Source: Xestospongia bergquistia
Taxonomy: Eukaryota > Porifera > Demospongiae > Haplosclerida > Petrosiidae
NCBI GenBank assembly: GCA_963965975.1
Contig: OZ014423.1
Coordinates: 1,798,001 to 1,862,000, forward strand
Reading direction: 5' to 3'
DNA: 64,000 nt
The notes under the pieces were generated by a model. The model had not been told where the DNA came from, searched no databases, and worked only from the letters and a program-made list of their open reading frames with translations. A program made the translations under genes and the position numbers. Shown here piece by piece: positions 1 through 64,000 of this stretch; position 1 is the first letter of the stretch, and every line of letters begins with the position of its first letter.

Positions 1-19
1 TTGTAATGTAGTCACTTAC

Positions 20-3000
20 TTTGTCAACATGATCAACAATGGCTCCTTTATCAAGTAATACTTGAAAAACAAACTGGTTATCACTCTTAGCAGCATAATG
101 AAGTGGAGTTTTGTTATCCTGTAATTATAATAAATGTACATGTTGTAATGTAGTCACTTACTTTGTCAACATGATCAACAATGGCTCCATTATCCAGTAA
201 TACCTGAACAACAGACTCGTTACCTCTTTCAGCAGCATAATGAAGTGGAGTTTTGTTATCCTGTAATTATAATAAATTTACATGTTGTAATGTAGTCACT
301 TACTTTGTCAACATGATCAACAATGGTTCCTTTATCAAGCAACACCTGAACAACAGATTTGTTACCTCTCTCAGCAGCATAATGAAGTGGAGTTTTGTTA
401 TCCTGTAATTATAATAAATGTACATGTTGTAATGTAGTCACTTACTTTGTCAATGTGATCAACAATGGCTCCATTATCAAGTAATACCTGAACAACAGTC
501 TTGTTACCTCTTTCAGCAGCATAATGAAGTGGAGTTTTGTTATCCTGTAATTATAATAAATGCACATATTGTAATGTAGTCACTTACTTTGTCAACATGA
601 TCAACAATGGCTCCTTTATCAAGTAATACTTGAAAAACAAACTGGTTATCACTCTTAGCAGCATAATGAAGTGGAGTTTTGTTATCCTGTAATTATAATA
701 AATGTTCATATTGTAATGTAATCACTTACTTTGTCAATACAATCAACACTGGCTCCTTTATCAAGTATTGCTAGAACAACAGAATGGTCACACTTTGCAG
801 CAGCAAAATGAAGTGGAGTTTTGTTATCCTTTAACAAACAGTATATGTATATCATGTATAATGTAGCATAGATATTAGAGAAAAGTAAAAGATTGGAAAT
901 TAGGCTTTATAGAAAAAGAGGCTAGATGAAACCATAATAATGATTACTTATTTTATTAATTGATGTGAAAACTTTAATTTTTCACAATAGCAAATAATAA
1001 AAACAATAAACCAATATAAATGTGCAAATACAATATAGAATCTCCATGTTAGTTAGTTATTTATGGATTCTCATAATGTTATACAAAAATATCCATTTTC
1101 AGGCATAATAAGTAGTTTTAATGGTTTTAAAATGGTATTTTTAACAGCATGTAACATTGCGTAAGTGTGGTTTAAGGCCACAATGTGAAAAAGCAGCCAT
1201 CTTTTGGTCACTCTATATGAAGTACTACCATGCCTAATAATAAATGTAACCACTCATCATAACCTCTTTACTTTAATCTATTATTCATTTATTTATTCAA
1301 TTACTTTGTCAAAAAAATCAATACTGGCCCCTTTATTAATAAGTGCTTGAAAACTATCCTGGTCATCTTTTTCAATAGCATATTGAAGTGGAGTTTTGTT
1401 ATCCTGTAATTATAATAAATATGCATGCTATAATGCAATTATTTACTTTGTCAACATGATCAACAATGGCTCCTTTATCAAGTAATACCTGAACAATAGA
1501 CTGGTTACCTCTCTCAGCAGCATAATGAAGGGGAGTTTTGTTATCCTGTAATTATAATAAATGTATATGTTGTAATGTAGTCACTTACTTTGTCGACATG
1601 ATCAACAATGGCTCCATTATCAAGTAATACTTGAACACTAGACCTGTTACCACTCTTAGCAGCATAATGAAGTGGAGTTTTGTTATCCTGTAATTATAAT
1701 AAATGTACATGTTGTAATGTAGTCACTTACTTTGTCAACATGATCAACAATGGTTCCATTATCAAGTAATACTTGAACACTAGACCTGTTACCACTCTTA
1801 GCAGCATAATGAAGTGGAGTTTTGTTGTCCTGTAATTATAATAAATGTACATGTTGTAATGTAGTCACTTACTTTGTCAACATGATCAACAATGGCTCCT
1901 TTATCAAGTAATACTTGAACAACAGACTCATTATCTCTCTCAGCAGCATAATGAAGTGGAGTTTTGTTATCCTGTCATTATAATAAATGTACATGCTGTA
2001 ATGTAGTCACTTACTTTGTCAACATGATCAACACTGGCTCCTTTATCAAGTATTGTTAGAACAACAGAATGGTCACATCTTGCAGCAGCAAAATGAAGTG
2101 GAGTTTTGTTATCCTTTAACAAACAGTATATGTATATCATGTATAATATAGCATAGATATTAGTGAAAGTAAAAAGATTGGAAATTAAGCTTTATAAGAA
2201 AATGAGGCTAGATGAAACCATAATAATGATTACTTATTTTATTAATTGATGTAAAAACTTTAATTTTTCACAATGGCAAATAATAAAAACAATAAACCAA
2301 TATAAATGTGCAAATACAATATAGAATCTCCATGTTAGTTAGTTATTTATGGATTCTCATAATGTTATACAAAAATATCCATTTTCAGGCATAATAAGTA
2401 GTTTTAATGGTTTTAAAATGGTATTTTTAACAGCATGTAACATTGCGTAAGTGTGGTTTAAGGCCACAATGTGAAAAAGCAGCCATCTTTTGGTCACTCT
2501 ATATGAAGTACTACCATGCCTAATAATAAATGTAACCACTCATCATAACCTCTTTACTTTAATCTATTATTCATTTATTTATTCAATTACTTTGTCAAAA
2601 AAATCAATACTGGCCCCTTTATTAATAAGTTCTTGAACACTAGCCTGGTCATCTTTTTCAATAGCATATTGAAGTGGAGTTTTGTTATCCTGTAATTATA
2701 ATAAATGAACATGTTGTAATGTAGTCACTTACTTTGTCAACATGATCAACAATGGCTCCATTATCAAGCAATAACTGAACAACAGATTTGTTACCTCTCA
2801 TAGCAGCATAATGAAGAGGAGTTTTGTTACCCTGTAAAAATAATAAATGCACATGTTGTAATGTAGTCACTTACTTTGTCAACACAATCAACACTGGCTC
2901 CTTTATCAAGTATTGTTAGAACAACAGAATGGTCACATCTTGCAGCAGCAAAATGAAGTGGAGTTTTGTTATTCTTTAACAAACAGTATATGTATATCAT

Positions 3001-5252
3001 GTATAATGTAGCATAGATATTAGAGAAAAGTAAAAAGATTGGAAATTAGGCTTTATAGAAAATGAGGCTAGATGAAACCATAATAATGATTACTTATTTT
3101 ATTAATTGATGTAAAAACTTTAATTTTTCACAATGGCAAATAATAAAAACAATAAACCAATATAAATGTGCAAATACAATATAGAATCTCCATGTTAGTT
3201 AGTTATTTATGGATTCTCATAATGTTATACAAAAATATCCATTTTCAGGCATAATAAGTAGTTTTAATGGTTTTAAAATGGTATTTTTAACAGCATGTAA
3301 CATTGCGTAAGTGTGGTTTAAGGCCACAATGTGAAATAGCAGTCATCTTTTGGTCACTCTATATGAAGTACTACCATGCCTAATAATAAATGTAACCACT
3401 CATCATAACCTCCCTGTAATTATAATAAATGTGCAAGCTATGATGTAGTTATTTACTTTGTCAACATGATCAACAATGGCTCCTTTATCAAGTAATACCT
3501 GAACAATAGACTGGTTACCACTCTTAGCAGCATAATGAAGTGGTGTTTTGTTATCCTGTAATTATAATAAATGTACATGTTATAATGTAGTCACTTACTT
3601 TGTCAACATGATCAACAATGGCTCCTTTATCAAGTAATACCTGAACAATAGACTGGTTACCTCTCTCAGCAGCATAATGAAGTGGAGTTTTGTTATCCTG
3701 TAATTATAATAAATGTACATGTTGTAATGTAGTCACTTACTTTGTCAACATGATCAACAATGGCTCCTTTATCAAGTAATACCTGAACAATAGACTGGTT
3801 ACCTCTCTCAGCAGCATAATGAAGTGGAGTTTTGTTATCCTGTAATTATAATAAATGTACATGTTGTAATGTAGTCACTTACTTTGTCAACATGATCAAC
3901 ACTGGCTCCTTTATCAAGTAATACTTGAACAACAGACTGGTCACATCTTGCAGCAGCATAATGAAGTGGAGTATTGTTATCCTTTAACAAACAGTATATG
4001 TATATCATGTATAATGTAGCATAGATATTAGAGAAAAGTAAAAAGATTGGAAATTAGGCCTTACAAGATAAAAAGGCTAGATGAGACCACACTGATTATT
4101 TATTGTATTAATTAGTGTGAAAACTTTAATTTTGCGCAATGGGAAAACAAGATGAGAAGTCAGAAGATGCTGAAAAGAGTAGCAAGGTAGAAAGTATTGT
4201 TAATGATAGTGTTTGTGTTATGCTGTATTTATTTAACTATACTAGTATATCACTTGTAATTCTCACTTAGAAATTTAGAAGTACAATGAAAATGGCAAAG
4301 AAGGAATTAAGATTCTTAGAGTATAGCTAATTACTCCTACAACTTTTAGATTCTTACATTGGATATATGTAATGCTTTGATTAATAATATTGTTTCATAA
4401 TTTTGACAAACAGCATGGCAATAAAAGACACAAAACAAATAATTAGAAAAACAAGTAATAAAACAATGAAAAACAAGAAATGATAATGCAAAATAGCAAG
4501 AAACAAGGTACGGATGACAGCATGCCATTATTCTGACATAAGTAGCTAATGTTATGAATAAGAACAATATATCATAATACATGTGCAAATGCAATATAGA
4601 ATCTCTATGTTAGCTACTTATTTATGGATTCTCATAATGTTATGCTAAAATCTCTATTTTCAGGCATAATGAGTAGTCTTAATGGCATTGAAAAACAGAG
4701 TAAGTATTTTTTAAAGCCTGTAACATTGTGTGATTTAAGGCCACAATGTGCAAAAGCAGCCATCTTTTGGTCACTCTATACGAAGTACTACCATGCCTAA
4801 TAATAAATGTAACCAAATCCATCACTCATTATAATCTCTTTACTTAATCTATTATTCATTTATTCAGTCAATTACTTTGTCAAAGAAATCAATACTGGCC
4901 CCTTTATTAATAAGTGCTTGAACACTAGCCCAGTCATCTTTTTGAATGGCATATTGAAGTGGAGTTTTGTTATCCTGTAATTATAATAAATATAAATGTC
5001 GTAATGTAGTCATTTACTTTGTCAACACAATCAATGCTGGCTCCTTTATCAAGTAATACTTGAACACTAACATGGTCACTCTTAACAGCATAATGAAGTG
5101 GTGTTTTGTTATCCTGTAATTATAATAAATGTACATGTTGTAATGTAGTCACCTACGTTGTCAACACAATCAACACTGGCTCCTTTATCAAGTAATGCTT
5201 GAACAAAAGATTGATTACCTCTCTCAATAGCATAATGAAGGAGGCTCTTGCC
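20..5252 (-). repeat. 142-bp tandem exon+intron units encoding ankyrin repeats
   Basis: Each unit is a 99-bp exon plus a 43-bp intron. Exon starts are spaced exactly 142 bp apart within blocks: 20, 162, 304, 446, 588, 730; then 1305, 1447, 1589, 1731, 1873, 2015; then 2591, 2733, 2875; then 3457, 3599, 3741, 3883; then 4876 and 5018, with 5157 at 139. The introns are nearly as conserved as the exons. This points to recent unequal duplication or gene conversion of the whole exon+intron unit rather than selection on protein alone. Two exons (5018-5113 and 5157-5252) are 96 bp. Confidence 0.95.
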
Positions 5253-6050
5253 CTATATGTGACAGTAAGATCTCAAGTATGTTTTAACAAGAATGACAGA
5301 TCTTGAAGACAAAGCATTGCTGAAGTATTTGTTGATATTATTCTTTCTTAAAATAATTATCATGATAATTCAAAAGTTTACACTTAATAAATCAATAAGT
5401 TTTTATAGATAGACAGATAATGATATGCAAATTTTATTCATGATGTCATCATGCGTGTATGGATTGTAAAGACGGCCATCCACTTTACTGGGATTTTTTT
5501 TACTGAATAGCTAACATACTATAGCATTATTGACATTGCTTAGGGTCTAAAGTTAATACAAACATACTATAGTTTTTTTGATAACATTTGTGAAGTTACA
5601 AGGGATTTTGAATGGTACAAAATTCTCTCTAGCTCATTCCTAACCAGATTTATAACACTGAGTTAGTGTTCATTCTCAATTCGAACAGAGTATATACATA
5701 ATAATAATAAATTTGTAATATAAAAAATAGTTATTTACTTTATAAACAAAATCAACAATGGCTCCTTTGTCTAGTAATGCTTTAACAATTGGTAGCCCAC
5801 TTGTCTGGATTGCATATAGAAGTGGAGTTTTGCTATCCTGTAATTATAATACAAGTACATGTTGTGATGTAGTTGCTCACATACGTTATCAAAAGAATCA
5901 ATAATGGCTCCTTTATTAAGAAGTGCTTGAACAATAAACTTATTAAACCTCTCCGCAGCATAATGAAGTGGAGTTTTATTGTCCTATAGTTAAAATAAAA
6001 AAGGTAATAGCAAGTATATTCCTTAATTTTAATGTGTGATTCTTAACAAA

Positions 6051-6087
<37 letters not shown>

Positions 6088-9000
6088 ATGTATATCATGG
6101 TTCAGATGTCTATATGTTTTATATAAACCTGCCAACAACAAAATTTGTAAAAGGTATCAGCTGAGGGCTGTAGACCTGAGAGAAAAATCTTTTACAAAAT
6201 TCTGAGTCAGCAGGTTTATATAACACATATAGATTGATGAACTAATGGTTCATACTAGCCTGCCACTATTACTCCATATATAAAATAGGACCTGGCCATT
6301 GAGCAATATAATTTTAAAATCTTAGGTTTATTTAACACATATGGACTCATCAATAATAACGGAACCAATAAAGCTCTGTACTATGTACAATGCTTATAAG
6401 CAATTCCCACTTTGTGTTAACTTTCATAAGAATTTTGTTTATTGGAAATCATGCTTGTTACACTGTACTACAGTAACTTACTTTGTCAACAGAATCAACA
6501 ATGGCTCCATTATCAAGTAATGCTTGAACTGTGACATGGCTACTTCCTTCAACAGCATAATGAAGTGAACTTTTAGTACCCTATAATTATAATTAATGTA
6601 AAATAATCATTCAACTATGGATAAAATGTCTATAATCATAACAGACTACTTTTTAAATTGAATTAGAAAAGCATAATGTCAACTTAACAAGATTTATTGG
6701 AGCCTACTTAATACCACATACATTATCATAGTACATCTATGTTGCAAGTTTAAAAAATTATAGGCACATTTGCTGCACTTATGTATATTATACTGTACAA
6801 GAAGATTCTAATGCATAACAAATAAATAAAAATTCTATAAAAACAAAGTAAGTGTGAGTCACTTCAACACAAAAAAATGCAAACAAGATAGTAAGGATGG
6901 CACTTTTATTGCCCCAACATAATAGCACGTACAAATACATGCAAAATGGACAAATATGTATGAATGATTGATGCCCACTATTTTGTTTGCATTCTTTGTA
7001 CAGAACTAACATTAACCATCCCCATATTTACTTTATTTGTTTTTTATGCACTCGTTTACTCATTTTTTTCTAAACAAAGCTTGTCATATAGAAAACTATA
7101 GCATAATGCAAAATGTCTTAGGCAAAGGAGTAGAAAGGTATGCAAGTGTTATAGCAGATGTGTCTTAACACAGACAAATTTGACAATAAAAAAGACTGGT
7201 AAACAACTTTCTTAGTCTTGTGGTAGACACTGCAATACTCACAATTTGTGACTTAATTTGTTATGTATCACATAAGTCACAACTTGTTCTGTGAAAATAA
7301 TGTGGAGAAAGAGGTGAACCAAATCTTATTACTGAAACAATTACTTTGGTTTTCTTAGCACTCAAGATGCATGACACTTACAAAAGTGGGTACTCCATTT
7401 AAATTATGTTGCCTCAGTAAAAATGGTTGCTACCATTTTTGGGTTTTGAGTTAATGTGAGAAGTAAGAAGAAAATCATTATTTAGCAAGTTCATACTAAC
7501 AAAAAATTCCAAAATTTGTGACTAAATCATTAATTAGGTATTGTTGTAGAAAGAATACTACATAGTATTAAATATTCTGATCAATCAGTAAGATATTTAA
7601 TGTTTGACCTCTATTGTATAATTAACCACCTCCATAACTAACATTGTATCAAAGGCCCACCCCTTACCTTATTGCACAGGAAGCATGTGTTTAAAGCAAT
7701 GTAGCAATCACTATAACCTAGGTCACCTCAGTATGAACACTGGCACAAGACAGCTTTTAAACAATAGTTAAACAGCAAATGGTCTTAATTAGAATGAGCT
7801 AGCAAAACTGAGCTACTACTATGTAATAAATGTGAAGCATAAAATATAAAAGGTGTAAACTTTCAGGAATATGCATTCAATTATTTTCTGCCTGGTACGC
7901 AAAGAGTGCAAGACAGTCCTAAGATTGTCTTAGACCATATGATATGTGTGTGTGTGTATAAGGGTATGTTTGTTTTCATTGTTTTATTGTATTGTTGTAT
8001 GCAAGTAATGATTCCAAGGAAAAAAATTCACTCCTGCATATTGAATGCTGATGCATAGAGTAACCAATGGTTAATTTACCAGGAGCACTATGATGTTGGG
8101 CATGACTATTTAAAGCTTTAGCATTTTTAAACCACACCAGTATTACAGCCTCTGTAAATTCTATAGTCTTTAGTATTATTTAATTTATGGTATCAAAAAA
8201 AATTTAGGAATTTTTTTTGTTTTGTTTTATATCCTTCTCAGTGGATAATAACTCACTTTAAAATAGTTAGGATCTGCTCCCTTTTCTAGTAATTTAGTCA
8301 CTTTAGAAGGGTCCCCACTACCAATTGCTCTCCATAACATCTCATTCTACATAAGAACAAACATCCTATAGTACTATATATATTGTAGATAAGTAAATAA
8401 AAACTTTTTACGAAAAATGGAGTATATGTAAGGATGGCTAATGTCAGTCTTTTACAAAGAAAACAAACAAGATAGTAAGGATTGAGTTAGATCATTCCTA
8501 CATAATAACACAGACAAAGAAAGAATGCACCAATATATTATATACTATATGTTATTGCAGTCAGTTAACAACCTTTTATTGTATGTTCCTGTGGTATTAA
8601 TTATATCTGGTGACACAACTGCCATCACTACTATCTTGTTTGTATTTTCCACAAAAGACTGATATTAACAATCCCTACATCTTTTGCTTTTTATTTACTT
8701 GTTAGTTGAACTTTTTAAACTAAGTGTTCAGACATGTAGCCACAGAGAAAGGTAGCATCAAATGCAAAGCATGTATTTCTGAAGGTTTATATGTAATTGG
8801 TAGATAGTAAAACTATTTTATTTACTATAGATTTATTTGAACAAGTATGCATAATATATAAAGTATAGGACACTCATAATAAAACTATGTTTAGAGATTG
8901 CTTGATTAGTAAGAATATTAAAATTGAAATGCTAGAACCATTCCCACATTGAATTAATTTTTAAAGATAAATGTTAATTATGTACAAGTAGATCATTTAT

Positions 9001-12000
9001 TTAGAATTATTTCATTATTAGATACTATTGATGGACATGCATGGGTATGTGTGTGCCAACATACTGGCTGAGACACCTAGTATTGTTACTATAATATTAG
9101 ACTCTAGTTGTTGCATATTTTGATATAATAACACTATTAACAATTCACAATAAAAGAAAACACGATGGCTCAGTAATGATCCTGAGTCTTCTTTAAAAAG
9201 GAGCAAAAAAGGAAAATAGTGTATATTTCTCAATTCATAATAGCAATATTAAGAGGAGTGAGCAATTTTAACCTCATGGCACCACACTATATATTTTAAA
9301 TATTTGTTGTGGCTATAATATGCCAATGTCATGTCAAGTTGGCATACATCTAAGATATATTCACTACTGGAATCACTATTTTGTTCCTAAAGTGCTCAAA
9401 ATGTGAGGAAGAAGTACATAGTTTATCAAAAATCGTGTTATATCTGAGAAAATGGTGGAAAATGCTGTTTTTTGGGGGAGGGAAAGGGGGAAAAGATTAC
9501 TGAGTTGCTGTTAGCACTTGATACAAAAAACACAGCAGCACAAATGAACAAATTCAGCTTTTGGCCAATTTTGGACTATCTGGGCCATCCTTACATAATA
9601 GACATTGCTACTGCTTGTCTGATAATAAGGTTATAGACAATTAAGCTATATCTGAATTTGAAAAGGGTAGTTATTACTTTATAGAGTGCATTAAATATAA
9701 GTCCAAAAAAATAGACAAGAATAATAAGTACTTTATTAATATTTTTATTTATTTACATACCAATTCTTTCTGTGATTCATCAGTCATCAGAATTGCTGAT
9801 TTGCTCTTAACGTATTTTTGAGGGCCTCCAATCTATAAAATTATTAGAAATGATAACTAAAAATTTTATAAAACTAATAGCATTATGTTAAAAGTACACA
9901 TTGAGGTACTTACCCTAGTTTCTGACTCTGCTCTTGTCATTGATTCATTATCAATTTGTACTAATAAAGAGCAATGAAAAAGAAATGATATATGATGAAT
10001 TTATATAACATTCAAAGATTGTCACAAACTAGCTAGTACACTGTCACTAAAATTATGATGTGGGGCCAAAAGTAATCCATGTAGACAACTAAAAATCAAT
10101 TTCCAAGGGCCTTTTTTAGTCCACATGTACTAAAAACAATCCTACAACATAACATGTAATGTAATAGGATTTTGTTATAATCAAAGCAAAGGAAACAACA
10201 AGAAGAACTATATATCATATATTATAGTGGAAGAATTAGATATAACAATAGAAAAAGGTGAAAGCAACAAAAACTATTGTAGCCACAACAGCAGTTTTGC
10301 TATGATTAAAGACATTTATAATTTAGTAGTCAGAACAGTAGGTTCTAAACTGCATTAAAGTGCTCTTAATACAAATACATATGTATGTAAAATGTCATTC
10401 TTAGGTACATTACAACTATTAAAGCATAGGAGACACAGAGTGTATGAGCAATGAAATCATATAATGAGCACTTTGAATATGTGAGAATTAAAACCAAATT
10501 AAATGACTGCGAGGAAATTTTTGAATAGAAACATTTGAACATGTATAGTTGCTATGTGCTCATTTTGTATGGGACGACTACCAAATTAGTATCTAAAAAA
10601 ACAATATTGATGTTCCTGGAAAATAAACTTGGTAAATAATCCTGAACAAATAGCAAGCATTTGTTTGAATAAGTGAAGTTTTATAAAATTAGGTCACATA
10701 ATATATAAATCGTGCAAAAGGCTACATTTTGGCAATATATTCATTGTCTGGCTTTATCCACTACTAGTGCTACCTAAAAATATATGTCTCAAATATTATT
10801 ATATTACTAACTTTCATATGCAGTTTCTAACGAATCTCTCCATCCCTAAACAAAACGATAAATCCTAATATCATTATAATCATAAAAATATTTACCATTG
10901 ACTCTTCTTGTCCAATGTGAGGTAAGACTACAGTCACTCCAATTGACTCTAATTCTTCCAAGATAACAGGGTCAGTCAAATCTCTCAATACAATAGATGT
11001 TACACAAGGAAGAGATACATATGTAATAGCAATACAGCCTGGAGTAATGCTTGTCATCACTGTGTGTCGAGACCATGGAAACATTCCTGAGTATTTGTCA
11101 CGCCATTGTTGAACACTTTTGGTTGGCCAAGGATCTTTCAATTTAAAACGAAATTGCTGTAAACAGGCTGGTGGTTTGGGACGAGGGTTCCTGACTCCAT
11201 CTTTAATAAAAGCCTTTTGTAGTTGTAGTAAAGTGTCACAAAATGTATGATAATCTCGATCATACTCCTCCATCATAGTTACAATATTTGCATCTCGTTG
11301 TAGCAGAGATTTGACAATGTACTGTAGAGTGCCGTAATTCCAAAAACTTAACAAACCCTGAGACATTAAAAAAAGAATAGTATCACTTCCTACAGAGAGA
11401 CTGGGAGTGTTGACTTTGTCTAGGTACAATTTGGTTAGTTCTTGACAACCATTTAATAAAAGTGAAACATAGAACTTGATTTCATCTGGATCCACCTTCT
11501 GGATGGACTTGCGTACTTCTAGCAGACATTGATGAAATGAAAGCTCTAATTTGCCCACCTTATCTGCTACTTTGGCTAGTAAAATTAGAAATTTACTTAT
11601 TAAACAACTTTTAGAAAGAACTAAATTAACTTACCTTCCAACTCTCCTATAAAAGTCATTAGACGTTCATTATCAGTTGAAGCAAAAGTAAGTTGTGAAG
11701 AGTTTGGTAGTAACTGATTGTCATCAGTTGTGTTTGACAGGTTAGCTTGAACAAATGACATAAAACTTTTCTCTAATTTCATCACCATTTCTTGAAGACA
11801 CTCATTTTTCTTCATTTCTGTTAGGAGGTCAGCAAAAAGAGAAGGATTATTTTGAATAGCTGTTGATACTTCCTGAAGTAAAATGTCAGCATTTCCAATG
11901 CTACGTGCTGTTTCCTGAGATAATAGACCAACAGCTGTTAGATTACTGGTAAGAGATTCTTGAGTGTCCTTCTCTGATAGCAATTCACACAGTTCAACAC

Positions 12001-12397
12001 TATGCTTCATCAAGACTTCTTCTGGGAGAGAAGGTCGTGCTGACCTGCCTTCAGATTCTGGCTTTAATTGCCATTCTTTAGCAAGATTTTTAGCAGCACA
12101 TCTGGTGGCAACACTTCCTAGACTTTCAAGAGCATCAACAAACACTTGACAATGTTGTTGTAGATCAGTCTTTGACTCCATATACTCTATCCCAGCAAGA
12201 AACTCACCAACAATTTTGTCATAGTTATTGGATAACATAACAGGTTTTGTTATTAGATGTGCTTCAAACAATTTCTTGGCAAAGTCTTCTAGAGAGCCTT
12301 TCAATGTCTCAAAGAGTTTGGCATATTGAGAATTAAAGGTAGCCACCAATGATGTCTTATATGTAGCTACATCATCTACATCAAGATCGGTAGCCAT
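20..12397 (-). CDS. Death-fold-like / ankyrin-array protein (gene A), 3' end beyond window
   Basis: The start ATG is at 12397. Exons that join in frame: 11635-12397, 10896-11575, 10812-10845, 9914-9960, 9761-9832, 8257-8346, then 25 ankyrin exons from 6482-6580 down to 20-118. This gives about 1,385 residues in the window. Residues 1-254 are helical and look like two successive death-fold (CARD/DED-like) bundles. Residues 255-481 form a second module ending in a hydrophobic segment (GCIAITYVSLP). A short linker follows, then a cap repeat (GDPSKVTKLLEKGADPNY) and 33-residue ankyrin repeats (DNKTPLHYAA ... GAIVDHVDK). All ankyrin introns are phase 0, so exons can be gained or lost without breaking the frame. 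The N-terminal half is paralogous to the gene at 59844-62787. The family is not one I can name. A sensor or adaptor role is inferred from death-fold plus ankyrin architecture. The fold assignment is by pattern only. Confidence 0.8.
829..4875 (-). repeat. Long-intron module repeated between ankyrin exon blocks
   Basis: Long introns at 829-1304, 2114-2590, 2974-3456 and 3982-4875 are copies of one another. They share the same start beside the upstream acceptor and the same internal sequence around 1071-1253, 2357-2539 and 3217-3396. The 2974-3456 copy is truncated and joins directly to a short-intron sequence near 3413. The 3982-4875 copy carries extra sequence. Together with the flanking exons they form a higher-order repeat of about 1,286 bp (1305 to 2591). 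The identical 60-codon frame in these introns is not a gene. Confidence 0.85.
6057..6083. repeat. (TG)n microsatellite
   Basis: A run of about 13 TG dinucleotides lies in the intron between the ankyrin exons at 5885-5983 and 6482-6580. No role is evident. Confidence 0.9.
6581..8256 (-). other. Long intron of gene A between cap repeat and ankyrin array
   Basis: This intron of about 1.7 kb separates the degenerate cap repeat (8257-8346) from the first regular ankyrin exon. No coding signal is seen. Its part from about 7590 to the cap exon, and on to about 8780, reappears in diverged form at about 13780-14680, which marks it as one end of a local tandem duplication. Confidence 0.6.
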
Positions 12398-12918
12398 ATT
12401 TGTAATACTCCTCCCCTCAAGAGGTGGTTCCTGAATACACGAGTTTAAAAATTGTTTGTTTTAATATTTATGTCTCTAGATAATTAATAATTTTCCACGG
12501 CCAAATGCATCAAAAAAATGTGGGGGGTCATGGCCCCACTGCTTCCTCCGCCTATTAGTTTAAGTGACCGATCCATAAAATTCTTTGACTTGAGAATGCT
12601 AGTATTTCCTAAAGAGAGGTCAATAGATAAAAGTGATGGAATATTATTTGATTGAATTATTTATTACATCATAGTATCTTGTTAGTTTTTATGTACAGGA
12701 TGATTTGGGTTCCACTTTTATCTTCCTACCAATTTGGTCACAGCAAAATGTCAATTTGTGAATGTACCTAACTAGCTATTAGTGCAACAATTTGAGTAGT
12801 AACAATCTACACATACTAACAAAGATGTGATAATCAATAAGGTTGGTTGTGATCACAGTATACATAGTATGGTTTTTACATCATATAATAGTAATTGTAC
12901 TTTGGACATTAAAATGTT

Positions 12919-13644
12919 TTATAGCAAATCTTGGATTTGTATGGTTTTCTTGACAGCATCTGAGAACCTTTCATTAAAACGAAACCAAATTGAAGTTGAA
13001 GATCCTGTCCTTGTCTCTTTAATAGAATCAGGTCTTGTCTCTGACTTGACTGGCTGTCCAAAAAAATCTCACTGAAACTGAAAAGACTCTTTATTATAAT
13101 ATGTACTTGATAAATTAGTTACAATCAAAATATATGTATCTAGTGATGAGTACCTCTGTTCTGTCTTTGTTCTCAACAGTAGTTACTTTTAATTTGGAAG
13201 AAGACCTATACAAATAAACAAACAAGTTACTAAAAATCATTCTTAATTTATTTTACTAATGACTCAGTAACAGTAAAGTGATATATTATTTTAATATTGA
13301 AATTTGGAGAATTGAGAGAAGTTAAAGGCTTCAATCAATCACACCCTATATTGTAGCACTTGCAGTATAAATAATTCAAATTTGGTTGCCATCTATGGAG
13401 TACACAGATTAAATGTTTCAATATATAGATACATCACATAAAATAAAACATTAAAAGAAACATAGATACATACATAACACATGTCCAGTCTAAATATAAT
13501 TGTCAAACATATTTTATGCACCAAGTGAACTAGTCTATATATTTTAAATTCAATAGATATCTTATAACATAACACAATACCTGTTAGCAGAGATGTTGGC
13601 ACTTTCATGTTTGACTTCACCTTTCACTTTAGCTAGTTCAATCT
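12919..13644 (-). pseudogene. Duplicated CTF18 3'-terminal exons (dead copy)
   Basis: Three segments (13583-13644, about 13155-13206, 12919-13077) match the last three exons of the CTF18 gene at 16499-16560, 16097-16148 and 15863-16021. They include the conserved C-terminal motif WFRFNE and the terminal IQDLL. In the last exon the third codon is TGA where the intact gene has AGG, so the copy cannot make the C-terminus. Flanking non-coding sequence is shared too: about 12350-13690 matches 15380-16600. This is therefore genomic duplication, not retrocopying. Confidence 0.85.
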
Positions 13645-14328
13645 AAATACAAAATATCATTTATAAAAAGATATTTAGATTATTTGATTTTTTGCAACAC
13701 ATTTCAATGAACAATCAAGGTTACACCTTACACATTGCTATAGGATCCCTGATAAAGAATTTACCAATTGTTTACACAATCAATCTCCATTGTATAATTA
13801 ACCATCTCCATAACTAACATTGTATCAAAGGCATTGCCCTTTATCCTATTGTATAGGAGGAATGGTTTTTAAAGCAATGTAGCAATCACTATAACCTAGG
13901 TCTAGTATGAACACTAGCACAAGACAGTTTTTAAAAAAAAACACTTGGATAGAAAATGTTAATTAGATTGAGCTAGAAAAACTGAGCTACTACATGTAAT
14001 AACTGTGAAGTATTCATACAAAGGTGTATATTTTCAGAATGCATTGAAATATTTCCTGGCTGGCACACGAAGAGCGTTGAAGGTCTTAAGAGTATGTTTG
14101 TTTTCATGTTTTATCTTATTGTTGTATGCAAATAATAATTCCAAACCAAAAAAATAATTGCATATTGACTGCTGAATCATATAACAAAAAATAGTTAATT
14201 TACCAGGAGCACTACTTCTTACCAGTATTACAGCCTCTGTAAACTCTTTAGTCTTAATTTATAGTCTCAAAATAATCTTAGGAATTTTTATTTTGTTCCA
14301 TATCCTTCTCTATTGGATAATTACTCAC

Positions 14329-15395
14329 TTCACGGTAGTTAGGATTTGCTCCCTTTCTTAATAATTTAGTCACTTTAGAAGGGTCCTCACTACTAATTGC
14401 ACTCCATAATATGTCATCCTACATAAGAACAAACATCCTGTATTGTAGATAAGAAAATTATAAAAAATTCTAAAAAATGGAGTATAGGTAAGGTGATACA
14501 CTACCATCACTACTATTTTGTTTGTATTTGCCATTAAAAACTGATATTTACTATCCCTATATTTACTACATTTTTAAATTTTTATTTACTTGTTTGTTAA
14601 ACCTTTTAAATTAAACTAAGTGTTCAGACATATAGCCACAGAGAAAGGTAGTGTGAAATACAAGCATGACGTTCTGAGTAGTAGATAGTATAGTTTTGCA
14701 TAACAGTCTTATAATTGCTGTTTATAAAGAAGAAACTAGCTGGTTAACCTGTAAGGTTCTATAGCTTAGGAAGTCAAATGCATTGTATAGAACCAACACT
14801 CCTATTCAAAATGTATGAGCTATGTAGTATGAATAAGTAATATGCTTATCAAGTTAAATGCTTTAGCTTTAAAACAAGCTGATGGCTTTTACAAGACCTG
14901 GTCAACTTTGAAGTATGTATGTTTAAGTACCATCATTGATTTTGGAGTATAATCCTCTGTTTAGAAGTAACAAAATTTACTACCAAGCCAAGTTGGAAAC
15001 TCTAACTAATCAGTATGACACTCGGCTGAATAAAAAAGTAGGATGTGGGGCTAACCAAGGTGTAACACTTTAACAATAGTCTTGCTGTGTAAGAAATACC
15101 ATTTCTTGTACTGCATGTACAATGATAACCATTCCTTTGTTAGCTAAAGCTAATAAGAAAATCTTGACACACATGTATCCAAAAAACAGATCCAACATAT
15201 CTAACACAACAATTGAAATGAAGCAATCTGATTGGTCAACATGGTACAAATCAGTTATACACCTCTGTCTCGTTAGCTACGTGTTTACACATCTCTGGCC
15301 TATGGCCATCAGTATATAAATGATGTATCTACCTCGTTTCGAGTATCTCCTAATGATTGATCTGTATCTGAGGGCCCACTAAGATTGGTAGCCAT
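14329..15395 (-). pseudogene. Stripped-down copy of gene A 5' end (gene B)
   Basis: Exon 15333-15395 starts ATG and encodes 21 residues beginning MATNLSGPSD. Exon 14329-14418 encodes a cap repeat almost identical to that of gene A (EDPSKVTKLLRKGANPNYRE). The two join in phase 0. The death-fold exons that should lie between them are missing, apparently removed by a deletion. The next exon-like sequence downstream, the duplicated CTF18 exon 13583-13644, is also phase 0. A fused transcript is therefore possible, running through two CTF18 exons to the TGA in the third. It is most likely non-functional, but a short chimeric peptide cannot be excluded. Confidence 0.6.
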
Positions 15396-15862
15396 ATTTT
15401 GTGGTTGATTTATCAAAGTTATTTTAGTCACTGATAATCTCTCCTCAAGAGGTGGTTCATGAATACACATCTTTAAACAATGGTAAAGGAGGTAGGGAAG
15501 GGAAATACATGTATGCCCCAAGGATTATATGGAGGTCAATAGATAATAGTGATGGTCCTGATGGAATATTATTTGATTGAATTATTTATTAGATCATAGC
15601 ATCTTGTTAGTTTTTGTGTACAGGATGATATGGGTTCCACTTTTATCTTCCTACCAATTTGGTCACAGCAAAGTGTCAATTTGTGAATGTACCTAACAGC
15701 CTTGTTAAACTAGCTATATAGTAGTGCAATAATTTCAGTAGTAAAAATCTAACAAAGATGTGATAATCACTATCATGATACTAAGGTTGGTTGTGATCAC
15801 AGTATACATAGTATGGTTTTTACATCATATAATAGTAATTGTACTTTGCACATTAAAATGTT

Positions 15863-18800
15863 TTATAGTAAATCTTGGATTCGTATGGATTTCTTGACAG
15901 CATCTGAGAATCCTTCATTAAAACGAAACCAAATTGAAGTTGAAGATCCTGTCCTTGTCTCTTTAATAGAATCAGGTCTTGTCTCTGACTTAACTGGCTG
16001 ACCAAAAAAATCCCTCTGAAACTGAAAAGACTCTTTATTATAATATGTACTCAATAAATTAGTTACAATCAAATACATGTATCTAGTGATGAGTACCTCT
16101 GTTCTGTCTTTGTTCTCAACAGTAGTTACTTTTAATTTAGAAGAAGACCTATACAAACAAATAAACAAGTTATTAAACATCAGTCTTAATTTATTTTACT
16201 ATTACTCAGTAACAGTAAAGTAATATATGTTATTTTAATATTGAAATTTGGAGAATTGAGAGACGTTAATAACAATTGCAATATGAAATAATTTAATTTG
16301 ACTGCCCTCTATGAAGTACACAGGTTAAATGTAGCAACAGGAACATCACATACAATAAAACATAACAACAAACAAACATAGGTATATATATATAATACAT
16401 GCCTAGCCTAATTAGAATTGTCTAGAATATTTTATGTACCAAGTGAACTAATCTATATACTTTAAATTCGAAAGATATTTCATAACATAACACAATACCT
16501 GTTAGCAGAGATGTAGACATTTTCATGTTTAACTTCACCTTTCACTTTAGCTAGTTCAATCTAAATACAAACAACATTTATAGAAAGATATTTAGATTAT
16601 TGTTTAACAACTAAAAAGTGTAAAACCTGTAAGTTTGCTCATTACATACTCACTAATCATTGATAATTTAAAGTGGTTTGGCTATCAAAACATACCAGAT
16701 GTTCAGTACCTCCCCACAAATACTATAGTTTGTATATAACTTACTTCTCTAGCTAATAGCTGCTTTGTAGCATACTGAAGTTGTCTCTTCTGTAAAAGAC
16801 CAGAATAATGACAAAGTTCTTCCAAATCACTAAAAGATATATTATTAAAACAATAATATCATAATAAGTATTGATTTACGGTTCCAAGAAGTAAGTATAT
16901 TGTCCATCAATAGTTCTGTCTTGTCTATAAGAGATGTTATAATAAGTCATAATTTGAACAACATTATTTAATAGTTCTTTCTCCCATCTTGTATATAACT
17001 GTATATTAACCTAAAAACAAATAAAATTAAGTAATCATTAATACAATGTAAAATATGTATTAATAGTTAACTAAAGAACATTGAAACAATAAAGGATGGA
17101 ATAATAAGTTATTATCATCAGTTAGTAGTTATCATCTTACATTCTGTCTTACAATATTCAATAGCAAGTTAAGTATACTGTTGTTACTACTAACAAACTT
17201 GTATTATATTAAACTCACTGGTCTAAGATTAGGAGTAATGATGTTCAGAAGAAGAGGTACAAAGTAAACAGCTGAGGAGAGTGGGTCAATATTTTGTCGT
17301 ACTATAGGGTTAGTATCAGACATCATTTGAGATAACAACTGTTGATATCTTTGAAACTTTTGGTTGTTCTGAAGAAAGAGAAAATGTGTGTAGTATCTTA
17401 TCATAAATAACTAATAGTATTTGTATATGTTAGAACACCTTTATACTGGATTTTGAACCAACCATCACAACTGCAATGTTTGAAAGCTATATACAATATG
17501 AAATCTTAGAATTTACTGGTTTCTTTTTAGTATAGTCTGTAATGTTCCTGCTAGGGGTTTGATTTATTCACTTCATTTTAAGCAATCTGATTGATTGGTC
17601 AAGCATACATCCACATAGTTAACAAACAGAATTATATATTATTGTTTATATCACTCATAAATGAAAAAAAGTGGGATAAGCCAGGGTATACTGGTGATCC
17701 CACCCACCAGACTTGCTGGTGTTGACTGTGAACCAAACAAGATAAATGTTAGGATACTACTGTATAGGCCAAAACTACATCTGCTCTTTAAATACTATTC
17801 ATTATGGCAAGGACCTGTGGGATCATCAAGTTGCCATAACTCTAAAGTACATTCATACTATCACTTCCTTTACACATGATAGTCTTCTATTAATGTGTAT
17901 GTGTTGTACAAACTACCAGTACATGCTAGTGTGTTGTTAATGTAGACATTTATATAGTGTACTAGTTGTGTCATGTGATATAACCTATGAATGCTATCTA
18001 GTTAGTTCACATTGACATATCCCACAAATGGTTCACACATTAAACTACTCATAAGTCGAGAATAAATCACACTAAATAATCCAAAAAAGCTACAGACCTT
18101 TTTGTACGCTATTAAAGTCAACACCAGCAAGTCTGGTGGGTGGGGTCACCAGTATTCCCTGGCTTATCCCACTTTTATAATCTCACAGAAATGAATAAAC
18201 AACTGATCAAGCAATATTAACAGTAGTAGTTATATGGTTTAACAGACTACATTAGTACCAGCTGTAAGCTTGAAGCAGGCAATAAAAGCATTATAATGAG
18301 AGCTATAATTAAAAAAACTAATCTACTCATTTAAAGCTACTAAGTTACTTCTTGAGTTCTTACTTCAAATTGTGTATGTGGATATTGTACACGATGTCCA
18401 GTAGGTCCAGCATATAAGAAATGAAATACTATACTAACATATGGTAAATAGGACATCAAATAGTACTCCTGTGTTGATTGTATCATATTTAGTAATGTCT
18501 CTTGAAAACTGATCCAGTTTTGTGTCTCTGATACCTATAAAATAATATCTTCTTACTCATTTAGACAGATAAAATTACAACTAAACCACATGAGGTATTT
18601 ACAGCTATAATATTCATAGTCTAATGGGAAAATTTGGAAGATACTGATCTTATGGGCTGATTGGTGGTAATTATATTTGGCTGTATTAAGCAACTCAGTA
18701 GTTGTTGAAGCAGTCAGTAATTTCTATAGAATAATACATTGCTGCCATCACAGTTAAAAAGATATGGACCACATAATCTAGTCTAGTCATAGAACTAGTA

Positions 18801-19964
18801 TGTAAGATCAAAAAGTCTTTCAACCATAAAGACTTGTTGATTTACAAACTTTGTGGACCATTTACTGCTGTAACTAATCATACTTGCAATCTACGAAATC
18901 CACCTACTATTCAGTAAAATTAATACAGCTACAATAAAATTTTGCAATATGTTAGTAGATCTAATAGGTTTACAGCTGAGCATGTAAAGAGGTAAACAGT
19001 TATTAATGTCTTTTAAAATCTTACTCGGCCCCATGATGAGGCCCTTAAAAAAATTAATGTACACTCTTCATTTGTCCTCCCCCACGGAAATCTTTAGTAA
19101 AAGGCGAAAGATTTATACGATTTGAGGGAAGACCAGAGTTAATTTCTGAACATATAATCTTTGATTTATATACCCATTTCATGTACAAACCTCTTGTGGG
19201 ACAGAGTTATATAATAATATTATTCATACTTGTTATCATTTATCAACATCTACAAACCTATACTCTAACACTCATACCTAAACTATAACCTGGAAATCTA
19301 ATCACCAAACATTGATAACAGGGATTAAATCAAATAAGCAAAATTGTATTGAAATTTTTAAATAATTCACATATTAATAACTTACAATTTCCATATTTGG
19401 ATCTCTCAATTTGACATTAAGATAGTTCTCAAATAATCCTATTAATAAAATACTCTTCATCATTAATATATTATGTTCCCTAACCTTGTAACACTTTCTC
19501 ATATTCACCAGTACTAGAAGCTTCAGATAACATATTATAAAATCGTGTAGCCTGAAGATCCTCTTTCTCTCTTTCAGATCCTACAATATGACATTACAAA
19601 TTATAATACTAACTATTAGCATTACCTGGTATAGAATGAGAGCTAAGGGCATCAAATAATCCACCATCTTCACTTCTACTGTAACTATATCTAATGTAGA
19701 GAGATAGTACACATAAAATACTGTAATATACTGTGATAGACTGTAATATACTATAATATACTGTGATATATTGTAATATACTATAATGTACTTTGATATA
19801 TTGTAATATACTGGTAATATACTGTAATAGGTACTTTTTAGTTGAAGGAAGTTTAAATACATCTTTCCAAAATGTTAACAAACTCTTTTGAGAGTCTTTT
19901 AGTCCAATAGCTATAGTTTGTACTGTAGCTAATGAAATATCAGTCTTCTTATGATGAATAAACT

Positions 19965-20043
<79 letters not shown>

Positions 20044-22769
20044 TAATAATAATAATGAGATAGTAGTAACAGTTGGTATTATTATTACAAAACATTTCCA
20101 CACATCATTATAATCATATAATCAACAACAGTAAGATCTAGTTGGTGGGTTCACTAACATTCCTACTCACTACATCACTAATACATTTAACTACTAAACT
20201 TATTATCATACCTGTAGTGTATTTAAACATGTTCTAATATCATTGTCTGCTTTTTCACAGAGGACCATTAAAGTTGACGTATTAATAGACAGACCTTCCT
20301 TCCTACATACCTACAGTAAAAGAGAAGACTATGTTGATTTTACTATTATTGGAGTAACAAGAGAACAAACACAATATGTTTATATTGTGGAGGTAAGAGT
20401 TATTGAAATATAACATTATAAATTATTGTTATTGACTATGATTGTCTACTAAATAATGCCTTACATCTGACAGTCTACCAGCTAGTCTTGTTGTTACTGT
20501 TGATGGTACTGGTAATATAATAGCATATTGTCTTAACTGACGTAATGATGTAGTATATCTATTATAATAGAGTTAATAAAAGATAATGGTCTCTATTAGA
20601 TACTTACAAATCATTACATATACAAATAATAGGTCGAGATAGAAATGATTTAGACTTCTTTTTCCCTAAAATAAAATCAATTGTTTCAATTATAACTAAT
20701 TAATATTACCTGTACTCTTGGACTTAATAACATCAATTAAAACATTAATAGCAGCCTATAAAAATAGATAATAAATAATTCCTATATTATGAGTAGGAGA
20801 CTCACAGCAGGTGCCCCATCAATTTCATCAATAATTAAACAATTAGGTTTGCTATTTGATGTTAGAACAGCTTTCATTTCAGTAGAAGATTCCAACATTT
20901 TCTTAAACACTTCAGGACTTCTATCATCACTACAATATAATATAAACAAAGTTATCAAAATAACTACTATAATAAAAATATAATAGTTTTAACTTCTATA
21001 ATCATAAACATGAGATATTAAGTTCACAAATGTAAGTGAAAATTAACACTGAAATTTATTACTATAAATGTATTGAAAATAAAAACGTATTGAGCAAATT
21101 AAGTAGAAAAGTTTCTCTTTTATTTTAAATAGTATTGTCTCGTATACTACCTAGTATAAAGTCTATACCTGGCATTAACTTCCACAACATTATAGCCTCC
21201 TTGTAATGCTACAACATGAGCTAATGTAGTTTTACCAATACCAGGAGGACCACATAACAAAATTAACTATAAACAGAAAAGCAATACTTAAAAATTGATA
21301 TTATGAAATAACACGACACACTTTTTGTTTAGGTCTTCTTTGATCATCTAATGCCTACATTAATATAATGATAACAATAATGTACAGCTTAATGTAACTG
21401 ACTTACTTCATCTGAAGCAAATGATTTGGGGTCCTGGACTTCCCATTGATTGGGTTTAAACTTTTTACCACTCTTTTGAAAATTCTTTTTAAATACTTTC
21501 TTGTCTTGTTTCAAATTGGATGATTCTTTTAAGAGACATGATCTACCAAACACTGCCTCATCCCATAACTTGAGCCATGACAACAAAGTACGATTAACAC
21601 CCTATAATAGAAAATATATCAATATTAACAATATCAATAATGAAGACAGTAGTAGATGAGTTAATTTTAGCATTGTGGAACACTTGTAATTAGTACAAGC
21701 CACATATAATGATGTAACTTTGTTAATGAGGCATCAAATACTAAATGAAGTGATTATTATAGTATATTAAAATTTAATTAAGACATTAATTAGGTCTGAT
21801 CAACTCACATCATCACTTAATAATTCAGTAAATAGTTTTGGTGAATATTTCTCAGACCACAGTTGACTTGATGAGTCTTTGGTATCACTCTCAGTCTCAC
21901 TAGTGTCCTCTAATAACTCCATTGACATTTCATTACCTCTACAAGTTAAGTAGTTATATTCAAATACAGGGAGACATTACAATAGTATAGTAGATATAGT
22001 CAGTGGGCATTATGAAGCTATCACAATATAAAGTTTTCATTACCTTAAACTCTCTAATGCTTCATCAGTCATTTCCATAACTTTCTTATACCTCTAAAAT
22101 TATAAAAGATAATTTCTATTATTATAAAACTAATACAAACATACTTTCTCTTCAACAATCCTTTTTAGCTCAATAAATGGAACAGATAATAACTGAGATG
22201 GACGATGTCTGAAAAACTAGAGAAATAACAATAGTGATAGTTATAATTATATTAGTAGTAATTATTGGTTCATGTAAATTTAGTACCTTATATTGTCTAC
22301 CAGTAAGTGATGGAGGTTTCTTTAACGAGAGTGTACAAGTGTTACCAGAGGAGTCAACAACAAGTATGTGATTTGGTTGGTTAACATGACTATAAGTAGC
22401 ATATGATCTGGAGTCAGTGTCTGTATTGTTATCATATAATGGAGAGCTATTGGTAGGTAATTTATCCATATTAAGATCAGTGCTGTTGTCAGCATTGTAA
22501 ACATAATTCTCAGGAGAGTTGAGAGGAATGTATGATTTTGTTATTACTGTTTCCACTTCATTAAGACGTTGTTGTTTTAACAAAGGCTCTAAATATAGTA
22601 ACAGAGATAGTATAGATAACTGCTTGTCTATTAAATATCTATTAATGATGACTACAGTAGCAATTAATATACTATAAATCTAGGCAATAAGAAGACACAC
22701 ATATGCTACAGTCATACCAAAATCACTGTCTTCAGCTTCAAAACTTCTCCTTCTCTTTTCAGTTGCCAT
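15863..22769 (-). CDS. CHTF18: CTF18 / CHTF18, alternative clamp-loader large subunit
   Basis: CTF18 replaces RFC1 in an alternative RFC complex that loads or unloads PCNA in the nucleus. It supports sister-chromatid cohesion and replication-checkpoint signalling. I traced 24 exons from ATG at 22769 to TAA at 15863, about 832 residues; human CHTF18 is about 975. Visible landmarks are [18 protein letters not shown] before the ATPase, Walker [10 protein letters not shown] in exon 21169-21266, Walker B LIIDEIDG in exon 20806-20929, a sensor-1 region ending ICICND at 20608-20665, and the RFC-like collar. The Ctf8/Dcc1-binding C-terminus ([14 protein letters not shown] ... IQDLL) closes the protein. 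One oddity: the acceptor of exon 21407-21602 leaves one G too many relative to the frame on both sides. All other junctions agree. Confidence 0.95.
17671..18172. mobile_element. MITE-like element with 57-bp terminal inverted repeats
   Basis: Positions 17671-17727 and the reverse complement of 18116-18172 match at about 55 of 57 bases. Both begin GTGGGATAAGCCAGGG and are preceded by an A-run. The 502-bp element lies in the CTF18 intron between exons 17219-17368 and 18364-18534. It has no coding capacity of its own. I could not define a target-site duplication, so the class is unassigned. Confidence 0.8.
19964..20053. repeat. (CAA)n(TAA)n microsatellite beside a CTF18 acceptor
   Basis: About 12 CAA units followed by about 17 TAA units lie immediately upstream (minus sense) of CTF18 exon 19835-19962. 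On the transcribed strand this is a TTA/TTG-rich tract that serves as the polypyrimidine-side context of the splice acceptor. Length variation could affect splicing. Confidence 0.9.
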
Positions 22770-22960
22770 TTGTATAGATCAAGCCTACCACGAGGCAGTA
22801 ACTATAGTCAGCTCCTCCCCCTGTATCAAAGTGCAATTAATACATTTTTTACAATCAAAATAACTATAACATTATATTTTTATCATTTATTAAAAAAACA
22901 AGTAAGCTTTTAGTCTAACTCTTTAATAGCGAGAATAATAAAGGTAAGTATCTAGTAGTT

Positions 22961-23969
22961 TTATTTTTTTCTATCCTTCATCTCATAATCATTGTTATTG
23001 TCATCATCAGCAGGTTCATGTAGGCATTTACAGCACATCTTCTTTACTAAGTACAATAGCCCTTCTCTCATAAGGTGGTTGGCATAAAAGAAGAGATGAA
23101 TTAATGGCATATAGACAAGTGGAATAGCAATTGCAAAGACAGATGCAGTACCAGGAGAGTTTTCATAATCAATTTGAGGATAAATATAAGTTCCATTATT
23201 AAAGGGATTGCCTCCTTCACCAGCATAGTATAGACCAGTGAAAACTGCATATACACAGGAAATGCCAACTGAGTAAATTACATGGTACAGGCGAACTGGT
23301 ATTCGGGACACCCAAATATCAATAAAAGGTACAAAGCCATTGACAAGGTGGAGAGCAATGTTAAGGTGTCCGTAAAGGTCTAAATCAGACCTTTGATTGT
23401 TACCAAAGAGAGGCCAATAAATAATAGTAATGGCCACAGCCAGCTCTGCTCCAGTTGTGAACAATAACCAATGTATTTTTTCATACCATTTAATTGAATC
23501 GTTTGTTACATCACAACATCCTTTTGCCTTTTGACTGCAGGTTGATTTGGGTTCAGTTTTTTGTTTCCCACAGATTTTGTTGCAACAACTAGGTGCCAAC
23601 TGCTGAACATATCTAATAGTGACAGATATACTGCTCCATGTTATGTAGATTGTCAATGCAAGAAACCCCCAATTGGTCAAGAAGACAAAAAACCATCCTT
23701 TTCTTACTGCCAGGGCCCAAAAAAGGTACATTAGAAAGTAAGGCACCAAGATCCACCGATAGAGAATATAGATCCATTGAAACCTACTTTTCTGTGGAAG
23801 CCACTGTGGAAGAGAAGCCAAGGTATTGTGCATTGTCTGTTACGCATATTGAACAACTTACTGGTGTGTATGAAAAAGCTTTCCAATTATGATGGCACAG
23901 ACAGAACCTGGAGATGTGAAACTCCCAGCAAAGAACTTTCAAACAGCGACCTTCGTGATTTTCCACCAT
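22961..23969 (-). CDS. Rolling-stone-like multi-pass membrane protein (paralogue 1)
   Basis: Two exons: 23862-23969 (36 codons from MVENHEG; an in-frame ATG at 24011 would add 14 residues) and 22961-23803 (280 codons plus stop), joined in phase 0. Exon 1 carries the family N-terminus CWEFHISRFCLCHHNWKAF. Exon 2 begins WLPQ and contains about six hydrophobic membrane segments, plus motifs repeated in all four paralogues here: WVSRIPVRLYH, FTGLYYAG, NGTYIYPQIDY and REGLLYLVKK. A cytosolic Cys-rich, acidic tail ends it. Rolling stone is known from Drosophila myoblast fusion; the molecular activity of the family is unsettled. The gene lies directly downstream of CTF18 on the same strand. Confidence 0.85.
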
Positions 23970-24093
23970 TATATTGTGTACATAGATCCTAGACCGTGAC
24001 AAGCCAGCCACTCCTATTTTTTCTGGAGGAGGAGGGGCCGGTCACGCCTCCTCACTAGTAGATAATCATGGGCGGAGGAAGCAAAAGATGCCT

Positions 24094-24110
24094 GGGGGGG
24101 GGGGGGGGGG
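24094..24110. repeat. Run of 17 G
   Basis: A perfect G17 homopolymer lies in the intergenic DNA upstream of paralogue 1, just after GGGCGGAGGAAGC. A related sequence occurs in reverse orientation near 12520-12555 (a G6 tract, then GGCCCCACTGCTTCCTCCGCC). The pair may be ends of the same degraded repeat. The exact length is unreliable in any assembly. Confidence 0.8.
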
Positions 24111-24239
24111 CGATCATTTTACTACCCACCCAACTATGTATGAAATTTTGTTGCTGTCATCAAAATGTTTATGCATACATATACACTTAATTTTCTTTTG
24201 AAGTAAATTAATTGTAAACACAGGTATAGTTATATTGAT

Positions 24240-25066
24240 TAAAATATGCCAAAATAGTTCTTTCTTCTGTCATTCACTTCAACAAATTGTTTAGCTATAT
24301 GGAGTTCATTAATTGTGTCTACACCTACTCCTACAATGGTTTTCACAGCATTTATCTCATAATTTATACTATGAACATACACGGGCCTAGAAAGAAACAG
24401 ACATGATAATACATACAAATTCTTACTACTTTACCAATGACCAGCAAAAATTAACCATGGAATCACTTCTCTATTCACTATAGACAATTGTTTTTGGAGC
24501 CACATATACTGGGGAGATCCCACGGCAAAGTTATGTTCAGTACTCATTACAATAACATGAATATTATCAATAACAAAATTGTACCTATATTAATGAATAC
24601 ATTAGAGTCAAGATAGATTATACCACTGCTTACCAATCCTGATCTGGTCTTGGTTTTGGCATAAGGAATCTTTTGTTATAGGGAACACCACACTTGCCTC
24701 CAGAATCAGTTCCTTTATAGAAATAACTGGAAAGACAGGATTCAAAACCAGTTTAGCTAGTTCAATTAGTTACACTGACTTGGGAAAGTCCTTTCGTGAT
24801 TACCGATACATACCATATATGGTGCTCGAGTCAATATTGGTTGAATTAAATCAAAGAATTAATCCCACTACAAAAAGAGAGAATGAAAGTGAGTTTCATA
24901 TTGACTTACCACTCCAACATAGCCTCTAGCATAGCTTATATCTCCAATATGTAATACAAGATCTATCATAGGCATGTCTGATTCAACGAGGTGAGTTGTT
25001 TGAAGAGAAGGAACTTGTGAATAGATTGGTTGAAGACTACCATCATTTTGGGCTTCACCCATATCT
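24240..25066 (-). pseudogene. Purple acid phosphatase fragment (metallophosphoesterase), disabled
   Basis: Exons read from about 25066 downward: DMGEAQNDGS ... LHIGDISYARGY (the family's GDMG and GDxxY metal-binding blocks), then a block with IGNHER, then TDSGGKCGVP, then an exon ending WLIFAGHWPVY. All resemble plant/animal purple acid phosphatases. Three faults show. An in-frame TAA lies in the exon at about 24813-24868 (the family has a Glu/Gln codon after WD). The region coding for the N-terminal Ig-like part is absent upstream. After GHWPVY the frame runs 34 unrelated residues to a stop at 24240, so the downstream GHxH metal site is missing. It cannot be an active phosphatase as written. 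Confidence 0.85.
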
Positions 25067-25614
25067 TGAGAGAGAGAGTTTGAATAGATCGTAAAGAATC
25101 ACATTTTAATTCAAAATGTTATAATTTTTATTCAGGTATTTGGGTCAGATTTAGGTGGTACTTTAAATGAATAAACTGGACTCTACCTATCACCAAATTG
25201 GCAATTATACACACAATTAGTGTTATTAAGTGATCTGAACTATTAAGGTGTATAGTTGATCATACTAATCATATTCACATGTATTTTGTAAGCACAAATG
25301 TAGTTGAGACTATTACAAGAGTAGGTGTGGTGACTCTGCCCAGAAAAAACGAAAATGTAATAAAAGAAGATGGACTAAACATAACCCACTATCACTTAGT
25401 ATTAAGATATATCTCTATTTCTACAATATTAAGTACATACTGTTATTAGTATAGTAGGATCTCTGGTAATACAATAATATACTAACATATTAGTAAGACT
25501 CTATATTAAGTAACATTAATATTAAGGGTGCCCTTAATATAGAATGAATAAGTAAAAGATTGGGCAATTATCAGTTCATGGAACTACATTTGGTATATAA
25601 TAAGGTTTGTTTAC

Positions 25615-26356
25615 CTGGAATACCTCTTCTTAACAATGAATTATCCTCTATATCATCAATACTAGAGAAATAAATACATACTAATAAATAAATTAGTAAT
25701 ACTAAATTAGTACTAATAAATTAGAAATAATTTAGTCACTGGGACTTATTTTAGCAAAGTATACAATATGTGAGAACTGAGAAACATTCTTAAGTTATAG
25801 TAATATGAACTCTACTCAACGCAAGACTTGCATTATGTAACATTTGAATAATTTCTTGAATTTCTTTCTTCTTCTCATCTGAGATTTCTAACCAGCTATT
25901 AAATGCCTAAAGAGTGTGAGAGCGAGAGAGGTATTTATAGTCAAGATAAGTTAAGTCATAGAATCATTCATAAACAATATTTTGTAAACACTACTAATCT
26001 ACTAGTATAAACACACATGTTGACATTTACATTTAAACAGATCAGTTAAATAACATACTAATTATTACTACCTTAAAATCCTTTTATTCTTTTATTTATT
26101 ATTTTAATACTAAATACTAACTCCCATAAAGTATGGCTTCTTGGCAGGACAATAGCTACTACCTAAGTTATATAGCTGTGTTAACATAAATCAATTACCT
26201 CAATCAATTTCACTCTAACTTTCTTGCCTTTGATATATGTAATCATATGGTTCTCGTAATATCTATTAACAACACACAATAACACATAACAAAGAACTGT
26301 ACTAATAAACATACTCGTACATAGTCATCTGCTTTCTTCACTGGACCAACAGCCAT
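25615..26356 (-). pseudogene. GGPS1: Geranylgeranyl diphosphate synthase 5' fragment, frameshifted
   Basis: Four exon-like pieces match the N-terminus of animal GGPS1: 26315-26356 (MAVGPVKKADDYVR), 26199-26262 (REPYDYIYQ, then GKKVRVKLIE in another frame), about 25820-25906 (AFNSWLEIS ... EIIQMLHNASL) and 25615-25661 (IDDIEDNSLLRRGIP, including the first Asp-rich substrate motif DDIED). Exon 2 is 64 nt, one base too many, at CAAAGG, so the frame shifts inside it. Using an inner acceptor (CGAG/AAC) would avoid the shift but drop conserved residues. Everything after the first quarter of the enzyme, including the second DDxxD motif, is missing; purple acid phosphatase exons follow instead. Confidence 0.85.
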
Positions 26357-26449
26357 TTTCCACGTGTATTACCACGCCCAATAAAATAATAAGCTCCACC
26401 TTTTAATTATCTTTATGAGCCCCACCTCTCAATACCAGACATTGTCAAG

Positions 26450-26715
26450 ATGAGTGATATCTACATGTAAGTAAAGTTATTAACTGCTGTTGTCAAATTA
26501 CCTAGTGTAGTCCCTTGTATTGTAATATTACCTATAATATATAAAATTAAAGTAAAGTAAGTCACATTATCAAAAGTATATGTATATCTATTTACATATC
26601 AAAATAAAACATAACTTTTAGGATATTAATAGTCATTTTGTTATTAACATTGGTGACATCATTTGTATTTAATTTAAACATCATTTACATTTTTTTAAAT
26701 TACATAAATTCATAA
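26450..26715 (+). CDS. Candidate 36-residue single-pass membrane micropeptide
   Basis: Exon 26450-26466 (ATG AGT GAT ATC TAC AT) ends at a perfect GTAAGT donor. Exon 26622-26715 follows a CTTTTAG acceptor and stays open to TAA. The product starts MSDIYMILIVILLLTLVTSF and has one strongly hydrophobic segment plus a short Tyr/Asn-rich end. It starts 93 bp from the head of the GGPS1 remnant in the opposite direction. No known family is recognised. AT-rich DNA gives hydrophobic frames by chance, so the support is the splice-site pair and start context only. Confidence 0.3.
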
Positions 26716-28197
26716 TTCATATTATATACTAACATATTATAACATTCAAACATACAATTACACTATTATAATTTATATAGTTGTTTTTGTCAGTAAACCA
26801 TACATGATACTGAGGTAAATGTTTACTGTAAAGCTACATTTCAGACTACATCTGACATAATAGAGATTATGGTGTTCTCATGATATTCCACAGACTAGAA
26901 TTGAATAGCCATGTGTGTACTAGACTAGTGATAGATTCCTTATAGCATGTGTAGTAGAAATGACAGCTGGTTGTTTTTTGGTAGGAAGGGATGTTTGTCA
27001 TGTTTATTAATCTACTCATTCTACTTGTGTTAGTAGTTCTTTTTAATACAGAGGATATTAATAAAAAATGAGCGAATTTAAAAATTGGCATAATTTTAAT
27101 TTACGGTTTCATTAAAAACACCAAATTTAATCAAGAGTGGGTGGTATTATTGTTGGAGGTAGGTACTTTGATGTTGCCATGTGAAATAATGTGACAACAA
27201 ACTCAAAAGAAATATAGTGACAAATGGATTCTCAAGAGATAGCTAATTGTGTATGAGATCATTATATCTATAAAAGCCTTTAAACATCCATACTTAATGA
27301 AGTGTTATAATGTACAATTGAGAGGAGAATAACAATTTAACTCTCTTATTAACCTGTTTTATTTCTTTAGATGATAAAGATGCACACTTCTTTTCACCAG
27401 GTATGGCAACTCTTGCTGGCTTTGAAGAAATATTTTAGTAACGCCATTTTTCCATTCATACTATACAGAGGATCATATCTAGAAACATGACACGATAATT
27501 ATTATTGACAGCTTTATATTTGACATTCTTATTGTTGACCATCAACATGCCAATTCAAATTCGCTGCCAATAAAACCTGCTGTATGGTAGTGTTGAAAAT
27601 TAAAGTAAGGTAAATGTGGAGACACAAGATTGTAAAGATAAAAATGAGAAGTAAATAATATTTAACTAATGCCATTTTTCTTTTTGTTGTCCATTAGAAT
27701 GTAGCATTGAAAAGCTAGTTATAAAAGAGAAAATTGATCCAATGTATTTGGCATGGTAGCAGAACTGGACCTAGAGTCTCTATGACTGTAACATTCATAT
27801 ATATAGATATTTCATGTAATTTGAACTTTATTAAGAACAGGATGTTAGTTCACATTCGTTGTTCAATATTTTCTTCTAATTGATCAGTGGGCTGGGTCAC
27901 AGAATTACAACCTAACCAGCAAATCAGGTTGATACAATAGGTTGACAAGACTACATAGTATTGTCAGCTGTTGACTGATATTAATGATGATCAAAACTCA
28001 CTATAACTATATAATTTTGCTTTAACTCTAATCGTTTAAGTCAATATTGTTTTTGACTTTATATTACAAAGATGAAGCTGTTATACTTGTTGTTAACTGT
28101 TTTGGAGCTAAAATAGATAAAGTACTTTAATATTTTAATGTATTTAGAAGACTTTTAATTAATTGTTAATCAACTCAATTAAAAATCAATTAATATT
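26716..28197. other. Intergenic, no gene seen
   Basis: AT-rich sequence without convincing splice-flanked open frames. Short frames such as the minus one at 26867-27091 have no splice or homology support. Confidence 0.5.
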
Positions 28198-29926
28198 GGT
28201 CACGCGTGGTGAGGTTTCCCGCCAAATTGTCATGAGGTTGTGGCTTGTGTTTGTCAAAATGAAGTATGACAAAGATGTCTTGAAACTATTAAAAGACTCC
28301 ATTTTGCAAGCTTATATTAGTACACAGACCCCCGTGGGTCTTCGTCGCTACGACTCGTCTCTTCGTTCGCCACTTCGACCCTCTTCCACGACTCGTCTCT
28401 TCGTTCGCCACTTCGACCCTCTTCACGACTCGTCTCTTCGTTCGTCACTTCTCGTTGGATCGCTTCTCTTCGCTGGATCATCATTTTTTCATTCAGTTAT
28501 GTTCATCCTTTTCGTTTTCTTTTCTGTTCTTTTTTTTATTTAATTATTATTTCATTTATTTTTGTAATTTTTTGGTATCAATCAGTTCGCTAATTGACTT
28601 CTCTCTTCGTTTCTACAGGACTCAATTTGGAGGTTACTACGAGTTGACAGACGTTCTCTGATCTTTGTGACTGTTCTCTGATGTTTTTGACTGTTCTCTG
28701 ATGTTCTCTGGTGTTTTGACTGTTCTCTGACGTTTTCTGGTGTTTTGACTGTTCTCAGTTCTCTGATGTTCTCTGGATGTAAAAGATGAGTCGCTCTCCT
28801 GCCTGGTCTCTTCTGTCTTCTTCCTTCAAGCCTTCTTTCCTTTTCTTTAATTTTTTTTTTAATTTTATTTTGGGCTATTCAGCCTATACACTATACACAC
28901 ACTCATACAAACTCTATTAATCATCTTCCCCCTGCCGCCTGGCGGCCTAAAAAATTTTTTAAAAATATCCAAGGCCGCCAGGTGGCGGGGGGAAGCTCTG
29001 ATCTTCTAGGGTGCGTGTGTGTGTGCTGTGTGTGTGTAGATTGGTGGTCCCTTTTCACTTCCTCTGTCTCTCTTCTCTCTCTTGTCCTTTCATTGTCATC
29101 ATCAGTTCATAACTACTCTCTCTTTCTTTCCCTGCAGGAGCAGCACTGGTGAAAAAGGTGAGCTGTCTCTCCATCCATCCATCCACTTCTCATCCATTCT
29201 TTAGTAATCCAGTTGTTAATTCTCTCTTTCTCCCTCTATGTTCTCAACTTGTGGACTGACTGGACTCTTGGGAACTCTCTATCTTCTCTTTTTCTACAAT
29301 TCCTGGATTGGAGATCTTTACCGTGGACTTCTTGGTGGATTGGAGACCTTTACTGGACTTCTTGGTGGATTGGAGACCTTTGCTGGACTTCTTGGGGACT
29401 CTTTTCACAACAAAGACAGTCTTATTTTTAGTTTTCATTTTTTCCTTTTTTTTTTCATTATTTTTATAGTTTGGATATCTATTCATTTTCTTTAAAAATA
29501 TTTTTCACTAAAAAATTTGTCAAAAGTCAATCTTAACTTTAGTTTTAAACTTAATTCCTTTGGACAATGATCTTACTAAGTTTCTATACAACTATAGTAT
29601 TATGTATATTTAATAAATGTAATCAATTATTTTTTTAGTAGTTTTGGACAAAGATCTTAAGTTTCTATAAATCTAAATTTAACATATTATAGTAGTTTTG
29701 GACCTATATATCTTTTACAACTATAGTATTAAATCAATTGTTTTTAGTAGTTTCTACAGAATTATATCAATGTCTTTTTTTACATTAATTTCATCAACAT
29801 TTTTTACAAAAAATTAATTAAAAATCGAATAAAGAGTTTTTCTTGTTAGGCGCGACATTTTCCCGCCATAATGTGGTCACGCGTTTACTTGCTACTTGTG
29901 AACGTGTGCTGTGATATTTTCCCGCC
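28198..29926 (+). other. Pyrimidine-rich, strand-asymmetric block bounded by shared motifs
   Basis: From about 28320 to 29460 the plus strand is strikingly C/T-rich, with tandem repeats: a roughly 36-41-bp unit containing CGACTCGTCTCTTCGTTCG three times at 28349-28450, TGTTCTCTGATGTTTTGAC-type units at 28660-28780, and a 30-bp unit (GGATTGGAGACCTTTACTGG) at 29305-29395. Splice-like signals occur, e.g. CCCTGCAG / GAGCAGCACTGGTGAAAAAG / GTGAGC near 29131-29163. The block is flanked by two copies of GGTCACGCGT (28198, 29875). Three copies of TTTCCCGCC occur (28215, 29859, 29918). No convincing protein; a spliced non-coding transcript or an unclassified mobile element are the options. Confidence 0.45.
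28925..28995. repeat. GC-rich hairpin
   Basis: Arms 28925-28947 and 28973-28995 pair over 23 bp with two mismatches (left arm CCCCCTGCCGCCTGGCGGCC). They enclose a 25-bp A/T-only-like loop. A GC-rich inverted repeat is exceptional in this AT-rich DNA and lies inside the pyrimidine-rich block. Confidence 0.85.
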
Positions 29927-31980
29927 TAATGAATGTGGCTTAATTTCTGTTTTAGTGTTTATCTTAATAAATTTAAAAATTTATTCTTTTAAGTATTTAT
30001 TTATCATTTAATTTGTTTGCAACAATTTAAGATTACAGTTCAGGGACTATCATTATACACACAAATTTCACTTTTTTTAATTGCAGATATAAACATTTAA
30101 AGCACTAAATTTGTTTCATCATTATCATGTAATATTAAATAGACAATTGAGCATATTATTTACGTGATACTTGTCTGTTTCTATTATGTAATTACTAGCA
30201 AACAAATGGTTCTTTTAAATGAACAACAAAAGTGATAATGGGTAGTGTAGGATGTCAAAAAATCAATTGAACTGTCATAATACACTTCCTTACATTTGTA
30301 ATTATAACCAGATGTGTGATGAACAATTTGAAATATAGATTTAATAAAACATGGAATATCCTTATCCTAATCAAAATTTGTTTTAAATAGTGCTGTAATA
30401 TGTAAAAAGTAGATTATGTGAATACATTATCTTAAGTGTGATTTATTTTAAAAGTCTAGATATTTCAGACTAAACTAGGAGATATAACTGGTTTGTCTTG
30501 ATCTGTAGAACTGGTTTGATTGACATTCCACAGATATTCTAAAAAAAGAGAAACTTACAACATTTTCTTTAACAGTAGTTTATTTGGTAGTCTAGTTTTA
30601 ATACCAGTAATCTCTTCAAAACAATCTCTTATTGAATATTTGTGTAATTCAAAACATTATACTCTCATAATATTATATTCTGTACTAAGAATATCCTCTA
30701 CATTGAACCCTCCTCAGTGTCCTGATCTAGTCAATGCCCAATACTGTCCACTACAGAGAGGTTCACAACTTAAAAGTATGCGTTTGATACAAGGACTTTT
30801 AAAACATTGTCTTTTTGGAATATATACCTTTACCTTCCAGTCCATGCATGAACTAGACCACACCACTACTTACATATACATGTATTTGCTTTCTAATCTA
30901 TCTGCATTAAGCGTACATCCTGCCAAGAACCTACTAAGACATATACAAAGCTTATTGTTACACTCTAAGAGCTAACCAAACAGTTAGTTAAATGCTTCGT
31001 TGACCAGTGGAGAACCCAGACTTTCAGGAGAGGTATAATTGAAGGAGAACTGTTTGTTGTAGTGGAAATTAAGATTCCAGTATTTTAGAATGCTTGTTCT
31101 ATATTTTAATCCTATACTCTATACCAAGTACTCCTAAACCATCCACTATAAGGACACTCATTGATAAAACTAAGTTACTCTGTTCTATCTATATTGTGAT
31201 AGGATATGGTTGATTATGTGATATGATGAGACATTAACATACCATAAATTAATTTGCTTAGTAAACAGTGTAACTCTCTCATCTAGAAATGGTTGTGATA
31301 TTCTCTCAAAGAAAGTTCAAACCAACAGTATTAAAGCTATAGAGAACAAAATAGAGGTATATAGAAGATACTGATAGAGAAAATATAAATGTACAAAAAA
31401 TGAAATGATTACATAAAGAAGATACCTCTTGCTAGAGCTACATACCTCTGAGAGCAAGTGACAACCTTTCATAATATAGTTTTTGTTAGTTCTGGCATAT
31501 AAAATCTAACAAAAAAATTAGTGTCATCATGTGACAATCGCATACATGTACAGTGGAGCCTATCATAAAGGACACTGTCAATTTAGAATATCTAACCAGT
31601 ATTATTTATAACTTGTACTATTAACTTGTACTATTAACATGTGCTATTAACATGTATTATTTACTGTCTAACGCACTGACAAATACAATTGATAACAATA
31701 GCAGGTAGACTCAATGTAATCATAATGGGAAAGGATGATTCTAATAATATCACATGTCTACTGGTTTATTGACTGATTGAATAAACCATTGCAGTGTCCC
31801 TGAGAGAAATACCTTAAGATAAAAGGATCAAACAATAATGTATGTCAATAATTTGATAGAGTAATGATAAATAGAAAAGTTATAGTCAATAGATGAATTG
31901 ATGGATAGAGATTAACAGTGAATGAATAGATATTGTAAATGACTATGTTGGACATTAGATAGATGTATTAATAGATAATA
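29927..31980. other. Intergenic, no firm gene
   Basis: The only sizeable frame is plus 30520-30975 (151 codons). Its second half (NPPQCPDLVNAQ ... LSNLSALSVHPAKNLLRHI) looks protein-like, but I do not recognise it and see no clear splice partners. It could be a fragment of an unknown gene. Confidence 0.35.
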
Positions 31981-32099
31981 CCTACCTGTCAGTACTCCAT
32001 GTCCAATTAATTTAGTAGTTTTAATAAACACATAAACAGTCTATACTAATATACAGTAAGTAACACATAGTAATAGAAGAACATACTAAGGCAAACTTT

Positions 32100-33070
32100 G
32101 AAGTTGTCATCTCTTCCATTAAATGGACCATCAGTGTCTTCATCTCCGCCTTCTTTTTATGTTAAACTAATAAAACCTCCAGTACCTTAAATTATAATAC
32201 TGAACTAAATGTCTTATTAGTTATAAATGTATTCTTTGTATGTTATTGGAAATGAGTATTAAACTAAATAGTTATGTGTCATTTATTATACATACCTGGT
32301 TGTTGTTGTTGGTAAATGATATAAATTTTAGTCAGTTTCTCTTGTTCTGTCTCATCTACGTTTCCTTGTTGATTAGCAATAATGACAGGGCCTTCTCTAA
32401 TGCCCTCTTCATTCCCTAATAACATTGAATATGGAGTTATAACAATACATAATAAGACATAAAAATATTCCAATTAATTATCTGTAAGAGTCATTCAAAT
32501 ATACACAACATATGTATACATTTATAATTTTCTTATGAAGACATATAATTTCCTCATAATAAAATACTCTATCATCCTGTGTAGTGTAAATTAATGTACT
32601 AATAAGCTCACAATGAGATTGTGGTATTATATCAGGAGTTTGATTGGATGTTATGTCAGGAGTTGACCCAATCCTTACTTCAGAAGTCACCTCGTCTTGG
32701 TTCTTGAGTAGCTAATATCTGATCTGATATATAGCTTCTCTATGGATGCTTGCCTACTGGATTGTTACTTGGTTCTTCTCCTTCGTCTTTCTTCCAGTGG
32801 TCTTTTCTCCATCTCGGGTACCGTATCTCATTATGTTCTTTTACTTCTTCAACATCTGTATAATTTTGAATAGTGTTCTCTTTGTATGGGAACTCTTGTG
32901 TACTTTAACCAATAAACAAAGGAATTAATGATTTGTCTGGAGGAGGAGATATTGAGAATGTGATAGGATTGAGGCAAACTCGTAATACATTCAAGTAAGA
33001 CTTATCCATCTGGTTCATTGGGGAAGCAGTTGTGACATCTAAATCTGCAGAAAAAGTTATATACTTTTGA
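32100..33070 (-). CDS. Unrecognised multi-exon gene (candidate)
   Basis: Several minus-strand segments have good splice borders and protein-like composition. One begins after TTTTCTGCAG near 33045 (DLDVTTASPMNQMDKSYLNV). One begins after ATATTAG near 32709 (LLKNQDEVTSEVRIGSTPD). One at 32297-32416 is bounded by AG and GTATGT (NEEGIREGPVIIANQQGNVD, ending in a Gln run). One near 32100-32147 begins GGDEDTDGPFNGRDDNFK. The last two join in phase 1. Another possible exon near 31985-32037 reads TVYVFIKTTKLIGHGVLTG. I do not recognise a family and cannot fix the start or stop. Confidence 0.35.
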
Positions 33071-33322
33071 TAAAATTTACTATTGTTCAGTAATTGATAC
33101 ACATACTTAAATGTGTCATTACAATTAATATTATGTAGTGGATGTTAGGAAGTCCATACTTTGCCATTTTATGTGGCCTGCATAAGTTCAAAATATGTAT
33201 ATACTATATGGTACAATAGGTACAGCTGCTTTTATACTTAAATAGGTGTATCAGATCACTAGTAGTGTAATCATTTTTATGGAATGTAAATATAGTTACT
33301 CTGAGTGTCTTCATTTCTTGAA

Positions 33323-33500
33323 TCATTTCTTTTTAATTTTCTTCTTTCTTCTCTTTTTGTCATATCCATTGATAATGGTTCCAATTGGTGTAGTCACTGT
33401 TCTATCATCAACTGGAAATTCCTGAATCATCAACAGGATCTGGAGGATTTAGATCAGAGATAGTTAGAGGAGGCCCTCTATTTAAGGTATATAGAATCAG
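33323..33500 (-). other. Exon-like segments with Lys-rich terminus
   Basis: A minus frame at 33323-33411, preceded by TTTCCAG, encodes TPIGTIINGYDKKRRKKK and stops. Just upstream (minus sense) another segment reads RGPPLTISDLNPPDPVDDSG in a different frame. The two share GTTGATGAT at their junction, so a small tandem duplication may have broken one exon. No family is recognised. Confidence 0.25.
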
Positions 33501-34999
33501 AGAAATCCATATTTGAAGATGATTAAACCACGAGGATCAACTTTGTTGGTGAGGATTAATTAGGAAAAGTATCCATAGCAATTAATTAGTAGGTGGGACT
33601 TTTAACTCATTTTTGATCTGATAGCCGTCCTTATTTTTGCTGCATTTGTAATATTATATATACTCTTCTATAATATTAGTATACTTCAGGGAAGTAGGAA
33701 CCAGGAGGCAAGGGAGCACAAAGAAAACTTTAATAGCAAACTCATGATGTCATTACAACTAGTGCTTTATATAATACTAATATATATATATATATATATA
33801 TATATACTGTTAAGCTTTATATTAGTTAATCTTTACTATCAGTTGATTCAGTTCCTGGATGATGATGAAGATGAATATGAACCATATTATAATGTATTAT
33901 GATTATATTTACTGTATATTTAATGAAGAACATCAACTTTCTCTAAAACTGTTTGCTGCTATATGTGGTGTCTCGTTTATTTGAAAAGGATGTTTGACAG
34001 TATATATAGTAATATTAATGAGCAAAGTGATGACAATTAAAGAGGTTTAATTTGACATACTCAAGGAGTGAAAAGAGTCAGAAGACTAAACATCACAAAT
34101 CACCTTATTTTCAGATAGAATATCAGCCAGTCACCAAGACTATGTATTAAATAATTTTATTATATAGCTTTTGTATTCATGTATTGAAACAGTAGTATTG
34201 TACTTGAATAATTCCCAATTGTAGATAATTGTAGGTCTTTAACGATCAGTTTATTAATACCTTGTCGATAGCCTTACGACACAAACAATCTTCTAAAATA
34301 TCAATGCATGCAGTTTAAATACTCAAACGTCCTTACTTCCATAACCTTGAACAGATGCAAAGGCAACTGTTATAATTGTTTGTTTCTGTTTTGTGTCATT
34401 GCTGCTTTTCTGTTTTTTGGCAGCAGCCAAAGACTGATCCTCCTGCAGCTGCTGATATTCCTCACTATGTTTTTAAAGATTCTGGAAGATATTACAAGTC
34501 ATATATTGCCATACAATCATTCATTTACTTTCATCATATTTGTAGTATTACCAGAACTGATACTGTCATCAAGATGAAGAATGATGCTATTTGTTCAGCT
34601 GGAAGTCCTATACTTAGTTGTGTATTATGATACTGATTCCTAACCTGTAAACCGTAAACATTAACTGTATGCAATGAAATATAGACTTCCTACTAGACAT
34701 ATTATAGTTACTGCATTTTAGTTACAAACATAGTACAAGTGTTTTCAAACAAGTCTTTTTATAGTAGTCTTAAATTAACTTTATTAGTAACTTGGTATGT
34801 CAGGTATTCTATATTAGAATATCTAACAAGTTAATTTACTTGTTACATAAAAACTCCAGATCCTCTGAAGAAAGAAAAGGTATACAATATATCATTTAAT
34901 ATCTGCCTCTAGTCCTAATTTTTATGAATTACCAATCAGAACACATTATCAGTTTGTGGCTCTTAATTAAATTTGACACTTCCAAATTGATAATAACCA
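33501..34999. other. Intergenic with isolated exon-like pieces
   Basis: Two plus-strand segments follow plausible acceptors: about 33852-33905 (LDDDEDEYEPYYNVL, stop) and about 34425-34510 (QPKTDPPAAADIPHYVFKDS, following TTTTTTGGCAG). Neither is recognised or linked to a start. A (TA)n run lies at 33780-33806. Confidence 0.3.
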
Positions 35000-36063
35000 C
35001 TAATCATTATTATATACATAATGTTCTCTTACTGAAATATTTCTATTACATGTACTAATGTCATTTTTGTGTAATTTACAGCACATTCTCTTTACCACAT
35101 ATAACAGCCCTTCTCTCATAAGATAGCTGATATAAACAAAGAAATGAACTAATGGCATATAAATGATTGTTACACCAATTACAAAGACAGACGCAGTACC
35201 AGGAGAATTCCCATAATCAATTTGAGAATAAATATAAGTTCCATTATCATAGTCATTTCCTCCTCCACCAACATAGTATAGACCAGTGAAAATGGCATAG
35301 AGACTAGTAACACCAACTAAATAGATCCCATGGTAGAGATGAACTGGTATTTGGGACACCCAAATATCAATTAAAGCTACAATACCATTGACAAGATGAA
35401 GAGCAATGTTTACATGTCCATATAATTCAAAATCATCATCACGTTGGATATCACCAAAAGGCCAATAAATAAGAGTAATGGAAAGAGTAGATTCAACTCC
35501 AGTAGTAAACAAGAACCATTGTACTTTCTCATACATCTTGATTGAATCACTTTCTACATTACAGTGGCCTAATGATTTCTGATCATAAGTTTCTTTATTC
35601 TGTTGCTTCTTACAAAATCGTTTACAACATGGTGCAAATTGTTGAAAGTATCTAGCAGTGACATATATACTGCTCCACAATAGGTAGAAAGTAAATAGAA
35701 GAATTGCAAAACTGGTTGCAAAAACAAAAAAGTAACCCTTTCCAATTACAATGGCCCATACAAAGTATATCAAGAAGTATATAATCAAGATCCACCGATA
35801 AAGTACAAAGATCCATTGAAAGATACTATTTTGTGGAAGCCACTATACAAGAAAAAAGAATGACTATTCAATATACATTATACCTTTAATATTGACATCA
35901 AGATTCTCACTGGTGTGAATGCAAAAGCTTTCCAGTTATGATGACACAGACAGAACCTAGAGATATGAAACTCTTGACGAAGAATTCTACAGCATTGACT
36001 ATCACATTTAATCTCTAGTACAAGATCCCATACAAGATAGATGAAAGAGTATAGCATTACCAC
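35000..36063 (-). CDS. Rolling-stone-like multi-pass membrane protein (paralogue 2)
   Basis: Exon 35911-36063 (51 codons from ATG 36063) joins exon 35000-35842 (843 bp, exactly the length of exon 2 in paralogues 1 and 3) in phase 0. Exon 1 ends EFHISRFCLCHHNWKAFAF. Exon 2 starts WLPQNS and keeps WVSQIPVHLYH, FTGLYYVGGGG and NGTYIYSQIDYGNSPG, with about six membrane segments. The tail is short and basic/Asn-rich. The conserved IPVR arginine is His here. The first exon encodes a longer hydrophobic N-terminus (MVMLYSFIYLVWDLVLEI) than its siblings, so a later unannotated start cannot be excluded. Confidence 0.8.
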
Positions 36064-36183
36064 TCAAATAGAGAACAGGTTCCGGTTTTTAAAGCGTGGG
36101 TGTTAACGAAAATAGATATTAATTAATTTTATTAACCACAATAATAATAAAAATAATAATTGTAGCACAATATACAGAACAAT

Positions 36184-37176
36184 TTACATTGATATCATCA
36201 AGGTTTCATCCTCTGGTATTTCATTTGTTTCTCTGTCTTCCTTATAGCACACTGATTTACAACAAATCTTTACTAAATAAAGCAAACCCTCACGCAATAG
36301 ATAGTTAATATAAAAGAAGAGATGAACCACTGGTCCAACTATTAAAGCAGATATAAGTACTAAAGCAGAAGCTTCTCCAGGCATCTTGCCATAATCAAGC
36401 TGAGGATAGATGTAAGTACCATTGTTAAACTTATTACCTCCTCCTGCGGCATAGTAAAACCCAGTAAAGATGGCGTACGTAGATCCAACAATGATTACAT
36501 ACACCATATGGTATAATCGGACTGGTATTCCAGACACCCACAAATCAACAAAAGCTACTACACCGTTGACAAGGTGAAGAACAACATTTAAATGTCCCAA
36601 CAATTCTGCTTTTGACTGAGGATCGTAAAAAAGAGGCCAGAAGAGTAACGAAATAATAACAGCCATTTCTGTTCCAAGGAAAAACAAGACCCAGTGAACT
36701 TTTTCATACCAACTAATCACATCATTCTTCACACCACAACATCCAGGTGGCTTCTGAAGCAGTTGCTGACTATTAGTCACTTGCATTCGATAAAATCTTT
36801 TACAGAAATTTAAAGGAATGTGTTGCCTCATGAAACTAACTGTTACAGACACACTACTCCAAAGAAAGTACAAAGTCAGTCCCATAAAGCCCCAGTCAGT
36901 CAAATAGATAAAGAAATGTGCATCTGATTGTGCTCCAGTCCAAAAAAGATGAATAAGAAAAAAGAGGGCTATTATCCATCGATAGACAACGTAGATCCAT
37001 TGAAAAAGAGCTTTGGGAGGAAGCCACTATAGGATACCAATAGGTGACATACAATACTGTCCTATATAACTTACAGGTGTGTAGGCAAAGGCTCTCCAGT
37101 TATGGTGACAAAAGCAAAATCTGGAGACATGTAGCTCCCAACAAAGAATTCTGTAGCATTTACTTTTCCTCTCCAT
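36184..37176 (-). CDS. Rolling-stone-like multi-pass membrane protein (paralogue 3)
   Basis: Exon 37075-37176 starts MERKSKCYRILCWELHVSRF and joins exon 36184-37026 in phase 0, giving 314 residues. Family motifs present: WVSGIPVRLYH, FTGFYYAAGGG, NGTYIYPQLDYG and REGLLYLVK. A Cys-rich then acidic cytosolic tail ends EDETLMISM. It lies 121 bp downstream of the start of paralogue 2, in a head-to-tail series, so these are local tandem duplicates. Confidence 0.85.
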
Positions 37177-37307
37177 TGCTTTATAAAGGCGTGGCTATCA
37201 TGTCATCAAATTTCTATACCATACCATAGTGTATGAATAAACTATCTTACTACATTCGCAAACAATATATCCACCATATATGGTCAATTATAATTATAGT
37301 ATATTAC

Positions 37308-38794
37308 TTAAGTTATTCTTTTCAATTCATCCCCAGTATACATAACATTATCATGTTCACGTAGATGATGGCAATGTTTCTTTACCAGGTAGACCACTCC
37401 ATTTCGTAGCAAATAAATGACATAAAAGATAAGATAGATCAATATGGAATAAAAAAGTGACACCAAAATCACAAAAGAAGACGCGCTCTTTGGTGAATCA
37501 TCATAATCAAGAAAGGGATATATATATGTTTCATTATTGTTGCGTTCATTACTACCGCCACCTGCAAAGTACAGTCCAGTGAAAGCAGTATACAAGCAAG
37601 CAATGCAAATTAAGTAGACAGCATGATATAGGCGAACAGGTATTCCAGATACCCAGACATCGATTATAGCAAAAATACCATTGATTAAATGATTAACAAG
37701 ACTAAAGTGAGAAAAAGAAGTATGTGGATCATAAAGCAAGGCCCAATACAATGTGGTAACACAAAGTGCTGTTCCAGCTCCCAGAGTAAATAGTAGCCAA
37801 AGTACTTTTTCATACCATTTGATCGCATCTTCTTTTATACCACAACATCCTGATGGCTTACAGGAGACATTATCTGTCTGTTTTTCACGAAACTTTTCAC
37901 AACAAGGTGAATGATTTTGTATGTATCTTATTGTTACAGATATACCATACCAAAGTAAGTAGGCATTCCACATAATAAAGGACCAGTTGGTTAAGTATAT
38001 GAAGAAGTATCCGTTTGAGATTATTATCATCCACAAGAGATGGATAAGATTGAATAATGCTAATATCCATCGATAAACAACATAGATCCATTGAAAACGA
38101 CCATCTTGTGGCAACCACTACATAAAAGAAAGTTAATACAATAATACTATATAGCTATGATAACAATGAGATATTGTATCTAAAGCTAGAATCTAGGTCA
38201 GGTAGAGAAAGTTATATTCCTTAGTAGTAAACACTTAGAACTTAATTTTCTATATATCTGACACTTTAATTTGTGCATATATAAAACATGGCAAATTTGA
38301 CAAGATCATGACAATCGTGAATGTAATTGTAAAAATCGTCCTAAGATTATTTTGATAGTACTATTGTTGCTATAAGGACTAAATTATTGCTAACTTTGAA
38401 GACTGAAAAGTTGGCAGAAGCTATAGATCTGCTCAAAGACGTTTCCAATATAAATGCAAAGAAACAGACTCAAAAACTTCGATCAGTTACGCCCAAATAA
38501 AAGTGCATTCAGCCGTTACTGTAATTTCATTGATCACTCCCAAAAATCGTATAAAAATCACAGGTACTATACGACTGTCATATAGTATCTATACAACAAT
38601 AATAAAAAGAAGAAACTAGACACACATAGCTAACACGTTGTCCAAAACAATCTTAGGACAGCCTGGCACGCTTAGTGCGCCAGGTGGAAACTAACCGGTG
38701 TATATGCAAAGGCCTTCCAGTTGTGATAGCAAAGACAAAACCTGGAGATATGGAACTCCCAGCAAAGAATGTTGTAGCACTGAGTCTTCTTCAT
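37308..38794 (-). CDS. Rolling-stone-like multi-pass membrane protein (paralogue 4)
   Basis: Exon 38696-38794 starts MKKTQCYNILCWEFHISRF and joins exon 37308-38117 (269 codons plus stop) in phase 0. Motifs: WLPQDGRFQWIYVVYRW, WVSGIPVRLYH, FTGLYFAGGG and ETYIYPFLDYDDSP. The 578-bp intron is unusually long for the cluster. Just inside its 5' end it holds a small hairpin (CCTGGCACGC/GTGCGCCAGG near 38662-38684). Part of exon 1 was carried into the second copy of the segmental duplication (47346-47430). Confidence 0.85.
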
Positions 38795-39539
38795 TACTGT
38801 CGACGTGGGTTGTGTGATCATCGCTATGACTGATATTTCTATTAATCCTTTAGGGAGTTGCTCAACAATGTAGGTGCAGACAAAAGTCTTTGTAATTGTA
38901 TACACCACATGATAGCATGTCAAGACAAACATTTACCGTATCTGATAGTACGAGCAGCCAAATAATTTCAACTATGTCTATTTCTAAGGATAGTTGTAGA
39001 TGTATGACAATTAGTGATACTAATAACAATAATTATATGACTAGATTATTGCATTACTTTAGAATGAATTCTTTACTAGTATTAAGCTAACATGTTTATT
39101 CACTTCATGTTTTGTCAGCCACTCACTGACTCTTCTCAAATTAACAAGATAGTATTTGTTGGTCACTTCCAGTTTACTATACAACTTAAACTATCACTCA
39201 ATTCATTCTTACTGTGTTAGTGTAGTCATATAACATACATTGCAGTCTACCACAACTAATCTTGTGAGCCGGTTATCCTAAGCACTTAGTGCTAGTTGGG
39301 TCTGGCAAGGCAAGATTATAATTATACATAATTATTATATTATAATTTTATAATTTTATCATGTTTGTACAAATTTATATGCAAATTTAGTAGTGGATGA
39401 TTACGTACATGCATATATTTTGGTTAGTAGAGGATAGTTTCATAGTACAGCTATATTGTTATATAATTACATTGTTATAATGGGAGTACAATTTACAGGC
39501 GGATATGGCATATGTTGGGTGTGGCTCACAATACTAAAG

Positions 39540-40553
39540 ATGCTACTCCGGTTTGTTTGTTTTCTATCTATTGCTCTTTCTTTTGCAAAGCTGCCTGAAT
39601 TCTCCTGGGACACAGTACCTGTGTTCTTTCATTCAGGCAATGAGAGTGGCCTGTATTCCGAAGAAGCTCTCCAAATCATTGCAAAATATCCAATGGTGAC
39701 TATTGAAAAATTTCAAAGTTATCAAGTGAAAAGTATTGATGATGAGGACGATATGGTTGCTGTCATGAAAGCAGTGAAGAAAGTCAATCCTAATGTGGCC
39801 ACTTATTTCTACATTAACTCCTTTAAAGATCGTCCTGAGATGACTCGTATGGCACGACAATTTGATGAACATCCTGACTGGGCACTACGAAACGATGATG
39901 GAATCAAGGTGAAAAACACTCAAGGCTATTATGTATTCGACTTGTCAAACTCCAATGTAAGGAAGTGGTGGTTAGATACCTGCTTGAATGCTACTAAACT
40001 GGCAAATGGAGACGGTTGTTTCTGTGATTCTTCACAGCATTCAACAGGACAAGGTTTTAATCCACCCATTTCCGATGCAAAGATGAAAGCTTGGGGTGAT
40101 GGACTTTTAACTCTTACAAAAGACGTTCAAAGTGCACTTGGTGATGACAAGTTACTAATAGGGAAAGTTCCTGATCAACCTTATGTGAAAGCAGTTCAAA
40201 TTGAGACTTTTAGTGCTAACAATAAGTCCATCAATGATTTGATGCTAGGAGTGAAGAATGGCAAAGTCATACAAGCTCATATCCAGATTAGATGCACTGA
40301 AGACATCACAAATTTTTTAGCAGCATTTTTGATTGGAGCAGGGCAGTATTCATATTTTGGGTGTGGAGCTTGGCAGTCTACTGGAAATGGTACTGAGCCA
40401 CTGACTTGGAAGCTTGAATATGATAAGCCTCTTGGTGCACCACTGTCTGACGCAATGTACAGTGATAGAAAGTGGAAGAGAGAGTTCTCCAAAGGGACAG
40501 TTGTGGAATTTGACACTTTGAAAAATGTTGGCAAGATACAGTGGGGTACATGA
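39540..40553 (+). CDS. Secreted putative glycoside hydrolase (GHL15-like TIM barrel), intronless
   Basis: A single uninterrupted frame. I prefer the ATG at 39540 because it gives a clear signal peptide (MLLRFVCFLSIALSFA) followed by LPEFSWDTVPVFFH; an in-frame ATG exists at 39456. The mature part (about 320 residues) has alternating strand/helix blocks typical of a TIM barrel: PMVTIEKFQ, ATYFYINSF, GYYVFDLSN, a DGCFCDSSQ block with candidate acidic active-site residue, and KLLIGKVPDQ. Repeated Cys suggests disulphides. It resembles the hypothetical glycosyl hydrolase 15-type family; substrate unknown. The lack of introns stands out beside its neighbours. It converges on the formin 3' end, 181 bp away. 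AATAAA-like signal at about 40673. Confidence 0.7.
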   Translation: MLLRFVCFLSIALSFAKLPEFSWDTVPVFFHSGNESGLYSEEALQIIAKYPMVTIEKFQSYQVKSIDDEDDMVAVMKAVKKVNPNVATYFYINSFKDRPEMTRMARQFDEHPDWALRNDDGIKVKNTQGYYVFDLSNSNVRKWWLDTCLNATKLANGDGCFCDSSQHSTGQGFNPPISDAKMKAWGDGLLTLTKDVQSALGDDKLLIGKVPDQPYVKAVQIETFSANNKSINDLMLGVKNGKVIQAHIQIRCTEDITNFLAAFLIGAGQYSYFGCGAWQSTGNGTEPLTWKLEYDKPLGAPLSDAMYSDRKWKREFSKGTVVEFDTLKNVGKIQWGT

Positions 40554-40734
40554 AGATAAAGACTAGCTACTTTCTATATTTCAAAGCTTTAAATTGTTCC
40601 ATATCTCAAGGCTCAAATATTTTTTTATGATTATTTTTTTTATAGGTATATACTATGCTGATTGATTCCTTAAAATAAAATGTATCATCAGTTCATGCAT
40701 AATAGTATTATTATCATTTAATGTATTAAAAGTA

Positions 40735-43700
40735 TCACTGTATTTCTAAATCTTTCTTTATAGCATCTGCCATTCGGAACAAAATTCTCTCCACATCATG
40801 GATACTACTACCAAACAGATTGCTTGATCTGTTTAAGGGCTGAACAGACACAGATCGATAAAGACCAGGTAAACTTCTGGGATTCATAACAGTTTCTTTT
40901 GAATCAATTGATGAAGCTGAATGTTTCCTGAACATCTTCAATTTATCAGCACCTACACTAACACCACGACTAAATGCAGGAGGAGAAGATGGTGTCAGTA
41001 ATGTGACTTTTGGTATTGAGTTGGGGCCGGGTTTGTTAGCTGTTTTCAATGCTGCTGATGATAACGTCATAGGTTGCTCTTCCTCTGCATAGTCAACATC
41101 TTCGACTTCTTCAAGGGTGCTAAGAGTTGTGTTGTGGTATTCAGCAGTAGCCAGATGACCCCACATTTCTCCCGACGATTGCTGTAATGGCAGTAACTCA
41201 GGAGGTGTTGCTACATCAAAATCTTCACTAGTAATTGCCCTTATAGCGGCCTTTGTGTGCTTATATTCATCCTCTTCAGTTGGTTCATTAGTAGTAATTT
41301 CAGCTTCTGGTTTAACACAAGAAGAAGGTATTGGAGCATTTTGATTGACATCCTATGAAGTATTAACTCAAGTCAACTTGACATTTCTTTGTTTTTTGTC
41401 TTACTTTGGTTGCCTTCTCAAAAACATCAACAAAATTCCACATCTCTACAAACACTTCATTTATAAAATTAGAACGATCATCACAGAAATATTTGGCAAC
41501 AATTGCCAACTTTTCTTTCACACTTTCAATATACTGCTCAAGTTTGCTCAACTTTCCATCTGCATTCTGTGTCAACACAAACAGAGATAATACAACTACT
41601 ATGAAAGAACATACTGGAATGAAGATGTTCATTTGGTCTGCCAAGTCTGACGGTGGATCACCTCCTTCCAATGTTTCCTTATATTCTGTTAACTGCTCCC
41701 TCAATTCAATTACCTCTTTTGTGATATCTTTAAATGGGACTCTGAAAAAGAGCCAGCATAACAATTTTACTGGAGTAATTTTATAAAACTAACCGGCTAA
41801 GTTGATAAAGGTGGGGTAGTTCTGATGGGAAATTAAGTAACTGTGGTAGTTCTGATTTTATGATCTGGAAGACAGATACTTAACAGATGATGTCAATATC
41901 ATGTTTGTACTTACTGTAATTAGATAATGCATAAAATTGGTACCCTTTGAACTGACATTAGCTACAAGTGCTGTCAACTGTTGTAACGATGTAATGGAGA
42001 ACCCATATGCTTCTCCTTGGTTGTTATTCTATCATAGAACAATAGTAACACACTAACAGTTATATTTATCTACTTACTCCATTAATAATATTGCCAATTA
42101 GGAGAATAATGAAGAGGATTTGTTTTAAAGACTCAGACTTTAACAATTCTAAAAAAAGAAACTGATAATAACTTATTGTATATATAATAATGGTTTTACC
42201 ATCAAAGCCAAGCATGAAGGTATCATACAGTGTAGTATCAAGTTCAATTGTCTCATCAAATGTAAGCTGCAGTTTCAGAACTTTGACACGAAATAAACAC
42301 CTTGTGTACATTAAATCAATTAGAGAGGTCAATACAGTAATCATGATTTACCATGGCACTTTAGTTAGTTCAAGTACAAATCTTTCAGGTTTTCCCAGAG
42401 TACTAGGATCACCATCAAACTCGGACAATTGAGCAACCTATGTACAAAATACACATATAATGGTAAAGAGCAAAGAAGGCGTGCCTCTTTTTTCTCCATT
42501 GCTTTCTCAATAGCATCCAAATGATGAGCTAAGAGGGAACGACCTTCCTGAGGAAGTCCAGTCTTTATCATCATCATTATACTAGGAGTAGAGACACTAC
42601 AGAACAATAATTAAATGTAATAATGTTATTATATTAATACCTCTTCAAGTCATTCAGAAGTATATTTATGCTCATTGATGCTCCACTATCTAACTCCACC
42701 TGTAAAACAATGTAAAATTTATTTAATTTATAATTTATTATAATACATTATTAAATAACTGACCTGTTTAGGACCATCACTTTTGTCTTTAATATTCACT
42801 GACTTGAACTCATTATGAAAGAGTTTTTCAACGGCCTCTCTGATGTTGTCCACTTCAAATGGAAGTTCAATTTTGCTGTCAATTGTCTCATGCCATATTG
42901 CACTCTCCTTCTTAGCTACTCCCTCAGGGATCTACAGAAGCATAAGTACCATATTGTCTTAATATAAATACAACTCACTTTTTTCCAGTTCATTCTTTTC
43001 ATTTTAACACTTGGTCTACATTGTCTAGCTCTTTGAAAAATGGTCAACACAAGAGGACTGTTAGGTTGTGGAGGTGGTGGAGGAGGAGCAATAGGTGGGG
43101 GAGGTGCAGGATGAGTGGGGGTTGGGTCTGGTATATCCTCAATCTCAGATTTTTCCTCAATGGTTTCATTCTCCATATCTAGAATATATTCAGTTATAAT
43201 ATACTCACTGTACCTAAATTACTTGTTTGAATTTCACTTTTACGTAGATCTTCAACCTCCATAACTTTCTTTAATTTTTCAATAGTAACCTGAAAATTAT
43301 TCAGCCATATAATTAAACCTAAAATATTATTGCTATTATACTTGAGATATCCTGTCAGCCTGACCAGGTTCAGAAATGGTTAGGGCCCTCTCAAGGAAAC
43401 AGTCAAGGGATTGAAAGATAGCATCAGTTTTTGAAGAGTCCCTCTCTAAAAGTAATAGTTTCTGTAAAACACTGAGCAATGGAGCAGAATGTTCAGTATT
43501 AAAGAACTACAAAAGAGACAATGTATAAAATTATTACATGCTAATAGTGAACATATCACTACCTTTTCAAATACTGCTCTGAACACATCTTCATGATTAG
43601 TCAAGTTGATACCTCCAGGAGTCTTCACATGTTCCTCATCCTGTTCTTGCTTCTTGCGATAAATTTGTAATTGTTGAAGAAGTGACTCTGGTATGTCATC

Positions 43701-45463
43701 TTTATCACTAAGAAGACAGATATAGTATTTATATAAACTATCACCTAGCTATTACACATAAAGTATACTATTTTGTTTGGTTTATTACATACCAAATAGT
43801 ATGAAATATTTCAGATAACTGCAATGCTAAAAACAAAGAAGTAATGTAAGTGTTTATTGATATACCAATTCACTTACCATTTAAGGCACTTCTTAGTTTG
43901 ACTCGTTCACTAATATTATCACATGATGCCACTAAATAATTAATAAATGCTATTATAATAGCTTGATACTGTGGTGGAGAATGAGGACTGCTTAACTCAA
44001 GAGCAATAACACTAAATCGATGTCTCAGTTGCTTGGTAGTCTAAATGAGTCATAGAATAAGACTGTAATACAATTACAGAGGATATTATTGCTTATATAT
44101 TGAAACAGAAATAAACTCATAGTGTATCAATAATTATGTTCTTATGTAATTATTGTATTAAGTGGATTACTGCTACTATGAATGAGTGCCTTATAGTTAT
44201 CAAGAGCAGTTATAGTGGTTTTAAATCCCTCTTCAGAGTGTCTAGCTATGACGCTTAAGATAAGGAGAGGAAAAATCTTTACTAATGCACTATCGGGACT
44301 AGTTGGTAAATCCATTACTAGAAAAAAAGAGAAAAGTCATATTTATTGCAAGGAAGATGTACTGAATAAAATAATAGTTAATTTAGGAATGATAAATTTA
44401 TGTAATGTTATAAATGATATTGCATGATATAGTAAATTAATAATAATATCATGATGATGAAGTTCAGTTTATAATGTCAAGAATTTTGTCAAATGATGTA
44501 ACCATTGCAAGCATATTTTAAAACATATCCAATCTGCATACTTCAGTGTAATAAATATGGTCTTAATTAAATATTTGCATCTAACATATGCACACAAAGA
44601 CATATCAATGAAAATAAATTACATAAATAGATTTTCCTTCTACAACTATCCTTCACTTTTAAGATCTTATCTCACTACCAGACTTCCCTATGTAATTAGT
44701 AGAGTATTGTTTATATAATAATCAAATTCTTTATCATTAGTAATAACATACTCTATTATAATGTTATAATTATAAGAATATACTCATGCTTGCAAAAATT
44801 TCCCTAGGATTATTATCATGTTACTACTACCACAAATTATGTTAGAAAGTCACAACATTAGCTATCATAACTTATGTATACACCATGGAACTATATTCAT
44901 AATGGTAGAGATAGAATATATATATATATGTATTATATACTTTATATAATTTATATATATAATTGTAAAATATATATTAATTTTTACTGGTAAATAATTT
45001 TATTATATATATGTACAACTTTACACTGACTATTTATAAAGAGTATTGTTGGTAACGTTATTTAACTCACCAAGAAGTAAACGGTCTACATATTTCATAG
45101 TAGATGATCGAGATATCAAGTATTCCAATGCATCAGAGTGAGAGAGAAGAGCTTTAGCACACTCCATATACAACGGAGGAGAGCTGTTGGTCTTAGTATG
45201 TCTCCCGTACTACAAGCTAGCGCTTCTAGAGTGTTCCAAAGAGCATCCAAGCCTCCAGCATCCAAAAAAGATCTCAACCAAGAGGCATCAGCAAGAAGAA
45301 TTTGCTTTTTGACACCAGTAACTTGCCATGGATCACGTAATGCTTGAACGCAGCTCTCAGGATCCAAGCATTGCAGCGATCCAGCATCGTCCAGACTACA
45401 AAACTGGTTTTCTATTGATAGTCTCGCTAATTTCAAAGCATCATGACCTGCTTCTTCACTCAT
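40735..45463 (-). pseudogene. INF2: INF2-like formin, copy 1 (frameshifted, FH1 deleted)
   Basis: Same exon series as the copy at 48713-53841. Exon 1 starts MSEEAGHDALKLARL (ATG 45463) and matches the INF2 N-terminal GTPase-binding/FH3 region (WLRSFLDAGGLDALWNTLEA). A 2-bp insertion near 45165 (CCATATACAA versus CCGTACAA in copy 2) shifts the frame, giving a stop after about 115 residues. A further deletion fuses the proline exon directly to the FH2 exon (NSPL then VLTIFQRARQ at about 43070), removing most of FH1 and one whole intron. The remaining FH2 exons (KMKRMNWKK, GEAYGFSITSLQQL) and the C-terminal exon (40735-41166 region) stay open. Probably dead or making only partial products from internal starts. 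Confidence 0.8.
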
Positions 45464-45569
45464 ACTTGTCACATCACAGATCTATGACCATGTGAGGGAA
45501 TAAAGTTCCGCCCACGAGAATAATTGTTTATTAACATTTCAATCATAAAACTTCATCTCTTTGTTTTAA

Positions 45570-46813
45570 GGTAAAAATATCTGAAATTTTTTTTCAGCTT
45601 TTTTTGATGAAATCATGTAAAGATACTTATTCTAATAATTGATCATGCTTTAAAAAATTTATTAAACCCTAGTACTTTGCAGAAATGTAGTTTGATTCCT
45701 TAATATCTGCAATGCTTTGGAGATGTCAAATAATAATATTAAAGAACCTAGAGAGCTGAAACTTTTGAAATTTAAAGATGAAGTCAATTACTACAATTTT
45801 ACGGATGGATTTATTTCTACAATAATATTTGACGTTTTTACAAAGCTATAAACCTTGCTTACTTTTATCACTATTATTATTACATGTTATACAAATCGTA
45901 CAAAGAAATGCATCCGTAAAAATACTAAATATTGATCATTTTCGTTCTTGAACTTGTCAGTAGGTTGTTACATTATCCATAGAATCAAAAATCACAACAA
46001 CAGTATCTAACAGTGCAAAAGTCGCCATCTTGATAATGAATAATCGATTTTCATTAATTAAAGCCAATGAATACACTTAGTTCAGGTTATTGATAAGTGA
46101 CTTTCGCGGGGTTAAAATAGTTAAATATATTATTACTATTTTTATTATTGTTGTTATTATTGTTATTAAAGCATGGTCTGCTTTGAGATGAAGGCACATA
46201 AGACTACGAACAATAATAATGATAATAATAATAGTAATAATAATTAATACATTTTATTTAACTATTTTAACCCCGCGAAAGTCACTTATCAATAACCTGA
46301 CACTAAGTGTATTCATTGGCTTTAATTAATGAAAATCGATTATTCATTATCAAGATGGCGACTTTTGCACTGTTAGATACTGTTGTTGTGATTTTTGATT
46401 CTATGGATAATGTAACAACCTACTGACAAGTTCAAGAACGAAAATGATCAATTTTTAGTACTTTTACGGATGCATTTCTTTGTACGATTTGTATAACATA
46501 TAATAATAATAGTGATTAAAGTAGGGAAGGTTTATAGCTTTGTAAAAACGTCAAATATTATTGTAGAAATAAATCCATCCGTAAAATTGTAGTAATTGAC
46601 TTCAACTTTAATTTTCAAAAGTTTCAGCTCTCTAGGTTCTTTAATATTATTATTTGACGTCTCCAAAGCATTGCAGATATTAAGGAATCAAACTACATTT
46701 CTGCAAAGTACTAGGGTTTAATAAATTTTTTAAAGCATGATCAATTATTAGAACAAGTATCTTTACATGATTCCATCAAAAAAAGCTGAAAAAAAATTTC
46801 AGATATTTTTACC
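45570..46813. mobile_element. 1.24-kb fold-back element with TTAA target duplication
   Basis: The left arm (from 45570, GGTAAAAATATCTG) and the right arm (ending 46813) are reverse complements over about 570-600 bp each with very few differences. They surround a short centre rich in TTATTA/AATAAT with a unique roughly 40-bp core near 46168-46207. TTAA flanks it on both sides (45566-45569, 46814-46817). Unit 2 of the duplication has the empty site with one TTAA (GTTTTAAACACTG near 53957). No transposase frame is present. The TTAA duplication is typical of piggyBac-type transposition, so a non-autonomous piggyBac-like element is the best guess. The ends lack the usual CCC/GGG. Confidence 0.85.
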
Positions 46814-46818
46814 TTAAA

Positions 46819-46911
46819 CACTGAACTTATAACATCTCTTTGTTTTAAACACTGAACTTATAACATCTCTTTGTTTTAAACACTGAACTTATAACATCCT
46901 GTGGTATAAAT
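46819..46911. repeat. 31-bp tandem repeat next to the fold-back element
   Basis: The unit starting CACTGAACTTATAACATC recurs at 46819, 46850 and 46881 (the last partial). The empty-site copy has it once. It covers the ERI1 stop region and contains the TTAA target, so it probably arose with or after the insertion. It changes the predicted ERI1 fragment C-terminus from KTKR-stop to KTKRCYKFSV-stop. Confidence 0.85.
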
Positions 46912-47339
46912 CTGTTATAATGTAGTGCACAACCGTCTAATACAAGCTGTCTTAAAATTCTGACAATGTTATGAGAGTCATCCATGCCACAGTGTTCACG
47001 ACCTTCAAATTCCATGCCAAGTTGAGAGAGCATGTAAGAAAGATTGCCGCTATTTGTTTGATAAAAACTACCAAATAATTTACGAACATCAATCCACTTT
47101 GCAGCATAACTTGGAAATACTTTATTACCCAGAGCACATTGTGGAAATAGACAGTTCCTGATGTCCCATGGGCTAAAAAGGAATAATAATCATAATTTTT
47201 ACAATTATCATATACCAATTATCATATACCAGTCTGTCATTAGAGAGAAGTGATGTTTTGTTCCTAATTCTCGCTCTCTCATCCAGTCAGAGAATCTGTC
47301 AAACACTTCACTAAATGTGGGTGCATTGTCAACTTGGGA
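46845..47339 (-). pseudogene. ERI1: ERI1 3' fragment (duplication breakpoint copy)
   Basis: Only the last two ERI1 exons are present: one ending at 47339 (SQVDNAPTFSEVFDRFSDWM, with acceptor) and the terminal exon with NCLFPQCALGNKVFPSYAAK and HCGMDDSHNIVRIL. The SAP and DEDD motif I exons are absent because the duplication breakpoint lies at 47345. The second copy at 53944-55408 is complete. Without upstream exons this fragment cannot encode a nuclease. Confidence 0.9.
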
Positions 47340-47345
47340 CTATGA

Positions 47346-47430
47346 CTTCCAGTTGTGATAGCAAAAACAAAACCTGGAGATGTGGAACTCCCAGCAAAGA
47401 ACGTTGTAGCACTGAGTCTTCTTCATTACT
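47346..47430 (-). pseudogene. Fragment of rolling-stone paralogue 4 exon 1
   Basis: Matches 38714-38798 (the interior and start of paralogue 4 exon 1, CWEFHISRFC). Its 3' end is cut at the tandem-duplication junction, so no donor or exon 2 follows. It is a structural marker of the duplication rather than a gene. Confidence 0.85.
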
Positions 47431-47767
47431 GATATATCTATGTTGACGTGTGTTTTGTGATTATCGTTATGACTGATATTTCTATTAATCCTATACGGAG
47501 TTGCTCAACAATGTAGGTGCAGACACAGGTCTTGTAATTGTATACACCACATGATAGCAATTCATGTATCAACAAAAATATCTATCTGATAGTATGAGCA
47601 GCCAAATAATTTCAACTATGTATCTATAGTAACGTTGGACAATTAGTTGATACTAATAACAATTATATGAATATATATATTTATATAGCATTACTTTAGA
47701 ATGCATTCTTTATTCACTTCATGCTTTGTCAGCCACTCACTGGCTCTTCTCAAATTAACAAGATAGT

Positions 47768-48531
47768 ATTTGTTGGCCACTTATTTCTACATGAACTCCT
47801 TTAAAGATCGTCCTGAGATGACTCGTATGGCACGACAATTTGATGAACATCCTGACTGGGCACTATGAAATGATGATGGCATCAAGGTGAAAAACACTCA
47901 AGGTTATTATGTATTTGACTTATCAAACTCCATTGTAAGGAAGTGGTGGTTAGATACCTGCTTGAATGCTACCAAACTGGCAAATGGAGACGGTTGTTTT
48001 TGTGATTCTTCACAGCATTCGACAGGACAAGGTTTTAATCCACCCATTTCCGATGCAAAGATGAAAGCTTGGGGTGATGGACTTTTAACTCTTACAAAAG
48101 ACGTTCAAAGTGCACTTGGTGATGACAAGTTACTAATAGGGAAAGTTCCCGATCAACCTTATGTGAAAGCAGTTCAAATTGAGACTTTTAGTGCTAACAA
48201 TAAGTCCATCAATGATTTGATGTTAGGAGTGAAGAATGGCAAAGTCATACAAGCTCATATCCAGATTAGATGCACTGAAGACATCACAAATTTTTTAGCA
48301 GCATTTTTGATTGGAGCAGGGCAGTATTCATATTTTGGGTGTGGAGCTTGGCAGTCTACTGGAAATGGTACTGAGCCACTGACTTGGAAACTTGAATATG
48401 ATAAGCCTCTTGGTGCACCATTATCTGACGCAATGTACAGTGATAGAAAGTGGAAAAAAGAGTTCTCCAAAGGGACGATCGTGGAATTTGACACTTTGAA
48501 AAATATTGGCAAGATACAGTGGGGTACATGA
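47768..48531 (+). pseudogene. Hydrolase-like gene, copy 2 (5' deleted, nonsense codon)
   Basis: Near identical to 39798-40553 of the intact copy. The promoter, signal peptide and first roughly 85 codons are gone; the junction TTTGTTGG/CCACTT shows short homology between the two ends (intact-copy positions about 39161 and 39798). A TGA at 47866-47868 replaces the CGA of the intact copy, ahead of the long remaining frame (from 47887). The rest, including the DGCFCDSSQ block, is conserved, so inactivation is recent. Confidence 0.9.
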
Positions 48532-48712
48532 AGATAAAGACTAGCTACTTTCTATATTTCAAAGCTTTAAATTGTTCCATACCTCAAGGCTCAAATATTT
48601 TTTTATGATTATTTTTTTTATAGGTATATGCTACGCTGATCGATTCCTTAAAATAAAATGTATCATCAGTTCATGTATAATAGTATTATTATCATTTAAT
48701 ATATTAAAAGTA

Positions 48713-51700
48713 TCACTGTAACTCTAAATCTTTCTTTATAGCATCTGCCATTCGGAACAAAATTCTCTCCACATCATGGATACTGCTACCAAACAGATTG
48801 CTTGGTCTGTTTAAGGGCTGAACAGACACAGATCGATAAAGACCAGGTAAACTTCTGGGATTCATAACAGTTTCTTTTGAATCAATTGATGAAGCTGAAT
48901 GTTTCCTGAACATCTTCAACTTATCAGCACCTACACTGACTCCACGACTAAATGCAGGAGGAGAAGATGGTGTCAGTAATGTGACTTTTGGTATTGAGTC
49001 GGGGCTGGGTTTGTTAGCTGTTTTCAATGCTGCTGATGATAACGTCATAGGCTGCTCTTCCTCTGCATAGTCAACATCTTCGACTTCTTCAAGGGTGCTA
49101 AGAGTTGTGTTGTGGTATTCAGCAGTAGCCAGATGACCCCACATTTCTCCCGACGATTGCTGTAATGGCAGTAACTCAGGAGGTGTTGCTACATCAAAAT
49201 CTTCACTAGTAATTGCCCTTATAGCGGCCTTTGTGTGCTTATATTCATCCTCTTCAGTTGGTTCATTAGTAGTAATTTCAGCTTCTGGTTTAACACAAGA
49301 AGAAGGTATTGGAGCATTTTGATTGACATCCTATGAAGTATTAACTCAAGTCAACTTGACATTTCTTTGTTTTTTGTCTTACTTTGGTTGCCTTCTCAAA
49401 AACATCAACAAAATTCCACATCTCTACAAACACTTCATTTATAAAATTAGAACGATCATCACAGAAATATTCGGCAACAATTGCCGACTTTTCTTTCACA
49501 CTTTCAATATACTGCTCAAGTTTGCTCAACTTTCCATCTGCATTCTGTGTCAATACAAACAGAGTTAATACAACTACTATGAAAGAACATACTGGAATGA
49601 AGATGTTCATTTGGTCTGCCAAGTCAGACGGTGGATCACCTCCTTCCAATGTTTCCTTATATTCTGTTAACTGCTCCCTCAATTCAATTACCTCTTTTGT
49701 GATATCTTTAAATGGGACTCTGAAAAAGAGCCAGTATAACTATTCTACTGGAGTAATTTTATAAAAACTAACCGGCTAAGTTGATAAAGGTGGGGTAGTT
49801 CTGATGGGAAATTAAGTAACTCTGGTAGTTTTGATTTTATGATCTGGAAGACAGATACTTAACAGATGATGTGAATATCATGTTTGTACTTACTGTAATT
49901 AGATAATGCATAAAATTGGTACCCTTTGAACTGACATTAGCTACAAGTGCTGTCAACTGTTGTAACGATGTAATAGAGAACCCATATGCTTCTCCTTGGT
50001 TGTTATTCTATCATAGAACAATAGTAACACACTAACAGTTATATTTATCTACTTACTCCATTAATAATATTGCCAATTAGGAGAATAATGAAGAGGATTT
50101 GTTTTAAAGACTCAGACTTTAACAATTCTAAAAGAATAAACTGATAATAACTTATTGTATATATAATAATGGTTTTACCATCAAAGCCAAGCATGAAGGT
50201 ATCATACAGTGTAGTATAAAGTTCAATTGTCTCATCAAATGTAAGCTGCAGTTTCAGAACTTTGACACGAAATAAACACCTTGTGTACATCAAATCAATT
50301 AGAGAGGTCAATACAGTAATCATGATTTACCATGGCACTTTAGTTAGCTCAAGTACAAATCTTTCAGGTTTTCCCAGAGTACTAGGATCACCATCAAACT
50401 CGGACAATTGAGCAACCTATGTACAAAATACACATATAATGGTAAAGAGCAAAGAAGGCGTGCCTCTTTTTTCTCCATTGCTTTCTCAATAGCATCCAAA
50501 TGATGAGCTAAGAGGGAACGACCTTCCTGAGGAAGTCCAGTCTTTATCATCATCATTATACTAGGAGTAGAGACACTACAGAACAATAATTAAATGTAAT
50601 AATGTTATTATATTAATACCTCTTCAAGTCATTCAGAAGTATATTTATGCTCATTGATGCTCCACTATCTAACTCCACCTGTAAAACAATGTAAAATTTA
50701 TTTAATTTATAATTTATTATAATACATTATTAAAGAACTGACCTGTTTAGGACCATCACTTTTGTCTTTAATATTCACTGACTTGAACTCATTATGAAAG
50801 AATTTTTCAACAGCCTCTCTGATGTTGTCCACTTCAAATGGAAGTTCAATTTTGCTGTCAGTTGTCTCATGCCATATTGCACTCTCCTTCTTAGCTACTC
50901 CCTCAGGGATCTACAGAAGCATAAGTACCATATTGTCTTAATATAAATACAACTCACTTTTTTCCAGTTCATTCTTTTCATTTTAACACTTGGTCTACAT
51001 TGTCTAGCCCTTTGAAAAATGGTCAACACAACTTTAGCCACTCCCCATAATTTTAACCCTTTTTGATATAAATATCACCATTATAGATATGGAATTATAA
51101 TTAATGTCTTACCAGAAGAATTGTCAGTGTCTTCAGTATTGGTTGGACCAGTGGTTGATGGAATAGGTGGATCAGGAACACCATTAGATGGGGGAGGTGG
51201 AGCAGGAGGACTGTTAGGAGGAGGTGGTGCAGGAGGACTGTTAGGAGGAGGTGGAGCAGGAGGACTGTTAGGTGGGGGAGGTGGTGCAGGAGGACTGTTA
51301 GGAGGAGGTGGTGCAGGAGGACTGTTGGGAGGAGGTGGAGCAGGAGGACTGTTAGGTGGGGGAGGTGGTGCAGGAGGACTGTTAGGTGGGGGAGGTGGTG
51401 CAGGAGGACTGTTAGGAGGAGGTGGTGCAGGAGGACTGTTAGGAGGAGGCGGTGCAAGAGGACTGTTAGGTGGTGGTGGAGGAGCAATAGGTGGGGGAGG
51501 TGCAGGATGAGTGGAGGTTGGGTCTGGTATATCCTTAATCTCAGATTTTTCCTCAATGGTTTCATTCTCCATATCTAGAATATATTCAGTTATAATATAC
51601 TCACTGTACCTAAATTACTTGTTTGAATTTCACTTTTACGTAGATCTTCAACCTCCATAACTTTCTTTAATTTTTCAATAGTAACCTGAAATTTATTCAG

Positions 51701-53841
51701 CCATATAATTAAACCTAAAATATTATTGCTACTATACTTGAGATATCCTGTCAGCCTGACCAGGTTCAGAAATGGTTAGGGCCCTCTCAAGGAAACAGTC
51801 AAGGGATTGAAAGATAGCATCAGTTTTTGAAGAGTCCCTCTCTAAAAGTAATAGTTTCTGTAAAACACTGAGCAATGGAGCAGAATGTTCAGTATTAAAG
51901 AACTACAAAAGAGACAATGTATAAAATTATTACATGCTAATAGTGAACATATCACTACCTTTTCAAATACTGCTCTGAACACATCTTCATGATTAGTCAA
52001 GTTGATACCTCCAGGAGTCTTCACATGTTCCTCATCCTGTTCTTGCTTCTTGCGATAAATTTGTAATTGTTGAAGAAGCGACTCTGGTATGTCATCTTTA
52101 TCACTAAGAAGACAGATATAGTATTTATATAAACTATCACCTAGCTATTACACATAAAGTATACTATTTTGTTTGGTTTATTACATACCAAATAGTATGA
52201 AATATTTCAGATAACTGCAATGCTAAAAACAAAGAAGTAATGTAAGTGTTTATTGATATACCAATTCACTTACCATTTAAGGCACTTCTTAGTTTGACTC
52301 GTTCACTAATATTATCACATGATGCCACTAAATAATTAATAAATGCTATTATAACAGCTTGATACTCTGGTGGAGAATGAGGACTGCTTAACTCAAGAAC
52401 TAGAAAACTAAATCGATGTCTCAGTTGCTTGGTAGTCTAAATGAGTCATAGAATAAGACTGTAATATAATTACAGAGGATACTATTACTTATATATTGAA
52501 ACAGAAAATAAACTCATCGTGCATCCATATGTTCTTATGTAATAATTAAGTGGATTACTGCTGCTATGAATGAGTACCTTATAGTTATCAAAAGCAGTTA
52601 TAGTAGTTTTAAATCCCTCTTCAGAGTGTCTAGCTATGACGCTTAAGATCAGGAGAGGATGGATCTTTACTAAAGCATTATCTGGACTAGTTGGTAAATC
52701 CATTACTATAAAAGAGAAAGTCATATTTATTCCAAGGAAGATGCACTCAATAAAATAATAGTTAATTTAGGAATGTTAAATTTGTGTAATGTTATAAATG
52801 ATATTGCATGATGTAGTAAAATAATAATAATATCATGATGAAGAAGTTCAGTTTATAATGTCAAGAATTTTGTCGAATGAAAACGATCCTAGATATAACT
52901 ATTGCAAGTGTATTTTAAAACACACCCAATCTGCATACTTCAGTGTAATAAATATGGTCTTAATTAAATATTTGCATCTACACACACAAGCCATACCAAT
53001 GAAGATAAATTACATAAATAGATTTTCCTTCTACAACATTTCCTTCAGTTTTAAGATCTTATCTCACTACCAGACCTCCCCATGTAATTAATAGAGTATT
53101 GTTTATATAATAATCAAATTCTTCATCATTAGTTATAACATACTCTACTATAATGTTATAATTATAAGAACATACTCATGCTTGCAAAAATTTCCCTAGG
53201 ATTATTATCATGTTACTACTACCACAAATTATGTTAGAAAGTCACAACATTAGCTATCATAACTTATGTATACACCATGGAACTATATTCATATTGGTAG
53301 AGATAGAATATATATATATGTATTATATACTTTATATAATTTATATATATAATTGTAAAATATATATTTTTACTGGTAAATAATTTTATTATATATATGT
53401 ACAACTTTACACTGACTATTTATAAAGAGTATTGTTGGTAACGTTATTTAACTCACCAAGAAGTAAACGGTCTACATATTTCATAGTAGATGATCGAGAT
53501 ATCAAGTATTCCAATGCATCAGAGTGAGAGAGAAGAGCTTTAGCACACTCCGTACAACGGAGGAGAGCTGTTGGTCTTAGTACATCTCCCGTACTACAAG
53601 CTTCTAGAGTGTTCCAAAGAGCATCCAAGCCTCCAACATCCAAAAAAGATCTCAACCAAGAGGCATCAGCAAGACGAATTTGCTTTTTGACACCAGTAAC
53701 TTGCCATGGATCACGTAATGCTTGAACGCAACTATCAGGATCCAAGCATTGCAGCGATCCAGCATCGTCCAGACTACAAAACTGGTTTTCTATTGATAGT
53801 CTCGCTAACTTCAGAGCATCATGACCTGCTTCTTCACTCAT
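48713..53841 (-). CDS. INF2: INF2-like diaphanous-related formin, copy 2 (intact)
   Basis: Formins nucleate and elongate unbranched actin filaments; INF2 can also sever and depolymerise them. Exon 1 begins MSEEAGHDALKLARL (ATG 53841; an upstream in-frame ATG is at 53868) and encodes the GBD/FH3-like start: CVQALRDPWQVTGVKKQI, WLRSFLDVGGLDALWNTLEA. Armadillo-like exons follow at about 52.0-52.7 kb (FKTTITAFDNYK). A large FH1 exon (51113-51572) has about eleven proline blocks. FH2 begins KMKRMNWKK at about 50975 and continues through GLPQEGRSLL, KVLKLQLTFDE and GEAYGFSITSLQQL. A coiled/acidic tail ends at 48713. The phase-1 splice across the FH1-FH2 intron works. I am sure of the formin family; INF2 assignment rests on the N-terminal match. 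Confidence 0.85.
51180..51500 (-). repeat. Proline-coding minisatellite in formin FH1
   Basis: Units of 27-30 bp, each encoding PP(P)NSPPAPP-type residues, repeat about eleven times. Runs of four, five and six prolines set the unit length. These are profilin-binding tracts. The array is absent from copy 1. The glycine-rich frame on the other strand is only its mirror. Confidence 0.9.
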
Positions 53842-53943
53842 ACTTGTCGTCTCTGCCACATCGACCAAAGTTACTGAGGGCAGGAGCTGGTAATAAAGTT
53901 CCGCCCACGAGAATAATTGTTTATTAACATTTCAATCATAACT

Positions 53944-55408
53944 TCATCTCTTTGTTTTAAACACTGAACTTATAACATCCTGTGGTATAAATCTGTTGTA
54001 ATGTAGTACACAACCATCTAATACAAGCTGTCTTAAAATTCTGACAATGTTACGAGAGTCATCCATGCCACAGTGTTCACGGCCTTCAAATTCCATGCCA
54101 AGTTGAGAGAGCATGTAAGAAAGATTGCCGCTATTTGTTTGATAAAAACTACCAAATAATTTACGAACATCAATCCACTTTGCAGCATAACTTGGAAATA
54201 CTTTATTAGCCAGAGCACATTGTGGAAATAGACAGTTCCTGATATCCCATGGACTAGAAAAGAATAATAATCATTATTTTTACAATTATCACATACCAGT
54301 CTGTCACTAGAGAGAAGTGATGTTTTGTTCCTAGTTCTCTCTCTCTCATCCAGTCAGAGAATCTGTCAAACACTTCACTAAATGTGGGTGCATTGTCAAC
54401 TTGGGACTATGACACAAGGTACAATGAGAACATATAACAATAACAGTAATATTATATGCATGTAGGACATCCCCGTACTACCTGTTTTATTCCAGTGAGT
54501 TTCATGCAGAAAGAGGAAAGTTGTGGATTGAGACATGGTCGGCAGTAAGAGTGAAATTCGTCAACCTATAAAATGCACACGCAGCAATTGTATTTGATAA
54601 CAACCGTATATGATAATAGTTAAATAGGCACTGAAATTGGAAGCTTTCAACTCTTAAATTTATAAAAGACTTACAATATACTATCAGTAAGTGAAACTTA
54701 CTATTTTTAGATTTTCAAGTTCTACTAAGATAACTGGATATTCAATGATCTCATGAATATAATCATAAGGATTCACTTCTTCACAAGTTGCTTCAAAGTC
54801 TAATACTAAGAGATATTTCAAACCCAGTGGATTAGAGACAATACTCTGAGCAATTTCGTAAGGTGGAGAGGGATCTTTAGTGACGACAGCTCTTTTACAG
54901 TACTGTTTGTATCGCTTGTAAATGATGGGGTCAGTCCCTCTAATATTAATAAAAACATATGTAATTAAGTTTAATTAAAGTAGATTTATCATTAGATTAT
55001 ATCACAAAAAATTTGAGTGTAATTTTGTGTACAACAAGTCTTACAGATAAGAATCTATATATACATAATAGTTAGAATCATGTGCCTAGTTTCCTGGTAG
55101 AAAATTTGACGGAACGAAATCTAAAATGGGTGTGGCATTATCTACATGATCTACTCCAGATCGTTGGATAGCAAGCAATTATCATTATCTATCGTCTTAA
55201 TTCTTTAGCTATACTATAAATGTTCAGATTCTCCTAGAACTTACTGGTTAGAGAGACCAAGTTCCGATAGTTTCTCTTTGACCTCTTCAGATTTTAATCT
55301 GTTCACTTCTCCATTGAGAACAGCTAGTTTCTTGTACAGAGGATGTGTCTTACTCTTTATAGGACGAGTAGCCCCTTCCTCCTTTGTATCTTCTCCTTTG
55401 GTTGCCAT
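53944..55408 (-). CDS. ERI1: 3'-5' exoribonuclease ERI1 (SAP + DEDDh)
   Basis: ERI1 trims histone mRNA 3' stem-loops and 5.8S rRNA and degrades small RNAs. Five exons join in frame (55245-55408, 54702-54939, 54482-54565, 54297-54406, 53944-54253), giving 301 residues from the ATG at 55408; another in-frame ATG at 55429 adds seven. A SAP domain occupies about residues 25-75 (YKKLAVLNGEVNRL, KLSELGLSNQGTDPIIYKRY). Exonuclease motif I is LDFEATCEE, motif II lies in FSLVTDCPWD, and motif III is HCGMDDSRNIVRI with the catalytic His and Asp. This is the complete member of the duplicated pair. Length is a little under human ERI1 (349). Confidence 0.92.
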
Positions 55409-56829
55409 CCTATCTATTATTTGATGCAAAGGGGTTAAAAATACACATTTTTTTGACTTAATATGATCATAGATATTCTGAATCTAATATGATAGACCAA
55501 GGCTTGCTGTATGATGCTACTAATATTCTTTGTTGTACCAACTTCTTTCTACTACTAGTACTACTAGAAGTGATCTTACTCTAGATCTGTTATATTTGCA
55601 ATAAAATCATCACTTCCATCATCAGATCTACAGGTACAGTAGTACTGGGTAATATAATTAAGAATGTATATATTGTCTAAGTGATGTATTATTTGCTAAA
55701 TAAAATTATGTATATGACACTCTGTACTGCTAGTTTTGTGTCCAGAACTATCTGAAGCTTAGAAAACTGAAAATTTGAGCATTCAATCATTACCACTTAG
55801 TATTGATGCAAAAAACTGTACATTGAACAAAAGCATCATATAAGTAATAGAAAGTACACAAGCTAGTATAATGAAGCCAGCACCTCCATATTAAGGGCTG
55901 GCTACACTAGTCTCATGTAGCTACCCTCCATTGAAAAAAGGGGCTGGCTACACAAGACTAAATATAATTGTAAAAAGAAAAAGAAAAAGGAGGTCAAGTA
56001 GTGACTAGGGAACAGGATCTTTCAGTGATAGATAACCCTAGCCTCCGGACCTCCCTAATACAAGGTTGAATTTGGACTCTTTTATATTTACTGATGATTT
56101 TGTCTCTGGAGTATTGTGGGACAGGAAGTGGTCACTAATTAATTCTTTACATGAATATTGTTAAATTAAGATACTTTATAATCAGGTTATTACAAAGCAA
56201 TATTACCTTTGAATGTTAGCTGTAGGAATAGTGATATAAACATTGGTCTCAGATAATGGATAAACTGTTGTTACCTGATCCCAATGGATGAGGTGAGAAG
56301 GAAATTTTATAGCTTGTTATAATGGGATATCAGCATCAAGTGATACTATAAAACTAATCTATTCTAATTAGTTTTATAGTATCACTTGATGCTGATATCC
56401 CATTACAACGAGCTATAAAATTTCCTTCTCACCTCATCCATTGGACTTAGTTAATTAATGTTTTAATGAACCATTTAACAGGAGCTTGACTCACTAACAA
56501 TAATTACACAATGATGAAACTAATGACTCATTTTATTAACAACAGTGTAATATCACTTCAAGATGAGTTAATTTGAGAGACAATTGTGAATGATGTACAT
56601 ATGAAAAAATTGAACAAGAAAGAAATTATCAGTACTCTATGACTACATATCCTGTTTTAAATCAGATGTTATTATTCATGTATTATAACTAGGTTCAGAT
56701 TAGTGCTTTACCACATAGCTATGAGAGGTCTGAATTAATTGTCAATTTTAAGGAAAACATTATCCTTAAATTTCTTAAGAGACAAAGCTCTTAAAAGCTC
56801 CCAGAAGACAATACAAATATAATTAATCA
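55409..56829. other. Intergenic region holding scrambled NPRL3 copies
   Basis: No intact gene. About 55980-56130 is a reverse-orientation copy of NPRL3 intron sequence at about 57908-58080. About 56199-56340 is a direct copy of the NPRL3 exon at about 58160-58310 with stop-introducing changes. 56360-56444 is a reversed copy of the same exon. See the palindrome entry. Confidence 0.75.
56281..56444. repeat. 164-bp near-perfect palindrome made of NPRL3 exon sequence
   Basis: Arms of about 78 bp (56281-56358 and 56367-56444) pair around an 8-bp centre. Left arm begins CCAATGGATGAGGTGAG. The arm sequence matches the NPRL3 exon at 58235-58305, so one exon fragment was copied and folded back. Confidence 0.9.
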
Positions 56830-59756
56830 TTAAATGTGTTCAGGAAATGAGGCTGTGGTGAGTATTTCACTGAATTTATCAATAAGTGATAATAATTGAG
56901 AACGTGTCATATTCTCTAACATAAGAATTTCTTCTAAATGATGATTTCCATGAAAATAACAAGACAATCTATAAAGGAGAGTGGGAGAAAGATATATTAT
57001 GCAGAACAAAGAAGCCATTTTCCAAGCTGTTATACCATTTCATCATGTTCGTTACATATATACACTACACAATATTTATTCAAGTAATAAGACTTTAGTT
57101 CTACTAGAGGCAGATTTGAATGAATACTTGTTTCAATCCACAATGTCCAGCATATAATTTTAATTGACCACACCTTCATAAATAATTAATTAGATGCAAA
57201 AATTTGCCTCTTTGTATACTAAATTTTAGCCTGATCACCTATAGTATTTATGTGTCTCTATAATATCTAAGACACTTACTTTATAAATTGAGCTAAATCT
57301 TCCTCATCAGATGCTGCATCAGTATTAAGGACCCAACTAACTTCTTCCTCAGTAAGATTTTGTTTAAGATTTTCTAAATGTTCCTTTGATACCACCAAGT
57401 TCTTAGCATCTTCTTGAAACATGGGCTCATCCTCTTGTGGTGGTACCAAGTAAATATAGGTATGAAGCTAAAGCACAACAAGAGCAGTATAATTTAATGT
57501 TTCCTAGTAAATATACTATATAGTTATTATATTACCTGTAAGATCTGTTCTTGTTGAAGTAACCAAGTTACAATACGGATCAGTTTCTATGGTGATATGA
57601 TAGTGGTTATTATAACCTCTATTATTATACTATATGATAACATACAACATAATAGTGATAATATACACATAATGAAAATTACTATATGTATATATAATAC
57701 TTATACAATGGCTATTGTCTTACTGTTTCATCTGTATATAGATCTCTCATTTCTGCTAATGTAATTGGTGATGAGAAATGGAACAATACACCAGATAATG
57801 TGTCACAGTCGGGAAATTCTTCAGAGAACAGATGTGACAATTCACTGTCCCTTTGTAAATAGAAGTCAATGATATTCATATTATTATTAATGCATTATTT
57901 TATTGAACACTTCCTGTCCCACAATACTCCAGAGACGAAATCACCAGTAAATATAAAAGAGTATAAATGGAAGGCATTGCAAGGAAGGTCCAAAGACTAG
58001 GGTTATCTTTTGTGGAAAAGAACGACCCCTAATCAACACTTGACCTTCCTTATTTCTTTTATTCCTCATCACAATAGTGAACATTAGTTGTAAGTTTTGT
58101 TGAAGAGGCACTCCTCGTAAGTCAGTATGCATTATATTTACCTTCTCCCCAATAGTCATACCTTTGAATGTTAGCTGTAGGACTAGTGATATAAACATTG
58201 GTCTCAGATAATGGATAAACTGTCATTGCTTGTCCCCAATGGACGAGGTGAGAAGCAAATTTTACAGCTTGTTGTAATGGGATATCAGCATCAAGTGATA
58301 CTTGATTTAAACTGTCAAATCAATTAGACTAAAATTAGTTAGCTCAAAAATGTTTGAATGAACCTTTTAACAGGAGAAATAGTTGCTAAGAAACGATGAA
58401 ATGAAGGATTACATGATGATGGAAGATGATCAGTGATGGTATCACTACCAGTAAGTAAAATAACAGCAGAATAAGATCTATCAATTAAACATACACTATA
58501 TATCAATCACTTCCAGTTCCTAACCAGTTCTATATACAGTACATACTATGTACATGACATATATCAGGAACCTTATACAATAACCTCATAACAGTACATA
58601 CTATGTACATGACATATATCAGAAACCTTATACAATAACCTCATAACAATACATGGTATGTACATGACATATATCAGGAACCTTATACAATAACCTCATA
58701 ACAGTACATACTATGTACATGACATACATCAGGAACCTTATACAATAACCTCATAATAGTATATAGTATGTACATGACATAGTCTTATTCTTTAACATCA
58801 AATAGTTAAATATAGTTCATATATCTCCTACCTGACTGTAGTTCTCTTCCTTTTAACTTTAACTGTCTCCATTTCATCACTATGTATTAGAGTACTTATT
58901 TCAGACCAGCTGTTCATCTTAACATGTACATGTGGTTCACCACTTTGTAATCTAAGGAAATACAATAACCAATATAATAAGTTACCATGACAACATACCC
59001 ACATAGCACTTCCCATAGAGTCTTTGCTAAAGGACTCGATACAACTGCCCTCTCTAATGTTATGTGACGTAACACATTTTATCAATAATGATAACATACC
59101 ACTCAAATCATTAATAGTGTCCACTTCTTCTGCTATTTGCATTAAAAGAAACACTTGGTTTTTAAGAAACTCTACTCTACAATGCACAATTTTCCTTTAA
59201 ATATTTGAATCATCATAATACTGACCTATGTTCCTCATGAATAGCAGCAACTCCTAGTGCTCGAGATAAATTATCATAACTTCTAACAACATCAGGAGAA
59301 CAAGTGGCCTGTAGTAAGTGATTATTATAAGTCTATTTAGTCAGAAGATGTACCTGTAGAACAAAGGCTATGTTAAAAGAGACAGACCAAGATGATGTCT
59401 GAAGTGAAAATGGATGACCCACAAACTTCCATTCATCAACTCTTAGTTCAAATTTCTTGTCACGCATCACTGCACATGGTGCTAAAATCTCAGACAGTGT
59501 TCTCTGAGGAAGATTACTAATATATAGTGATAAAGACATTGTAATCATATATTATATTAATGATGTAAGTAACCTTAATAGCTCTGTCCATTGGTACATA
59601 GTTCATATAGAATAGAAATTTGAGGTCATATTTATTTTACTTGTACTAACCACTTTCCAGACTTTGAGGACGTGTCACTCCACTGTGATAAAATAATAGC
59701 TTGTTACCACGACTACCTGAAGAAACCAGAGCAACAGCCAAAGGAGCCCAAGCCAT
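56830..59756 (-). CDS. NPRL3: NPRL3, GATOR1 complex subunit
   Basis: NPRL3 acts with NPRL2 and DEPDC5 in GATOR1, a Rag GTPase-activating complex at the lysosome that restrains mTORC1 when amino acids are low. Exon 59651-59756 starts at ATG 59756 and encodes the diagnostic N-terminus VALVSSGSRGNKLLF. Exon 59354-59516 has KKFELRVDEWKFVGHPF and a following hydrophobic strand. Further exons at about 59.2, 59.0-59.18, 58.83-58.95 (PHVHVKMNSWSEISTLI), 58.3-58.5, 58.16-58.31 (AVKFASHLVHWGQAMTVYPL), 57.7, 57.5 and 57.3 kb carry the middle. The last exon ends YFHGNHHLEEILMLENMTR then SQLLSLIDKF, matching the family C-terminus. The link between exons 1 and 2 may use a roughly 10-nt microexon near 59580; I could not settle it. 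Confidence 0.92.
58537..58785. repeat. 55-bp tandem repeat in an NPRL3 intron
   Basis: About 4.5 copies of a 55-bp unit containing TACATACTATGTACATGACA and CCTTATACAATAACCTCATA. Each unit carries a short inverted repeat (TACATACTATGTA). It lies in the intron between the exons at about 58.3-58.5 and 58.83 kb. Confidence 0.9.
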
Positions 59757-59843
59757 GGATCATGGACCATAAAGTTAGTCAAATTCTAGTTAATGCCCAC
59801 GACATTTGCTATTTAGCCACACCCCATAGCCCATCTGTTTTCT
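59757..59843. promoter_or_regulatory. Compact divergent promoter between NPRL3 and gene C
   Basis: The two start codons lie 87 bp apart on opposite strands, so both transcripts must be driven from this interval or from overlapping 5' regions. No TATA box is evident. Confidence 0.6.
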
Positions 59844-60231
59844 TTGCTAAAGATGTCGTCTTCCTCTGCTCCTAAAGCCACAAAGAGTTACAGAAAAGCT
59901 GTTGTTGATCTTCTGGACACTAATTTCAGTAAACTTAATTCAGTATTAGAAGGATGTTTGGAAGTATTTGCTAGAAAGGCATTTGAAGCTAAATTAATAT
60001 CTGAGCAAGTAATGAAAGATAAAAGTTTTATTGGTATGATTAGTGAGTTTAAAGCTGGAATGGAGTGGTGTAGGAATACGCTGGAGATACAAAGTCGTTG
60101 TACTGATTTTATTGAAATTCTTGAAAGCCTTGGTGGACCAGCAAAAACTGCTGGGCAGGATTTATATGTAAAACTATTAATTTTGGATGGTAGGTATAGG
60201 TAATTGTGATTTCATATAATTATATATAATT

Positions 60232-60262
<31 letters not shown>

Positions 60263-61997
60263 ATTATTTTATTTTATATATTTATATAATAGAAAAACAT
60301 GAAGTATTTTCTGTGGAACCACATCCATGTGAAGGAACTCAAAAAGGTAAGTTTAAACAGCAATGCAATCCACTACTTCTATATTCACTTTACAATGTAT
60401 AGTCAAACAAAATTGTTATTGGAAAAATTAATGGTAATATCTTTGCTATAAGTTTAATGGAGTTAGCTAATATTGAAAACTTAAATATTTTATAGAAGCT
60501 ATGGAGCTGCTAGAAGTGTAAATGTTCTAGAATTACAAGCTTTTATTAGTCACATTCAACAATATAGAGCTTGTAGTAAATTAAATAAAATTCATTGATA
60601 GCAATGTATGTGGTGGTCATTGCATGTGCGTTAATGTAATTTTATTCTGCTATTGATTTTATACTTGTGCATACATATATATATATATATATAGCAATTA
60701 ATAAAAAGTTATTTTTAAATTATTTTATGTCAAAGCTGGCATACTTCAGCCATTAATTTTTATTCATTGCAGTTGTCAATTTATTGCACATGAGAATAGA
60801 ACAAGTACCAGAGTTAGCTGTCATAGCTGCTGGTCTAAAGAAGAAGTTTCGACAACTTCTTATTATTGTTAAAAAATCTTTAGCAAATGTAGATATCAGT
60901 GATGTGAAGGTAATAATTAGTTCAACTTTAGTTGACAACTCCTGTAGAGTATCTGATACAATTCGACTTTATTTGTACAAATTAAGGAAGTTTGAAAAAG
61001 TTGAAGAGATCTTAGATTTTCTCATTGAATATCGTTTCATTGGCTATCTCAATTATGGTTTATTAAAGGAGATTAGTAACTTAACAAATGATGAAAATAT
61101 TTCTAAAGCCTTTAATAGTTATGAAACAGAACACTTTTGTAACCTGTTAAAATCATCAAAGTTCAATCTTCTAATGCAAGTATTTTGTGAATATCCTGAT
61201 CTCTCTCCTACTACTGCTATTGGACTACCAGAAATTATGTTTCAACTTGAAGATTCTTGGAAAAATGAGTCTATGGAAACATGGCAAAGATATATGGAAA
61301 TAAATTTCCCTTGGTCTGGATCATTGGCTGTTAAAGAAGTATCTGCTAGTTGTATTCTAATCACATATGTCTGCTACCCAGCCAAGTATAATGACATTCT
61401 CAAAGATCTTTGTAATCCTGACATTTTGGAAAGGCTCAAATCTGATGAAATAAGTGTTCATATACTGGAAAGTAAGAACAATGACTATATGACCTTCATT
61501 TAATGTGTGTTCATTATATAGGTGAGACTACTGTTGCTCTGCAACATAGTGTTGCCTATGATTTTGAAGTTGATAACATACAAATGGTATTTATCTCAAA
61601 GTTATAGTGTTAATTACTCTAACTAATTTTAATGATTGTTATAATTACACTAAAAGTAAACTTGCTAAAGCACAAATGAAAAGTAAGTTGAATTGATCAT
61701 GGCTAAAAAAATTATTGAAATACAACATTTGATGGATTTAGCAACAATAGTCCTTAAATGTAGGGTGATTCAGAAAAAAGTATATTATGTATTCCTTATC
61801 ATAGCCTAAAATCTCACTTATACCTTTAATTTTTGAGTGTTTTCAAAATCGTTAAGACTCCTAGTTTGGTTAGAAAGCATACACTAAAATAGAAGACCTA
61901 CAAGTAGACTGAGGACCAAATTGCTCTTGCTTCAGATTCTTAGTTCTAGAAGTGCTCTCTAATATGTAAAGATTATTATACATATATTATATATATA

Positions 61998-62028
<31 letters not shown>

Positions 62029-62278
62029 TAAAAAGGAAATTGCTAGCTAGCAAACATGTTCATGAAAGATTTCTGTTAGGTTTACGTGATAAGACGATTT
62101 CTGCTGCAAAAAAACAAGTGATGTGAAATTAATCATTTATTGCTGCAACAGAACATAGACATGTTAATTCTGAAAAGAATAAATTGATTAAAAAGTGAAA
62201 ACAAATGTAAGGACAATAATGCAAAAAAGTATGGAAACAAGGTAGAGATGATAGCATATCATATTAAGAATCCCTACA

Positions 62279-62363
<85 letters not shown>

Positions 62364-62787
62364 GTAGAGTGCTCAATTTAACATGTGTTCCATTTGATTC
62401 AGACTGATTAACAGTTGTCTATTCATACTTTTAATTCACATTAGCTATGTATGTCATGTATCATCTCTATTTATTTCTGTGCCTTTTAACAATGTTATTC
62501 CTACATTCATTTTCATTTTTGTAAAGTGTTTTTATTACTTTAGTATATCCATGATTATTATGATTTGCTTTTCAGTTGTTAAGAATATACTTATCTGTAT
62601 ATCTTCTTTACAGGTTGAGGCAATTCAATGCGAAGAACTCTTTAATAAGGTGAGAATACTACCATGTAAGTTGATTTTTCAGGACCCTATGGCATGCCAT
62701 TTGTGTCAAAATGTTCTAACGATTATGGGAGTGGTATTGTCAGTACTATACTGTTACTTGACCCATTCCAACCATACTAAATCCTAA
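59844..62787 (+). CDS. Death-fold-like protein with hydrophobic tail (gene C), paralogue of gene A
   Basis: Six exons join in frame (59844-60189, 60293-60346, 60773-61471, 61522-61586, 62614-62649, 62683-62787), 434 residues; a second ATG at 59853 may be the real start. Exon 1 matches the first helical bundle of gene A (LEVFARKAFEAKLISEQVM versus LEDFAKKLFEAHLITKPVM; ILESLGG versus ALESLGS). Exon 3 matches gene A's second module, including the NFPWSGSL / MFPWSRHT block and the hydrophobic ASCILITYV segment. It lacks the second helical bundle and all ankyrin repeats. It ends with NVLTIMGVVLSVLYCYLTH, a possible C-terminal membrane anchor. Function unknown; the last two exons are less certain than the first three. 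Confidence 0.7.
61975..62029. repeat. (TA)n-rich microsatellite in gene C intron
   Basis: An alternating AT tract lies in the intron between the exons ending 61586 and starting 62614. A similar tract sits at about 60235-60262. Confidence 0.85.
62280..62362. repeat. (AT)n(GTAT)n compound microsatellite
   Basis: About 20 AT units pass directly into about ten GTAT units, within the same gene C intron. Frames reading through it (e.g. minus YIHTYIHTYI) are low-complexity artefacts. Confidence 0.9.
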
Positions 62788-64000
62788 ATACTTGAGCATA
62801 TGATGCACAGTCAGTACTAAGTCACTTCTATTATTGCAATATTAACTATACGAGGCCATAGTCTTGCAAAGGAGGAAGGAGCATACAACTCACTTAACTA
62901 TGCACAGTTGTCAGCTCATGACCATATTTTGTGCTTCATGAAAACTTATATGATATCTGTATATTTTTCAATAAATTTGTCCTATTTCAAAATAAAATGA
63001 TTTGGTGAACATACAAGTATATTTTCTTTCTTATTTGAGAAATTAATATTGAGATAGTAGTCACAGTAGTCATGGTCTTAATTATAAAACTGCAATAATA
63101 GACAAAGCGAGCATAACTATTTTGGTATCAGGTGTTCTTAGGACTGTTTTGGACCATGTGTTATACATACAGATTTGTCTATTTCACTTCATTTTAATCT
63201 GTATATTGATGCATATAACTTTGAAGCTAACAAAGTGCATAGTCACCATACCAATGAATCTGCAAACACTTCAAATAGGCATAACTAATTGAAACTTCTG
63301 ACCTGAAAAAAGTTGTTAAGTAGTTTCAAGAACTATTTATCCAAATAGTTTTAGACCATTTTTACAATCTCTTAACTATTATATCAATTTTAAATTCTGG
63401 CTTGTGCAGCATAATAAGGAACACAACATGTATCCTTTGGAAGTTTATGTTTTTTTTTTAAATTTAGTTGTTTGAAGCATGAGCCTAATATATGCAAGCT
63501 AAGGATGTATTATGTTTGAAGAACAAGAGGCAGTGTATTTCTTCGCTGATGTTTGCTAAAGTTCCAATATAACTTAGCTTAAGCTTCTTTAGCAGGGTAC
63601 AGTAGAGTGACTGGCAAAAACAGATGGATACTTCACTCAAGCATATGCACACATACAAAAAATTCTTGCTGATATTACACTTAATTCGATTAATCGCGCA
63701 GAAAGCAAACTGTATGCATGACATTACATAACTCTGGAATGCAAAATTATTTACTTTAATTATATGGGATTTTTAATTTGTATACCACTTTCCTGTATGT
63801 GCATGTGAAGGGATTCCCATTGTTTTTGGATATTTTAAGCACAGATGCATATGATATTGAATGGTGCAGTCATTTTTCTCTAGCATATTCCTAGCTTGAG
63901 ATATAACATTGAATCAAAAGTCAAATTCACTGCATGAATGGAGGGATGGTAGCTTCATCATCCTCACAAGCATATATGGAGATTGTGACTGTGCTATTAA
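62788..64000. other. Intergenic, nothing recognised
   Basis: Downstream of gene C. AATAAA-type signals at about 62970-62995 could serve gene C polyadenylation. No supported gene to the window end. Confidence 0.5.

Follow-up and report, generated by a model that had tools for sequence, protein, structure and literature searches.

A predicted sponge gene that probably joins a cell-death-type signalling head to some forty exon-encoded ankyrin repeats

Sponges tell self from non-self and host dense microbial communities, and the locus described here may bear on how they make diverse recognition without antibodies. The closest described proteins come from Amphimedon, for which 357 proteins of the Death-like, TRADD-N and ankyrin type were reported together with an expansion of NCOA6-clade TRADD-N domains (Kaur et al. 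2021, PMC8195603). A comparable mode of repeat evolution is documented for the NLR repeats of the fungus Podospora (the WD repeats of HNWD, and ANK and TPR repeats), which are highly similar, exchanged within and between loci and diversifying at surface codons (PMC1805685, PMC2873952, PMC4986451). According to the parts of these papers drawn on here, five positions are under selection in the ANK repeats of one Podospora locus, and most selected fungal ANK sites fall in the inner helices and the hairpin/loop.

The window, that is the whole stretch of 64,000 nucleotides analysed from contig OZ014423.1 of Xestospongia bergquistia, was found to contain most of a predicted minus-strand gene of 47 exons, starting at 12397 and ending about 3.2 kb past the left edge of the window (negative coordinates). 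In-silico splicing of these exons gave a single 1,895-aa frame without an internal stop; all 46 acceptors are AG and 45 of 46 donors are GT, the exception being the AT donor of exon 38 (-876 to -974). An earlier note on this DNA had described the gene at 20..12397. Its start was retained, but the gene is not complete inside the window: in the splice model the 3.2 kb to the left hold 11 more array exons, the last being exon 42 at -1975, three ankyrin exons outside the array, another ankyrin exon of 90 bp and a terminal exon with just three codons, one of them the stop. The predicted gene probably couples a signalling head of cell-death type to some forty ankyrin repeats encoded exon by exon. 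Its features within the window are collected in Table 1.

Table 1 Coordinates of the predicted gene and of related features (window positions)
Feature	Position	Strand	Remark
Exon 1: start codon and 254-aa helical region	11635..12397	-	residues ~7-116 are a widespread genomic domain
Exon 2: 226-aa module	10896..11575	-	53 genome matches
Putative DED-like (death effector domain-like) half of exon 2	11289..11537	-	profile-profile match to same-genome DEDs
Possible TRADD-N-like (RRM-like) part of exon 2	10983..11156	-	weak evidence: shuffles, low-confidence model
Exon 3, linker	10812..10845	-	in-silico splice model
Exon 4, linker	9914..9960	-	in-silico splice model
Exon 5, linker	9761..9832	-	in-silico splice model
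Exon 6: degenerate 90-bp ankyrin repeat, possibly a capping repeat	8257..8346	-	splice model
Exons 7-12: six more diverged ankyrin exons	4876..6580	-	99, 99, 99, 96, 96, 99 bp
Exons 13-31: nineteen 99-bp ankyrin exons	20..3981	-	mostly 142-bp exon+intron units
Three recurring units	304..686, copy at 118 to -264	-	0, 0, 4 differences in 142 nt
Long intron, 476 bp	829..1304	-	block present four times (also at 2114-2590, at 2974-3456 and left of the window), last 420 bp 98-99% identical
Paralogous head, exon-1-like and exon-2-like frames	59853..61503	+

Profile comparisons place the death-fold similarity of the head in exon 2, the first half of which appears to be DED-like. Aligned with DED hits of the same genome (eight of the nine over cut-off, the ninth, of about half length, being left out), this N-terminal half gave an hhalign probability of 87% and a score of 36.0, against a maximum of 18.5 for column shuffles, none of which (0/100) was as good. 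Pfam DED was the family most often matched by members of the exon-2 family (12 of 31), every match lying below the DED cut-off (best E 0.0011) and the gene's own exon 2 giving no hit; in a genome-wide DED search, 7 of 37 places fell in exon-2 places. The predicted protein would thus carry an N-terminal Death-superfamily domain, as does the sponge Death-like/TRADD-N/ankyrin family. The combination of death fold and ankyrin repeats proposed by the earlier note is supported, but its placing of the fold in the N-terminal helical bundles is not: the DED-like half belongs to what it had called an unnamed module. A search with that module (residues 255-481) gave 53 matches in this genome, 44 of them with E below 1e-4.

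The second half of exon 2 is weakly TRADD-N-like by sequence comparison and modelling. Against two TRADD-like_N regions no shuffle of this half was as good (0/60), yet the hhalign probability was only 9.7%; the whole exon reached 34%, a value without shuffle control. Against NCOA6_TRADD-N-type frames, 2 of 60 shuffles scored as high for the C-terminal half; with the whole exon the figure was 5 of 60. Exon 2 was accordingly rejected as a plain NCOA6 TRADD-N domain, and this identity was kept as a weak one. TRADD-like_N was found in 1 of 31 exon-2 family members (E 0.009), and genome searches with Pfam NCOA6_TRADD-N and TRADD-like_N gave no match at exon-2 places. In a low-confidence AlphaFold model the strand-helix order of this half is RRM-like.

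Exon 1 carries a different kind of domain, present in at least 149 places in this genome and without a credible Pfam or PDB family. Compared with DED, it scored no better than chance would allow, 24 of 100 column shuffles reaching as high; none of the 149 places starts within 150 bp of any of the best 150 Death hits, and none of the 95 compared with the 34 CARD hits starts within 300 bp of one, the other 54 lying on contigs C8, C13 and C14, where no CARD hit was listed. A death fold in exon 1 was rejected on these grounds, a verdict from sequence, the structure model being too poor to judge a fold (both AlphaFold models were poor, mean pLDDT 45.0 and 57.5). The exon-1 domain is instead an upstream partner of Death and exon-2-type domains: one of the best 150 Death hits lies 0.2-3 kb downstream on the same strand of 18 of the 149 places, and one of the 44 better exon-2 places does so for 22 of the 149, with 0 in both upstream controls. 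Seen from exon 2, half of the 44 better places (22) have an exon-1 place upstream and half do not.

Both parts of the head recur in the paralogous copy near the right end of the window, as had been noticed for the exon-2 module at 59.8-62.8 kb; exon 1 is 34% and exon 2 31% identical to those of this gene. Past this second head, some 12.5 kb of the plus strand (61401 to 74000) were scanned, and no phase-0 ankyrin exon of 90-105 bp was found; on the minus strand, the same scan picked up 24 starts within the window's first 9 kb, against 26 ankyrin exons in the model.

The array itself comprises 36 similar ankyrin-repeat exons, 34 of 99 bp and two of 96 bp, all in phase 0. In the window, the 25 exons between 6580 and 20 (23 of 99 bp and two of 96 bp) are, as first described, mostly 99-bp phase-0 exons, and the splice model has every one of them preceded by AG and followed by GT; the degenerate exon 6 is the 26th. 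Pfam Ank scored over cut-off in both ankyrin segments scanned (264 and 312 aa), and the predicted protein would thus end in C-terminal ankyrin repeats, like the sponge family. The tandem arrangement in 142-bp units was also reported independently by TRF; with those beyond the window's left edge, strict units number 25, or 26 with the broken-donor unit, the two 96-bp exons and the 90-bp exons being omitted from these counts and from the repeat tree.

Several features of the array look like products of recombination. Two pairs of units are identical across all 142 nt and one further pair is 1 nt apart, a three-unit run is repeated four units (568 bp) on, and a long intron occurs in block copies (Table 1). 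One exon (34 in the numbering of the array list) is chimeric: its upstream intron agrees at 98-99% identity with the introns preceding exons 12, 15 and 21, but its codons 11-21 are those of the next unit. Phase-0 exon+intron units together with such changes agree with the expandable, frame-neutral array envisaged in the earlier note; the duplications look recent, and its description of the array as actively duplicating is an inference. We consider it very improbable that the array is a pseudogene in decay or that its copy number was inflated or collapsed in assembly. Near-identical units are indeed difficult for assembly and one donor is AT, but 1,895 codons run over the 47 exons with internal stops absent, variants, the chimeric exon and long introns are scattered along the array, and arrays of the same kind are present at other loci.

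Comparison with these other arrays revealed homogenisation of units inside each locus; between loci with exon-2 modules of 28-29% identity, the units are almost shared. At C13:2010255-2011675 the array has a consensus intron that does not differ from that of this array (0/43), whereas exon 2 of the two genes is 29% identical. Constraint on short introns was rejected as the cause of this identity: three other short introns of the gene matched the array intron at 28/45, 31/50 and 33/59 columns, no better than shuffles (mean 0.66, maximum 0.78), and one older array intron does match it (39/47 columns). In the exon-2 tree the gene groups with chromosome-10 and chromosome-11 genes (100/100), and in the repeat tree its repeats group with chromosome-13 repeats (100/99). 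The gene is a mosaic, its head going with chromosome-10 genes and its array with chromosome-13 neighbours. Such patterns indicate concerted evolution within and between loci, as in fungal HNWD/ANK-type repeats.

In two arrays, this one and the C13:2010 array, variation between the units is concentrated in codons 11-20 of the repeat (the core). In this array pN and pS are 0.252 and 0.253 in the core, 0.053 and 0.090 in the other codons, and the intron value is 0.089; the corresponding values for the C13:2010 array are 0.364 and 0.185, 0.028 and 0.101, and 0.037. None of 10,000 column permutations gave as strong a concentration in either array. In the C13:2010 array, 13 of the 23 unit pairs with at most 4 differences outside the core have 10 or more inside it, against 0 of 45 in the reverse class of pairs. 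With pN and pS equal in the core of the present array, an excess of amino-acid over silent change is present only in the C13:2010 array, and there only barely (2.5% bound 0.009). The three chromosome-10 arrays have core pN of 0.102, 0.120 and 0.172 against 0.073, 0.085 and 0.107 elsewhere, their intron figures being left unused owing to indel differences among those introns; the five units of gene B gave 0.277 in the core, 0.157 in the flanks and 0.181 in the introns, the last inflated by one of five introns not of standard length. The concentration is thus clear in two of six arrays, and, given the chromosome-10 arrays and gene B, diversification at codons 11-20 was rejected as a property of every array in the family.

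These figures bear on two other explanations. One exon per repeat also occurs in other ankyrin genes, and the gene may be an ordinary ankyrin scaffold or adaptor under neutral concerted evolution, its core differences being old repeat subtypes with structural or binding roles and no part in recognition. The equality of core pN and pS in this array and the four of six arrays without clear concentration speak for this account, which we nevertheless regard as unlikely, though a serious competitor: in the C13:2010 array, cores that differ strongly sit between flanks and introns that are nearly identical; the apparent passage of units between loci should wipe out differences between old subtypes; and a death-fold-like head and a large family accompany the array. 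The least probable account invokes local hypermutation or templated cassette conversion as a mechanism targeted at the ten-codon cores, which it would diversify with conserved codons and intron as homology arms. The most variable 30-nt stretch starts at nearly the same place in the two arrays (columns 31 and 30) and silent changes in the cores are raised too, but selection plus conversion would look alike.

We favour, with moderate confidence, a cytoplasmic protein for recognition and signalling that belongs to the death-fold/TRADD-N/ankyrin type, a type expanded in sponges, and whose array evolves as a coding minisatellite with codons 11-20 kept diverse. Its signalling head would consist of the exon-1 adaptor domain and the DED-like plus TRADD-N-like module of exon 2, and its ligand-binding body of the roughly 40 ankyrin repeats. 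One phase-0 exon and the 43-bp intron next to it would make up the minisatellite unit. Unequal exchange and gene conversion, both inside the array and with those of neighbouring paralogues, would create new repeat numbers and orders while leaving the frame intact, and selection, rather than mutation, would keep the ten-codon surface stretch of each repeat diverse. A ligand on the array, presumably non-self (microbial, or from another individual), would trigger assembly of the head and a death-fold response. Such an array looks able to evolve new recognition specificities. An array put together from exchangeable exons, each repeat having a single diverse stretch, would offer a concrete locus for typing in experiments on graft rejection or the microbiome.

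Among solved structures the best match was an ankyrin-1 chain, and this array has its repeat fold in common with ankyrin-1 and other long ankyrin proteins. The repeats of the latter are individually diverged, in ankyrin-1 largely one-exon, and are not known to be preceded by a death-effector-like head. The PRDM9 array is likewise a coding minisatellite with positive selection at contact residues, made of DNA-binding zinc fingers that act in meiosis, with a repeat unit not known to contain introns. Like the Amphimedon proteins, the predicted protein has a DED-like half of exon 2 and an ankyrin body; the other half of exon 2 may be TRADD-N-like, an assignment that is weak, and the family is large in this genome (at least 149 exon-1 places, 53 exon-2 matches). 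Because death-fold, TRADD-N and ankyrin proteins have been published for Amphimedon (PMC8195603), the architecture is already known, and the evolution of the array is the less ordinary part; exon-modular arrays, exchange of units between loci and a variable ten-codon core are not mentioned in the parts of that account cited here.

In its evolution the array resembles, by analogy, the repeat regime of fungal NLRs (PMC1805685, PMC4986451). No NACHT/NB-ARC or other STAND NTPase was found in the 481-aa head, which gave no Pfam family at all, or in the two ankyrin segments scanned. Compared with what those papers report in the parts used here, every repeat of this array occupies a separate exon and the recombining unit includes an intron, hairpin codons 1-3 vary little, unlike in fungal ANK repeats, and the data come from a single assembly, polymorphism between individuals being documented in the fungi. 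We propose only tentatively, as a possibility somewhat doubtful at present, that the gene is an animal counterpart of fungal allorecognition or immune repeat receptors, DED-headed, with a specificity rebuilt by germ-line exchange of exon-sized units within and between loci and by head-array swaps. On this reading the introns would give recombination between repeats a stretch of homology, and thanks to the phase-0 exons the repeat number could change, or a damaged exon be skipped, at no cost to the frame. The locus would then put in an animal a diversification regime documented for fungal NLRs.

The window occupies C13:1798001-1862000, and the gene model was extended with the adjoining 10-kb piece to its left. 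In-silico splicing gave a minus-strand ankyrin gene of 47 exons running from 12397 to -3184 (negative values lying left of the window's edge), with a 1,895-aa product whose sole stop is the terminal one. AG stands at all 46 acceptors and GT at 45 of the 46 donors; exon 38 is followed directly by AT, and since every exon of the array is phase 0, loss of that exon by skipping would preserve the frame. The array comprises exons 7-42 (n = 36; two of 96 bp, the others of 99 bp), flanked on either side by a 90-bp ankyrin repeat (exons 6 and 43); three ankyrin exons outside the array follow (exons 44-46). Pfam Ank scored well above cut-off in both repeat segments scanned, and the earlier note's count of 25 ankyrin exons proved correct for the window itself. 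Duplicated remnants lie upstream of the gene (window 12634-13684 / 15559-16601 and 7609-8773 / 13785-14668), among them an apparent second copy of degenerate ankyrin exon 6 at ~14.3 kb; they would fit a head (exons 1 and 2, 481 aa) set beside or over an older gene.

Other features of the window are tabulated below. Several open frames lie inside the segmental tandem duplication, and two of the four related-looking frames match at 74.6% in their DNA.

Other features of the window, by position
Feature	Position	Strand	Details
Segmental tandem duplication, first pair	39796-43052 / 47774-51031		98.1% identity over 3,258 bp
Segmental tandem duplication, second pair	43072-45569 / 51468-53960		94.5% identity over 2,528 bp
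Four related-looking frames	22961-38117	minus	269-292 aa, hydrophobic stretches (by eye)
Tandem repeat, 27 and 84 bp	51165-51479	minus (open frame)	proline-rich open frame
Tandem repeat, 55 bp, 4.5 copies	58536-58781		93% matches
Inverted repeat	56262-56463		arms 97 nt, 90% complementary, 8 nt between

The array looks young and bears traces of recombination. Numbered by the list of ankyrin exons rather than by the 47-exon model, the 142-bp unit pairs (99-bp exon plus 43-bp intron) 22/26 and 23/27 show no differences, pair 9/10 one and pair 24/28 four. The long introns preceding exons 12, 15, 21 and 34 differ at only 4-8 of ~420 positions, exon 34 itself differs from exons 12, 15 and 21 at 16-19 of 99 nt (11-13 amino-acid changes), and unit 34 differs from the adjoining unit 35 at 3 of 142 positions. 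A long intron shared with distant exons, joined to a neighbour-like unit, is the mark of exchange within an exon.

Variation among the repeats is concentrated in codons 11-20 (the core), with a mean pairwise difference among 25 strict units of 0.252 there and 0.061 in other codons; codons 1-3 are almost invariant. A second array of 10 units (C13:2010255-2011675), ~210 kb from the window gene, shows the same concentration. The 30-nt stretch of highest variability begins at column 31 in the window gene and column 30 in the second array, and was matched by 0 of 10,000 column permutations in each. Positions equivalent to codons 11 and 12 are randomised in designed ankyrin proteins. By Nei-Gojobori counting, the window gene had pN 0.252 and pS 0.253 in the core, and 0.053 and 0.090 in the remaining codons (intron interior 0.089); its excess therefore reads as old cores kept distinct, not as plain pN > pS. 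In the second array pN exceeded pS in the core (0.364 and 0.185; bootstrap lower bound 0.009), the remaining codons giving 0.028 and 0.101 and the intron 0.037. In this array 23 of 45 unit pairs had at most 4 differences across the 112 nt outside the core, 13 of them with at least 10 in the 30-nt core; in the window gene (26 units) 83 of 325 pairs were as similar outside, 8 with at least 10 core differences. The opposite pattern, a similar core with divergent surroundings, occurred in 0 of 325 and 0 of 45 pairs. Flanks and introns are therefore homogenised and cores are not. The concentration was not clearly seen in three chromosome-10 arrays or in the 5 units of a paralogue, gene B; it is thus not general, being found in 2 of the 6 arrays examined. 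Within the second array, 6 of 11 listed 99-bp exons (L064, C13:2010539-2011391) carry a nearly invariant core of DHVYGYGVQP type, atypical for an ankyrin repeat, with quite different cores interleaved.

Units and heads appear to pass between genes. Consensus introns of the second array and the window gene agree at 43 of 43 positions, even though the exon-2 modules of the two genes share only 29% identity. In the exon-2 tree, in which long branches meet at the window gene (tool warning), this gene and its copy group with 14 chromosome-10 and chromosome-11 genes (support 100/100); the other clade holds gene B and the gene with the second array. The repeat tree, built on few columns and with many unresolved forks, intermixes window-gene repeats with repeats from gene B and from the second array and separates them from chromosome-10 repeats (100/99). 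The window gene is in this sense a mosaic of head and array. In a nearest-neighbour comparison of non-core positions, 32 of the 35 units in the window-gene and second arrays had their closest matches at their own locus only, so units are homogenised mostly within loci, and exchange between loci is rarer. An inverted copy of the window gene's head lies at window coordinates 72042-73552 (94.6% identity over 1,511 bp), its edges 6 bp ahead of the start codon and 3 bp beyond the exon-2 donor; a scan of the following 6.4 kb gave no phase-0 ankyrin exon.

The head belongs to a large family: in the 146.5-Mb genome searched (21 contigs), exon 1 matched at least 149 places and exon 2 matched 53, 44 of them with E < 1e-4. 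Of the 149 exon-1 places, 22 had an exon-2 place downstream and 18 had a Death hit there from among those listed; the upstream controls gave 0 for both. A Pfam scan of the 481-aa head gave no family at E up to 1. DED was the most frequent weak match in a 31-member exon-2 alignment: 12 members matched it below cut-off (best E 0.0011), the window gene's own exon 2 not being among the 12. In addition, 7 of 37 places from a genome-wide DED search fall within exon-2 places. Against 8 of the genome's 9 over-cut-off DED hits, the N-terminal half of exon 2 is DED-like (score 36.0 at an hhalign probability of 87%; none of 100 column shuffles came as high, the best of them scoring 18.5). The C-terminal half was less distinct (14.0; 2 of 100 shuffles as high), and exon 1 showed no distinct similarity to the DEDs (11.8, matched by 24 of 100 shuffles). 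The C-terminal half also aligned weakly with two TRADD-like_N regions of contig C14 (score 23.2, 0 of 60 shuffles, probability 9.7%), both of which sit ahead of ankyrin repeats in long frames. Ankyrin frames on this contig (e.g. 1258744-1263894) run without interruption to as much as 2,625 aa; some of them agree in frame length with a weak TRADD-like_N match (C14:959205, 1,720 aa; C14:3759794, 1,369 aa), and in two pieces examined the TRADD-like_N region continues into ankyrin repeats. These frames are probably an intron-poor version of the same architecture.

We propose that the array would bind a ligand, possibly non-self, and that the head would assemble through a death fold. Filing the gene as an NLR is unsupported, as scans of the head and of two ankyrin segments gave no NTPase domain. 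The architecture is already known: one Amphimedon study reports 357 proteins with NCOA6-clade TRADD-N, in the majority of whose architectures TRADD-N is preceded by 1-3 death-like domains and followed by a variable C-terminus, with ankyrin repeats among the commonest forms of the latter (PMC8195603). The evolutionary mode is known from fungi, whose repeat receptors, including those with ANK repeats, are described as undergoing concerted evolution within and between loci with surface codons under diversifying selection (PMC1805685, PMC2873952, PMC4986451); the last puts the fraction of metazoan repeats that have high internal conservation at 0.8%. A literature search of partial coverage, by title and start of abstract, found no exon-modular diversifying ankyrin array described in an animal. 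The window gene's array evolves under a regime similar to that of the fungal receptors, and what appears new is the combination of this mode with the known architecture in an animal, where the unit that recombines includes an intron and heads are apparently exchanged too.
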